Assembly (NCBI GenBank): GCA_937867415.1
Contig: CALMKO010000293.1
Coordinates: forward strand, 1 to 44,066
Length of the DNA stretch: 44,066 nucleotides
Direction of reading: 5' to 3'
DNA from: an uncultured Verrucomicrobiota bacterium
GTDB lineage: Bacteria; Verrucomicrobiota; Verrucomicrobiia; Verrucomicrobiales; Akkermansiaceae
Positions 1-44,066 of this stretch are shown in pieces; position 1 is the stretch's first letter; every line of letters begins with the position of its first letter. Below the pieces are notes generated by a model. The model was not told the DNA's origin. It saw only the letters and a list, made by a program, of their open reading frames with translations, and did not search any database. The position numbers and the translations under genes are program-made.

Positions 1-84
1 CGGGAGCCTGAACGGGAGCCTGAACGGGAGCCTGAACGGGAGCCTGAACGGGAGCTTGAACGGGAGCTTGAACGGGAGCCTGGA
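1..84 (+). repeat. 12-bp tandem repeat, about seven units
   Basis: The unit CGGGAGCCTGAA is repeated head to tail. Units 5 and 6 carry CTT instead of CCT, and unit 7 ends in GGA. The array may extend left of the window. It lies within the partial reading frame described at 1-147, and the 12-bp period keeps the frame, so copy number can change by slippage without frameshift. Confidence 0.9.
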
Positions 85-147
85 CCGGCGGGGAAGACGC
101 CGCTGCTTGTTGGACTGGCGCAGGAGGCGCTGGCGGGGCTTGGATGA
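1..147 (+). CDS. C-terminal end of a protein with RE(P/L)E tetrapeptide repeats (partial)
   Basis: Frame 1 is open from the window edge to a TGA at 145-147. It encodes about seven Arg-Glu-Pro/Leu-Glu tetrapeptides followed by a short tail (PGPAGKTPLLVGLAQEALAG). The beginning lies outside the window, so the function cannot be judged. The highly charged, proline-containing repeat suggests a flexible C-terminal tail. It might also be a non-coding minisatellite that happens to be open, but the repeat is a multiple of three and the frame closes cleanly shortly after it, which favours coding. Confidence 0.5.
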   Translation, partial: REPEREPEREPEREPERELERELEREPGPAGKTPLLVGLAQEALAGLG

Positions 148-609
148 CCGCGTTACACGATGGACAGGGGCCAACGACCCCGGCAAAGCTGCTAGGAACT
201 GTCAGCTTGATGCCGCAGGCGGGACATAAAAATGAAATAGAGTCGTTGGCCATTCGGATTGACATGCAAAGTATGCAAAATTTGCACCTCCGTCAATCCT
301 TCAGAGATGTTTACCTTCAAATCCGCAGTTGGTGTTGAGGATGAGGGGCTCACCAACCCCGTCTTGAATGTCTCACTTACGACCGGCAGAAAGATGGGTA
401 AATGTGAATTCGCCGACCGGACCCCTACAAAGATTTGGGCGAGCGGCGCCAAATCTCGCACCCCACATCGGCAAGAGCACCAAACCAAGGTTGGGCGTTT
501 CCCTACGGCAAAGCGGTCGATGAATGCATCCTCTGAAACCCTAGCAGCCTGTCGGATTTAACGCATTTGGAAAGAGGGTGTCGAGATGCAGGTGTTAGGC
601 GACTCGCGG
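148..609. other. no recognisable gene
   Basis: Reading frames of up to about 100 codons exist on both strands, but none has a recognisable domain, a signal peptide or a good relation to its neighbours. The stretch lies between a repeat-tailed protein and a truncated insertion-sequence gene, so it may be remnant mobile DNA. I see no tRNA-like fold, no CRISPR repeat and no copy of the window's 18-bp dyad here. Confidence 0.5.
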
Positions 610-786
610 CTACTTGAGAGTGTCCTTCTTGACGCCGGAATAGTGACTCTTCCAACGCTGGGAGGTCGCCATGCTCACCGCAATGAGCCGCCAGATTTCC
701 CCCACGATCTTGCCGCCGGCCAAGGCCTCTTCCGCGGTCCGCAGCTTCTTGATCATTTCTTCGGGCTTGTGTCTTTTTGTTTTCAT
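610..786 (-). pseudogene. truncated IS3-family transposase OrfA
   Basis: On the minus strand an ATG at 784-786 opens a 58-residue frame beginning MKTKRHKPEEMIKKLRTAEE and continuing with LAGGKIVGEIWRLIAVS. This matches the N-terminal helix-turn-helix of IS3-family OrfA proteins (typical start M-K-x-x-R-H-x-P-E-E-I-I-K-K-L-R-x-A-E, then G-K-x-x-G-E). Family members are usually about 90-100 residues, with a leucine-zipper tail after the G-G-M-K segment. Here the frame reaches a stop at G-V-K-K-D-T-L-K, and no OrfB follows. It is therefore a truncated relic, not an active element. I could not find terminal inverted repeats. Confidence 0.75.
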
Positions 787-1026
787 GGGAGTCGTTGACG
801 CTCACGCGCCGGAACTCTCATAACTCATGGACCCGTTTTTTAGGGGCATTCCACGATGGAGGAGGCGGGCAACTTCATCCACCATCCCTACTCGAACGTC
901 GCACTTCGCGAAATCCCGGGTTCGGCTGAGTTCCTCGCGCTTCACCGGCATGATCTGTCGCAAACGGGTCGTCGCGATTCCCGATTCTATCCGGGGATCG
1001 CCTCATGATCGGGAGGTTCCAGTAAA
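787..1026. other. spacer before the first dyad, no convincing gene
   Basis: A 50-codon frame (856-1008, +) is open from ATG to TGA but has no recognisable domain and no homologue elsewhere in the window. I see no terminator and no relic of the kinase, regulator or glycosidase genes, unlike the spacers before the dyads at 19769 and 28618. Confidence 0.4.
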
Positions 1027-1044
1027 ATGGCCCGTTCAGGCCAT
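1027..1044. promoter_or_regulatory. 18-bp dyad operator, copy 1 (GH106-GH43-GH106-GH42 unit)
   Basis: ATGGCCCGTTCAGGCCAT is a dyad with two central-region mismatches to the consensus ATGGCCTGATCAGGCCAT shared by eight intergenic sites in this window. It lies 89 bp before the GH106 start at 1134. Its right flank is unlike the CCC-rich leaders of copies 2-6, so the match is not explained by a recent leader duplication. Its role as a binding site is inferred from recurrence, symmetry and position. Confidence 0.75.
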
Positions 1045-1049
1045 ATAAT
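1044..1049 (+). promoter_or_regulatory. possible -10 hexamer abutting dyad copy 1
   Basis: TATAAT begins at the last base of the dyad and is a perfect match to the sigma-70 -10 consensus. A -35 box would fall near 1021-1026 (AGTAAA), which is poor, so the dyad would occupy the spacer. The other seven copies do not have TATAAT here, so it may be chance. Confidence 0.35.
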
Positions 1050-1133
1050 GAATCATGTCGGGAGAGTAGCCTCTCTTCTCCTGATTGTCGCTGAGCGGGT
1101 CTCGCCAATCCGTTTCAAAGCCCTGTCTTTCCG

Positions 1134-4100
1134 ATGCACATAAAATCCACGATTCCTCTGTTTTTTTCGGCGTTGCTGAGCGTCACCGATGCGCAGGTAG
1201 AGCTGAAGTCCGCCGACTTCAAGACGCCGCCGAAATCGACGCAACTGCACACTTGGTGGCACTGGATGGACGGAAATGTTTCCAAGGATGGGATCACCAA
1301 GGACCTTGAGTCGATGCAGCGGCAGGGGATCGTGCAGGCGACAATCATCAATATTGGCAAAAACTATCCACGAGAGGTCGAGGGGCCCAAAATTAAATTC
1401 AATTCGCCGGAGTGGATCGAAATGTTCCAGTGGGCCTTGGCCGAAGCCAACCGGCTGGGGATTACCATGGGGGCTTCAACGATCGATGGCTACGGCACCA
1501 CGGGTGGCCCGTGGATCACGCCCGAGATGTCGATGAAACAGTATGCGTGGAGCACGACCGACATCGCTGGCGGGAAAGAAGTCAACATCCCCCTAGCGCA
1601 ACCCCTTGTGGTGGAAAACTTCTACCGCGACGTGGCTGTGATCGCTTACCCCTTTGAAGGTAAAAAAAGCGCGTTCCATGAAGGGATCGAAAACATCAAG
1701 GTGAACGGTGTCGCTGTTGGATCTGTTCTCACCGATGGCAATCCGAAAACCGAGATCAACTTAAAAAAAGGCGATGTGATCGACATTGCCTTCAAAGAAA
1801 ATTTTGAAGCCGCTCAACTGGCGTTGTTGCCGCATCTCATCTTTTGCTGGGACGACATGGCAAAGGTATCTGTCGGATTCACACTTTCATCATCTGACAA
1901 CGGCAAGGAATTCGAGAAAATTTTCGACATCGAAATCACCGGTGTGAACCGGTCCGTTTCGAAAGCGTTCACCCCCACGAACAAGAAGTTCTATCGAATT
2001 GAATTCCTCAAAAACAATTTCAAATACTTCGATGACTATCCACTTGCGGAACTCGAACTATCAAAGGGTGACGAAGAACCGCTCTTTTCACCCCGGATTG
2101 CGTCGTTCTTTGAAAAGACCGCATCGGTCTTTGATGTTGGTGAGAAAGTGTTCGAGCCAAGTTCCGCTTCGATGGCGAAAAGCATAGATCAGAAGGCGAT
2201 CATCGACCTTACGGGATTCATGGCGGCCGATGGCACGCTCAAGTGGCAGGCACCCGCAGGGAATTGGCGCGTGATTCGTTTCGGATACACCTCGACGGGC
2301 GTCAAGAACGATCCTCCAACGACGGAGGGTCGTGGATTGGAGGCGGATAAGATGGACTCGGCAGCGCTGGATTTGCACATCAACAGCTATGCGAAGAGAC
2401 TTGTCGAAGCAGCGGGTGACCATAAAGGGAGTACCCTCAAATTTTTCCTGATGGACAGCTGGGAGGCTGAATTTCAAACATGGTCGAAAACATTCCCGGA
2501 AGAATTCAAGAGCCGTCGGGGTTACAGTATCCTTCCATGGATTCCGGTGCTGTGTGGTGAGACGATTGGCAGCATTAAACTCTCGGAAGCGTTTCTCCAT
2601 GATTTCCGCAAGACCATAGCCGACCTCATCGGCCAGAACTACTACAAGCGCTTCAGCGAACTCTGCCGTGAAAACGGTATGGAAATGCACGCCGAGGCAA
2701 TCTATAACAACTGGGGTGGTTACCCTCCTCTCGAACCTCTGAAGGCGAACCAGTATATTGACATCCCAATGACTGAATTCTGGGCGGAGCAGGATGAAAA
2801 CAACTTTCCAGCCTACAAGGCGGAAGATAGACCCAAGCCCGGGTTTCCCACGTCTTCCGCCCTTGCTTATGACAAACAGCTGATCGGTTCCGAGGCCTAT
2901 ACGAGTTTCGCCCACTATACGGAAACTCCGTTCGACCTAAAGCCTTTCGGGGACGCGTCGTATTGTTCCGGGGTTAACCAACTGATTCTTCATAGCTTCG
3001 TTCATCAACCATTCGACAAAAAGCCGGGGATGACTCTGGGGAAATTCGGCGCGCATTTCAACCGGAACAACCCATGGTGGGAGTTTACCCAGGATTGGCT
3101 TACGTATCATTCGCGAATCCAATATGTGCTTCAGAAAGGACATCCTGTGATGGATGTGATGTTCTATGCTGGAGACGAGCTTTCCCAGAACTTCACCCGG
3201 AGTTTTCTCAAGGATTTGCCATTTGGATTCCAAGCCAGTGCGTGTAACTTTGAGATGCTGGACAAACGCGCGAAGGTGATTGATGGCCGGATCTCTTTCG
3301 GTGGGAAAGCAAGCTATCCGATTCTCATGCTGCCAAACAGCACCAAAATGGAATTGGCGACGTTGCGCCGGATCGCCAAGTTAGTTGACGAAGGAGCAGT
3401 TGTCTATGGTCCCAAGCCATTTGAAATGTTATCGATTCCCGATATCAACAAAAGTGAGGCGGAATTTAAAGACCTAGTCAAACAAGTTTGGGGTGATTCC
3501 GGTGAAAATCGTTACGGAAAAGGTATGGTGATCTCCGGTAAGCCGATGGGTGACCTCATTAACAGCCTGAAGCTTGTTCCCGACTTAACGACTGACCGCA
3601 ATGACCCGAAGGAACTTATGTATATTCACCGGAAGATCGAAGACTTGGACGTCTATTTCGTTTTCAATCAGCAGAACAAGCAGTTGAATCGTGAAATTCT
3701 CTTCCGGGTGTGTGGAAAATCACCGGAAATATGGGACCCAGCAAGCGGAACCGTTTCTGCGCCCGCAATCTACTCGCAGGAGCAGACACAAACCCGAATC
3801 CCGGTTTCTCTGAAGCCTTACGAGGCGAAAATCTTCGTTTTCAAAAAGCAAGCTGCGGAACCATTCATTCACAAAGTCTCTCTGGCAGGGCGACAAGTTT
3901 TCCCGCAGCCTCAAGCTGGCAGCGAGGCAGACGCGATTCCACGCGTGACTTGCCGCGATGGGAAGTTCGAATTTACAGGCGATCATGCGGGTGACTATTC
4001 GTTTGAGGTGCGCGGCGGTCGAGTGATCCCCATGAACTTGGCGGCACCAAAAGTGATCGATCTGCAAGGCGTAAAAACAACGATTGAGTTTGCCTCCATC

Positions 4101-4559
4101 GCGAAGGAGGCGATTCCCCTGATCGAGGTTAACGGTCTGAAATCGCTGACTGATTTCGATGATCCTGCTATCAAATACTTTGCTGGAAAGGCCAGGTATT
4201 CGATGGAGTTTTCTTTTCCCAAAGATCTTACATCCAGCAGCAAATCCATTACGCTTAATCTGGGAGATCTGAGCGCAACGGCAGAGGTGCGCCTGAATGG
4301 AAAGCCCGTGGGATTTGCTTGGATTCCCAATTCGGAGTTTGAAGTAAGCCACCTTCTGCAAAAGGCAAACAAACTGGAGGTTACCGTTGCGAATGTCTGC
4401 CGCAACCGGTTCATTGGAGATCTGAGGCAAAGTGGTGAAATCAAGAGTCTTTGGACGACATCGCCTATTGAAACGATCCTAAATAAGGACATGCCTTTGA
4501 AGCCATCGGGATTGATCGGACCGGTAAAGATATCTGCCTACCAAACCTATTCCGAATAA
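1134..4559 (+). CDS. secreted GH106-family alpha-L-rhamnosidase
   Basis: The 1141-residue product starts with a Sec-type signal peptide (MHIKSTIPLFFSALLSVTDA). It then shows the GH106 opening motif TWWHWMDGNVSKDGITKDLE near residues 41-60. Further family landmarks are DSWEAEF near 440, MTEFWAEQ near 547 and GSEAYTSF near 585, followed by the segment ending ILHSFVHQPF. A beta-sandwich sugar-binding module at about 1010-1141 carries VRLNGKPVGFAW and ends SGLIGPVKI, as in many GH106 and GH2-like enzymes. GH106 enzymes hydrolyse alpha-L-rhamnosides from rhamnogalacturonans and other glycans by inversion. The gene is first in a tight unit behind dyad copy 1, 20 bp before the GH43 gene. The exact linkage cannot be read from sequence. 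Confidence 0.9.
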   Translation: MHIKSTIPLFFSALLSVTDAQVELKSADFKTPPKSTQLHTWWHWMDGNVSKDGITKDLESMQRQGIVQATIINIGKNYPREVEGPKIKFNSPEWIEMFQWALAEANRLGITMGASTIDGYGTTGGPWITPEMSMKQYAWSTTDIAGGKEVNIPLAQPLVVENFYRDVAVIAYPFEGKKSAFHEGIENIKVNGVAVGSVLTDGNPKTEINLKKGDVIDIAFKENFEAAQLALLPHLIFCWDDMAKVSVGFTLSSSDNGKEFEKIFDIEITGVNRSVSKAFTPTNKKFYRIEFLKNNFKYFDDYPLAELELSKGDEEPLFSPRIASFFEKTASVFDVGEKVFEPSSASMAKSIDQKAIIDLTGFMAADGTLKWQAPAGNWRVIRFGYTSTGVKNDPPTTEGRGLEADKMDSAALDLHINSYAKRLVEAAGDHKGSTLKFFLMDSWEAEFQTWSKTFPEEFKSRRGYSILPWIPVLCGETIGSIKLSEAFLHDFRKTIADLIGQNYYKRFSELCRENGMEMHAEAIYNNWGGYPPLEPLKANQYIDIPMTEFWAEQDENNFPAYKAEDRPKPGFPTSSALAYDKQLIGSEAYTSFAHYTETPFDLKPFGDASYCSGVNQLILHSFVHQPFDKKPGMTLGKFGAHFNRNNPWWEFTQDWLTYHSRIQYVLQKGHPVMDVMFYAGDELSQNFTRSFLKDLPFGFQASACNFEMLDKRAKVIDGRISFGGKASYPILMLPNSTKMELATLRRIAKLVDEGAVVYGPKPFEMLSIPDINKSEAEFKDLVKQVWGDSGENRYGKGMVISGKPMGDLINSLKLVPDLTTDRNDPKELMYIHRKIEDLDVYFVFNQQNKQLNREILFRVCGKSPEIWDPASGTVSAPAIYSQEQTQTRIPVSLKPYEAKIFVFKKQAAEPFIHKVSLAGRQVFPQPQAGSEADAIPRVTCRDGKFEFTGDHAGDYSFEVRGGRVIPMNLAAPKVIDLQGVKTTIEFASIAKEAIPLIEVNGLKSLTDFDDPAIKYFAGKARYSMEFSFPKDLTSSSKSITLNLGDLSATAEVRLNGKPVGFAWIPNSEFEVSHLLQKANKLEVTVANVCRNRFIGDLRQSGEIKSLWTTSPIETILNKDMPLKPSGLIGPVKISAYQTYSE

Positions 4560-4579
4560 CACAATTTTTACACTAATCC

Positions 4580-5794
4580 GTGATTCGACTTCATCCTTTG
4601 ATCTCAAGATTCCTTATTGTATATGGAATCGCGACAACTTTGCTAATGGCGGAGAAAGTCGCGACGACCGATCATATCGTGCCTCCTCAATCTCAGCAGT
4701 CAGAGCGGTCCTTTAAATATACCAATCCGATCACCCGTGAACCTTCGCAATCCTTGCGGGATCACATGGTCCTCAAGGTGGGTGATCGTTGGTATATGAC
4801 CGGAAGTTCCCAGCCAATCTGGGGCGGCCAAAATCCCGGCGTGCGTCTGATGGTATCCGATGATCTTTTGAACTGGAAGGATGCGGGATGGTGCATTGAT
4901 GCGTCGAAACTCCCCGCAGGCTGTCCCTACAACGGAAGATTCTGGGCACCCGAACTGCATCAAATCCGTGGCAAGTTCTATTTGTCCGTCAACTCCGGAT
5001 TTGAAGGACCCAAGGCAGGCAATTCACGACTGGATGGCCACCGGGTCTGGATTTTCGAGTCGGATAAGATCGGCGGTCCTTACGAAGTGCTGACACCCAA
5101 CGGGCTGGTTCTTGCAGATCCCAAAATCTTCACCAACGACGGGACGATGTTCGCCGATGACGATGGAAGAACCTATGTTTACTGCGGCGGGGACGGCTTG
5201 TGGCAGGCGGAAATCGATTTGAAAACCGGCAAGTTGATGAACGAGAATGATGGCTCGAATGGATTCAAAAGAGTCTTTAGTCATCGGGACGTTGGGAACC
5301 CGGACTGGATGATCGGTGGAATCGAGGGGCCATGGGTGATGAAACGCCATGGTTCCTATTGGATGTTTTTTTCGTCGTGGTCACGGGGTTATGAGGTGGG
5401 AATTCTACGTGCGGAAAGTCCACAGGGCCCGTGGCGTCTCGCCCAGCCGGAGCCGGTGTTTGGAACGCGCAAGCGCGCGCATCGGGAGGAGATCGCTAAG
5501 AAAGACGGCTACCCAAACCTGGTCTATGATGATACCATGGATCCTTATGTGGAGGTAGGTCACAACGCGGTGTTTGAAGGGCCGGATGGGAAAGACTGGA
5601 TCTGTTGTCATTATTGGCTTCAGGGGAAGGCTGGCGGCAAGAATGATTTCGGAGGCCTGATTCCCGTTTATGAAAATACCCAAGAACAGCTGGGAATCGA
5701 ACCTCTCCTTTACGAAAATGGGAAATGGCGCGTCAACGGTCCGACGTGGGAGCCGCATGAAGTAACTTGTATAGAAAATGCTAAGTCAAATTAG
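4580..5794 (+). CDS. secreted GH43-family beta-propeller glycosidase
   Basis: The 404-residue product uses a GTG start, chosen because it supplies a signal peptide (IRLHPLISRFLIVYGIATTLL) that the downstream ATG near 4646 would lose. The fold is the five-bladed GH43 propeller. Candidate catalytic residues are D61 in SLRDHMVLKVGDRWYMTG (general base), the D-D-D-G segment near residues 192-195 in MFADDDGRTYVY, and E249 in IEGPWVMKRHGSYWMFF (general acid). A late GHNAVFEGPDG motif is also typical. GH43 members are mostly arabinofuranosidases, xylosidases or exo-galactosidases; which one applies here is unknown. The gene lies between two GH106 genes, only four bases before the likely start of the next, so co-transcription is very likely. 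Confidence 0.88.
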   Translation: MIRLHPLISRFLIVYGIATTLLMAEKVATTDHIVPPQSQQSERSFKYTNPITREPSQSLRDHMVLKVGDRWYMTGSSQPIWGGQNPGVRLMVSDDLLNWKDAGWCIDASKLPAGCPYNGRFWAPELHQIRGKFYLSVNSGFEGPKAGNSRLDGHRVWIFESDKIGGPYEVLTPNGLVLADPKIFTNDGTMFADDDGRTYVYCGGDGLWQAEIDLKTGKLMNENDGSNGFKRVFSHRDVGNPDWMIGGIEGPWVMKRHGSYWMFFSSWSRGYEVGILRAESPQGPWRLAQPEPVFGTRKRAHREEIAKKDGYPNLVYDDTMDPYVEVGHNAVFEGPDGKDWICCHYWLQGKAGGKNDFGGLIPVYENTQEQLGIEPLLYENGKWRVNGPTWEPHEVTCIENAKSN

Positions 5795-5798
5795 AAGA

Positions 5799-8700
5799 AT
5801 GAACTTCACTCGTGTCATCAGTTTGAGAGTCCTTTGCGCAGCTGCACTCATTGCTGCTGGCCCCACTTCGATGTGTGCGGAGTCGAATCAAGCAGCTCAG
5901 GATCATTTGTCGCAGTCATTCAAGTCACCTCCGGATGGTTCAAAGCCTTGGGTAATTATGTGGTGGTTTGAAAAGATAACACCCGAAGATATCACCCTTC
6001 ATCTGGAGGAACTCAAAGCCAAGGGCGTCGGTGGGGTCTTGTTGATCGACCTTGCCGGGATGCCGAAGGCGAAGTTTCTCAGTGAACCGTGGCGTGTTCT
6101 GTTCCGCCACGCGGTTAAGGAAGCGGGGCGTCTGGGACTGAAAATGGCATCAAATGTCTGTGTGGGCTGGCCGTCGGGAGGCGAGTGGACCTCACCGGAG
6201 AATTCGGCGTGGATGACGGTGAGTTCGACGTTGACTCTTGAAGGGGGGCAAGCGTTTCAAGGGAAGTTGCCCGAACCGGCGGGACGGGGAGTGCTTTACA
6301 AGGATGTGGCAGTGCAGGCTTTCCAAGTATCAGCGGCGGATGTTGAACCGCGACCGGCGATCAGCCTGAACGGAAATACGGATCAACTGCCCAATCTGCT
6401 TGATGGAAACTATAACACTGGCTGGAAGACGGAAGGTATCGATTCTCCCGCGATCACCATTGATTTCGGTTCACCTAAAAAAGTAGATTGGATCTGGCTG
6501 GAAGTGGCTGGAACCAGCACGTTAGAATCTTCCGAGGATGGCAAGGTTTTCACGAAGGTATGGAGCGGTCACACCATTCCCTGGAACAATGTGATTTATC
6601 AAGCAGTGCCCACAACGAGCGCGCGCTGGTATCGCCTGAATCCGCCGACCAAATCATTGGTGCGTGATTTTGCAATTGGGACCAGAGACGAAGTCCGACG
6701 TGTCGCCGGCCTTGTGGCCAAACGTGGATCGGGACATCCGCTGGGAGTTCTGGAAACTTCTCAAAGCGATCAGATGGCAGTGGTGAAGGAAAATCTGCAA
6801 GCCCTGCCGAACGATTCGCCTTTGATGACTCAAAGCATGATCGATCTGACGGACAAAGTTCTACCCGATGGAACACTGAGTTGGGACGTGCCTGTCGGCA
6901 AGTGGAAGGTGGTGCGTGTGGGCCAGACAACGACGGGAATTCACGGATTTGATGGATTGCTTCCGGATTATCTCAGTACGACTGCCACGGAACAGAACTT
7001 TGATGAACTCAAAGCGCTCATCGAGGACGCCGGACCACTTGTCGGAACGACCTTTGAATATCTGCACGAGGACAATGTCGAGATCGAGGGGCTTTACTCG
7101 TGGTCACCAGTATTTCTTGAGGAGTTCAGGAAGCGGCGGGGCTATGAACCTGCACCGTATCTGGCAACCATGGCAGGTGAGATCGTGGAGAACCTCGAAA
7201 TCACCGATCGGTTTCTCGCCGATGTCCGGCGAACGATCGCTGATTGCGTGGCGGACAATCATTACGGGCGGTGGGCTTCGCTGGCGCACGCGAACGGAAT
7301 GAAAGTCAGGGCTGAGGCCGGTGGCCAGCACCACCCGAGGTTGCTTTGCAACGATGGTTTGTTGAATCAAGGTAAAATGGATCTTCCTCTGGCTGAGTTT
7401 TGGGAGAACAACTTTTGGCGCGAGAATCAGTTTCAACCGGGCAACCATCATCTCGAAGTTCCAGCCGGGTGGGACGAGATGGCGCAGAATGTGAATGCCA
7501 AACAGGCGGCATCAGCGGGACATCTCTACGGAAAACGGCAGGTAGGGACCGAGGCGTTCACCAGTATCGGGGGGCGGACCAACTGGCAGATCGCGCCAAG
7601 CGACTTGCTGCTGAATGCCAACATCGCATTTTGTGAAGGACTGAACGCATTCTATATTCATGGTTCCGCCACCTCGGGTCCTGCCGATGGTAAGCCCGGG
7701 AAAGCATTCGCCTGCGGAAGCCATTTCAACCACAATGTCACCTGGTGGAACATGGCGGCAAAGCCTTTCCTGACCTATCTGAGCAGATGTCAGTATTTGC
7801 TACAGCAGGGGAGTTTCGTCGCGGATGTGCTTTACTACGCGGGCGATGAAATCCCTTGTTTTGTGCCGCCGAAGAATATCGATCCATCCCGTGGGTTTGG
7901 ATATGACTATGATGTGTGCAATACGGATGTCCTTCTCAACCGGCTGGCGGTGAAAGACGGGATGCTCGTCACGCCCGATGGCATGAGTTACCGAGTTTTG
8001 GTTTTGCCGGATGGTGTGGCTCTGCCCTCCGTGGTGATGAAGCGGTTGAAAGAATTTGTATTGGAAGGCGCTACGATTATCGGGCAAAAACCGACTCGAA
8101 CGGTGGGTCTTTCCGGTTATCCTCAGAGCGAACAAACATTGAAGGAGACCGCTGAGAAGCTCTGGGTGAAAAAGGAAGTAGGGAAGGGGAGGGTGATCGA
8201 CGATCAAACGATTCGTGAGGTTCTCGCGAAGGATGACGTCATGCCCGATATCGTTTTCAAATCCGACAACAAGCAGGATTACTTTGATTATATTCACCGG
8301 AAAGACGGGGAAACTGAGATTTATTTTATCACGAACCGCAGGGCCACAACGACGCCAGTGGAGGTCACTTTCCGAGTCAAAGGCAAGGTGCCGGAGTTAT
8401 GGGATCCGAAAACCGGCGAGACGCGGTTTGCGGGAACCTTCAAAGAAGAGGATCATGGCACGATGTTGCCTCTCGAACTGGATCCTTATGGTTCGCTGTT
8501 CGTTCTTTTTAGAAAGCCAACGTCCGAAGCGCCGGTCGCGCCGAAACTTGCGAATTACGACAGTTCGAAGCCCCTGATGGAGCTCGGCGGTGCCTGGGAT
8601 GTCTCGTTTGACGTCGCATGGGGAGGACCGGACAAGGTTCAATTTGAACGCTTGGTGAGTTGGACAAGTCGTCCCGAGGAGGGCATCCGCTATTATTCCG

Positions 8701-9050
8701 GTGAGGCGGCTTATCACCAATCATTCGATCTGCCTGAAGGCGTTGACATGGCACAGCAATTCAGCCTGGATCTCGGCCTGGTGAAGAATGTCGCCGAAGT
8801 TTGGCTGAACGGCAAAAACCTCGGAGTGGCGTGGGCGATGCCCTTTCGCTTCGATCTAACGGGGGGGCTCAAGCCTACCGGCAACAAGCTGGAAGTGAAG
8901 GTCGTGAACCTCTGGTGCAACCGTCTGGCAGGAGATGCCAAGTTGCCGAAGGAACAGCAACCTAGCCGAACCAACGTAACGATTGACCCCAACGTAAAAC
9001 CTCTCGAATCGGGTCTGTTTGGCCCGGTGAAGATCCTGGTGACTCCTTGA
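5799..9050 (+). CDS. second secreted GH106-like glycosidase
   Basis: The preferred start, ATG at 5799, gives a signal peptide (MNFTRVISLRVLCAAALIAA). An ATG at 5778 would overlap the GH43 gene and add seven residues. The GH106-type opening is altered to IMWWFEKITPEDITLHLEEL. A discoidin-like insert lies at about residues 190-285 (LLDGNYNTGWKTEG, ARWYRLNPP). Catalytic-region landmarks are LHEDNVEIEG near 423, LAEFWENNFW near 532 and GTEAFTSIGG near 584. The C-terminal sugar-binding sandwich has VWLNGKNLGVAWAMPF and ends ESGLFGPVKI. It is clearly diverged from the 1134 gene, so a different rhamnosyl linkage or even another terminal sugar is possible. It is probably exported and co-transcribed with its neighbours. 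Confidence 0.85.
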   Translation: MNFTRVISLRVLCAAALIAAGPTSMCAESNQAAQDHLSQSFKSPPDGSKPWVIMWWFEKITPEDITLHLEELKAKGVGGVLLIDLAGMPKAKFLSEPWRVLFRHAVKEAGRLGLKMASNVCVGWPSGGEWTSPENSAWMTVSSTLTLEGGQAFQGKLPEPAGRGVLYKDVAVQAFQVSAADVEPRPAISLNGNTDQLPNLLDGNYNTGWKTEGIDSPAITIDFGSPKKVDWIWLEVAGTSTLESSEDGKVFTKVWSGHTIPWNNVIYQAVPTTSARWYRLNPPTKSLVRDFAIGTRDEVRRVAGLVAKRGSGHPLGVLETSQSDQMAVVKENLQALPNDSPLMTQSMIDLTDKVLPDGTLSWDVPVGKWKVVRVGQTTTGIHGFDGLLPDYLSTTATEQNFDELKALIEDAGPLVGTTFEYLHEDNVEIEGLYSWSPVFLEEFRKRRGYEPAPYLATMAGEIVENLEITDRFLADVRRTIADCVADNHYGRWASLAHANGMKVRAEAGGQHHPRLLCNDGLLNQGKMDLPLAEFWENNFWRENQFQPGNHHLEVPAGWDEMAQNVNAKQAASAGHLYGKRQVGTEAFTSIGGRTNWQIAPSDLLLNANIAFCEGLNAFYIHGSATSGPADGKPGKAFACGSHFNHNVTWWNMAAKPFLTYLSRCQYLLQQGSFVADVLYYAGDEIPCFVPPKNIDPSRGFGYDYDVCNTDVLLNRLAVKDGMLVTPDGMSYRVLVLPDGVALPSVVMKRLKEFVLEGATIIGQKPTRTVGLSGYPQSEQTLKETAEKLWVKKEVGKGRVIDDQTIREVLAKDDVMPDIVFKSDNKQDYFDYIHRKDGETEIYFITNRRATTTPVEVTFRVKGKVPELWDPKTGETRFAGTFKEEDHGTMLPLELDPYGSLFVLFRKPTSEAPVAPKLANYDSSKPLMELGGAWDVSFDVAWGGPDKVQFERLVSWTSRPEEGIRYYSGEAAYHQSFDLPEGVDMAQQFSLDLGLVKNVAEVWLNGKNLGVAWAMPFRFDLTGGLKPTGNKLEVKVVNLWCNRLAGDAKLPKEQQPSRTNVTIDPNVKPLESGLFGPVKILVTP

Positions 9051-9094
9051 ACCATCATTCCGAGCGGAAAAGCACTCCATCCCATCAATTCCCC

Positions 9095-11215
9095 ATGAAG
9101 ACACAAACTTTGATCGCCCTCGCGCTACTGCCACTCTTTCATTCTTTCACTTTCGGTGCGACGCCCGGGGGGGATTCCTTGCGGGCTCCGTCACATCTGC
9201 GTCCGTCGAACCTTGAATCCTTCATGTGGGGCGTGGCCTACTACCCGGATCACGGCGAGATTTTAACGCTCGATATGGATGCGGAGCGCATGAAAGCCGC
9301 AGGGATGAACACGGTCCGTTTGGCGGAGTTTGCCTGGGATCTGATGGAACCCGAGGAGGGGAAATTCGATTTTTCATTGTTCGATGAGACCATCGCGCGC
9401 CTGGGAGCCAAGGGAATTCGGAGCATCCTTTGCACTCCCACCGCTGCGCCTCCGCGCTGGCTTACGGTCAAGTATCCGGAGATCCTGCGGGTGGATTCCC
9501 AAGGCGTGGTGATGAGCCATGGCTCGCGCCAGCACGCCAGCACCTGTAATGATATCTTCCGTGAATACTCCCGCCGCATCACCCGCGCGATGGCGGAGCA
9601 CTATCGAGACAACCCGCATGTGATCGGGTGGCAGACCGACAATGAATTCCACTGTCATTTTTCTCAGGATTATTCCGTTGGAGCGGAAAAGCAGTGGGTG
9701 GAGTTTCTCAAGGAGAAATTCAACAATGACATCGGTGCATTGAATCGGGCATGGGGCACGGCGTTCTGGGCGCAGAGTTATACCAAGTTCGAGGACGTGC
9801 CATTGCCGGCTGCCAAACGTCCGACTCATCTTAATCCGGCACATCATTTGGATTATTTTCGCTTACTTTCTTGGAGTGTGACGAAGTTTCAGCACGACCA
9901 GGTGGAAATCCTGCGTGCCACCCAGCCGAAATGGAGGATCACCCACAACGGTCTCTTCGATTACATCAACTACCGCGGACAGTTCGGGCAGGATCTCGAT
10001 ATCCTTGGCTATGATGTCTATCCGCATTTTACCTATGACGACAAGCTGCGCGCCAGTCACCAGGCATGGGCACTCGACGCGGCTCGCGCATGGACGGGGA
10101 ATTTCTGGATCCCTGAGCATCAGAGCGGTCCGGGCGGGCAAACGGATTACCTGCATGATAATCCAGAGCCGGGCGAGCTGCGGCGAATGCTCTACTCTTC
10201 GCTTGCCCATGGTGCGGACAGCGTGCTGCTTTTCCGTTGGCGGACCGCGCGGTTCGGTGCGGAAGAATATTGGTGCGGGGTGCTGGATCACGACAATATG
10301 CCACGACGCCGGTATGCAGAGATTGCAAAAACGGGGGAAGAGTTCGCAAGAGTCGGTCCGGCCCTGCTAGGGACTCACGTCGCCATCGACGTGGCCGTGG
10401 CTGCGACAGATTTCAACAATACCCATGCCCATGAAACGCTGAATTTCAAAACTCCTTCGACCGACTTGGTCGCGGCGGATTTGCATCGGAATCTCTGGAG
10501 TGCGGGTTATTCGGTCGGCGTGGTCCACCCCGGCGATGTGTTGGACGGCCTGAAGCTCTATATCATTCCGCAATTCCCCCTGATCGATCCAGCCTGGGTG
10601 CCGAAGCTTGAGGCGTGGGTCCGTGCGGGTGGGGTTCTCGTGATAGGGGCGCGTTCCGGAACGAAGGATCTGGACAATAATGTGGTGACCGACCTTTTGC
10701 CCGGGGCGCTGCGGCCCTTGGTGGGCGCGACGGTCGTGGAATATGGGCGTCAGAATATCCCGGATGCCCGACCGCTCGAAATGGAGATTGGCGGAAACCC
10801 CGTGCTTTCACGAGAGTGGTATGAACAACTCGAGCCTGATGCCGGAGCTGAGGTCTGGTCTCGCTGGACCACGCGGCATCAGGCGGGCTCGGCGGCGGCG
10901 ACGATTCATCGCCTTGGCAAGGGCTCGGTGCTCTATGTCGGCACCTATCTGAATGGTGCGGTGGGCAAGGCGATCCTCCCGGAACTTGTAAAGCTTGCGC
11001 AACTCGCACCGCCCCTTCCCGGTGTGCCGCAAGGGGTCGAAATCGTGCGGCGGCAGTCCAAGGAGAAGACCCTTTGGTTCATGCTGAATCAGACGGATGA
11101 GCCCAAGTCGTTCAAGGCTCCCGCAGGTCGTGACCTTGTGAGTGATCGTGAAATCACAGGCGATCTCCAGCTCCCCGCTCGGGGAGTGGCTGTGATTCAG
11201 TCTGGAAAGCCATGA
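9095..11215 (+). CDS. secreted GH42-family beta-galactosidase
   Basis: The 706-residue product starts at the ATG at 9095, which opens a signal peptide (MKTQTLIALALLPLFHSFTF). A TTG at 9047 extends the frame but would bury that signal. The N-terminal TIM barrel has the GH42 hallmark GVAYYPDHG and MNTVRLAEFAWDLMEPEEG. The predicted acid/base is E184 in GWQTDNEFHC and the nucleophile is E341 in IPEHQSGPGG. A trimerisation-like Rossmann domain follows (VRAGGVLVIGARSG), then a small C-terminal beta domain. GH42 enzymes release beta-galactose, and some act on alpha-L-arabinopyranosides. It is the last gene of the unit behind dyad copy 1, 44 bp after the GH106-like gene. Confidence 0.88.
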   Translation: MKTQTLIALALLPLFHSFTFGATPGGDSLRAPSHLRPSNLESFMWGVAYYPDHGEILTLDMDAERMKAAGMNTVRLAEFAWDLMEPEEGKFDFSLFDETIARLGAKGIRSILCTPTAAPPRWLTVKYPEILRVDSQGVVMSHGSRQHASTCNDIFREYSRRITRAMAEHYRDNPHVIGWQTDNEFHCHFSQDYSVGAEKQWVEFLKEKFNNDIGALNRAWGTAFWAQSYTKFEDVPLPAAKRPTHLNPAHHLDYFRLLSWSVTKFQHDQVEILRATQPKWRITHNGLFDYINYRGQFGQDLDILGYDVYPHFTYDDKLRASHQAWALDAARAWTGNFWIPEHQSGPGGQTDYLHDNPEPGELRRMLYSSLAHGADSVLLFRWRTARFGAEEYWCGVLDHDNMPRRRYAEIAKTGEEFARVGPALLGTHVAIDVAVAATDFNNTHAHETLNFKTPSTDLVAADLHRNLWSAGYSVGVVHPGDVLDGLKLYIIPQFPLIDPAWVPKLEAWVRAGGVLVIGARSGTKDLDNNVVTDLLPGALRPLVGATVVEYGRQNIPDARPLEMEIGGNPVLSREWYEQLEPDAGAEVWSRWTTRHQAGSAAATIHRLGKGSVLYVGTYLNGAVGKAILPELVKLAQLAPPLPGVPQGVEIVRRQSKEKTLWFMLNQTDEPKSFKAPAGRDLVSDREITGDLQLPARGVAVIQSGKP

Positions 11216-11257
11216 GGGTGGGGCCATTCGATCCCGCCAAGCACTTTTTGCGGAAGG

Positions 11258-11287
11258 TTGACATTCCGTGGCGATCACTCATTCTTT
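11258..11287 (+). promoter_or_regulatory. weak candidate promoter of the two-component genes
   Basis: TTGACA at 11258-11263 is a perfect -35 box. The hexamer 17 bp later (ATTCTT) matches -10 consensus poorly. The 190-bp gap between the GH42 gene and the kinase contains no copy of the 18-bp dyad, so the kinase-regulator pair may be expressed independently of that element or by read-through. Confidence 0.25.
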
Positions 11288-11405
11288 TGAAATTTAGAAG
11301 GTTGCAGATTCGCGAATCGTGCTGTAGATGAAGTTTTAACCAGACTCGAACGTTGGTCTAGGTAAAATCCAGTCGGCAAAGAAACCCAATTTCTCTCCTT
11401 GGCCC

Positions 11406-13613
11406 ATGCGCTTTCTCACCACGATTCTCGGATTGCTGCTGCTCGTCGGCTTCTCGGCGATGGGAGAGGTCGCTCTCTTATCGGACAAGCCGCTCGCGCG
11501 GATCGCGGACATCCGTGGCATGTCCGGCGAGGCGGCTGCAAAAAGGGAGGCCGTGCGCGTGCGGGGCGTGGTGCAATGGGCTTCGGGCGGGCCGTTTTCC
11601 GCATTTACCGTGGCGGATGACTCGGCCGCGATCTATGTTTCCCAACGATTGCCTCTTTCCAAAGGTCAGTGGACCAGCCCGGGCAAAGAATCCACGACTC
11701 TTCACGCCGGAGTGGAGGTTGAAGTCGAGGGCGTCACTTACATGGGCGGGTACGCACCGGTCATCGAACCAAAGCACGTCCGAATTCTTGGAGAGGGGAA
11801 GCCCTTACCCTTGCGAAAAGTCAGCATCGCACATCTCCATAGTGGCAGCGAGGATGCTCAGCGGGTCGAACTGGAGACGGTCGTGATTCAGTCCGTCATT
11901 GATAACTTCGACCTGGATCAACGGGCACTCCTCGCGTGCAGCGGCACTGGAAACTACGCGCTCGTTCTCGTCACTCCAGGGCTTTGGAACGAGCCGGAAA
12001 GGGTCATTGATGCTGAGGTCCGCGTGCGTGGAACCGTGCTGACGCTTTACAATTCCCGCGCCGAACAAATGGGCGTAAGGATCGTGGTGCCGGGGGAGCA
12101 GGATTTTGAGATTCTCTTGCCTCCTCCGCCGGATCCGTTTCAGGTCCCCAAGGTGGAAGTCGGGGCGTTGAGACGTTTTCGTCCGGAAGGTCTCTCTCCC
12201 CACCGGCGTTTGGTGGAGGGAGTGGTGACCCTGGTCTCCACGGATGGACTGATCATCCAGGAGCAAGGTCGCGGTGTCAGGGCGAAGGTCGCCTCGTGTC
12301 AGGGCTTTCAGGTGGGGGATCGGGTGCGGATCGCTGGATTTTTAGAGACCCGGCAGCCGATCGCCTTTCTCGCGAACGCCTTGGCCCAAAAACTCGCTCC
12401 TGGAACGCCTCCGGTTCCGACACGCTCCACCGTGGAAGACATCCTCGAGGTCAAAGACAACTACGAAGGCCGCTACTGGGGACAGCACCCCGAGGATTTT
12501 GACAATCGCTTGGTCAAGTTGGAGGGAGCCCTGACTGGTTCGCTCAAACCCGGTGCGGAAGCATTCACCTTGCAGTCAGAGATGGGAAGCCAGGTAATCG
12601 TCAGGTTTGCTTCAGGCACAGCGGGTTTTTCGGTGCCTCCACCGGCGGGGAGTCTCGTTGAGTTGACGGGCGTGGTTACCATCCTTCACTCGGCGGATTC
12701 ACCGCTGCCTGAGTTCATTCGGGCGGTTGGGATGGAATTGCTGCTACGTGGGCCGGAGGATGTTCGAGTGCTGCGTGCACCTTCGTGGTGGAATGCGCGA
12801 CGGCTTTGGTTTGCCTTGCTGTCTTCGGCGGTGGTGCTGGTGGTGGCCATGACCTGGGTCTCGCTGTTACGCCGCACTGTCAAACGGCAGTCATTGAGCA
12901 TCGAGGAGGCCCTGCGCTCCCATCGCAACGCGGAGCTGGAACATGAGGCTGCCAAGCGTGAGCGCCTGCGTTTGGCCGGCGATCTCCACGATGGCGTGCA
13001 CCAGCTTCTCAACGCGGCCTCCTACCGCTTGGAAAGCGTGGCAAGCCTGGCTCCGCGGGATTCTGTCGCGGCCCTACCCCATGTCCATGCGGCCCAGAAA
13101 ATTCTCAACCGCAGCCAACACGAGATGCGCTCACTCATGTGGGGAATCCATGAAATGTCGAAGGAACCGCCAGATTTTGCGGAACTTCTGACTCAAGCGC
13201 TGGCGGGCATGGACCATTGGCCTGAGGGGTTGGTGGAAGTCACCAGTCAGGGTGAGCCCACATCCGTGCCCGCACGAGCGGCCGGAAGTCTATTGTTGTT
13301 GGCGCAGGAGGCGGTGGAAAATGCCCTGCGGCATGGTCGCGCCACCTGCGTCCAAGTTCATGTGGTTTTTACCAAGGAGGCGCTCGAACTCACGATCCAT
13401 GACAATGGCTGCGGATTTGACCCCAAACTCCCGCAACCCTCACCCCAAGGCGGACTTGGCTTGGGGAGCATGAGAAGGAGAGTTGACGAGTTGGCGGGAA
13501 CGTTCAACCTCAACTCTACGCTAGGCCAAGGCACCAACCTTCGCATCATCCTTCCATGGGCGGCCCTACGACTGCTTTTTCCTGCTCCCGCTTTAACTGC
13601 GTCCACCTCATGA
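11406..13613 (+). CDS. membrane sensor histidine kinase, NarL-partner (HisKA_3) type
   Basis: The 735-residue product has a signal peptide (MRFLTTILGLLLLVGFSAMG). A periplasmic sensor of about 440 residues follows, then one membrane segment near 466-488 (WFALLSSAVVLVVAMTWVSL), a short coiled linker and a HisKA_3 domain with phospho-acceptor H528 in RLAGDLHDGVHQ. The ATPase domain has an N-box (EAVENALRHG near 635), DNGCGFDP near 667 and GGLGLGSMRRR. The sensor contains several segments reading V-x-V-x-G-V-V/L with a following VADDSAAIYV or IIQEQGRG-like strand, which suggests repeated OB-fold-like beta barrels, not a hybrid two-component propeller. The stop overlaps the regulator start by four bases. 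A decayed copy of part of the sensor lies at 19528-19753. Confidence 0.88.
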   Translation: MRFLTTILGLLLLVGFSAMGEVALLSDKPLARIADIRGMSGEAAAKREAVRVRGVVQWASGGPFSAFTVADDSAAIYVSQRLPLSKGQWTSPGKESTTLHAGVEVEVEGVTYMGGYAPVIEPKHVRILGEGKPLPLRKVSIAHLHSGSEDAQRVELETVVIQSVIDNFDLDQRALLACSGTGNYALVLVTPGLWNEPERVIDAEVRVRGTVLTLYNSRAEQMGVRIVVPGEQDFEILLPPPPDPFQVPKVEVGALRRFRPEGLSPHRRLVEGVVTLVSTDGLIIQEQGRGVRAKVASCQGFQVGDRVRIAGFLETRQPIAFLANALAQKLAPGTPPVPTRSTVEDILEVKDNYEGRYWGQHPEDFDNRLVKLEGALTGSLKPGAEAFTLQSEMGSQVIVRFASGTAGFSVPPPAGSLVELTGVVTILHSADSPLPEFIRAVGMELLLRGPEDVRVLRAPSWWNARRLWFALLSSAVVLVVAMTWVSLLRRTVKRQSLSIEEALRSHRNAELEHEAAKRERLRLAGDLHDGVHQLLNAASYRLESVASLAPRDSVAALPHVHAAQKILNRSQHEMRSLMWGIHEMSKEPPDFAELLTQALAGMDHWPEGLVEVTSQGEPTSVPARAAGSLLLLAQEAVENALRHGRATCVQVHVVFTKEALELTIHDNGCGFDPKLPQPSPQGGLGLGSMRRRVDELAGTFNLNSTLGQGTNLRIILPWAALRLLFPAPALTASTS

Positions 13614-14227
13614 CTCTTGCCAATCCCATTCGTATCCTCCTGGTCGATGACCATGCCGTCCTTCGTGAATCGCTCGCCTCCATGCTGGGCTTGGAGGAGG
13701 GATTCAAAATCATCGGTCAGGCTGGCAATGCCGCCGAAGCCATCCGTAGCCATGCAGCGCTCCACCCCGATGTCACCTTGCTGGACGTCCGCTTGCCGGG
13801 TAAGGACGGCTTTCATGTGCTCGAGTGTCTGCGGCAGAAGACCCCTGCCGCCCGAGTGATCATGCTCGCTTCAAGTTCACTAGCCCATGAAGTCAGGCGC
13901 GCCCGCGACATGGGGGCGATGGGATTCCTTCCGAAACAGGTCACTCTCGCGCAATTGGCTGGCTCAGTGCGGCGGGTATATGCAGGAAAGACTTCCTGGG
14001 AACATTCCGGATCCGTCCCTCAGCCCCTGATTCAAGCTCTCTCGGCCCGCGAGTTGGAAGTGCTCGACTGCCTGCGCCGCGGCCTCACCAATGCGGAAAC
14101 CGGAAAGGTCCTCGGGATCAGCGACCATACCGTGAAGCACCACGTCAAAGCAGTCATCGACAAGCTGGAGGCCGCCGACCGGACCGAAGCCGTGGCGCGC
14201 GGCTTTGAACTGGGGCTGCTCAGCTAG
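13610..14227 (+). CDS. NarL/LuxR-family response regulator
   Basis: The start is the ATG that overlaps the kinase stop (ATGA), giving 205 residues; an upstream in-frame ATG at 13556 lies inside the kinase and is not favoured. The receiver domain begins IRILLVDDHAVLRESL, with phospho-acceptor D59 in DVTLLDVRLPGKDGF and K near 108 in GFLPKQV. The C-terminal LuxR-type helix-turn-helix reads LSARELEVLDCLRRGLTNAE then LGISDHTVKHHVKAVIDKL, at about residues 143-190. NarL-family regulators bind inverted repeats as dimers after phosphorylation by their partner kinase. The gene ends 32 bp before dyad copy 2, and a decayed copy of its receiver region lies before dyad copy 6, so it is the best local candidate to bind the dyad (inference). 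Confidence 0.9.
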   Translation: MTLANPIRILLVDDHAVLRESLASMLGLEEGFKIIGQAGNAAEAIRSHAALHPDVTLLDVRLPGKDGFHVLECLRQKTPAARVIMLASSSLAHEVRRARDMGAMGFLPKQVTLAQLAGSVRRVYAGKTSWEHSGSVPQPLIQALSARELEVLDCLRRGLTNAETGKVLGISDHTVKHHVKAVIDKLEAADRTEAVARGFELGLLS

Positions 14228-14259
14228 CACCCTTTTTTTAAACTCACATCACCTGAAAA

Positions 14260-14277
14260 ATGGCCTGATCAGGCTAT
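14260..14277. promoter_or_regulatory. 18-bp dyad operator, copy 2 (autotransporter-repeat gene)
   Basis: ATGGCCTGATCAGGCTAT has one mismatch to the consensus. It lies 32 bp after the response regulator and 97 bp before the next start. The leader after it is homologous to that of copy 4, including an ATTGAAG element 28 bp past the dyad and a later ATTCG, CCCAT, GCGAA series at matching spacing. Confidence 0.8.
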
Positions 14278-14374
14278 ATCCCAGATCATATCGCCGCAGT
14301 AAACATTGAAGCGCCATCATTCGGTGCCCATTGCGAAAACTACAATTTCAACAATCCCAATCCCCACCACCATT

Positions 14375-17215
14375 ATGAAACCCAGAATCAAAACCACGAA
14401 AAACCGCCTGCTTTTCCCGACTCTCCTCACGCTCGCCTTCGCCACCGGGGGTGCCCACGCCGCCATCGGAACCTTCGCCGGCACTGGCGGAGATCCCTTT
14501 TGGGACGCCGATGCCAGTAACTGGACCGGTGTCACTGGCAATGCTTGGGATGCTACGAATGGCCCGACCAACATTGCACAATTCAACACTGGCAACTCCA
14601 ACCCCACTACCGCCGGGGCCGTTGTTGCCAATGGACTTATCTGGAACAACACCAGTGGCGGTGTTGCCTCCGGTAGCGTCAAACTGGATGGCACCAATCC
14701 CTTCGTTAACGTCACGACTGCCGGCACGACCAGCCAGATGTTTGCAGGCTTCAACGGCACCAACGGCTTTACGAAGACGGGTGCAGGGCAGCTTTTCCTA
14801 ATTAGTACGGTTAAGGGTATCACCGGTGGTTTTACGGTCAATCAAGGCCTGCTGCGTCTGGATCTGAACACAGTGGCAACAGCTTCAGGTGTGGCGGATT
14901 CAACGAATACGATTACTCTTTCTGGCAGCACCCTGGAAATTCAGGGCAGAGGCACCGGCTTGGCGTCATCCCAAACCTTGGACAACTTCACCCTCAATAC
15001 CGGAGGCAGCACGATCAGGACTAACCTTAATGGTGGTCTTGGCGTGACTTTGTCACTTGCGAACTGGACCAGGGCTGCCGGGACGAATGCGAACGTGTTG
15101 ATTGATACATCCTCCGGTGCGGCGAACAAGGTCACTTTGACCGGCACCCTTCCCACGGTCACGAATGACATCATCGGCGGATACGCGACCATCAGGGACA
15201 GCGCTGGCTACGGTTTCGCCACTCTTTCTGGAAACGATGTGGTTCGCTACACGGGTGCCACCACGGTCGGCGCTGCGCTTGGTGCTGATACGGTCAGCAC
15301 GACCAACTACAAAACCACCGCCTCGGGTACCTTTTTTAACGGGGCCGGCACGACTCAATTTCTCAATAGCTTGGAAATCGCGTTCAACGGCAATGTCAGC
15401 GGCAATAACGCAGCAACCTATGTGCTGGGTGCCGGCGGGCTGCTGTTCACCTACTCTAGCGGATTTCCCGGTTACAGGGCGGACATGAACTTCACGTCGG
15501 CAACCTCTGAGTTGCAAGTCTCGGTGCTGCCTTTTAACGATGGATTCGCATCGGCTACGATTCGGAGCGTGGCAGACAACGGGGGCACCAGCGTTAGCCT
15601 GATCAAAGGCGGGACGGGCGGCTTGAATATGGGCAGCGGCACGTTCACCTACACGGGCCATACGGTCGTCAACCAGGGCGTGCTTAGTAACATCGCCAAT
15701 ATTCCCAGCGGAACCGGCAAAGGCAACCTCGTGGTCAATTCACTGGGAACCGTTGCGATTGGACTGGGAAGCGGAGGAGGAAACCGAACGATCAATGGAT
15801 TGTCGAACACCACTCTTGGCGGTGGCACGGTGAATAACCAGAACCACTCCGGGACGGCTGCAACCAGCTTTCTTGATCTTGGCAATAACGATGCCACCGC
15901 GACCTTCTCGGGAGTGATTACTGGAATCAGCATCATCAAGAGCGGTACCGGCACACAGACATTTTCTGGCGCGAACACCTATGCCGGCACCACCACGGTC
16001 AATGCGGGAACCCTGCTTGTAAACAACACCACGGGATCAGGCACTGGAACAGGCACCGTGACCGTCGGTCCTAACGGCACGCTCGGCGGCACCGGCAGCA
16101 TCAGCGGAGCCACCACCGTGGACGGCAATCTCGCTCCCGGGGTCAGCATCGGCAGGCTCAGCTTCACCGGCGGACTCACTTTGGGCGGACTTGCCGCCAA
16201 CTCGCTGAAGTTTGAACTCGGTGCGAACACCACCGCAGGAGTTGACTACGACACCGTCGCCACCAGCGCACTTGAGATCGGAGCCTTGGACTTTACCGAC
16301 TTCGAGTTCACCGGCACTCCTGCTGTGGGCACCTACACTTTGATCAGCTCCACTGCCCCCATTACCGGAGCCATCGGCACTGCCTCTGGAGCTATCGGTG
16401 GTTTCACCGGGACACTCTCCATCGTGGGAGGAAACAACCTCGTTCTTGATGTCAGCAGTGGTGGCGACGTCACCGCTCCCAACTGGACTGCCACCTACCC
16501 GAAAGTCAGCACAGTCACTAGCACCAGCTTCAATGCCCTTGCCCAGACTGATGAGAATGGCATTGCCTACTTCCTCGTGCTTGCCGACGGTGCAACTGCA
16601 CCCACCGCCGCCACGGTGAAATCCACAGGCACGGCGATTGCGCTAACAGCCAATACCGAAGGCTCCTCTGCCGTCACCGGCCTCATCCCAGCCACCAGCT
16701 ACGACGTCTATTTCGTCGCCCAGGATGCCATCCCGAACCTGCAAACGAGCCCTGTGAAAGTGGACGTCACCACCCAAAGCGCTTATGCCGATTGGGCCGA
16801 CAATTACGTCGGCTTCACCCCAACCGGGGGCGATCTCGACTTCGACAATGACGGCAACGAGAACTTGTTGGAATTCGTCCTTGGCGGAAGTCCAATCGCC
16901 AATGACTCCCCGATCATTCAACCGACTGTTACCGCATCCGGCGCTGATCTGGTGCTGAGCTTCAGGCGTTCCGACCTTTCAGAGATTGCGCCAGCCACCA
17001 CGGTCAAAGTGCAGCTCAGTGCGGACCTCCTCACTTGGAATCCCGCTGATGACATCATCATCGCTCCCGGCAACACAGGTAACGCCGGCCCAATTGGTGC
17101 CAGCAATGCCTCCTACACCATCACCAACAGCGGTGGTTTCGATAACGTCACGGTAACCATCCCCAAGGCCGCCGCCACCAAGAAATTCGCCCGCGTCATC
17201 GCCACGCAGCCTTGA
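14375..17215 (+). CDS. secreted autotransporter-repeat beta-helix protein
   Basis: The start is the ATG at 14375, which opens a signal peptide with core RLLFPTLLTLAFATGGAHA. A TTG at 14306 extends the frame upstream but would bury it. The 946-residue product is rich in Gly, Thr, Asn and Ser. It carries passenger-associated repeat strands such as NTYAGTTTVNAGTLLVNN near residue 533, then GTVTVGPNGTLGGTGSISG. A fibronectin-like segment at about 698-800 (DVTAPNWTATYP) precedes a tail with DFDNDGNENLLEFVLGG near 822, a calcium-binding dockerin-like loop. It ends KKFARVIATQP. No outer-membrane beta-barrel is visible, so it is probably exported and retained at the surface by another route. A role in polysaccharide binding or display is inferred from context only. 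A paralogue is at 19889, and relics of further copies are at 17501 and 28700. Confidence 0.85.
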   Translation: MKPRIKTTKNRLLFPTLLTLAFATGGAHAAIGTFAGTGGDPFWDADASNWTGVTGNAWDATNGPTNIAQFNTGNSNPTTAGAVVANGLIWNNTSGGVASGSVKLDGTNPFVNVTTAGTTSQMFAGFNGTNGFTKTGAGQLFLISTVKGITGGFTVNQGLLRLDLNTVATASGVADSTNTITLSGSTLEIQGRGTGLASSQTLDNFTLNTGGSTIRTNLNGGLGVTLSLANWTRAAGTNANVLIDTSSGAANKVTLTGTLPTVTNDIIGGYATIRDSAGYGFATLSGNDVVRYTGATTVGAALGADTVSTTNYKTTASGTFFNGAGTTQFLNSLEIAFNGNVSGNNAATYVLGAGGLLFTYSSGFPGYRADMNFTSATSELQVSVLPFNDGFASATIRSVADNGGTSVSLIKGGTGGLNMGSGTFTYTGHTVVNQGVLSNIANIPSGTGKGNLVVNSLGTVAIGLGSGGGNRTINGLSNTTLGGGTVNNQNHSGTAATSFLDLGNNDATATFSGVITGISIIKSGTGTQTFSGANTYAGTTTVNAGTLLVNNTTGSGTGTGTVTVGPNGTLGGTGSISGATTVDGNLAPGVSIGRLSFTGGLTLGGLAANSLKFELGANTTAGVDYDTVATSALEIGALDFTDFEFTGTPAVGTYTLISSTAPITGAIGTASGAIGGFTGTLSIVGGNNLVLDVSSGGDVTAPNWTATYPKVSTVTSTSFNALAQTDENGIAYFLVLADGATAPTAATVKSTGTAIALTANTEGSSAVTGLIPATSYDVYFVAQDAIPNLQTSPVKVDVTTQSAYADWADNYVGFTPTGGDLDFDNDGNENLLEFVLGGSPIANDSPIIQPTVTASGADLVLSFRRSDLSEIAPATTVKVQLSADLLTWNPADDIIIAPGNTGNAGPIGASNASYTITNSGGFDNVTVTIPKAAATKKFARVIATQP

Positions 17216-17266
17216 TGCGAAACACGTGGGAGTCATGGACAAAAGATGACATCGTGGTAATTTCCA

Positions 17267-17365
17267 ATGTCCCTGACTCCCTAGTCTAACGGCTTGTCGC
17301 AACGGCCGGCGTCTTGTGCGCCGCGCCGTTGTCGTGGATCTAGAGGAGTGGAAACCAACGTTGGC
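17267..17365 (+). pseudogene. 5' relic of a GH140-type gene
   Basis: ATGTCCCTGACTCCC and then GTCGCAACGG.. GCGCCGCGCCGTTG align with the 5' end of the GH140 gene at 28870 (ATGTCGCTGACTCCC.. CTCGCAACGA.. CGCCGCGCCGTTG). A stop codon follows the fifth codon. The similarity fades just before dyad copy 3. It sits directly after an autotransporter-repeat gene, exactly where intact GH140 genes sit at 22817 and 28870. It is non-functional. Confidence 0.75.
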
Positions 17366-17371
17366 GGGAAA

Positions 17372-17389
17372 GTTGCCTGGTCAGGTCAT
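17372..17389. promoter_or_regulatory. 18-bp dyad operator, copy 3 (degenerate)
   Basis: GTTGCCTGGTCAGGTCAT matches the consensus at 14 of 18 positions; the left half is more eroded. The following leader is homologous to that of copy 5: AGCGA, GCGA, AG and TATTG blocks occur in the same order and spacing apart from a one-base offset. It precedes a relic of an autotransporter gene, consistent with relaxed selection. Confidence 0.6.
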
Positions 17390-17500
17390 ATCCCAAAACA
17401 AGCGAAAGCGATAGCTATTGGGAGTTCCGAAATTTTCCCTAATAAGAAACTTGGAGCTTGGAAAATTTCAATTCAAGTTCCCACCACTCTTAAACGAACT

Positions 17501-17557
17501 ATGAAAAACCACCTGCTATTTCCGACTCCCCTGTCAATCGCCTTCGCGGCATTGTGA
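17501..17557 (+). pseudogene. N-terminal relic of an autotransporter-repeat gene
   Basis: MKNHLLFPTPLSIAFAAL followed by TGA matches the signal peptides of the intact genes at 14375 and 19889 (NRLLFPTLLTLAFATGGAHA and NRLLLPTLLTLALATGGAHA). It lies 112 bp after dyad copy 3, close to the 97-102 bp seen in the intact copies. Only the signal-peptide region survives. Confidence 0.8.
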
Positions 17558-17773
17558 TTCGCGCGGCAGTCCTATCTTCGAAAAAGGATCGGGTGTCTGC
17601 TTGCCGTCGCCACGGCCTCGCTGATTTGGAGCTCGGCCCAGGCCGGTGCCGAACCCAATCCCGGCGATGTCTTTAAGGAAGTGGGCCTCAAAGCTACCTT
17701 GTTTAATACATTCACCATCAGCTCAAAAGCAATTTCCTGGCAAATCAACCAACCGGGCTCACCATTCGAATGA
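17558..17773 (+). pseudogene. unassigned fragment encoding a second signal-peptide-like sequence
   Basis: The frame continues in phase after the stop of the preceding relic and encodes RKRIGCLLAVATASLIWSS followed by AQAGAEPNPGDVFKE. This looks like a Sec signal peptide and the start of a mature secreted protein, with no ATG. It then loses protein character and stops at 17771-17773. It is probably the 5' remnant of a further secreted enzyme deleted between dyad copy 3 and the GH88 gene. I do not recognise the family. Confidence 0.45.
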
Positions 17774-17847
17774 ATCACTCGACCCAACGGGCGTGATAGA
17801 ATCCATTTTCCTGCGCCGTTTTCTTCCCGTCGATCTTTTTTCAAGCC

Positions 17848-19053
17848 ATGATCCGATCCCTCCTTTGCACAAGCCTCGTTGTGTTTTTCGCCAACGCCAC
17901 ACTGCCTGCGGATGAAGTTTTGAAACAGATGCCCGCCGTGTTTGAGCGCGCCGGTTCGCAAACGAAGGTGATGCTGGAAAATATAAAGGACGATCCACAG
18001 TTCCCGCGCACCCTTTCGCCGGATGGCAAGGTGAAGACGGTGCAGGCTGAGGATTGGACCAGCGGATTTTTCCCGGGGACGCTTTGGCTATTGCACGAAT
18101 ACGACCCCAAAGGTGCCCGGAAAGAACGAGCATGGGACTACACGCGTCGGCTGGAAGTCATCCGGCATTTCAAGGGGAATCACGACGGCGGCTTCATGCT
18201 CGGGTGCAGCTATGGCAATGCCCTGCGGCTCGATCCGTCCGATGAATCGCGCGCGGTGTTGCTTGATGCCGCCGCAGCCTTGGCGACACGTTATATCCCG
18301 AAGCTCGGCATGATCCGCTCATGGGATCATGAGCCCTACCAGTGCCCGGTGATCATCGACAACATGATGAATCTCGAACTGCTCAGTTGGGCGGCGAAGA
18401 ACGGCGGCGATGCCAAGCTGCGCGAGATCGCCGTTAGTCATTCCGACCTTACCTTGAAAAACCATTTTCGAGACGACGGCAGCGCGTATCACGTGCTCGA
18501 CTACGACCCGGAGAACAACCGCCTTCGCATGATCGATGCCAAGCAGGGGGGCGACGTCCGCACGGCGTGGGCGAGGGGACAGGGATGGGCGCTGTATGGG
18601 TTCACCATGATGCACCGCGAGACCGGCAGGCCGGATTACCTGGCTTGCGCGGAAAAGGTGGCTGCCTTTATCATGAATCATCCGGATCTTCCTAAAGACG
18701 GCGTGCCGATGTGGGACTTCGGCTGCAAGCCGGATTCGAAAGAACCGCGCGATGCCTCGGCAGCTGCCGTCATGGCTTCGGCTTTCCTCGACCTCTCGAC
18801 GCTGGTGAAAAACGGCAAGCCGTATTTGGACATGGCCACCCGCCAGTTGCTCACGCTTTCTTCCCCCGAATTCCTCGCACAAGCCGGGACCAACGGTGGT
18901 TTCATCCTCACCCGTTCCACCGGCTATCTTCCCGCAAACATTGAGATCAACGTTCCTCTCAACTACGCCGACTACTATTTCCTCGAAGCCCTGCTTCGCT
19001 ACCGCGCTTTGAAGGAAGGAAAAACCCGGATTGCGCTGGGCGCCGCTAAGTGA
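17848..19053 (+). CDS. secreted GH88-family unsaturated glucuronyl hydrolase
   Basis: The 401-residue product begins with a signal peptide (MIRSLLCTSLVVFFANATLPA). It shows the (alpha/alpha)6 barrel motifs of GH88: DWTSGFFPGTLWLL, HDGGFMLGCSYGNALRL with D113, and VIIDNMMNLELLSW with D171. The 58-residue spacing fits the two catalytic aspartates of the family. Later motifs are TAWARGQGWALYGF and DASAAAVMASAFLDLS. GH88 enzymes add water to the 4,5-unsaturated uronic acid left at the non-reducing end by polysaccharide lyases. No lyase is obvious in the window, so the substrate may be supplied from elsewhere. GH105 is a related alternative, but the motifs fit GH88 better. It follows dyad copy 3 and two relics, so its expression may depend on a degenerate site. 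Confidence 0.88.
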   Translation: MIRSLLCTSLVVFFANATLPADEVLKQMPAVFERAGSQTKVMLENIKDDPQFPRTLSPDGKVKTVQAEDWTSGFFPGTLWLLHEYDPKGARKERAWDYTRRLEVIRHFKGNHDGGFMLGCSYGNALRLDPSDESRAVLLDAAAALATRYIPKLGMIRSWDHEPYQCPVIIDNMMNLELLSWAAKNGGDAKLREIAVSHSDLTLKNHFRDDGSAYHVLDYDPENNRLRMIDAKQGGDVRTAWARGQGWALYGFTMMHRETGRPDYLACAEKVAAFIMNHPDLPKDGVPMWDFGCKPDSKEPRDASAAAVMASAFLDLSTLVKNGKPYLDMATRQLLTLSSPEFLAQAGTNGGFILTRSTGYLPANIEINVPLNYADYYFLEALLRYRALKEGKTRIALGAAK

Positions 19054-19078
19054 GAAGAAATGCCGCTCATGAACCGGA

Positions 19079-19330
19079 TTAGAATTGTTCCGCCAGTGCC
19101 ATTTTGATTGGCGACTGATACGACACATCTTTTTCGTTTGCTCCGATTTTGATCGGTTCCAGCAGGGCGACGGGCATCCGCAGGGAAATGGTTTCTATCG
19201 ACAGCCGAAGATTCGGAAGAGATATCGGAATCGCTTTCGAAAGGTCGAAATGATAATCCGCAACAGCGGTCGGTCGACGTAAAAAACTCCGGGCAAATTC
19301 TGGCGCAAAGATGCCATGTTTGCCATGCCA
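19079..19330 (-). pseudogene. relic of a CopG/BrnA-like antitoxin gene
   Basis: On the minus strand a frame ends TISLRMPVALLEPIKIGANE then KDVSYQSPIKMALAEQF. This matches the ribbon-helix-helix tail of a common antitoxin type (…ISLRLP..LLE.IK..AN.RDVPYQSLIK.WLAE). The preceding DYHFDLSKAIPISLPNLRLS also fits (D-Y-x-D-W-S-K-A-x-x-x-x-L-P-N-L-x-x-S). No ATG lies near the expected start, several usually conserved residues are changed (W to A near the end, P to S), and no toxin gene is adjacent. It is the only minus-strand protein signal in the accessory core besides the IS relic. Confidence 0.6.
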
Positions 19331-19399
19331 TGAGGTGGCCCCAAACCCCTTTTCCCCGCCCTCCGGGACGGTCACCGGCTCTTTCAACCGGATCGAGTG

Positions 19400-19501
19400 A
19401 ACTCTTTTATGGCTCGGTGACATCGCATGGGAACTCTTCCACCGCCTCAGCCGCGAGCAAGCTGATGCCTACCCCGAGGACCACGCGAAAAAGTGATTTA
19501 C
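19400..19501 (+). pseudogene. internal relic of a GH140-type gene
   Basis: TTATGGCTCGGTGACATCGC, then TGGGAACTCTTCCACCGCCT, then CGCGAAAAAGTGATT, align with the GH140 gene at 28870 around 28996-29095. The implied peptide [20 protein letters not shown] then KK and a stop parallels [20 protein letters not shown] followed by KKGF. It abuts a kinase relic with no spacer of note, so an internal deletion joined two former neighbours. Confidence 0.8.
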
Positions 19502-19527
19502 GGGTGGCCCCGGCGGCCGCTCTTGCG

Positions 19528-19753
19528 GAGATCCCCAGCGGGTCGGGCCTGAGACGGTCGCGATCCAATCTGCCATGGATCACTTCGAACTGGATCAACC
19601 GGCACTCCCATGGATGCTGCGACACTTGAAACCACGCGCTCGTTCTTGTGACTCCAACGCCGAGGAACGAACCGAACAAAGTGACCAATGCCGAGGGCCG
19701 CGTGAGATACGCGGTTCTGGCAATCCTTCGGGCACCGAACAAATGGGCGTAAC
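19528..19753 (+). pseudogene. relic of the histidine kinase sensor domain
   Basis: This 226-bp stretch aligns with about 11848-12076 of the kinase gene. Shared blocks include CAGCGGGTCG, GAGACGGTCG, AACTGGATCAACCGGCACTCC (kinase: ACCTGGATCAACGGGCACTCC) and GCCGAACAAATGGGCGTAA (kinase: the same bases). Small indels break the frame. It ends 15 bp before dyad copy 4. In the intact locus the kinase-regulator pair also stands immediately upstream of a dyad, so this marks an old duplicate of that arrangement. Confidence 0.85.
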
Positions 19754-19768
19754 AAAAGCGGGGTGAAA

Positions 19769-19786
19769 ATGGCCTGATCAGGCCAT
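19769..19786. promoter_or_regulatory. 18-bp dyad operator, copy 4 (perfect)
   Basis: ATGGCCTGATCAGGCCAT is a perfect palindrome and defines the consensus. It lies 102 bp before the autotransporter-repeat gene at 19889 and is flanked by AAA on the left and ATCCC on the right. The leader is homologous to that of copy 2. Confidence 0.85.
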
Positions 19787-19888
19787 ATCCCAAAACATCC
19801 GCACTCTTTACCAATTGAAGATCGTCGATTCGTTCCCCATGGCGAATTCCATGAACCCAAACATCCAAAAAACCACGTTTCCACCGTC

Positions 19889-22507
19889 ATGAAACCCACG
19901 ATCAAAACCATGAAAAACCGCCTTCTCCTTCCGACTCTCCTCACGCTCGCCCTCGCCACGGGTGGGGCCCATGCCCAAACCAACTTCATATTGCAAGGAA
20001 CTGACAGCAGTATACAAGCCAGTTTCAATCAAGCCGCCAATTTCAGAGTAGGCAATTTGCCTGGCGGCACGGCCGTAGCGCCGACGACGGGAAATACCTA
20101 CCAAACCGGGGCGTTCCGGATCCGCACAGAGAATAACGGGGCAAGCTATACCTTTCAAGGTGCTTCCTTAGGGATCCAGGCGGGTCTGGGCTGGCGTATC
20201 AAGAATAGCGGTACTAACACCGTTAACAATCTAATCCTCGCTGATTTGGCGGTTGTTGAATTGTCGCAGCCGGCTGGCACCAACGGAACCGGGTCTGTGG
20301 GAACGCTGGCGGGTAATATCTCGCTGTCTGGAGGAACGGCGATTTTCATGGCGGGCAATCCTGGTGACTCAGCAAGCCATGTCTTCACCGTCAGTTCCAC
20401 GATCAGCGGCGTAGGCGGCATCACGACAGGCAATCCCGCTGTCAATCTCGGAGGAGCCTTGGCCAATTCGATCGGCACGGTCGTCATAACGGGTGACAAC
20501 TCTTACAGCGGCAATACTTCGGTTCCTTCAGGCACCCTGCGCGTCAACAACACCACCGGATCGGGCACTGGAACCGGCACCGTGACCGTCGGTACCTCAG
20601 GGACACTCAGTGGCACCGGTAGTTTGGGTGGAGCCACCACCGTGAATGGCAGACTCGCTCCCGGCCCCGCCGTAGGCGTTGGCAATCTCACCTTCAACGG
20701 TGGCCTCACGTTGGGCAGTCTCGTCGCCAATTCACTGAGATTCGACCTCGGCGCGAATACCACACCCGGGACTACCTACGACACCATCACCACCTCTGCG
20801 CTTGAGGTTGGCACTTTGGACTTCGCCGACTTCCAGTTCACGAATACTGGCAGTCTCGCTCCCGGCATCTACACGCTGGCCACCTCCGCTGCCTCCATCA
20901 CGGGTTCGATCGGCACCGCAGCGGGCACCATCAGTGGCTACCCGGCTACCTTATCCATCTCGGGAGGAAATCTTCTCCTGACCATCGACGGGATTGCGGA
21001 CACCACCGCTCCCACTTGGCTCGCCACTTACCCGAAGGTTGGCACCATCACCAGCACCGGCTTCAATGCGCTCGCGGCCACCAATGAGACTGGAACCGGC
21101 TACTTCCTGGTGCTTCCAGACGGCGACCCCGAGCCTACCGCCGCCGCCGTGCAAGCCACCGGCACCGCTATCCCACTCACTGCCAATGTCGAGACTTCCT
21201 CCACGGTGATCGGACTCATCCCTTCCACCAGCTACGATGTCTATTTCGTCGCCCAAGATCTTGTCCCGAACCTCCAAGCAAGCCCGGTAAAGGTGGATGT
21301 CACCTTGGAAGCCTTTCAAGCCGCAAACTTCGTCTTAACTGCGAACGATAATCCTACCTTAGCCAGTTTTAACACAGGCCTCAACTGGGGCCTTGGAACA
21401 CCCGTGGGGGCGGCTGGCCAAGCACCCTCAGCTGGGAACACCTATCAAACCGGTGCATTCCGGCTCCGGACGCCTCAGGCTTTTAGCAACGCGTTCACCT
21501 TTGCAGGCGATTCGCTCGAGGTCCAGGCCGGTGGCAGCATTCGCCAAAAGACCGTGGGCACCGTCACGATCAACAATCTCATTCTCGCCGATACCGCGCT
21601 TTTGGAGCTGTCTCAACCCAATGGCCAGACCGGCGTCGGCCTGGCCTTTGGCGGTGTGGCGGGCAGCATCTCGCTAACCAGTGGAATGGCGACCTTCATG
21701 GCTGGCAACTCTGGCGACGGTCCAAACCATGTCTATACCATCAGTGCGGATATCTCCGGTCTGGGGGGCTTGAATACCACCGGTTCGGGTGGAAATGTCA
21801 TCCTAACAGGATCCAACACCTACACCGGACCCACGGAAATTACCGCAGGAACCCTTTCGCTGGTCGGTGGTAGCATGACATCCCCGATCACCGTCAGCAG
21901 CGGTGCGACCCTTGGTTTTGACGCAGACTCCACCACTGTCACCTCCACGAGCACGGTCACCTTCAGCGGTCTAACCGCCAAGGTTGCCGTTACCGGAACG
22001 CCTGTTGTAAAGACACTGATGACCGCCTCCGGTATCACTGGCACTCCGGTGCTCGATCCATTGGTTCCCGGCTTCGACCTCCAAGTGACGGCCACCCAAC
22101 TGAACCTCGTCGTCGCGGGCGGCAATCCATACACCACCTGGGCTAACAGCTTTTCGCCCATCGACGTCACAAGTCCCATTGGTGACCATGACGCCGACGG
22201 GCTTACCAACCAACAGGAGTTCGCCTTCGGCCTCAATCCGACCAGCGGCTCTTCCGTCAATCCGATCCTCGTCCAGCTTAATAGGACCGCGCGCACATTC
22301 ACCTATCAGCGTCGTATTGGCACTGGCCTGTCCTATAAGATTCTCTGGTCCACAACCCTCGGGGCGGGCAGTTGGAGCGAGGATGTTGCTGCCGGTCAGG
22401 TCGCAACGGCCAGTGGTGATAATGAAAGCGTCGTCGTGACTCTCAGCGGAACACCGCCAGCCGGTGACAAGCTCTTCATTCGCGTCGCCGCCGAAGAAGC
22501 GCCATAA
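19889..22507 (+). CDS. second secreted autotransporter-repeat protein, internally duplicated
   Basis: The 872-residue product shares the signal-peptide core RLLLPTLLTLALATGGAHA with the 14375 gene. It contains a related repeat block (LRVNNTTGSGTGTGTVTVG, then LSGTGSLGGATTVNGRLAPG) and a fibronectin-like segment (TSYDVYFVAQDLVPNLQ). It differs in carrying a module of about 150 residues twice, at about 31-178 and 479-628. Shared landmarks are GNTYQTGAFR, NNLILAD, LELSQP and TFMAGN. The C-terminus is also different: a loop DHDADGLTNQQEFAFGLNP and the ending IRVAAEEAP. The protein is therefore a mosaic of the paralogue and an added module. A surface adhesin or glycan-binding role is inferred from context. 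A GH140 gene follows. Confidence 0.85.
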   Translation: MKPTIKTMKNRLLLPTLLTLALATGGAHAQTNFILQGTDSSIQASFNQAANFRVGNLPGGTAVAPTTGNTYQTGAFRIRTENNGASYTFQGASLGIQAGLGWRIKNSGTNTVNNLILADLAVVELSQPAGTNGTGSVGTLAGNISLSGGTAIFMAGNPGDSASHVFTVSSTISGVGGITTGNPAVNLGGALANSIGTVVITGDNSYSGNTSVPSGTLRVNNTTGSGTGTGTVTVGTSGTLSGTGSLGGATTVNGRLAPGPAVGVGNLTFNGGLTLGSLVANSLRFDLGANTTPGTTYDTITTSALEVGTLDFADFQFTNTGSLAPGIYTLATSAASITGSIGTAAGTISGYPATLSISGGNLLLTIDGIADTTAPTWLATYPKVGTITSTGFNALAATNETGTGYFLVLPDGDPEPTAAAVQATGTAIPLTANVETSSTVIGLIPSTSYDVYFVAQDLVPNLQASPVKVDVTLEAFQAANFVLTANDNPTLASFNTGLNWGLGTPVGAAGQAPSAGNTYQTGAFRLRTPQAFSNAFTFAGDSLEVQAGGSIRQKTVGTVTINNLILADTALLELSQPNGQTGVGLAFGGVAGSISLTSGMATFMAGNSGDGPNHVYTISADISGLGGLNTTGSGGNVILTGSNTYTGPTEITAGTLSLVGGSMTSPITVSSGATLGFDADSTTVTSTSTVTFSGLTAKVAVTGTPVVKTLMTASGITGTPVLDPLVPGFDLQVTATQLNLVVAGGNPYTTWANSFSPIDVTSPIGDHDADGLTNQQEFAFGLNPTSGSSVNPILVQLNRTARTFTYQRRIGTGLSYKILWSTTLGAGSWSEDVAAGQVATASGDNESVVVTLSGTPPAGDKLFIRVAAEEAP
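19979..20421 (+). repeat. first copy of intragenic module in the 19889 gene
   Basis: The encoded segment (TNFILQGTDSSIQASF to ISGVGGI) recurs at 21322-21771 as ANFVLTANDNPTLASF to ISGLGGL. Both copies contain GNTYQTGAFR and NNLILAD. The copies have diverged at protein level, so the duplication is not recent. Confidence 0.75.
21322..21771 (+). repeat. second copy of intragenic module in the 19889 gene
   Basis: See the first copy at 19979-20421. This copy is inserted after the fibronectin-like segment, followed by one more passenger strand (NTYTGPTEITAGTLSLVGG). Confidence 0.75.
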
Positions 22508-22816
22508 GCCTCAGCCAGGCACGCTTCTCCAACGGTAGCTTTGAGAGCGGGCGGGTAAGGTCTCAAGGAATCAACGCTCTAGTTTCATGAGGGCATTGCT
22601 TCCCGGGGATCAACCCGCCCGTTTTTCAGGAATTCAGATCAATCATTGGCAGCGAGGCGCCGATTGCGACCCAGCTCTGCGCCTGACCTGGCCGATGGTG
22701 GAGGTGAAGGTTCGTTACAATGGCGTCGAACCGCTCAAGCCGGTTTCAAAATAGAACGAACGTAAGCAATTCAATTCAACCAATTTCACACTCATAAAAT
22801 TCAAAGCAATCCGCAA
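22508..22816. other. intergenic stretch with possible ORF tail
   Basis: Besides the stem described at 22548-22626, a frame reading RLTWPMVEVKVRYNGVEPLK then PVSK and TAG at 22752-22754 looks protein-like and could be the C-terminal relic of a lost gene. I cannot assign it. A weakly dyad-like TGCGCCTGACCTGGCCGA at 22678-22695 has only about 11 of 18 matches to the operator consensus, so I do not call it a site. The 60 bases before 22817 are AT-rich. Confidence 0.35.
22548..22626 (+). terminator. possible terminator after the 19889 gene
   Basis: CGGGCGGGT at 22548-22556 pairs perfectly with ACCCGCCCG at 22613-22621, followed by TTTTT. The 56-nt loop is long for an intrinsic terminator, so efficiency is doubtful. 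Its composition resembles the structure at 24241-24324. Confidence 0.4.
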
Positions 22817-24223
22817 ATGATCAGATCCATTTTACTTGGGATGTTGCTGCTTTGTCCGACGTTCGCCTCTGCGGCGACGCCGGCACTGCCAAAGCTGAAG
22901 GTGTCGGAGAACAAGCGTTTTCTGGTAAAGGAGGATGGCAAGCCGTTCTTCTATCTGGGAGATACGGCATGGGAACTGACTCATCGGCTCAATCGGGAGG
23001 AAATCGATCACTACCTTCAAAACCGCGCCGAGCGTGGGTTCACGGTGATCCAGACCGTGGTCCTGGCGGAGCTCAATGGCCTGCGTGACCCGAACCCCTA
23101 TGGACATAAGCCGCTAGACGACAACGATCCGACCAAGCCCAACGAAGATTACTTCAAGCATGTGGACTACATGGTGAACAAGGCCAATGCGCTGGGCATG
23201 TATGTAGGCTTGCTGCCGAGTTGGGGGGACAAATGGAACAAGACGGTCGGCATGGGGCCTGAAATATTCACCCCGGAGAACGCTGCCATTTACGGCGAGT
23301 TTATTGGCAAGCGATACAAGGATAAGGGGATCATCTGGATTCTGGGCGGGGATCGACACGTCGAGACCGACGCGCATAAAGAGATCATCCGCGCCATGGC
23401 CAACGGACTTCGCAAGGGGGACGGCGGGGCGCACCTGATGACCTTCCATCCGCCGGGCGGCAACAGTTCCGCGGATCCCTTCCACGATGACCCGTGGCTG
23501 GACTTCAACATGCGGCAAAATGGCCACGTCGCCGAATACGGCAGCCGCTATGACCTGACACGGCAGGATTACGCGCGCACACCGACCAAGCCGGTCATCG
23601 ATGGTGAGCCAATCTATGAAGACATTCCGGTGTCGTTTACGTCGAAAAGCTACGGCCACTCGATTGCCGCCGATGTGCGACGGCCCTTGTACTGGGATCT
23701 GTTTGCCGGAGCCTTCGGACACGCCTATGGACACAACTCCGTCTGGCAGATGTGGAAGCCTGACAAACCTCCCGTCGCTGAAGCCCTCATGTATTGGGAC
23801 GAGGGAATCAATCAGCCGGGCGGGGCGCAGATGCAGTATGGCCGGTGGCTGATGGAGTCCCGCCCGTTCCTGACGCGCGTGCCGGATAACTCGTTCATTG
23901 TGGCCGCCCAATTCCCCACATCAGTCCCGGGCACGTGGCGGTATCGGTTCGTGTCAACTCGCGACGAGGCCGGAAGCTATGCGATGGTGTATGCACCGAT
24001 CGGCCGCACCTTTGGCGTGAAGATGGACGTGATCAAGGGCGCGAAGGTAAAGGCGTGGTGGTATAACCCGCGCGACGGTAAAGCGACAGCGATCGGCGAG
24101 TTCGAGGCGAATGGGGAAAGGCGCTTCTCGCCCCCCGACACGGGAGAAGTGTTGGACTGGGTGCTGGTGCTGGATGATGCAGCGAAGAACTATCCGCCGC
24201 CGGGAACGAGACAAGTTAAGTAG
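22817..24223 (+). CDS. secreted GH140-family (DUF4038) glycosidase, apiosidase-like
   Basis: The 468-residue product has a signal peptide ([20 protein letters not shown]), a DUF4038 TIM barrel ([20 protein letters not shown]) and a C-terminal DUF5060-neighbour beta domain ([12 protein letters not shown] to WVLVLDDA). Candidate catalytic acids are D179 in ILGGDRH and E264 in [11 protein letters not shown]. Family GH140 includes the apiosidase that opens rhamnogalacturonan II side chains by removing the galacturonan-linked apiose. It is about 310 bp after the autotransporter gene and appears to share the transcription unit behind dyad copy 4, unless the stem at 22548 terminates it. A close paralogue is at 28870. 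Specificity for apiose is inferred from the family. Confidence 0.85.
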
Positions 24224-24240
24224 TGCAATGCTTGGAAGCG

Positions 24241-24324
24241 CGGGTTGGCCCCCCAGATTGACCGAGTGACCATGCCGGCTTGAACTTCACGTGCCCGTGA
24301 AGAGAGGTGCGCCAGCCCGTTTTT
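24241..24324 (+). terminator. terminator-like structure after the first GH140 gene
   Basis: CGGGTTGGC at 24241-24249 pairs with GCCAGCCCG at 24311-24319 (one G-U), followed by TTTTT. Inside it CTTCACG at 24285-24291 pairs perfectly with CGTGAAG at 24296-24302 around a TGCC loop. The nested hairpin shortens the effective distance between the outer arms, making a branched terminator plausible. It ends 22 bp before dyad copy 5. Confidence 0.5.
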
Positions 24325-24346
24325 GTTGCCGCTGCTTCTTCGGAAA

Positions 24347-24364
24347 ATGGCCTGATCAGGCCAT
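24347..24364. promoter_or_regulatory. 18-bp dyad operator, copy 5 (perfect)
   Basis: A perfect ATGGCCTGATCAGGCCAT lies 191 bp before the DUF1552 start at 24556. The first 40 bases after it are homologous to the leader of copy 3, including TATTG about 28 bp past the dyad. The remaining leader (to 24555) holds no recognisable gene or stable structure. Confidence 0.85.
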
Positions 24365-24555
24365 ACCCCCGATCCAAGCGAGGGCGACAGGTATTGATAG
24401 TCCCACATTTTCTATTACTGCGAAACATTCTGCTGAAATGGTGCTAAATGCAGAAACACAGCCCCGTAAAGAAAGACATTCATTTCCAACTTCGCGTCCA
24501 TGACTCCAATGACACGCCCCTCTTGACTAGAGTTCCTCACATTCAACATCATCCC

Positions 24556-25827
24556 ATGCCTTCACTGAACCGACGCACGTTTCTTCGCCGGACGGGTATT
24601 GCCATTGCCTTGCCGATGCTGGAATCCATGTGGTCTCCGCGCGCTTGGGCGGCTACCGAGCAGGGGCCGCGACGGTTGGTGACGATCTGCACCACGTTGG
24701 GATTGCACGGGCCTTCGCTCTTTCCGAAGGAATCCGGCAAGGGCTACGCCACGACGCCCTATTTGGATTTGCTGAAGGGCACGCGGGATGATTTAACGAT
24801 CTTCTCGGGGATCTCGCATCCGGACCAGGCAGGAGCGGATGGGCACTCGAGTGAATCCACATGGCTCACAGCGGCCCGCAATCCAGGCTTGGCGGGCTTT
24901 CGCAACACAATTTCGATGGATCAGCTGGCCGCAGAGAAGTTGGGTGTGGTCACGCGGTATGGATCGTTGCAATTAGGAACCAACCACGCCAGTCAAAGTT
25001 ACACGCGTGGCGGGGTGATGATCCCGTCGGATCATCAGCCATCCAAAGTCTTCGCAAAGTTATTTCTGGAAGGCTCGAGAGACGAAATCAAGGCGCAGAT
25101 GCGACGACTGAGTGAAGGTCGCAGCATCATGGATAGCATGAGTGGTGAAGTGAAGCGCCTGGAAGGTCGTGTGGGAGCGGAGGATCAGGAGCGGTTGGAG
25201 GAATACTTCACTTCGGTCAGGGAGATGGAACAACGGTTGGCGGCCTCGGAAGTGTGGGCGCAGAAACCAAAGCCGAAAATCGAAGAGGCCCCGCCGACGG
25301 ATATTCAAGAGGAACAGGATCTGATCGGGCGGATGAAGTTGATCTTCGATCTGGTGCCGCTGGCATTGCGCACGGACTCCACCCGCTTGATCACGATTCT
25401 GGTGCAAGGCCGCAGTGATGTGCCCAAAGTGACGGGTGTGGAAATGGATCACCACAATCTTTCCCATCACGGTCAGGAAGAAAATAAATTGCGCCAACTG
25501 CACTTGATCGAGCGGGCGCAAATGGAAGTCTTTGGCGAGTTGCTCACTTCTCTGAAGGCCAGCATGGAAGGATCACAGAGCTTGTTGGACCGGACTTCCG
25601 TTATCTTCGGCAGCAATCTGGGAAATGCCAACTCGCACGATACTAGGAACCTGCCGTTGATCCTCGCCGGCGGCGGGTTCAGGCATGGGCAGCATTTGAA
25701 ACTGAATGAGAAAGACAATACGCCACTGAGCAATCTATTCGTCCAAGTGCTGCAACGCAACGGCATCGAAATCGATGCGTTCGGCAGTAGCAATGGCACC
25801 TCGGTCCCGGGCTTGGAAACAGTCTGA
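24556..25827 (+). CDS. DUF1552 protein with Tat signal
   Basis: The start at 24556 is chosen because it places a twin-arginine signal at the N-terminus (SLNRRTFLRRTGIAIALPML). An upstream in-frame ATG at 24448 would add 36 unrelated residues. The 423-residue product has DUF1552 landmarks RLVTICTTLGLHGPSLFP, GADGHSSESTWLT, MDHHNLSHHG, and VIFGSNLGNANSHDTRNLP followed by LILAGGG. The family is related to the DUF1501/sulfatase-like fold and has no established reaction. It is almost always beside a DUF1592/DUF1588 gene in Planctomycetota and Verrucomicrobiota, as here (7-bp gap). It is preceded by dyad copy 5, so it seems to belong to the same regulon as the glycosidases. Confidence 0.88.
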   Translation: MPSLNRRTFLRRTGIAIALPMLESMWSPRAWAATEQGPRRLVTICTTLGLHGPSLFPKESGKGYATTPYLDLLKGTRDDLTIFSGISHPDQAGADGHSSESTWLTAARNPGLAGFRNTISMDQLAAEKLGVVTRYGSLQLGTNHASQSYTRGGVMIPSDHQPSKVFAKLFLEGSRDEIKAQMRRLSEGRSIMDSMSGEVKRLEGRVGAEDQERLEEYFTSVREMEQRLAASEVWAQKPKPKIEEAPPTDIQEEQDLIGRMKLIFDLVPLALRTDSTRLITILVQGRSDVPKVTGVEMDHHNLSHHGQEENKLRQLHLIERAQMEVFGELLTSLKASMEGSQSLLDRTSVIFGSNLGNANSHDTRNLPLILAGGGFRHGQHLKLNEKDNTPLSNLFVQVLQRNGIEIDAFGSSNGTSVPGLETV

Positions 25828-25834
25828 TTTGGTA

Positions 25835-28285
25835 ATGACACCAACCATGCAGACATGCTTGAAAATCATTGGATTGCTCATGGGAGCGCTGTGCGCGCAG
25901 ACATTCGCGCAGGATAAATCATTCTTCACGGCGGCCAGTTGTGTGGATTGTCATGACGAGGACACGAAGAAAGGCGGGCTGGACCTGGCGAACCTAACAT
26001 GGAATCCTGCGGAGCAAGGCAATGCGGCTCGCTGGGAGAAAATCCATGATCGAGTGGAACGCGGTGAAATGCCACCGCCCCATAAAGAGAGGCCCGAGGC
26101 GGCATTGCAGGCCGCTTTCCTAACCAGTGTCGCGAATCCACTGCGCGAGTTGGGAATCAAGCAACAGGCTGTGCGCGGGCGCACCGGGTTGCGACGCTTG
26201 AATCGGACCGAATATGAAAACACCGTGCAGCGGCTGCTGGGAATTGATGTCCCATTGCAGCAGATGCTGCCTGAGGAAAGCTCCGGGCAGACGTTCGACA
26301 CGGTGGCGGATGGATTGCGATTTTCCCAACTACAGATTGAGGGATATCTCGAAGCGGCTGACTTTGCACTGGACGCGGCTCTAACGGTGGCTCCGCCGGT
26401 GCCGCAAAAGAAAGAGCGCTTGGTGTTGTCCAATGACAAAGACATTGCGGAGAATATGGCGAAGGCCCAAGGCTCGCCCAAGAGCGATGGAGGGAAACAT
26501 CAGGTGCTCTTCCGTAAAGTGGAGGGTGGGGTAGCGTTCTTTGCGGATAACTATCAACTTGGCCTGCCAACGGTGAGAGCGGGACGTGCGGGTAATTATA
26601 TCATTCGCATTTCAGGCTCCGGATTCCAAAGCCGCGGCGAGCCCGTGACGCTGCTGGCAATGACCGACAATCATAAGGTGCGCAATATCATCGGAACGTG
26701 GGAATTGCCGCCGGATCAACCCCGGGTGGTGGAAGTGACCACGCGCATGGACGCAGGCGATTTTCTGCGGATTGCGCCGCACGATACCAACTTTGACGAC
26801 AAAGGAAAAGGGAACTGGGGCACGGATGCGGCGGTGTATGATGGCGTGGGCATGGCCATTCAATGGGTGGAAATCGAAGGTCCCCTGAGCGAAGCCTGGC
26901 CGCCCCATAGTATTGAACGAACCGTCGGAAAGGTGCCCCGGAAGGATCATGAACCTGGTAAGTACCCGTTGCGAAACGGTCAGCCCGTGGCGTTCGAATT
27001 GGTGCCAGAAGATGCGGGAGCGGCGTTAGCTGCCCAACTGCCCGTGGTGGCAACCCGGGCCTTTCGTCGCCCTTTGGAACCTGGCGAATCAGATGCATTC
27101 GTCAAGTTGGCACAGTCCGCGCTCGCAGACGGAGCTTCATTCATTGATGCGCTTCGCATGGGAATCAAGGCGATCCTGACTTCTCCCCAGTTTCTCCTGT
27201 TTGATGAACGTGTGGGCCCGTTGGGTGGCTTCGCCATGGCGAATCGACTGAGCTATTTTCTCTGGAGCGGCCCCCCCGATGAGGAGTTGCTTACGCTAGC
27301 GAAGCAAGATGGATTGCACAAACCAGACGTGCTCCGGGCCCAGGTTCGACGGATGTTACGGCACGAACGCGGCGGGGCGTTTGTCCGCAATTTCACTGGC
27401 CAATGGTTGGGCTTGCGCAACATCGATGCGACCTCGCCCGACATGAGGTTGTATCCTGAGTTCGACGATGTCTTGAAGCGCTCCATGGTGGGCGAGACCG
27501 AGGCGTTCTTTTCCGAAATGGTGCGGGAGAATCGGCCCGTCACGGATTTCATCCAAAGCGACTGGCTGATGATTAACCGTCGTCTGAGCCGCCACTACGG
27601 GATCCCGGGAGCCACCACGGAACAGTATCAGAAGGTGGTCGTGCCAGCGGGTAATCCTCGCGGCGGCTTGTTGACCCAGGCAGCCATTTTGAAAGTGACT
27701 GCCAACGGCACCACCACCTCACCCGTAGTGCGGGGAACCTGGGTGATGAAGCGTTTGTTAGGAAAGCCTCCCTCGCCACCGCCACCGGTGCCAGCCGTTG
27801 AACCCGACACACGAGGCGCGACAACGATTCGTGAATTGCTTGCCAAACATCGCTCGTCGAGAACTTGCAATTCCTGCCACATCAACATTGATCCGCCGGG
27901 CTTTGCGATGGAGAGCTTCGATGTCATTGGTGGCTGGCGTGATCGGTATCGCTCCACTGACAAAGGAGACCCAGTGCCGGGCCAATTCCGGGGCAACGAC
28001 ATCTCGCAATACAAACTGGGCCTCCCTGTGGATCCCACAGGCGAGCTGTCGGATGGACGGACGTTTCTCGATATCACCAGTTTCAAGCAACTGTTGCTGG
28101 ATGACTCTGATACGGTGCTCCGGGCGGTGACGGGAAAGCTGCTGGTGTATGGAACTGGAGCGAATCTCGATTTCGCAGACCGCACGGCCGTGGCCAAGAT
28201 CGCAGAGCAGACCAAAGCCAGCGGCGGTGGACTGCGCACGTTGATTGAGGAAGTGGTGCTTAGCCCGGCATTTCGGCGTAAGTGA
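25835..28285 (+). CDS. DUF1592/DUF1588/DUF1585-type secreted protein with two haem-type motifs
   Basis: The start at 25835 (ATG, seven bases after the DUF1552 stop) gives a signal peptide (QTCLKIIGLLMGALCAQTFA). An upstream frame opening would overlap the previous gene. The 816-residue product has a c-type haem-binding C36-V-D-C-H40 in a short cytochrome-like domain. A DUF1587 segment (RRLNRTEYENTVQRLLG), a carbohydrate-binding-like sandwich at about 190-360 and DUF1595/1592/1588 segments (RAFRRPLEPGE, NRLSYFLWSGPPDEELL, NFTGQWLGLRNID) follow. A second CxxCH, C678-N-S-C-H682, lies in TCNSCHINIDPPGFAMESFD, and a DUF1585 tail closes the protein. No enzymatic reaction is established for this family; a secreted redox role with the DUF1552 partner is plausible. 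Confidence 0.88.
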   Translation: MTPTMQTCLKIIGLLMGALCAQTFAQDKSFFTAASCVDCHDEDTKKGGLDLANLTWNPAEQGNAARWEKIHDRVERGEMPPPHKERPEAALQAAFLTSVANPLRELGIKQQAVRGRTGLRRLNRTEYENTVQRLLGIDVPLQQMLPEESSGQTFDTVADGLRFSQLQIEGYLEAADFALDAALTVAPPVPQKKERLVLSNDKDIAENMAKAQGSPKSDGGKHQVLFRKVEGGVAFFADNYQLGLPTVRAGRAGNYIIRISGSGFQSRGEPVTLLAMTDNHKVRNIIGTWELPPDQPRVVEVTTRMDAGDFLRIAPHDTNFDDKGKGNWGTDAAVYDGVGMAIQWVEIEGPLSEAWPPHSIERTVGKVPRKDHEPGKYPLRNGQPVAFELVPEDAGAALAAQLPVVATRAFRRPLEPGESDAFVKLAQSALADGASFIDALRMGIKAILTSPQFLLFDERVGPLGGFAMANRLSYFLWSGPPDEELLTLAKQDGLHKPDVLRAQVRRMLRHERGGAFVRNFTGQWLGLRNIDATSPDMRLYPEFDDVLKRSMVGETEAFFSEMVRENRPVTDFIQSDWLMINRRLSRHYGIPGATTEQYQKVVVPAGNPRGGLLTQAAILKVTANGTTTSPVVRGTWVMKRLLGKPPSPPPPVPAVEPDTRGATTIRELLAKHRSSRTCNSCHINIDPPGFAMESFDVIGGWRDRYRSTDKGDPVPGQFRGNDISQYKLGLPVDPTGELSDGRTFLDITSFKQLLLDDSDTVLRAVTGKLLVYGTGANLDFADRTAVAKIAEQTKASGGGLRTLIEEVVLSPAFRRK

Positions 28286-28485
28286 TTCATGAGGGATTGC
28301 CGCACCATGCTATCGACAAGTGAATTCCCAAGGAAAATGATAATCGTGATCGCTCCGAGTGATAAACCAGACGGTTATAACACCTATCCGCTTGCGTTAT
28401 GGCTACGGACTCCTTCAACGGACCTCCTCCACCAAGCGGGTATCTAGCAGATGCACCTGATTTTAAGTGCGTTTGGCATGTGACA
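28286..28485. other. decayed spacer without recognised gene
   Basis: A 75-codon frame opening at 28399 runs into the regulator relic at 28486, but its first 29 codons resemble nothing I know. No stem-loop or dyad is visible here. It is likely further eroded duplicate DNA. Confidence 0.4.
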
Positions 28486-28570
28486 AAAGGCCTTGATGAC
28501 CTCGAGTGCTTGCGTCAGAACAGACCTGCCGCCCCGATGATCATGTCTGCTTCAAGTTTGCTGGAAAAAA
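28486..28570 (+). pseudogene. relic of the response-regulator receiver domain
   Basis: The implied peptide GLDDLECLRQNRPAAPMIMS then ASSLLE parallels GFHVLECLRQKTPAARVIML then ASSSLAHE of the regulator at 13610. At DNA level CTCGAGTG, CTGCCGCCC, TGATCATG and GCTTCAAGTT blocks are shared with 13821-13880. The receiver's aspartate region and the DNA-binding domain are missing. It ends 48 bp before dyad copy 6, as the intact regulator ends 32 bp before dyad copy 2. Confidence 0.8.
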
Positions 28571-28617
28571 CTGGATCTCGCATCAGCAGGCCATCGTTCC
28601 TTCTTTTCTCCTCAAAA

Positions 28618-28635
28618 ATGGCCTGATCAGGCCAT
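28618..28635. promoter_or_regulatory. 18-bp dyad operator, copy 6 (perfect)
   Basis: A perfect ATGGCCTGATCAGGCCAT has AAA on the left and ATCCCC on the right. It lies 234 bp before the GH140 start at 28870, with an autotransporter relic in between. Part of its leader (GGGCGATAATTTG) resembles the GGGCGACAGGTATTG of copy 5. Confidence 0.85.
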
Positions 28636-28699
28636 ATCCCCAATGATTCGTGGGCGATAATTTGCAAGCCACTGCAATTCTGCAGGGACCAAATCCATC

Positions 28700-28808
28700 A
28701 TCTTCAATCCACAGTCATTCGGGCTCGTCTCGAACTACAATCGTCATCACCCTCTCCAAGGCAGCAGCCATCGGGAAACCCACCTGCGTCAGCGCCATCC
28801 AGCCTTAA
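28700..28808 (+). pseudogene. C-terminal relic of an autotransporter-repeat gene
   Basis: The last codons read [20 protein letters not shown] then IQP and TAA. They parallel VTVTIPKAAATKKFARVIAT then QP and TGA at the end of the 14375 gene. The rest of the gene, between this tail and dyad copy 6, is deleted. The GH140 start lies 62 bp downstream, matching the 52-bp gap between the 14375 gene and its own GH140 relic at 17267. Confidence 0.82.
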
Positions 28809-28869
28809 TGTTGCAATACTGTCGGATCCGGATCACAGAGTGCGAGACCAATTCAGAACAAGATCCCAG

Positions 28870-30300
28870 ATGTCGCTGACTCCCTCGCTCCTCATCTCAC
28901 TACTCCTCGCAACGACCTGCGTCTCGTTCGCCGCGCCGTTGCCGGGGATCAAGGTGAGCGACAACCGACGTTTCCTTGTCACGGAATCCGGAGCCCCCTT
29001 TTTCTGGCTCGGTGATACGGCATGGGAGCTCTTCCACCGGCTCAGTCGTGAAGAAGCCAATGTTTATCTCGAGGATCGGGCGAAAAAGGGATTCACCGTG
29101 ATACAAGCCGTCGCACTTGCGGAGATGGATGACCTGAACGGGATGAATTTTTACGGAAATCCTGCGTTGCGCGACAAAGATCCGACCCAGCCCGATGTGA
29201 AGGAGGGTGCGGACAACGACTACTGGGATCATGTGGACTATATCGTTGCGAAGGCCAATTCACTGGGTCTTTTCATCGCGTTCCTGCCGACGTGGGGCGA
29301 CAAGTGGAACAAAAAATGGGGGGTAGGCCCGGAGATCTTCACGCCCGCCAATGCCGAAATCTATGGCCGCTGGCTGGGTGGGCGCTACCGCGACGCGCAG
29401 GTGGTTTGGGTTCTCGGTGGAGATCGCCCGATCGAAAGCGACGCGCATCGCGAAATCATCCGTGCCATGGCCCGCGGCATCAAGGCGGGGGACGGCGGCA
29501 TCAATCTCGTTACCTTCCATCCGCCGGGGGGGCATGGCTCGGCGGAGTGGTTTCATGACGAGGAATGGCTCGATTTCAACATGCGGCAGAACGGCCATCA
29601 GGCGGAGTTCACCGGACGTTATGATCAAACCCGGGTGGACTACGACCGAGTGCCGATCAAGCCGGTCTTTGATGCCGAGCCGATGTATGAAGATCACCCG
29701 GTGGGTTTCAAAGCGAAAGAACTCGGCTATTCCACTGCCAGCGATGTCAGGCGGCCGCTTTACTGGAATCTTTTCTCGGGCGCTTTCGGGCACACTTATG
29801 GAAATCACGCGGTCTGGCAGATGTTTGATCCGAATCGTGTTCAGCCGGCCAATGCACCGTTGATGCCATGGTTCGAGGCGATCAAGCAACCCGGCGCAGG
29901 GCAGATGCAACATGCCAAGGCTTTGCTACTCTCTCGGCCCTTCCTCACCCGAGTGCCGGATGATTCCGTCATCGTGACTGGCGTGAATCCAAACATCATG
30001 CCCGGCGCCGGCCGCTCCCGCTTCGTAGCAACCCGGGACACAGAAGGAACCTATGCGATGATCTATGCACCAGTGTCCCGACCTTTCAAGGTGCGCATGG
30101 AGGTCATCAAAAGCCCTCAGATCAAAGCATGGTGGTTCAACCCGCGCGACGGTCAAGCCACGCTCCTTGGAACGTTCAAGAATGAGGGCGAACAGGAATT
30201 CACGCCGCCAAGCCCCGGTGAAGCAGAAGACTGGGTGTTGGTTCTCGACGATGCCACGAAAGACTATTCCACCCCCGGGGCCCACCAATTCAACAAATGA
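28870..30300 (+). CDS. second secreted GH140-family (DUF4038) glycosidase
   Basis: ATG at 28870 gives a signal peptide ([20 protein letters not shown]); an upstream GTG at 28840 is less likely. The 476-residue product has [20 protein letters not shown], candidate catalytic D185 in [10 protein letters not shown] and E270 in [13 protein letters not shown]. The C-terminal domain reads [11 protein letters not shown] to [14 protein letters not shown]. It is a clear paralogue of the 22817 gene and the intact source for relics at 17267 and 19400. Its stop overlaps the GH39 start (ATGA), so the two are translationally coupled. Two related copies in one regulon may handle differently substituted apiose or related branch residues. 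Confidence 0.87.
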
Positions 30301-31955
30301 AGCTACAACTCCTTACCGGCGTTCTTTCCGCCTTGGTCTGCGCCGCCCACGCGGAATCATTCCCCGTCAACATCAAGATCGATGCCTCAAAGCCGACCGG
30401 CCCGCTTAAGCCCATCTGGCGCTTCTTCGGCGCGGACGAACCGAACTATGCCTACATGAAACATGGTAGCGAGCTGCTGGGCGAACTCGGTGCCTTGAAG
30501 AAAGACCAGGTGTTTTTCCGCACCCACAATCTACTGACTACCGGCAAGGGCGAGCACGGGTTGAAATGGGGATCCACCAACGCCTACACCGAAGATGCGG
30601 ATGGAAATCCGATCTACGACTGGACCATCGTCAATCGAATTTTCGATACCTACCGCAGCAAGGGAGTTCGTCCCTATGTCCAGCTCGGGTTCATGCCTAA
30701 GGCGCTGTCGGTGAAACCGGAGCCTTACTCCCAACCCTTCCGTCAGGAGGCCTTCGATGACTTTTGCGCAGGCTGGTCCCACCCTCCGAAAGATTACGGG
30801 AAATGGGAAGAGCTGATCTATCAGTTTGCAAAGAATTGCCTGGAAAGATACGGCGAAGAGGAAGTGTTGAATTGGTATTGGCAGACATGGAATGAGCCGG
30901 CCAATGAGTATTGGCGCGGAAGCCGTGACGACTTTTTCAAGCTGAATGACCACGCCATGAGAGGGGTGCGCCGTGCCATCCCTAAGGCCAAGGTGGGTGG
31001 TCCCCATCTTGCCACCGGCAAAGACGGCGATTGGCTGGAGAGCTTTATCGATCACTGTCTCAAGGGGACGAATTTCGCCAGCGGTGAAAAAGGAACACCA
31101 CTCGATTTCATTTCCTTCCACGCCAAGGGAAAATCCTCTGATGTCGATGGGCGCGTGCAAATGGGCCTTTCCCGCCAACTCAGCATCATAGACGGGGGCT
31201 TCGGCGCAGTTGCGCAGTATCCAGAACTCAAGAGTATCCCGATCGTCATCGGTGAGTCCGATCCGGAAGGCTGTGCAGCCTGCACCTGGCCGAGTCTCGC
31301 CTATCGCAATGGGACCATGTATTCGAGCTACACCGCCGCCAGCTTTCCGAGGAAACTCGACCTCGCGGAAAAACATGGGGTCAATCTTGAAGGGGCACTG
31401 TCCTGGTCGTTTGAGTTTGAAGAGCAACCGTACTTCGCCCCTTTCCGCTCGCTCGCCACCAATGGTATCGACAAGCCTGTGCTGAATGTTTTCCGGATGT
31501 TTTCCCGCATGGATGGCAAGCGACTTCATGTCGATAGCGACGCGGCCGTGCCGCTTGACGATCTCCTGAAAACCGGCGTGCGGGGCAAGCCTGATGTCTC
31601 AGCCCTCGCCGCGCGCGATGGCAACCGCATCACTGTCCTTGCCTGGCATTATCATGATGATGATATCACCGGCGCGGAGGCAAACATCACCTTGAATCTC
31701 AGTGGCACACCAGAAGGGAACCCCAAGGTCACCCGCACGCTGATCGATGAAACCCACTCGAATTCATACACCGCGTGGCTCGCCATGGAATCACCGCAGT
31801 CGCCAACTGCGGACCAGCTCCGTGAACTGGTGGAAGCGAGCCAACTCGCTGTCGTGCCAAACACCAAGGTGGAGAGTCCTGCAGCAGGCGAGGTCGGCAT
31901 CACCTTCCCTCTCGCTCGCCAAGGAGTAACTCTCTTGGAACTGGAGTGGCCTTAA
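30297..31955 (+). CDS. secreted GH39-like glycosidase, paralogue 1
   Basis: The 552-residue product has a signal peptide ([19 protein letters not shown]) and a TIM barrel typical of GH39, with [20 protein letters not shown] and [20 protein letters not shown]. The predicted acid/base is E200 in [12 protein letters not shown] and the nucleophile is E320 in [16 protein letters not shown]-terminal beta domain begins near residue 430 ([16 protein letters not shown]) and ends [14 protein letters not shown]39 includes beta-xylosidases, alpha-L-iduronidases and other retaining enzymes; the sugar cleaved is not predictable here. It is the first of three tandem paralogues separated by about 29 bp, coupled to the GH140 gene upstream. 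Confidence 0.85.
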
Positions 31956-31984
31956 CCTCCCACTGGAATCTCACAATCTATCCA

Positions 31985-33643
31985 ATGAAGCAACAACTCC
32001 TTGCCCTCGTTTGTTCCGCCTTAGCCGGAGCCGCCTACGCGGAATCATTCCCCGTCAATATCAAGATCGATGCCGCGAAGCCGACCGGTCCGCTCAAGCC
32101 GATCTGGCGCTTCTTCGGCGCGGACGAGCCGAACTATGCCTATATGAAACATGGCAGCGAGCTGCTGGGCGAACTCGGTGCATTGAAAAAGGACCAGGTG
32201 TTTTTCCGGACTCATAATTTACTCTCCACTGGCAAAGGCGAGCACGGGTTGAAATGGGGATCCACCAACGCCTACACCGAAGATGCGGATGGAAATCCGA
32301 TCTACGACTGGACCATCGTGGACAAGATCTTTGATACCTACCGCAGCAAGGGTGTGCGGCCGTATGTGCAGATCGGGTTCATGCCGAAGGCGCTATCCGT
32401 GAAACCGGATCCGTACTACGTTCCGTTTCACAATGTGACCTTCGATGAGTTTTGTGCCGGCTGGGCCGAGCCTCCGAACGATTATGCCAAATGGGAGGAG
32501 CTGGTCTATCAGTGGGCGAAACATTGCGTTGAAAGATATGGCGAAGAGGAGGTGCTCCAGTGGTATTGGCAGACATGGAATGAGCCGAACAACGCGTATT
32601 GGGCCGGAACCCGTGAGGAGTTCTTCAAGCTGCATGACCACGCCATCCGGGCCGTCCGCCAAGCCATTCCCAAGGCCAAGGTCGGCGGTCCCGATATCGC
32701 CGATGGCAAGGGCGGAAGCTTCCTTGAAGATTTCCTCGATCATTGTCTCAAGGGCACGAATACCGCCAGCGGTGAAAAAGGCACCCCCCTCGATTTCATT
32801 TCCTTCCATGCAAAAGGAAAACCCACCCAGGTGGACGGTCACGTCCGGATGGGGGTTTCCAATCAACTCAGCGAAATCAACGATGCCTTTGCGGTGGTCG
32901 CGAATTATCCAGAACTCAAGAACACCCCGATTGTCATCGGTGAGTCGGATCCCGAGGGCTGCGCTGCCTGCCAAGGGCCGCAACTCGCCTATCGAAATGG
33001 CACCATGTATTCGAGTTATACAGCCGCGACTTTTCCAAGAAAACTCGATCTCGCGGAAAAGCACGGGGTCAACCTTGAGGGGGCGCTCTCGTGGTCGTTT
33101 GAGTTTGAAGGTCAGCCCTACTTCGCGGGCTTCCGCTCACTTGCTACCAACGGCATCGACAAGCCGGTTCTGAATGTTTTTCGCATGTTTTCTCGCATGG
33201 ATGGCCAGCGTTTGTCGGTCGTCAGTGACGGTGCCGTTTCGCTGGATACCATCGTGAAATCCGGTGTCCGCGAAAAGCCCGACGTTTCGGCCTTCGCCGC
33301 CCGAGATGGCAACCGCATCACGGTTCTCGCCTGGCATTATCATGATGACGATGTCACCGGCGATGCTGCGGATATCACCCTGAATCTGAGGGGCACACCC
33401 GCAGGAAATCCAAAGATCACCCGCACACTGATTGATGAAACCCACTCGAATTCCTTCACCGCGTGGCTCGCCATGGAATCTCCAAAGTCGCCAACCGCCG
33501 ACCAGCTCCGTGAGCTGGTGGAGGCTAGCCAACTCGCTGTCGTGCCCTCCACCAAGTTGGTCAGTCCCTCAGCAGGCGAGTTGGATGTCACCTTCACCCT
33601 CGCCCGCCAAGGAGTGACTCTCTTGGAAATCGAGTGGCCCTGA
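31985..33643 (+). CDS. secreted GH39-like glycosidase, paralogue 2
   Basis: The start at 31985 opens a signal peptide (MKQQLLALVCSALAGAAYA); the 13-codon extension upstream overlaps the previous gene. The protein has the same length (552 residues) as its neighbours and aligns without gaps at the key sites: E200 in WQTWNEPNNAYW and E320 in [14 protein letters not shown]. It differs from paralogue 1 mainly around residues 140-165 (PYYVPFHNVTFDEF) and 210-250, which border the predicted active-site cleft. These differences may tune substrate choice. Confidence 0.85.
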   Translation: MKQQLLALVCSALAGAAYAESFPVNIKIDAAKPTGPLKPIWRFFGADEPNYAYMKHGSELLGELGALKKDQVFFRTHNLLSTGKGEHGLKWGSTNAYTEDADGNPIYDWTIVDKIFDTYRSKGVRPYVQIGFMPKALSVKPDPYYVPFHNVTFDEFCAGWAEPPNDYAKWEELVYQWAKHCVERYGEEEVLQWYWQTWNEPNNAYWAGTREEFFKLHDHAIRAVRQAIPKAKVGGPDIADGKGGSFLEDFLDHCLKGTNTASGEKGTPLDFISFHAKGKPTQVDGHVRMGVSNQLSEINDAFAVVANYPELKNTPIVIGESDPEGCAACQGPQLAYRNGTMYSSYTAATFPRKLDLAEKHGVNLEGALSWSFEFEGQPYFAGFRSLATNGIDKPVLNVFRMFSRMDGQRLSVVSDGAVSLDTIVKSGVREKPDVSAFAARDGNRITVLAWHYHDDDVTGDAADITLNLRGTPAGNPKITRTLIDETHSNSFTAWLAMESPKSPTADQLRELVEASQLAVVPSTKLVSPSAGELDVTFTLARQGVTLLEIEWP

Positions 33644-33672
33644 ATCCCTACAAAGATCCAACCCGATCACAA

Positions 33673-35331
33673 ATGAAGCAACATCTCCTTGCCGCCGTTT
33701 CTTTAGCCCTTGCCGTTGCAGCCAATGCGGAATCCTTTCCGGTGCGCATCCAAATCGACGCATCACAACCCACCGGCCCCCTCAAACCCATCTGGCGCTT
33801 CTTCGGTGCGGATGAGCCGAACTATGCCTACATGAAAAATGGCAGCGAGATGTTGGGGCACCTGGGCTCAATGAAGAAGGACCAGGTGTTTTTCCGCACG
33901 CATAGCTTGCTGACCACCGGCAAGGGAGAGCATAGCTTGAAATGGGGGTCCACCAACGCCTACACCGAGGACGAGGGAGGAAATCCAGTGTATGACTGGA
34001 CCATCGTGGACCGGATTTTCGATTCCTACCGCAGCAACGGCGTCCGCCCCTACGTGCAGTTCGCATTCATGCCGAAGGCCCTTTCGGTGAAACCCGAGCC
34101 CTATCGCCACAACTTTCCAAACTCGACCTTTGAGGATCTTTTTGTGGGTTGGGCCTATCCACCGAAAGACTACGCCAAGTGGGAAGAACTGATCTATCAG
34201 TTCTCGAAACACTGCTTGGAAAAATACGGCGAACAGGAAGTGCTGAATTGGTATTGGCAGACCTGGAATGAAGCGAATACGGTCTATTGGAAAGGCACCC
34301 GTGAGGAATTTTTTAAACTGCACGATCACACCATCCGGGGCGTTCGCCGCGCCATCCCCAAGGCAAAAGTCGGCGGCCCCGACATCGCAAATGGAGATGG
34401 CGGTGACTACCTGAAGAGTTTCCTTGACCACTGTCTGAAAGGCACCAACCTCGCTAGCGGGGAGAAAGGAACGCCGCTTGACTTTATTTCCTTCCACGCA
34501 AAGGGGAATCCCGTCCAGGTCGATGGCCACATCCGAATGGGGATTTCCGAGCAGCTCAAAAATATTGATAATGCCTTCGGCGTGGTCGCGAAGTATCCTG
34601 AACTCAAAAGCACCCCCATCGTGATTGGCGAGTCCGATCCGGAGGGTTGCGCTGCCTGCAAGGGAGGAAACTATGCCTACCGCAACGGGACCATGTATTC
34701 GAGTTACACGGCGGCAAGTTTTCCGAGAAAACTCGATCTTGCGGAAAAACACGGGGTCAACCTCGAGGGCGCGCTCACCTGGGCGTTCGTGTTTGAAGAT
34801 CAGCCATACTTCGCAGGTTTCCGTTCGCTCGCTTCCAATGGCATCGACAAACCGGTGCTCAATGTGTTCCGCATGTTTTCCCGCATGGACGGCCAGCGCT
34901 TACCGGTCGTGAGTGATAGCGCCGTTTCGCTGGATACCATCGTGAAAACCGGCGTCCGCGAAAAGCCGGACGTATCCGCCCTCGCCGCACGATCTGGAAA
35001 CCGGATCACCGTTTTTGCGTGGCACTATCATGATGACGATATCACCGGCCCAGAGGCGAACATCACGGTAAATCTCAAGGGCACGCCGGCAGGCAGTCCC
35101 AAGATCACGCGTAAACTGATCGACGAAAACCATTCCAACTCCTACACCGCGTGGCTTGCCATGGGCTCTCCGCAGTCGCCAACTGCCGACCAGATCCGCG
35201 AATTGGAAGAAGCGAGCCAACTCGCCACCGTGCCTGCCACCAAGCTGGTGAGTCCTGCGGCAGGGGACTTGGATCTCACCTTCAACCTCGCCCGCCAGGG
35301 AGTGACTCTCTTGGAACTGGAGTGGCCCTGA
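33673..35331 (+). CDS. secreted GH39-like glycosidase, paralogue 3 with altered acid/base motif
   Basis: The start at 33673 gives a signal peptide (MKQHLLAAVSLALAVAANA). The protein is again 552 residues. The nucleophile E320 in [14 protein letters not shown] is kept. The acid/base motif reads WQTWNEANTVYW, so the proline that follows the catalytic Glu in clan GH-A (N-E-P) is alanine. E200 itself is retained, so activity is possible but geometry may differ. Other changes include AFVFEDQPYF in place of [10 protein letters not shown]. The paralogue may have a new specificity or be losing function. Confidence 0.84.
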   Translation: MKQHLLAAVSLALAVAANAESFPVRIQIDASQPTGPLKPIWRFFGADEPNYAYMKNGSEMLGHLGSMKKDQVFFRTHSLLTTGKGEHSLKWGSTNAYTEDEGGNPVYDWTIVDRIFDSYRSNGVRPYVQFAFMPKALSVKPEPYRHNFPNSTFEDLFVGWAYPPKDYAKWEELIYQFSKHCLEKYGEQEVLNWYWQTWNEANTVYWKGTREEFFKLHDHTIRGVRRAIPKAKVGGPDIANGDGGDYLKSFLDHCLKGTNLASGEKGTPLDFISFHAKGNPVQVDGHIRMGISEQLKNIDNAFGVVAKYPELKSTPIVIGESDPEGCAACKGGNYAYRNGTMYSSYTAASFPRKLDLAEKHGVNLEGALTWAFVFEDQPYFAGFRSLASNGIDKPVLNVFRMFSRMDGQRLPVVSDSAVSLDTIVKTGVREKPDVSALAARSGNRITVFAWHYHDDDITGPEANITVNLKGTPAGSPKITRKLIDENHSNSYTAWLAMGSPQSPTADQIRELEEASQLATVPATKLVSPAAGDLDLTFNLARQGVTLLELEWP

Positions 35332-35359
35332 AAATTTTATGGAACGCTCATTATCATTT

Positions 35360-37408
35360 ATGAAACCGCTTATTCAACGCTCGTCCGCCGTCCTTGTTAT
35401 GTCCGCAGCCCTTCTGCTAGGCATTTCTTCCACCTCCGTTGCCGAAACTGATGAGCCATGGGGAACTCCATACATCGGTGCGCAGATTTTCACCCAACCC
35501 GGCCAAACGAGTGAGGATATCGAGGGGTGGTTTCGCACGCTGAAAGAGAGTGACATGCCGTATTGCCGCATCCGGCTTGATGAAACGCACATGCGCAAGG
35601 CGGATGGTACTTGGGACTTCTCACTTTACGACACCACCTTTCAGATGGCGGACAAGTATGGTGTCAAGGTTCTGGCAGATTTGTTTCCGAAGGAGACGAC
35701 GGATTGGCGGCTTGCCAAGTTCCCACAGAGTAAGGCCCACCTGGAGGAATGGGCGGAGTATATCAAACAAATGGTGACCCGTTTTCAGAAACACCCGTCG
35801 CTCTATGCCTGGGTGTTGCAGAACGAACCCGGATCCTACGGGATGTATCCCAAAAGCGACTTGTCGGCTGAATTGATGGCCGAATGGCGCGCCGGGCTTG
35901 AAAAGACCACCTACAACAGCAAGGGATATGCCGGGACCAATGGTTTCGACGAGATGAACTTCCAGCGTTTTTACATCAGTTGGTATCTCAACTGGATTTC
36001 GCAGCAAATCCGTAAATACGACAAAGAGACCGAACTCCACGTCAACACCCATTCCATTTATGATAACCTGCCCGACTATGATTTCGCCGCGTGGCGGAAA
36101 TCCAACACCTTCCTGGGCGCTTCCTGTCATCCCAGCCTCCACTATAGCTATTTTGACCGGCCGCAGTTTCCGATGGCCGTCTCGCTCAACTGCGACATCA
36201 CACGGAAAGGTGCCGGACATCTCCCTTTCATCGTTACCGAACTCCAAGGCGGCAACAACACCTACAGCGGCATCCATGAAGTCTGCCCGACTCCCGAGGA
36301 AATCACCCAGTGGATCTGGACATCGGTCGGCAGCGGCGCGAAAGGGGTCGTCTTCTGGACCCTCAATCCAAGAGCAGTCGGTGGAGAGGCCGGCGAATGG
36401 GCAATGGTGAATTTCCAGCAGCAACCGTCAGATCGTTTGAAGGCTGCCAGTAACGCATCGAGGGAGTTGATCAAGAACAAGCAACTCTATGCCACGGCCA
36501 AACCGCTACTGGCCCCCGTCCATCTTCTTTTCGCCAAAGAATCCTTCTGGATGGAGACGGGGAAACAAGGTCGCCCGGGAGATGCGAAAGCTTCCGAAGG
36601 GCGCTTGGCGGGAGCGATGATCAAATCGGTTGCGGCGTGGTATGAAACCCTGCTGGAAAACGGCATCAATTGCCATGTCGCGGAGATGCAGGATTTCGAG
36701 TGGGGGAAACCCGACTACTCCGGCGAGACGATCATCCTGTCACACCAGTTGTCAGTTCCTTCGCGTGATTGGGAAAGACTCGGAAATTTTGTCAAAAACG
36801 GCGGCCGCCTGATCGTGGATGGCTTGACCTTCTTTTTTGACGAGAACCATTTCTCGGTCATGCAGGCCGGATTCCCGCTGCAGGACGTCATGGGCGGGTC
36901 CCTGCAGGAAGTCTTCACCAAACGCGGTGAGTTCTCATTGAAACTCGATGATGGTTCACAGCTCCCAGCAAATTTGTTCAAGGCCAGCCTTCATGTCACA
37001 ACGGGCAAGCCATTTGCAACTGAGGATGGCAAAGTGCTCGGCATGCGCAATTCCAAAGGCAAGGGCAGCACCGTCTGGATTCCTTCCATGCTCGGCATTG
37101 GTGCGCGGCAAGCGGGCAACGAACCGCTGTCCAAATGGTTGATGGGCGAGTTGGCATCCGATCTGGCGAAGTTCCCGATTCGCTTCAAGGAATGGCATTC
37201 GAAACTGTTGATGCGTACGATGAAAACCGACACCGGCTATCTCACGATCCTGGTCAATAAATCCACGGAAACGCACAATGTCCCATTGCTTCTGGCTCCA
37301 GCCAGCCTGAACCCATCGATTCGATTCGCCAATAAAGGTGGAACGGTTGCCGGTTCGGAAGTTCGTATCCACCCAGAAGAGACCATGGTCATCGAGTGGA
37401 AGCAATAG
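35360..37408 (+). CDS. secreted GH42-like clan GH-A glycosidase
   Basis: A 682-residue product starts at 35360 with signal peptide MKPLIQRSSAVLVMSAALLL; an ATG at 35339 would add seven residues and is also possible. The barrel has RIRLDETHMRKADGTWDFSL, predicted acid/base E156 in WVLQNEPGSYG and nucleophile E294 in IVTELQGGNN. A trimerisation-like domain follows (LENGINCHVAEMQDFEWG, FVKNGGRLIVDGL) and a small C-terminal domain ends VIEWKQ. It is distinct from the GH42 at 9095 and lacks the GVAYYPDHG opening, so I call it GH42-like only. It follows the GH39 trio closely and probably shares their transcript behind dyad copy 6. Confidence 0.78.
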   Translation: MKPLIQRSSAVLVMSAALLLGISSTSVAETDEPWGTPYIGAQIFTQPGQTSEDIEGWFRTLKESDMPYCRIRLDETHMRKADGTWDFSLYDTTFQMADKYGVKVLADLFPKETTDWRLAKFPQSKAHLEEWAEYIKQMVTRFQKHPSLYAWVLQNEPGSYGMYPKSDLSAELMAEWRAGLEKTTYNSKGYAGTNGFDEMNFQRFYISWYLNWISQQIRKYDKETELHVNTHSIYDNLPDYDFAAWRKSNTFLGASCHPSLHYSYFDRPQFPMAVSLNCDITRKGAGHLPFIVTELQGGNNTYSGIHEVCPTPEEITQWIWTSVGSGAKGVVFWTLNPRAVGGEAGEWAMVNFQQQPSDRLKAASNASRELIKNKQLYATAKPLLAPVHLLFAKESFWMETGKQGRPGDAKASEGRLAGAMIKSVAAWYETLLENGINCHVAEMQDFEWGKPDYSGETIILSHQLSVPSRDWERLGNFVKNGGRLIVDGLTFFFDENHFSVMQAGFPLQDVMGGSLQEVFTKRGEFSLKLDDGSQLPANLFKASLHVTTGKPFATEDGKVLGMRNSKGKGSTVWIPSMLGIGARQAGNEPLSKWLMGELASDLAKFPIRFKEWHSKLLMRTMKTDTGYLTILVNKSTETHNVPLLLAPASLNPSIRFANKGGTVAGSEVRIHPEETMVIEWKQ

Positions 37409-37442
37409 GACTTGCTGGGATCGAGGCGCTGAACCGCGAAAG

Positions 37443-37460
37443 ATGGCCCGATCAGGCCAT
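37443..37460. promoter_or_regulatory. 18-bp dyad operator, copy 7
   Basis: ATGGCCCGATCAGGCCAT has one mismatch to the consensus. The right flank (ACGAAAGTGC) is unrelated to the ATCCC leaders of copies 2-6, so the dyad is conserved on its own. It lies 142 bp before the propeller gene start at 37603 and 34 bp after the GH42-like gene. Confidence 0.8.
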
Positions 37461-37602
37461 ACGAAAGTGCTGGATTCTACTTTAAAAACTCTCACCGCGA
37501 GCCGAGGTCAGCCGGTCTGTTGGCAAACCGCTTCCTTCAACCACTTGAATCGGGGTGTTGCGAACCACTCAGGGCATTCACCCGTCCTTGAAAAAACAAA
37601 AA

Positions 37603-38580
37603 ATGAAAATTGCCAATGCCGTATTTGCAGCTCTTGTGCTGGTTCCATTGGGATTGAACGCCCAGCTTGCCGGGACGAGCCAACTCCCTCCTTCTAGCGG
37701 AATAGAGCGGCACCCTTTCATCTATGTAGGGGAGTGGGACAACCGTAATCCCAAGGCCCAGTCGATCTTCGTGGTGAGGGATGGCAAGGTGACATGGCAA
37801 TACTCGTTTCCCCTCTACCTCTGTCCTTTTGCGATTCAGGAATTCAGCGATGTAACCATGCTTCCGGATGGGAATATCCTGTATGCGTCCATGTCAGGCG
37901 CTGGGATCATAACCCCGGAAAAAAATCTGATCTGGCAGTTTCGATGCCCGGACAAAACCGAGACACACTCATGCCAGCCCGTCGGGAAAGATACGGTCAT
38001 CCTCGCATTGAACGGCGAGGTCGGAAAGGTGCTCATCATAGACACTGCGGAAAACACCATCTTGAAGGAATTCATCGTCCCGACCGCATCCACCTTTGCC
38101 CACTATCAGTTCCGCCGTGTTACGATGACACCGGGCGGGAAATCCTTCATGGTTGGCTTGCTCTCCGAGAAAAAAGTCATCGAAATGGATCTGGACGGGA
38201 AAGTGATCTGGTCCTGTGATGCTTCCTCCGCCTGGTCAGCCATCCGTTTGAAGAATGGAAACACCCTGATCTCCGGTGACGGCGAGGGATATACACGGGA
38301 AGTGAATGCAAACGGCGAAACCGTATGGGAATTCACCCAAAAGGACGCACCCTTCAAACTATATAACAACCAGACCGCTCGCCGATTGGCGAATGGAAAC
38401 ACCTTGATTTCCAATTGGGTTGCTGGAAACAAGAACATCGACGAATGGAAGACTTCAGTCCAAGCCTTCGTAGTCAATCCTGACAAGAAAGTCGTGTGGG
38501 CCTTGTCATCATGGGATAAGCCCGATCTCGGTCCCTGCACCAGCATCCAGCTTCTTGATGAACCGACGCACGCCGATTGA
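37603..38580 (+). CDS. secreted PQQ-like beta-propeller protein
   Basis: The start at 37603 opens a signal peptide (MKIANAVFAALVLVPLGLNA); an ATG at 37555 would precede it by 16 residues. The 325-residue product has at least four blade-like repeats, each with a L-x-x-G-N-T/I-L-I/Y strand and a closing V-x-W. Examples are MLPDGNILYASMSGAGIITP, LKNGNTLISGDGEGYTREVN and LANGNTLISNWVAGNK. Similar propellers occur in PQQ-like and arylsulfotransferase-like proteins, but I see no catalytic residues for either. It may bind or sense glycans, or support the DUF1080 enzyme two genes downstream. It is the first gene behind dyad copy 7. Confidence 0.7.
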   Translation: MKIANAVFAALVLVPLGLNAQLAGTSQLPPSSGIERHPFIYVGEWDNRNPKAQSIFVVRDGKVTWQYSFPLYLCPFAIQEFSDVTMLPDGNILYASMSGAGIITPEKNLIWQFRCPDKTETHSCQPVGKDTVILALNGEVGKVLIIDTAENTILKEFIVPTASTFAHYQFRRVTMTPGGKSFMVGLLSEKKVIEMDLDGKVIWSCDASSAWSAIRLKNGNTLISGDGEGYTREVNANGETVWEFTQKDAPFKLYNNQTARRLANGNTLISNWVAGNKNIDEWKTSVQAFVVNPDKKVVWALSSWDKPDLGPCTSIQLLDEPTHAD

Positions 38581-38635
38581 CGACCTCCACTTCTGCTCCC
38601 ATATCCACATCCAACATCCACAGAATCCCAACACC

Positions 38636-38983
38636 ATGTCAGATCCCCGCTTTGCCGTCGCCCAACTCGATGAAATTCCACCCATCCCCTGTCCTTGTGG
38701 TCAGGCCCGCCGCGCTTTCAAGGAAGACTGGAACACGCTGGCCACCGTCCATCTCACGGACATCCACGCGGACAGTCGCGCCCATTACCACAAGAAAATG
38801 ACAGAGATCTATATTGTGCTGGAGGGCGAAGGCCATCTTGAGGCGGATGGTGAGATCATCCCGCTCAAGCCGATGACCAGCGTGATGATTCGCCCGGGCT
38901 GCGTCCACCGTGCCGTCGGAAAACTTCGCATCATCAATGTGCCGATGCCTCCTTTCGATCCTGCCGACGAATTTGAAGTATAG
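38636..38983 (+). CDS. small single-domain cupin
   Basis: The start at 38636 gives a compact 115-residue cytosolic protein; a frame opening at 38555 overlaps the propeller gene and adds a non-conserved tail. Cupin motif 1 reads HYHKKMTEIYIVLEGEGHL, with two His and a Glu as metal ligands, and motif 2 reads PGCVHRAVGKL with the third His. Small cupins of this type often are sugar or sugar-phosphate isomerases, or mannose-6-phosphate-isomerase-like proteins. The lack of a signal peptide, between two exported proteins, suggests that it acts on imported product. Confidence 0.82.
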   Translation: MSDPRFAVAQLDEIPPIPCPCGQARRAFKEDWNTLATVHLTDIHADSRAHYHKKMTEIYIVLEGEGHLEADGEIIPLKPMTSVMIRPGCVHRAVGKLRIINVPMPPFDPADEFEV

Positions 38984-39006
38984 GATCGATTGAACTCCCA
39001 TCTCGG

Positions 39007-39978
39007 ATGATGACTACCCGATCCAACCTCATCAAGACCCCGTTGATTCTTCTGTGCCTGTCGGTATGCGGAGTCGCTTCCGGGGAGGTGTCCCTATTTG
39101 ACGGTAAAACCTTGGACGGTTGGGACGGGAACCGCGCGGTTTGGCGCGTCGAAGAGGGCGCGATCACCGGCGGGTCGATGCAGGGCAATCCGAACAATGA
39201 ATTCCTCACCACTGACAAACGGTATCGCAATTTCATTCTAAATCTGGATTACCGGATCGTCGGTAGCGATGGCTTCGTAAACGGAGGTATTCAGTTCCAT
39301 AGCGAACGGTTGAAGGACCCGGCTTACGAGATGATCGGATATCAAGCAGACGCGGGTCCAGAGCGCTCGGGGAACCTTTATGATGAATCCCGGCGTAGAA
39401 AAGCGCTGGTGGAGGCTGACAAGATGCTGGTCGCGCAGATCGAAAAGCCGGGCGATTGGAACCGTTTTGAAATCCGCTGCGAAGGTCCACGCATCCGCAT
39501 CACTCTCAACGACCGTTTGGTGGCTGACTACGTTGAAAAAGACCCGGCCATCCCGCTAGAAGGTCTCATTGCTCTTCAAATCCACGGCGACAACAAGGCA
39601 ATCGCCTCCTACCGCAACATTTCCATCGAAGTGCTGCCGGATGATGCCTCGGCGGAGGAGACCAAGCACCCGGCAAGCAGCAAGCTCGGTTTGGAAGCTG
39701 TGCCAGGTGGCTTCAGTGAAATCGAAAAACCCGATGACGAGACGCTTGCGGCCGCGCAATTCGCAGTTTCCGCGCGTGATCCGAATCTCAAGCTCAAAGA
39801 TATCGAAAAAATCGAGAAGCAGATCGTGGCAGGCACCAATTACAGGCTGACGATCATGGTTTCTGACCATGGCAAGGACCGCCGTGCATTAGCGCTTGTG
39901 CTTCGCAAACTGGACGGACAGCACGTGCTCACCTCGTGGAGGTGGGTCGAAGGGGCTTCCTCCGATGCCAAAAAGTAG
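39007..39978 (+). CDS. secreted DUF1080 (3-keto-glycoside hydrolase-like) domain fused to a cystatin-like domain
   Basis: The 323-residue product starts with a signal peptide (LIKTPLILLCLSVCGVASG). The DUF1080 lectin-like sandwich covers about residues 27-212: VSLFDGKTLDGWDGNRAVWR, NGGIQFHSER, GDWNRFEIRCEGPRIRI and RNISIEVLP. Some DUF1080 members hydrolyse 3-keto-glycosides. At about 232-318 a second domain reads VPGGFSEIEKPDDETLAAAQ, then FAV, then Q272-I-V-A-G276-T-N-Y and LTSWRW. This is the cystatin order: N-terminal G-G, helix with A-x-F-A-V, Q-x-V-x-G hairpin, and a Trp in the last loop. Cystatins inhibit papain-like cysteine proteases. The domain could protect the enzyme or have been reused for binding. 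It is 23 bp after the cupin gene. Confidence 0.82.
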   Translation: MMTTRSNLIKTPLILLCLSVCGVASGEVSLFDGKTLDGWDGNRAVWRVEEGAITGGSMQGNPNNEFLTTDKRYRNFILNLDYRIVGSDGFVNGGIQFHSERLKDPAYEMIGYQADAGPERSGNLYDESRRRKALVEADKMLVAQIEKPGDWNRFEIRCEGPRIRITLNDRLVADYVEKDPAIPLEGLIALQIHGDNKAIASYRNISIEVLPDDASAEETKHPASSKLGLEAVPGGFSEIEKPDDETLAAAQFAVSARDPNLKLKDIEKIEKQIVAGTNYRLTIMVSDHGKDRRALALVLRKLDGQHVLTSWRWVEGASSDAKK

Positions 39979-39990
39979 CGAAGGTCTGAT

Positions 39991-40014
39991 TCCGCCTGTG
40001 CGGATTGGCTTTCT
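39991..40014 (+). terminator. weak hairpin after the DUF1080-cystatin gene
   Basis: TCCGC at 39991-39995 pairs with GCGGA at 40000-40004 around a CTGT loop, followed by a pyrimidine-rich TTGGCTTTCTT. The stem is short and the T-run is interrupted, so termination is uncertain. Confidence 0.3.
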
Positions 40015-40057
40015 TCAGCTTCAAGATTCAATGCCTGATGTTCAAATCAAGCGGAAT

Positions 40058-40075
40058 ATGGCCTGAACGGGCCGT
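40058..40075. promoter_or_regulatory. 18-bp dyad operator, copy 8
   Basis: ATGGCCTGAACGGGCCGT keeps the left half intact and matches 15 of 18 positions overall. With one more base on each side (T…A) the symmetry extends. The leader is short: the next start is only 36 bp downstream, against about 90-235 bp elsewhere. The flanks are unrelated to copies 2-6. Confidence 0.7.
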
Positions 40076-40111
40076 ATCACGCATGGATTTATTTCGCCAT
40101 GATTTCTCCTG

Positions 40112-42031
40112 ATGAAGAGGATCGTTTACGGATTCATGACGGCACTGGCTTTGCAATCGGTGCTTGGTTCCGAAGCTGCGTTAGGTGAGGAAGCAAGGCC
40201 GCCTTCGGGCAGGATCCTTCATGTCAGTAAATCAGGAGTTGACTCGAATTCAGGTGCGCCTGAATCACCGTTACTCACCATCAATGCCGCCTCAAAAATC
40301 GCCATGCCGGGTGATGAGATCCTAGTGCATGAAGGAACCTACCGGGAATGGGTCAAGCCGGAGCGAGGTGGCACCAGCGAGGACAAGCGCATCGTCTATC
40401 GCGCCGTACCCGGGGCGAAAGTCTATCTGAAGGGATCGGAACAAGTGACCAACTGGGTCTTGCTTCAACCGGGGGTCTGGATGATCGAACTACCGAATAC
40501 CTTTTTTGGAGATTACAATCCATTCGCACTGAACATTTCCGGGGGGTGGCTTGAATACGGCAAGTGGCGTCATCGCGGCTGTGTTTACCTGAATGGAACC
40601 GCGTTTTTCGAGGTGGAATCCATCAATGAACTGGTGGCCACCAAGCACAGTTGGCAAGCCTATACGGATGATAAGAATACCACCATCCACGCCAACTTCG
40701 GGGAGGTGGATCCTAACCAGGAACTCGCGGAAATCAACGTGCGTGAGACTGTTTTCATGCCGGGCCGCTCAGGCTTGAACTACATCACCGTGGATGGTTT
40801 CCACATCAGCCAGGCCGCCACCAACTGGACACCTCCATCAGAAAAACTGCAGATGGGGGCGATCGGACCCAGGCTGGGGAAAAAATGGATCATCGAAAAT
40901 TGTAATATCTCCCACGCGAAATCAACGGGGATCGTGCTCGGTAGTTCACCCGGTGTGGATCATTCGGACATCGATGCCTACGGCGGACACTTGATCCGGG
41001 ACAATCACATCCATCATTGCGGTCAGGCGGGCATCATCGGCATCTATGGGGCCACCCGATCCACCATCACCGGGAATCTGATCGAGGAAATCAATTACTT
41101 GCGCGAGTTTGGCGGATGGGAAACGGCAGGGATCAAGTTCCATCATTCCGTGGATGTGGAGATCTCCAACAATCTGATCCGCGGGATCCGCAATTTGTTC
41201 GACTGCGCGGGATTCGGGATTTGGATCGACTTCGGAAATCAAGGCACCCGAATCTCAAGGAACATCTTCTATGATATTGATAACTACTGTGTCCATCTGG
41301 AGATGAATCATGGACCGATGCTGGTGGATCACAATGTCATCGTCGGTGACACCTTCAGTGTGGATGAGAAACGTGCGAATTTCTCCCAGCACAAGGGCGG
41401 TGTGAACACCAGCACGCACGGGGTCGTCTATGCGCACAATCTTTTTGTCGATGCGAACCAAGCATACTCCGAGTTCACCACCCGGAGTTCGACGTTTTTC
41501 AAGCCACATACCGCGATCACGGCAGGTAAAAGGGATGGGACGCATCGCGAGGACAAGTGGTTCAACAATATCTTCATCAGGCGGGGTCTGGACCGGATTC
41601 CCTACTTGCGATATGTTCCGGTACCCGGTGCAAGTTCGGCACTGAAGATCAACGTAGAGGATTTCATGGGCGCTCCCGACATGCTGGTTGACCATAATCT
41701 TTTTTTGGAAGGAGCCGGCTCCTCATCCTTCGGGGACGCGTACAGTGTGACCGACTCATCTCCAACCCAATTCAAGATTGAAAGCCGCCCGAACGGAGTG
41801 ACCCTGCAAGTCAATCTGAACGATTCCTTCAAGCGGGTGAAGTCACCCATGGTTGATAAAACACTGGCCGGCACGAATTCAATCACCGGCCAAACCATCG
41901 AAGATCAGAATGGAAATGCGATTACCGTCAATTCTGATTTCAATGGTAAAACTTTTGACAAGCCGGTCGTAGGCCCGCTTTCGGATCTTGCAGAAGGTGC
42001 CAATCGGATCTCATGGGATCTGGCTCATTGA
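40112..42031 (+). CDS. secreted right-handed parallel beta-helix protein
   Basis: The 639-residue product has a signal peptide (MKRIVYGFMTALALQSVLGS). It opens like many DUF1565-type helices (ILHVSKSGVDSNSGAPESPL, INAASKIAMPGDEILVHEGT). The helix body has regularly spaced N-N/N-x-I/H-x-I turns: IIENCNISHAKSTGIVLGSS, GHLIRDNHIHHCGQAGIIG, STITGNLIEEINY and VEISNNLIRGI. A C-terminal beta segment starts near residue 560. This fold occurs in pectate lyases, alginate epimerases and glycosidase families such as GH141. I cannot fix the reaction; GH141 would suit a rhamnogalacturonan II setting but is a guess. It is the first gene behind dyad copy 8. Confidence 0.78.
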   Translation: MKRIVYGFMTALALQSVLGSEAALGEEARPPSGRILHVSKSGVDSNSGAPESPLLTINAASKIAMPGDEILVHEGTYREWVKPERGGTSEDKRIVYRAVPGAKVYLKGSEQVTNWVLLQPGVWMIELPNTFFGDYNPFALNISGGWLEYGKWRHRGCVYLNGTAFFEVESINELVATKHSWQAYTDDKNTTIHANFGEVDPNQELAEINVRETVFMPGRSGLNYITVDGFHISQAATNWTPPSEKLQMGAIGPRLGKKWIIENCNISHAKSTGIVLGSSPGVDHSDIDAYGGHLIRDNHIHHCGQAGIIGIYGATRSTITGNLIEEINYLREFGGWETAGIKFHHSVDVEISNNLIRGIRNLFDCAGFGIWIDFGNQGTRISRNIFYDIDNYCVHLEMNHGPMLVDHNVIVGDTFSVDEKRANFSQHKGGVNTSTHGVVYAHNLFVDANQAYSEFTTRSSTFFKPHTAITAGKRDGTHREDKWFNNIFIRRGLDRIPYLRYVPVPGASSALKINVEDFMGAPDMLVDHNLFLEGAGSSSFGDAYSVTDSSPTQFKIESRPNGVTLQVNLNDSFKRVKSPMVDKTLAGTNSITGQTIEDQNGNAITVNSDFNGKTFDKPVVGPLSDLAEGANRISWDLAH

Positions 42032-42034
42032 TTC

Positions 42035-42976
42035 ATGGAACTGCCAACAACTCAACCCATGCAAAGCCGTCGCACCTTTCTCAATCATTCCGCTGCGTTG
42101 ATCGCCGGTTCGGCCATCGGACGGTATTCCGCTCATGCGGCTCCGGCGTTGAATGAAACGGCAGCACCGGCCCCCGAGATCAGTTTTTTCACGAAACCCT
42201 TGATAGGGCTTTCATTCGAGCGTCTGGGCGAGGCGCTGGCGGAAGTCGGAATTCACTCGATTGAAGCTCCAATCCGTCCCGGAGGACACGTGGAACCTGA
42301 GAAAGTGGAAGACGATCTACCCAAGCTGGTGGAGGTGCTCAGGAAATATGGTATCACCATTTCCATTCTAGCATCCGGTATCAACCGGATCGACCCGGCT
42401 ACGCATACTGAAAAAGTGCTACGGACCGCCAAGCAGCTTGGCATTGATAAGTATCGCATGGACTGGTATCGCTACGACACCGGGATGCCGATCTGGCCGC
42501 AACTGGATCGTGTCAGGCCTCAGCTTGCCGAGTTAGTGGCCGTGAGTAGGGAAATCGGCATCCTGCCGTGTTACCAGAATCATTCCGGCCAGTTTGTGGG
42601 GGCGGGCGTTTGGGACATGGCATGGCTCATGCAAGATTTCAAGAAAGAGGATCTGGCGTGGAGTTTCGATGTGATGCACGCGACGGTCGAAGGTGGCAAG
42701 TCATGGCCCACGGAACTGTCACTTGCGAGTGACCGCATGGCGATGGCCTTCTTTAAAAATTATGTCTGGCAGGGAAGGGATATCAAGCAGGTCCCGCTGG
42801 CGGACGGGGTGGTGGAGAAGTCTTATGTCAAAGTGCTCAGGAACCATGGCTTCAAGGGGCCGGTTTGCCTGCATGTCGAGTATTTGAAAGAGGGCGTCGG
42901 TGACCCGCAAGCACTTGCCACCGCTCTCACGGCCATCCGCACCGACCTTGCCACGCTCAAAGCGTGGTGGAGCTAG
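42035..42976 (+). CDS. Tat-exported xylose-isomerase-like TIM-barrel protein
   Basis: The start at 42035 lies three bases after the previous stop; an ATG at 42059 is a good alternative because it puts the twin-arginine motif (MQSRRTFLNHSAALIAGSAI) at the N-terminus. The rest is an AP-endonuclease-2/xylose-isomerase-like barrel with GLSFERLGEALAEVGIHSIE, YRMDWYRYD, YQNHSGQFVGAG (H and Q ligands), WSFDVMHATVEGG (D, H) and VCLHVEYLKEG (E). These residues fit a divalent-metal site. Such proteins are sugar isomerases, epimerases or keto-sugar lyases. Together with a DUF1080 gene two units away, a role in keto-sugar processing is possible (inference). Confidence 0.8.
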   Translation: MELPTTQPMQSRRTFLNHSAALIAGSAIGRYSAHAAPALNETAAPAPEISFFTKPLIGLSFERLGEALAEVGIHSIEAPIRPGGHVEPEKVEDDLPKLVEVLRKYGITISILASGINRIDPATHTEKVLRTAKQLGIDKYRMDWYRYDTGMPIWPQLDRVRPQLAELVAVSREIGILPCYQNHSGQFVGAGVWDMAWLMQDFKKEDLAWSFDVMHATVEGGKSWPTELSLASDRMAMAFFKNYVWQGRDIKQVPLADGVVEKSYVKVLRNHGFKGPVCLHVEYLKEGVGDPQALATALTAIRTDLATLKAWWS

Positions 42977-42995
42977 AAATACCAATTCCCTACTT

Positions 42996-44066
42996 ATGAG
43001 CAACACCCCGGAAAATCCCGCCCCTTCCGCCAATGGCTGGTGGTCGCAGCTTGAACCCTACCAGCGCTTCGTCTTCGTGGTGGCCACCTTGGCCTGGCTG
43101 TTCGACTGCCTGGACCAGCAGCTTTTCAATCTTGCCCGCAGCCCGGCGATGGCCCAGCTCCTGAAACCGGGCCAGGATCCCAAGTTTTTCGGCGGCTTGG
43201 CGACCTCGATATTTGTCGTGGGCTGGGCGACGGGAGGTATGATTTTTGGCTCGCTGGGTGATCGCTATGGTCGCGCGAAGATGCTGGCGGTGACCGTGGC
43301 GCTCTACTCGATTTCCACTGGCCTGTCGGCTCTCTCGATGAGTTTTACGGATTTTGCGGTCTATCGTTTTATAACAGGTCTTGGTGTGGGAGGGGTGTTC
43401 GGATTGTCGGTTGCGCTCGTGGCAGACACATTGCCCAACCATATCCGGCCTCGTGCGCTCGGTGTGCTCCAGTCGTTTTCGGCAGTCGGAAATTGTGCGG
43501 CAGGCTTGATCGGGCTGAGCATCGCGATGAACAATTTTGGTCCCGGCTACTGGAAGTGGCTCTTCGTCATCGGCGCGGCTCCGGCATTGCTTACGGTGTG
43601 TATTCAGATGCGTCTCAAGGAGCCGCAGGCGTGGATCGAGTCGCGTGACAAGGCGCTCGCCGAGGGCAGGAAGTCAGGTTCCTACGTGGAGCTCTTCAGC
43701 CACCCGACGTGGCGCAAGCACGCGCTGCTTGGGATGTTGCTTTCCTGCGCCGGAGTGATCGGGCTATGGGGAATCGGCGTGTTCTCCAGTGACATGGTCG
43801 GAGATATCATCGCCCGCAATCTGAAGGAGCAGGGCAAAGACGCGGCTGCCGTGATCAAGGGTAAACAAATCTGGATGTCGGTGAACTTGCTTGTTTTCAA
43901 CATCGGTGCGTTTTTCGGTATGATGGCTTTCACTCGGGTGACAGAGCGTTTCGGCCGCAAGATGGCGTTCGCGTTCTTTTATGTGTGTGCGATGATCGTG
44001 ACTGTTTTTGTGTTTCAGAAGCTGAACAGCACCCAGGATATTCTCTGGATGTCTCCGCTCATGGGC
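42996..44066 (+). CDS. MFS transporter, sugar-type (partial, runs off the window)
   Basis: ATG at 42996 opens 357 codons with no stop before the window end. The first membrane segment is near residues 24-44 (QRFVFVVATLAWLFDCLDQQ). Loop 2-3 carries the MFS signature GSLGDRYGRAKML, and another GRK motif follows TERFG in the second half. FITGLGVGGVFGLSVALVAD resembles helix 4 of sugar and organic-acid permeases. About nine segments are visible. It lies 19 bp after the isomerase-like gene and is the only transporter in the window, so it is the likely uptake route for a released sugar in this unit. Fusion to other domains beyond the edge cannot be excluded. Confidence 0.88.
   Translation, partial: MSNTPENPAPSANGWWSQLEPYQRFVFVVATLAWLFDCLDQQLFNLARSPAMAQLLKPGQDPKFFGGLATSIFVVGWATGGMIFGSLGDRYGRAKMLAVTVALYSISTGLSALSMSFTDFAVYRFITGLGVGGVFGLSVALVADTLPNHIRPRALGVLQSFSAVGNCAAGLIGLSIAMNNFGPGYWKWLFVIGAAPALLTVCIQMRLKEPQAWIESRDKALAEGRKSGSYVELFSHPTWRKHALLGMLLSCAGVIGLWGIGVFSSDMVGDIIARNLKEQGKDAAAVIKGKQIWMSVNLLVFNIGAFFGMMAFTRVTERFGRKMAFAFFYVCAMIVTVFVFQKLNSTQDILWMSPLMG

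Follow-up and report, generated by a model that had tools for sequence, protein, structure and literature searches.

The locus described here raises the question whether a protease-inhibitor domain has been joined to a bacterial carbohydrate enzyme and, if so, what it would do there. The domain at issue, the cystatin, is a cysteine-protease inhibitor best known from plants and animals. The window, i.e. the whole stretch of 44,066 nucleotides analyzed, comes from a bacterium whose relatives are Verrucomicrobia of ponds and lakes. One of its open reading frames, confirmed at 39007-39978 on the + strand, encodes a protein of 323 aa from an ATG start. An earlier note on this DNA had read a cystatin order into residues 232-318, behind a DUF1080 enzyme. 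The parts of the gene are as follows:

39007..39084, + strand: putative signal-peptide-like N-terminus, without a clear lipobox (residues 1-26; translation judged by eye)
39088..39630, + strand: DUF1080 / 3-keto-disaccharide hydrolase domain (residues 28-208; PF06439, E 9.3e-38)
39631..39702, + strand: linker (residues 209-232; residues 217-230 have pLDDT below 50 in the full-length model)
39703..39948, + strand: cystatin domain (residues 233-314; boundaries from the model and the profile matches)

A cystatin domain behind a DUF1080 enzyme

The enzyme half is a DUF1080 member, scoring 130.6 bits for PF06439 against a cut-off of 26.8, and has relatives among PDB sequences (4jqt, 3e-25; 3imm, 6e-8; 3h3l, 1e-7). 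By family, the window protein is predicted to be a 3-keto-glycoside-cleaving enzyme. It shares the PF06439 domain with BT2157, a 3-ketotrehalose hydrolase, and THTE_1561, an endo-xanthanase/lichenase; in the parts of PMC9007349 cited here, these two are named as the characterised cases of a lone DUF1080 domain, whereas the window protein has a cystatin tail added. NCBIfam gives no family for it, nor for five fused or standalone relatives.

The tail is matched best by PF16845 (SQAPI, a cystatin-like family). When the whole protein is scanned, the score is 30.8 bits (E 3.9e-7), just below the cut-off of 31; the tail scanned alone reaches 34.0 bits, above the cut-off, and the six-frame search gives 33.7 bits. 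PF00031, the profile proposed in the earlier note, stays under its cut-off of 22.2 bits in the window (15.4 bits for the whole protein, 18.8 for the tail), but passes in a protein of the same architecture, L033, which scores above both cut-offs (25.6 bits for PF00031, 41.1 for PF16845). At E 0.01, PF16845 matches all of the 81 aligned domains and PF00031 matches 78. By curated profile cut-off, the tail belongs to the cystatin superfamily (PF00031 / PF16845, MEROPS I25). The name SQAPI, for squash aspartic proteinase inhibitor, denotes a plant subfamily; the Pfam model is common to all 81 domains (E 0.01), and nothing here favours aspartic protease inhibition. A phmmer search of PDB sequences finds potato multicystatin (7.4e-12) and tick cystatins (2e-4 to 9e-4).

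The fold was modelled by AlphaFold2 from A2, in which 81 rows, tails together with their relatives, are aligned. The core has pLDDT 92-97 and its elements follow in the order strand, helix, four strands (domain residues E13-15, H20-33, E37-50, E52-63, E66-76, E82-90): an antiparallel sheet with four or five strands curls around the helix, the arrangement that the earlier note had proposed to look for. Foldseek against the PDB gives 12 matches with E <= 0.001, all of them cystatins, tick cystatins coming first. Alignment by VIA-align places the model on multicystatin 4lzi (Z 13.7, 98 residues at 4.4 A), on tarocystatin 3ima_D from a papain complex (Z 13.0, 80 residues at 1.8 A) and on multicystatin 2w9p (Z 12.7, 80 residues at 1.6 A). 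Monellin and engineered Affimers also score high, with Z about 11-12, so that the fold by itself is no proof of inhibition. In the full-length model, built with three full-length rows among 23, the DUF1080 half is poor (mean pLDDT 56.5), and most cystatin residues once more exceed 90. Profiles, model and structural matches agree: the tail truly belongs to the cystatin superfamily and is joined to a DUF1080 enzyme. The claimed domain stands, with limits at about residues 233 and 314.

The assembly to which the window belongs is a draft in 470 contigs, where an assembly or frame artefact might join two genes, or a remnant domain might persist without selection. The chance of either is practically negligible. 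A survey for DUF1080 proteins with the same tail, also proposed earlier, found two further loci, L033 and L034, both in other assemblies and both with the same fusion architecture; L034 is the same place as L003, with an identical protein. Compared with the window, the linker is shorter in these alignments by 17 residues in L033 and by 11 in L034. Among the three pairs formed by the window, L033 and L034, dN/dS is 0.14-0.18 for the tail and 0.07-0.11 for the DUF1080 part, values that are rough, since dS is near or above 1. The tail is retained by purifying selection, yet is freer and evolves faster than the enzyme part. GC content does not differ between the two (0.554 for the enzyme part, 0.549 for the tail).

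Whole-protein matches (E 1e-5) occur in 57 of 61 same-genus genomes, nearly all of them within the DUF1080 part; the tail is found in 2 of 73 same-genus genomes. At the 19 same-genus DUF1080 loci read (L003-L021), a cystatin is present in L003 only. Since the DUF1080 fusion is known from three loci only (window, L033, L034), and given the tail's presence in 2 of 73 genomes, the tail is dispensable. A viral origin was rejected: relatives of the tail are absent from phage records and viral contigs, and relatives of the enzyme half from viral contigs. Plasmid carriage was rejected as well: 14 plasmid records match the window protein, none covering 80% of the query, and the best 5 of the 14 all stop by residue 227, before the cystatin.

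The gene lies between two predicted carbohydrate enzymes:

35339..37408, + strand: GH42-type beta-galactosidase-like enzyme (PF02449 4e-15, PF08532 1.2e-10)
40112..42031, + strand: GH120-type beta-helix protein (PF21258 3.3e-25)

With two apiosidases, three GH39, GH42 and GH120-type genes, the locus is, as judged from its predicted gene content, a plant-polysaccharide locus. The order of genes in the L034 locus is that of the window (GH39, GH39, GH42, cupin, DUF1080-cystatin, GH120), the GH42-type and GH120-type neighbours being 78% and 77% identical, respectively; no match to the beta-propeller gene of the window was found in the L034 locus. L033 has a cupin and one GH39 gene as neighbours. 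The three GH39 genes of the window stand in tandem (30297-35331, 552-565 aa), and L034 also has two tandem GH39 stretches. Elsewhere in the window, a DUF1552 (HXXSHH) gene and a PSD/PSCyt cytochrome-type gene overlap at 24448-28285 as a pair of planctomycete kind, and two large proteins with autotransporter-type PATR repeats are found at 14306-17215 and 19889-22507.

The module on other proteins

A pattern scan of contigs yielded 215 pattern matches, 162 of them relatives; of these, 80 (L033-L112) were sorted by partner with phmmer: 25 are joined to BNR_2, 5 to a third partner and 2 to DUF1080, while 48 are apparently standalone. Within these 80 of the 162 relatives, a BNR_2 sialidase-like enzyme is found C-terminal to the cystatin in at least 25 loci (L036, L040-L052, L055, L057, L060-L063, L065, L068, L069, L076, L078); PF13088 was confirmed in all four that were scanned (L036, L040, L043, L078), with E from 1.5e-82 to 4.1e-92. 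In five loci (L035, L037, L038, L039, L056) an N-terminal cystatin precedes a third partner domain of about 300 residues, conserved across the five, which starts with KIIPGQVI(V/I)PTG in L037 and its relatives, and in L037 covers residues 116-416. This domain has no Pfam match above cut-off in the two proteins scanned, CusF matches being below it, and nothing among the PDB sequences matches it at E 1 or better. The cystatin is C-terminal to DUF1080 and N-terminal to both BNR_2 and the third partner; all three partner families have putative signal-peptide-like starts, as judged by eye.

The standalone relatives are mostly 110-170 aa long, with putative signal-peptide or lipoprotein-like starts, again by eye; 7 of the 48 frames are longer (191-370 aa), which we take for over-extension upstream. 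By record title, their carriers include Verrucomicrobia, Lentisphaerae, Acidobacteria, Proteobacteria, Planctomycetes and Ignavibacteria; among the BNR_2 fusions, two loci have the record title Prosthecobacter sp. Four assemblies (CAMAUZ01, RFVF01, WRPG01, SIBB01) each contain both a BNR_2 and a third-partner fusion. For BNR_2 relatives in the window's own family, none of the 30 loci read has a cystatin match.

Judged from this distribution, the cystatin domain appears to be a mobile module. Its presence on three kinds of protein indicates a reusable module, not a chance fusion, and its absence from most BNR_2 and DUF1080 relatives indicates that it was gained or lost on both enzymes. In a tree of the cystatin domains, based on few columns, the DUF1080 tails form one group (support 100/97) and the third-partner domains another (98/84), while the BNR_2 domains need three changes; the DUF1080 tails adjoin the BNR_2 domain of L036 (92/81, not starred). 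Topology tests neither reject nor establish one clade of all fused domains (p-AU 0.494) or one clade of BNR_2 domains (p-AU 0.545). L060 and L062 have identical cystatin domains; the titles of their MAG records name Akkermansia muciniphila and Klebsiella pneumoniae, probably in error.

Bacterial cystatins as such are already known. Kordis and Turk (2009) describe bacterial cystatins and stefins as rare and patchy, in few phyla, with Verrucomicrobia and Planctomycetes scored as having neither lineage; the fusions that they report are a Polaribacter triplication joined to another gene and a B. fragilis stefin-chagasin (PMC2784779). These proteins belong to the same superfamily as the domains described here; the parts of that paper cited here name no glycan-enzyme fusion, unlike the present set. 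Cystatin is also listed, in the part cited of a domain survey, among eukaryotic-like domains over-represented in pathogens (PMC8442362), bacterial cystatins come up in a 2012 review (PMC3594739), and the papain family is the subject of a 2023 paper (PMC10380794). The open-licence literature returned no paper joining cystatin, bacteria and DUF1080; among the matches listed, there was nothing on cystatin-sialidase, cystatin-glycoside hydrolase or Verrucomicrobia fusions, and no paper devoted to testing the function of bacterial cystatins. For the modular use of the domain on glycan enzymes, the open-licence papers searched gave no description.

The papain-binding edge

Cystatins contact papain through an N-terminal Gly, a QxVxG loop and a second loop. 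The corresponding positions of the tail are:

39706..39711, + strand: N-terminal G234-G235, papain-binding edge (alignment of 81 domains)
39820..39834, + strand: QIVAG, the QxVxG first hairpin loop (residues 272-276; alignment rows)
39907..39921, + strand: second hairpin loop KLDGQ, without the plant-cystatin Trp (residues 301-305; model and alignment)

Three of the four motifs placed by the earlier note are where it had put them: G234-G235, A-A-Q-F-A-V at 249-254 (given as A-A-x-F-A-V) and Q-I-V-A-G-T-N-Y at 272-279. The fourth, a W in the final loop, was misplaced: the model puts W311, invariant in the alignment, within its last strand (domain residues 82-90), and KLDGQ forms the loop, so that the reading of W311 as the loop-2 Trp was dropped.

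The conserved N-terminal Gly of cystatins is present in the tail. Its first Gly is kept in 80 of the 81 domains (32/33 fused, 48/48 standalone) and the second in 33/33 fused and 35/48 standalone, where the 33 fused domains are those of the window and of 32 loci, some near-identical to one another. QxVxG is found in 81/81 rows, a count which is biased, 80 of the rows (L033-L112) having been picked by a pattern that includes QxVxG. Profile searches, which do not require the exact motif, recover it as well: PF16845 finds matches in 8 of 387 phylum genomes, with QxVxG in 8/8 places (window, L026-L032). The A2 profile finds 15 places in 13 of 384 class genomes, 14 of them full-length (weakest E 2.6e-28); QxVxG is present in 14/14, of which 11 were, by eye, already A2 rows and only L119, L120 and L122 are new.

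As for the second loop, when plant and tick cystatins are aligned, the plant loop-2 Trp faces a gap in the bacterial profile, and a Trp occurs in the second-loop segment of 0/33 fused and 10/48 standalone domains, in 9 of the latter as QAW, QPW or QSW. The tail lacks the second-loop Trp that marks the Trp-bearing lineages (phytocystatins, type 2). The second loop of sialostatin L2, an active inhibitor of cathepsin L, is also without Trp in the alignment, and stefins are not known to have it: the absence of the Trp thus weakens the case for inhibition and does not exclude it. A standalone subgroup (L070, L075, L081, L082, L087, L089, L094, L105, L110) has a longer second loop with a QAW-like Trp, similar to that of tarocystatin, and may for this reason be nearer to plant cystatins in binding. 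Two further positions set the window apart from most fused domains: residue 269 is I, where 25 of the 33 have A, and residue 299 is L, where 30 of the 33 have W.

Among known inhibitors, phytocystatins (multicystatin 4lzi/2w9p, tarocystatin 3ima, oryzacystatin-I 1eqk) share the fold of the tail, give its best profile matches and resemble it in the ARFAV-like helix motif and the QVVAG hairpin; the tail differs from them in being bacterial, enzyme-fused and without Trp in the second loop. Tick sialostatin L2 (3lh4) has a similar VAGTNYRL hairpin and a similarly Trp-less second loop, although tick cystatins, including the Ornithodoros cystatin 3l0r, are animal proteins not fused to an enzyme. Type 2 cystatins carry disulfides, whereas Cys is found in 0/33 of the fused domains.

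Possible roles of the tail

We give an even chance to the tail being a working cysteine-protease inhibitor, which spares its partner enzyme from foreign papain-like proteases. The DUF1080 enzyme of a plant-polysaccharide locus would have gained a cystatin tail, whose N-terminal Gly and QxVxG hairpin would insert into the catalytic cleft of a protease of the papain type; the target would be met outside the bacterium, in algal or plant debris, or come from grazing protists or competing microbes, and, once blocked, would spare the attached enzyme. The conserved N-terminal Gly and QxVxG, and the occurrence of the module on three kinds of protein, fit such a protective role, and suggest, short of proof, that the fused proteins bring their own defence against proteases. 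Where a plant-polysaccharide locus is used, papain-like proteases of plants, algae or protists can be anticipated. A target outside the cell is also made likelier by the distribution of C1 peptidases: PF00112 matches 1 of the 13 cystatin-bearing class genomes and 55 of the 371 others, the PF00112 and A2 searches, run with the same settings, being taken as one set of 384 genomes, whose drafts may miss genes. Against protection of the enzyme stands the proposal, in the part cited of PMC9007349, that a Caulobacter DUF1080 protein is periplasmic: large outside proteases may not reach that compartment. Further points against a working inhibitor are the missing loop-2 Trp, the motif-selected QxVxG counts, the dispensability and faster change of the tail, and its departures at residues 269 and 299.

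In a wider form, the proposal is that a phytocystatin- or stefin-like module serves as portable armour, moved between the termini of secreted glycan enzymes in Verrucomicrobia and possibly beyond; this we hold tentatively, at somewhat less than an even chance. If it were true, resistance to proteases would be part of each exoenzyme's own chain, a form of protection not found in the open-licence papers searched. The 33 fusions provide a natural, testable context, in which the partner hints at what is protected or where the inhibitor is delivered. Should the tails inhibit, a single polypeptide would link the breakdown of glycans by bacteria with foreign proteolysis, and the module would be a ready tag for shielding industrial enzymes from cysteine proteases; should they not, the cystatin fold would have been reused on several bacterial proteins, which is also unexpected.

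Such a reuse, as a module for binding or assembly that has lost its inhibitory action and attaches to itself, to a glycan or to a partner on the cell surface, is unlikely, with roughly one chance in four by our estimate. The structural matches include monellin and Affimer chains, a sign of how versatile the fold is, the loop-2 Trp is missing from all 33 fused domains, W311 in the last strand is invariant, and the cystatin may stand at either end of its partner. Against a binding module count the Gly-Gly, for which the core offers no evident position and which is kept in 32/33 and 33/33 of the fused domains, and the QxVxG kept at the profile-found places, of which only a few come from outside the set picked by motif. 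An inhibitor located in the periplasm or on the surface might instead protect the cell, and not the enzyme, from the digestive cathepsins of grazing protists. This is rather improbable, although 48 of the 80 relatives sorted (out of 162) look standalone, which indicates that the domain is useful without an enzyme, the DUF1080 proteins may be periplasmic (PMC9007349, in the part cited), and Kordis and Turk, in the part cited, propose for bacterial cystatins the role of emergency inhibitors against host proteases (PMC2784779): protection of the cell does not account for the way in which the domain was joined to other proteins time and again, with two such fusions in each of four assemblies.

It is very improbable that the cystatin regulates a papain-like protease of the bacterium itself. 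The window genome does have one partial C1 peptidase-like match, covering positions 122-207 of the profile, but the co-occurrence of PF00112 with cystatins, in the counts given above, does not support a regulator. The C1 peptidase-like match lies in another contig of the genome (C216:21994-22284), within a frame of 560 codons.
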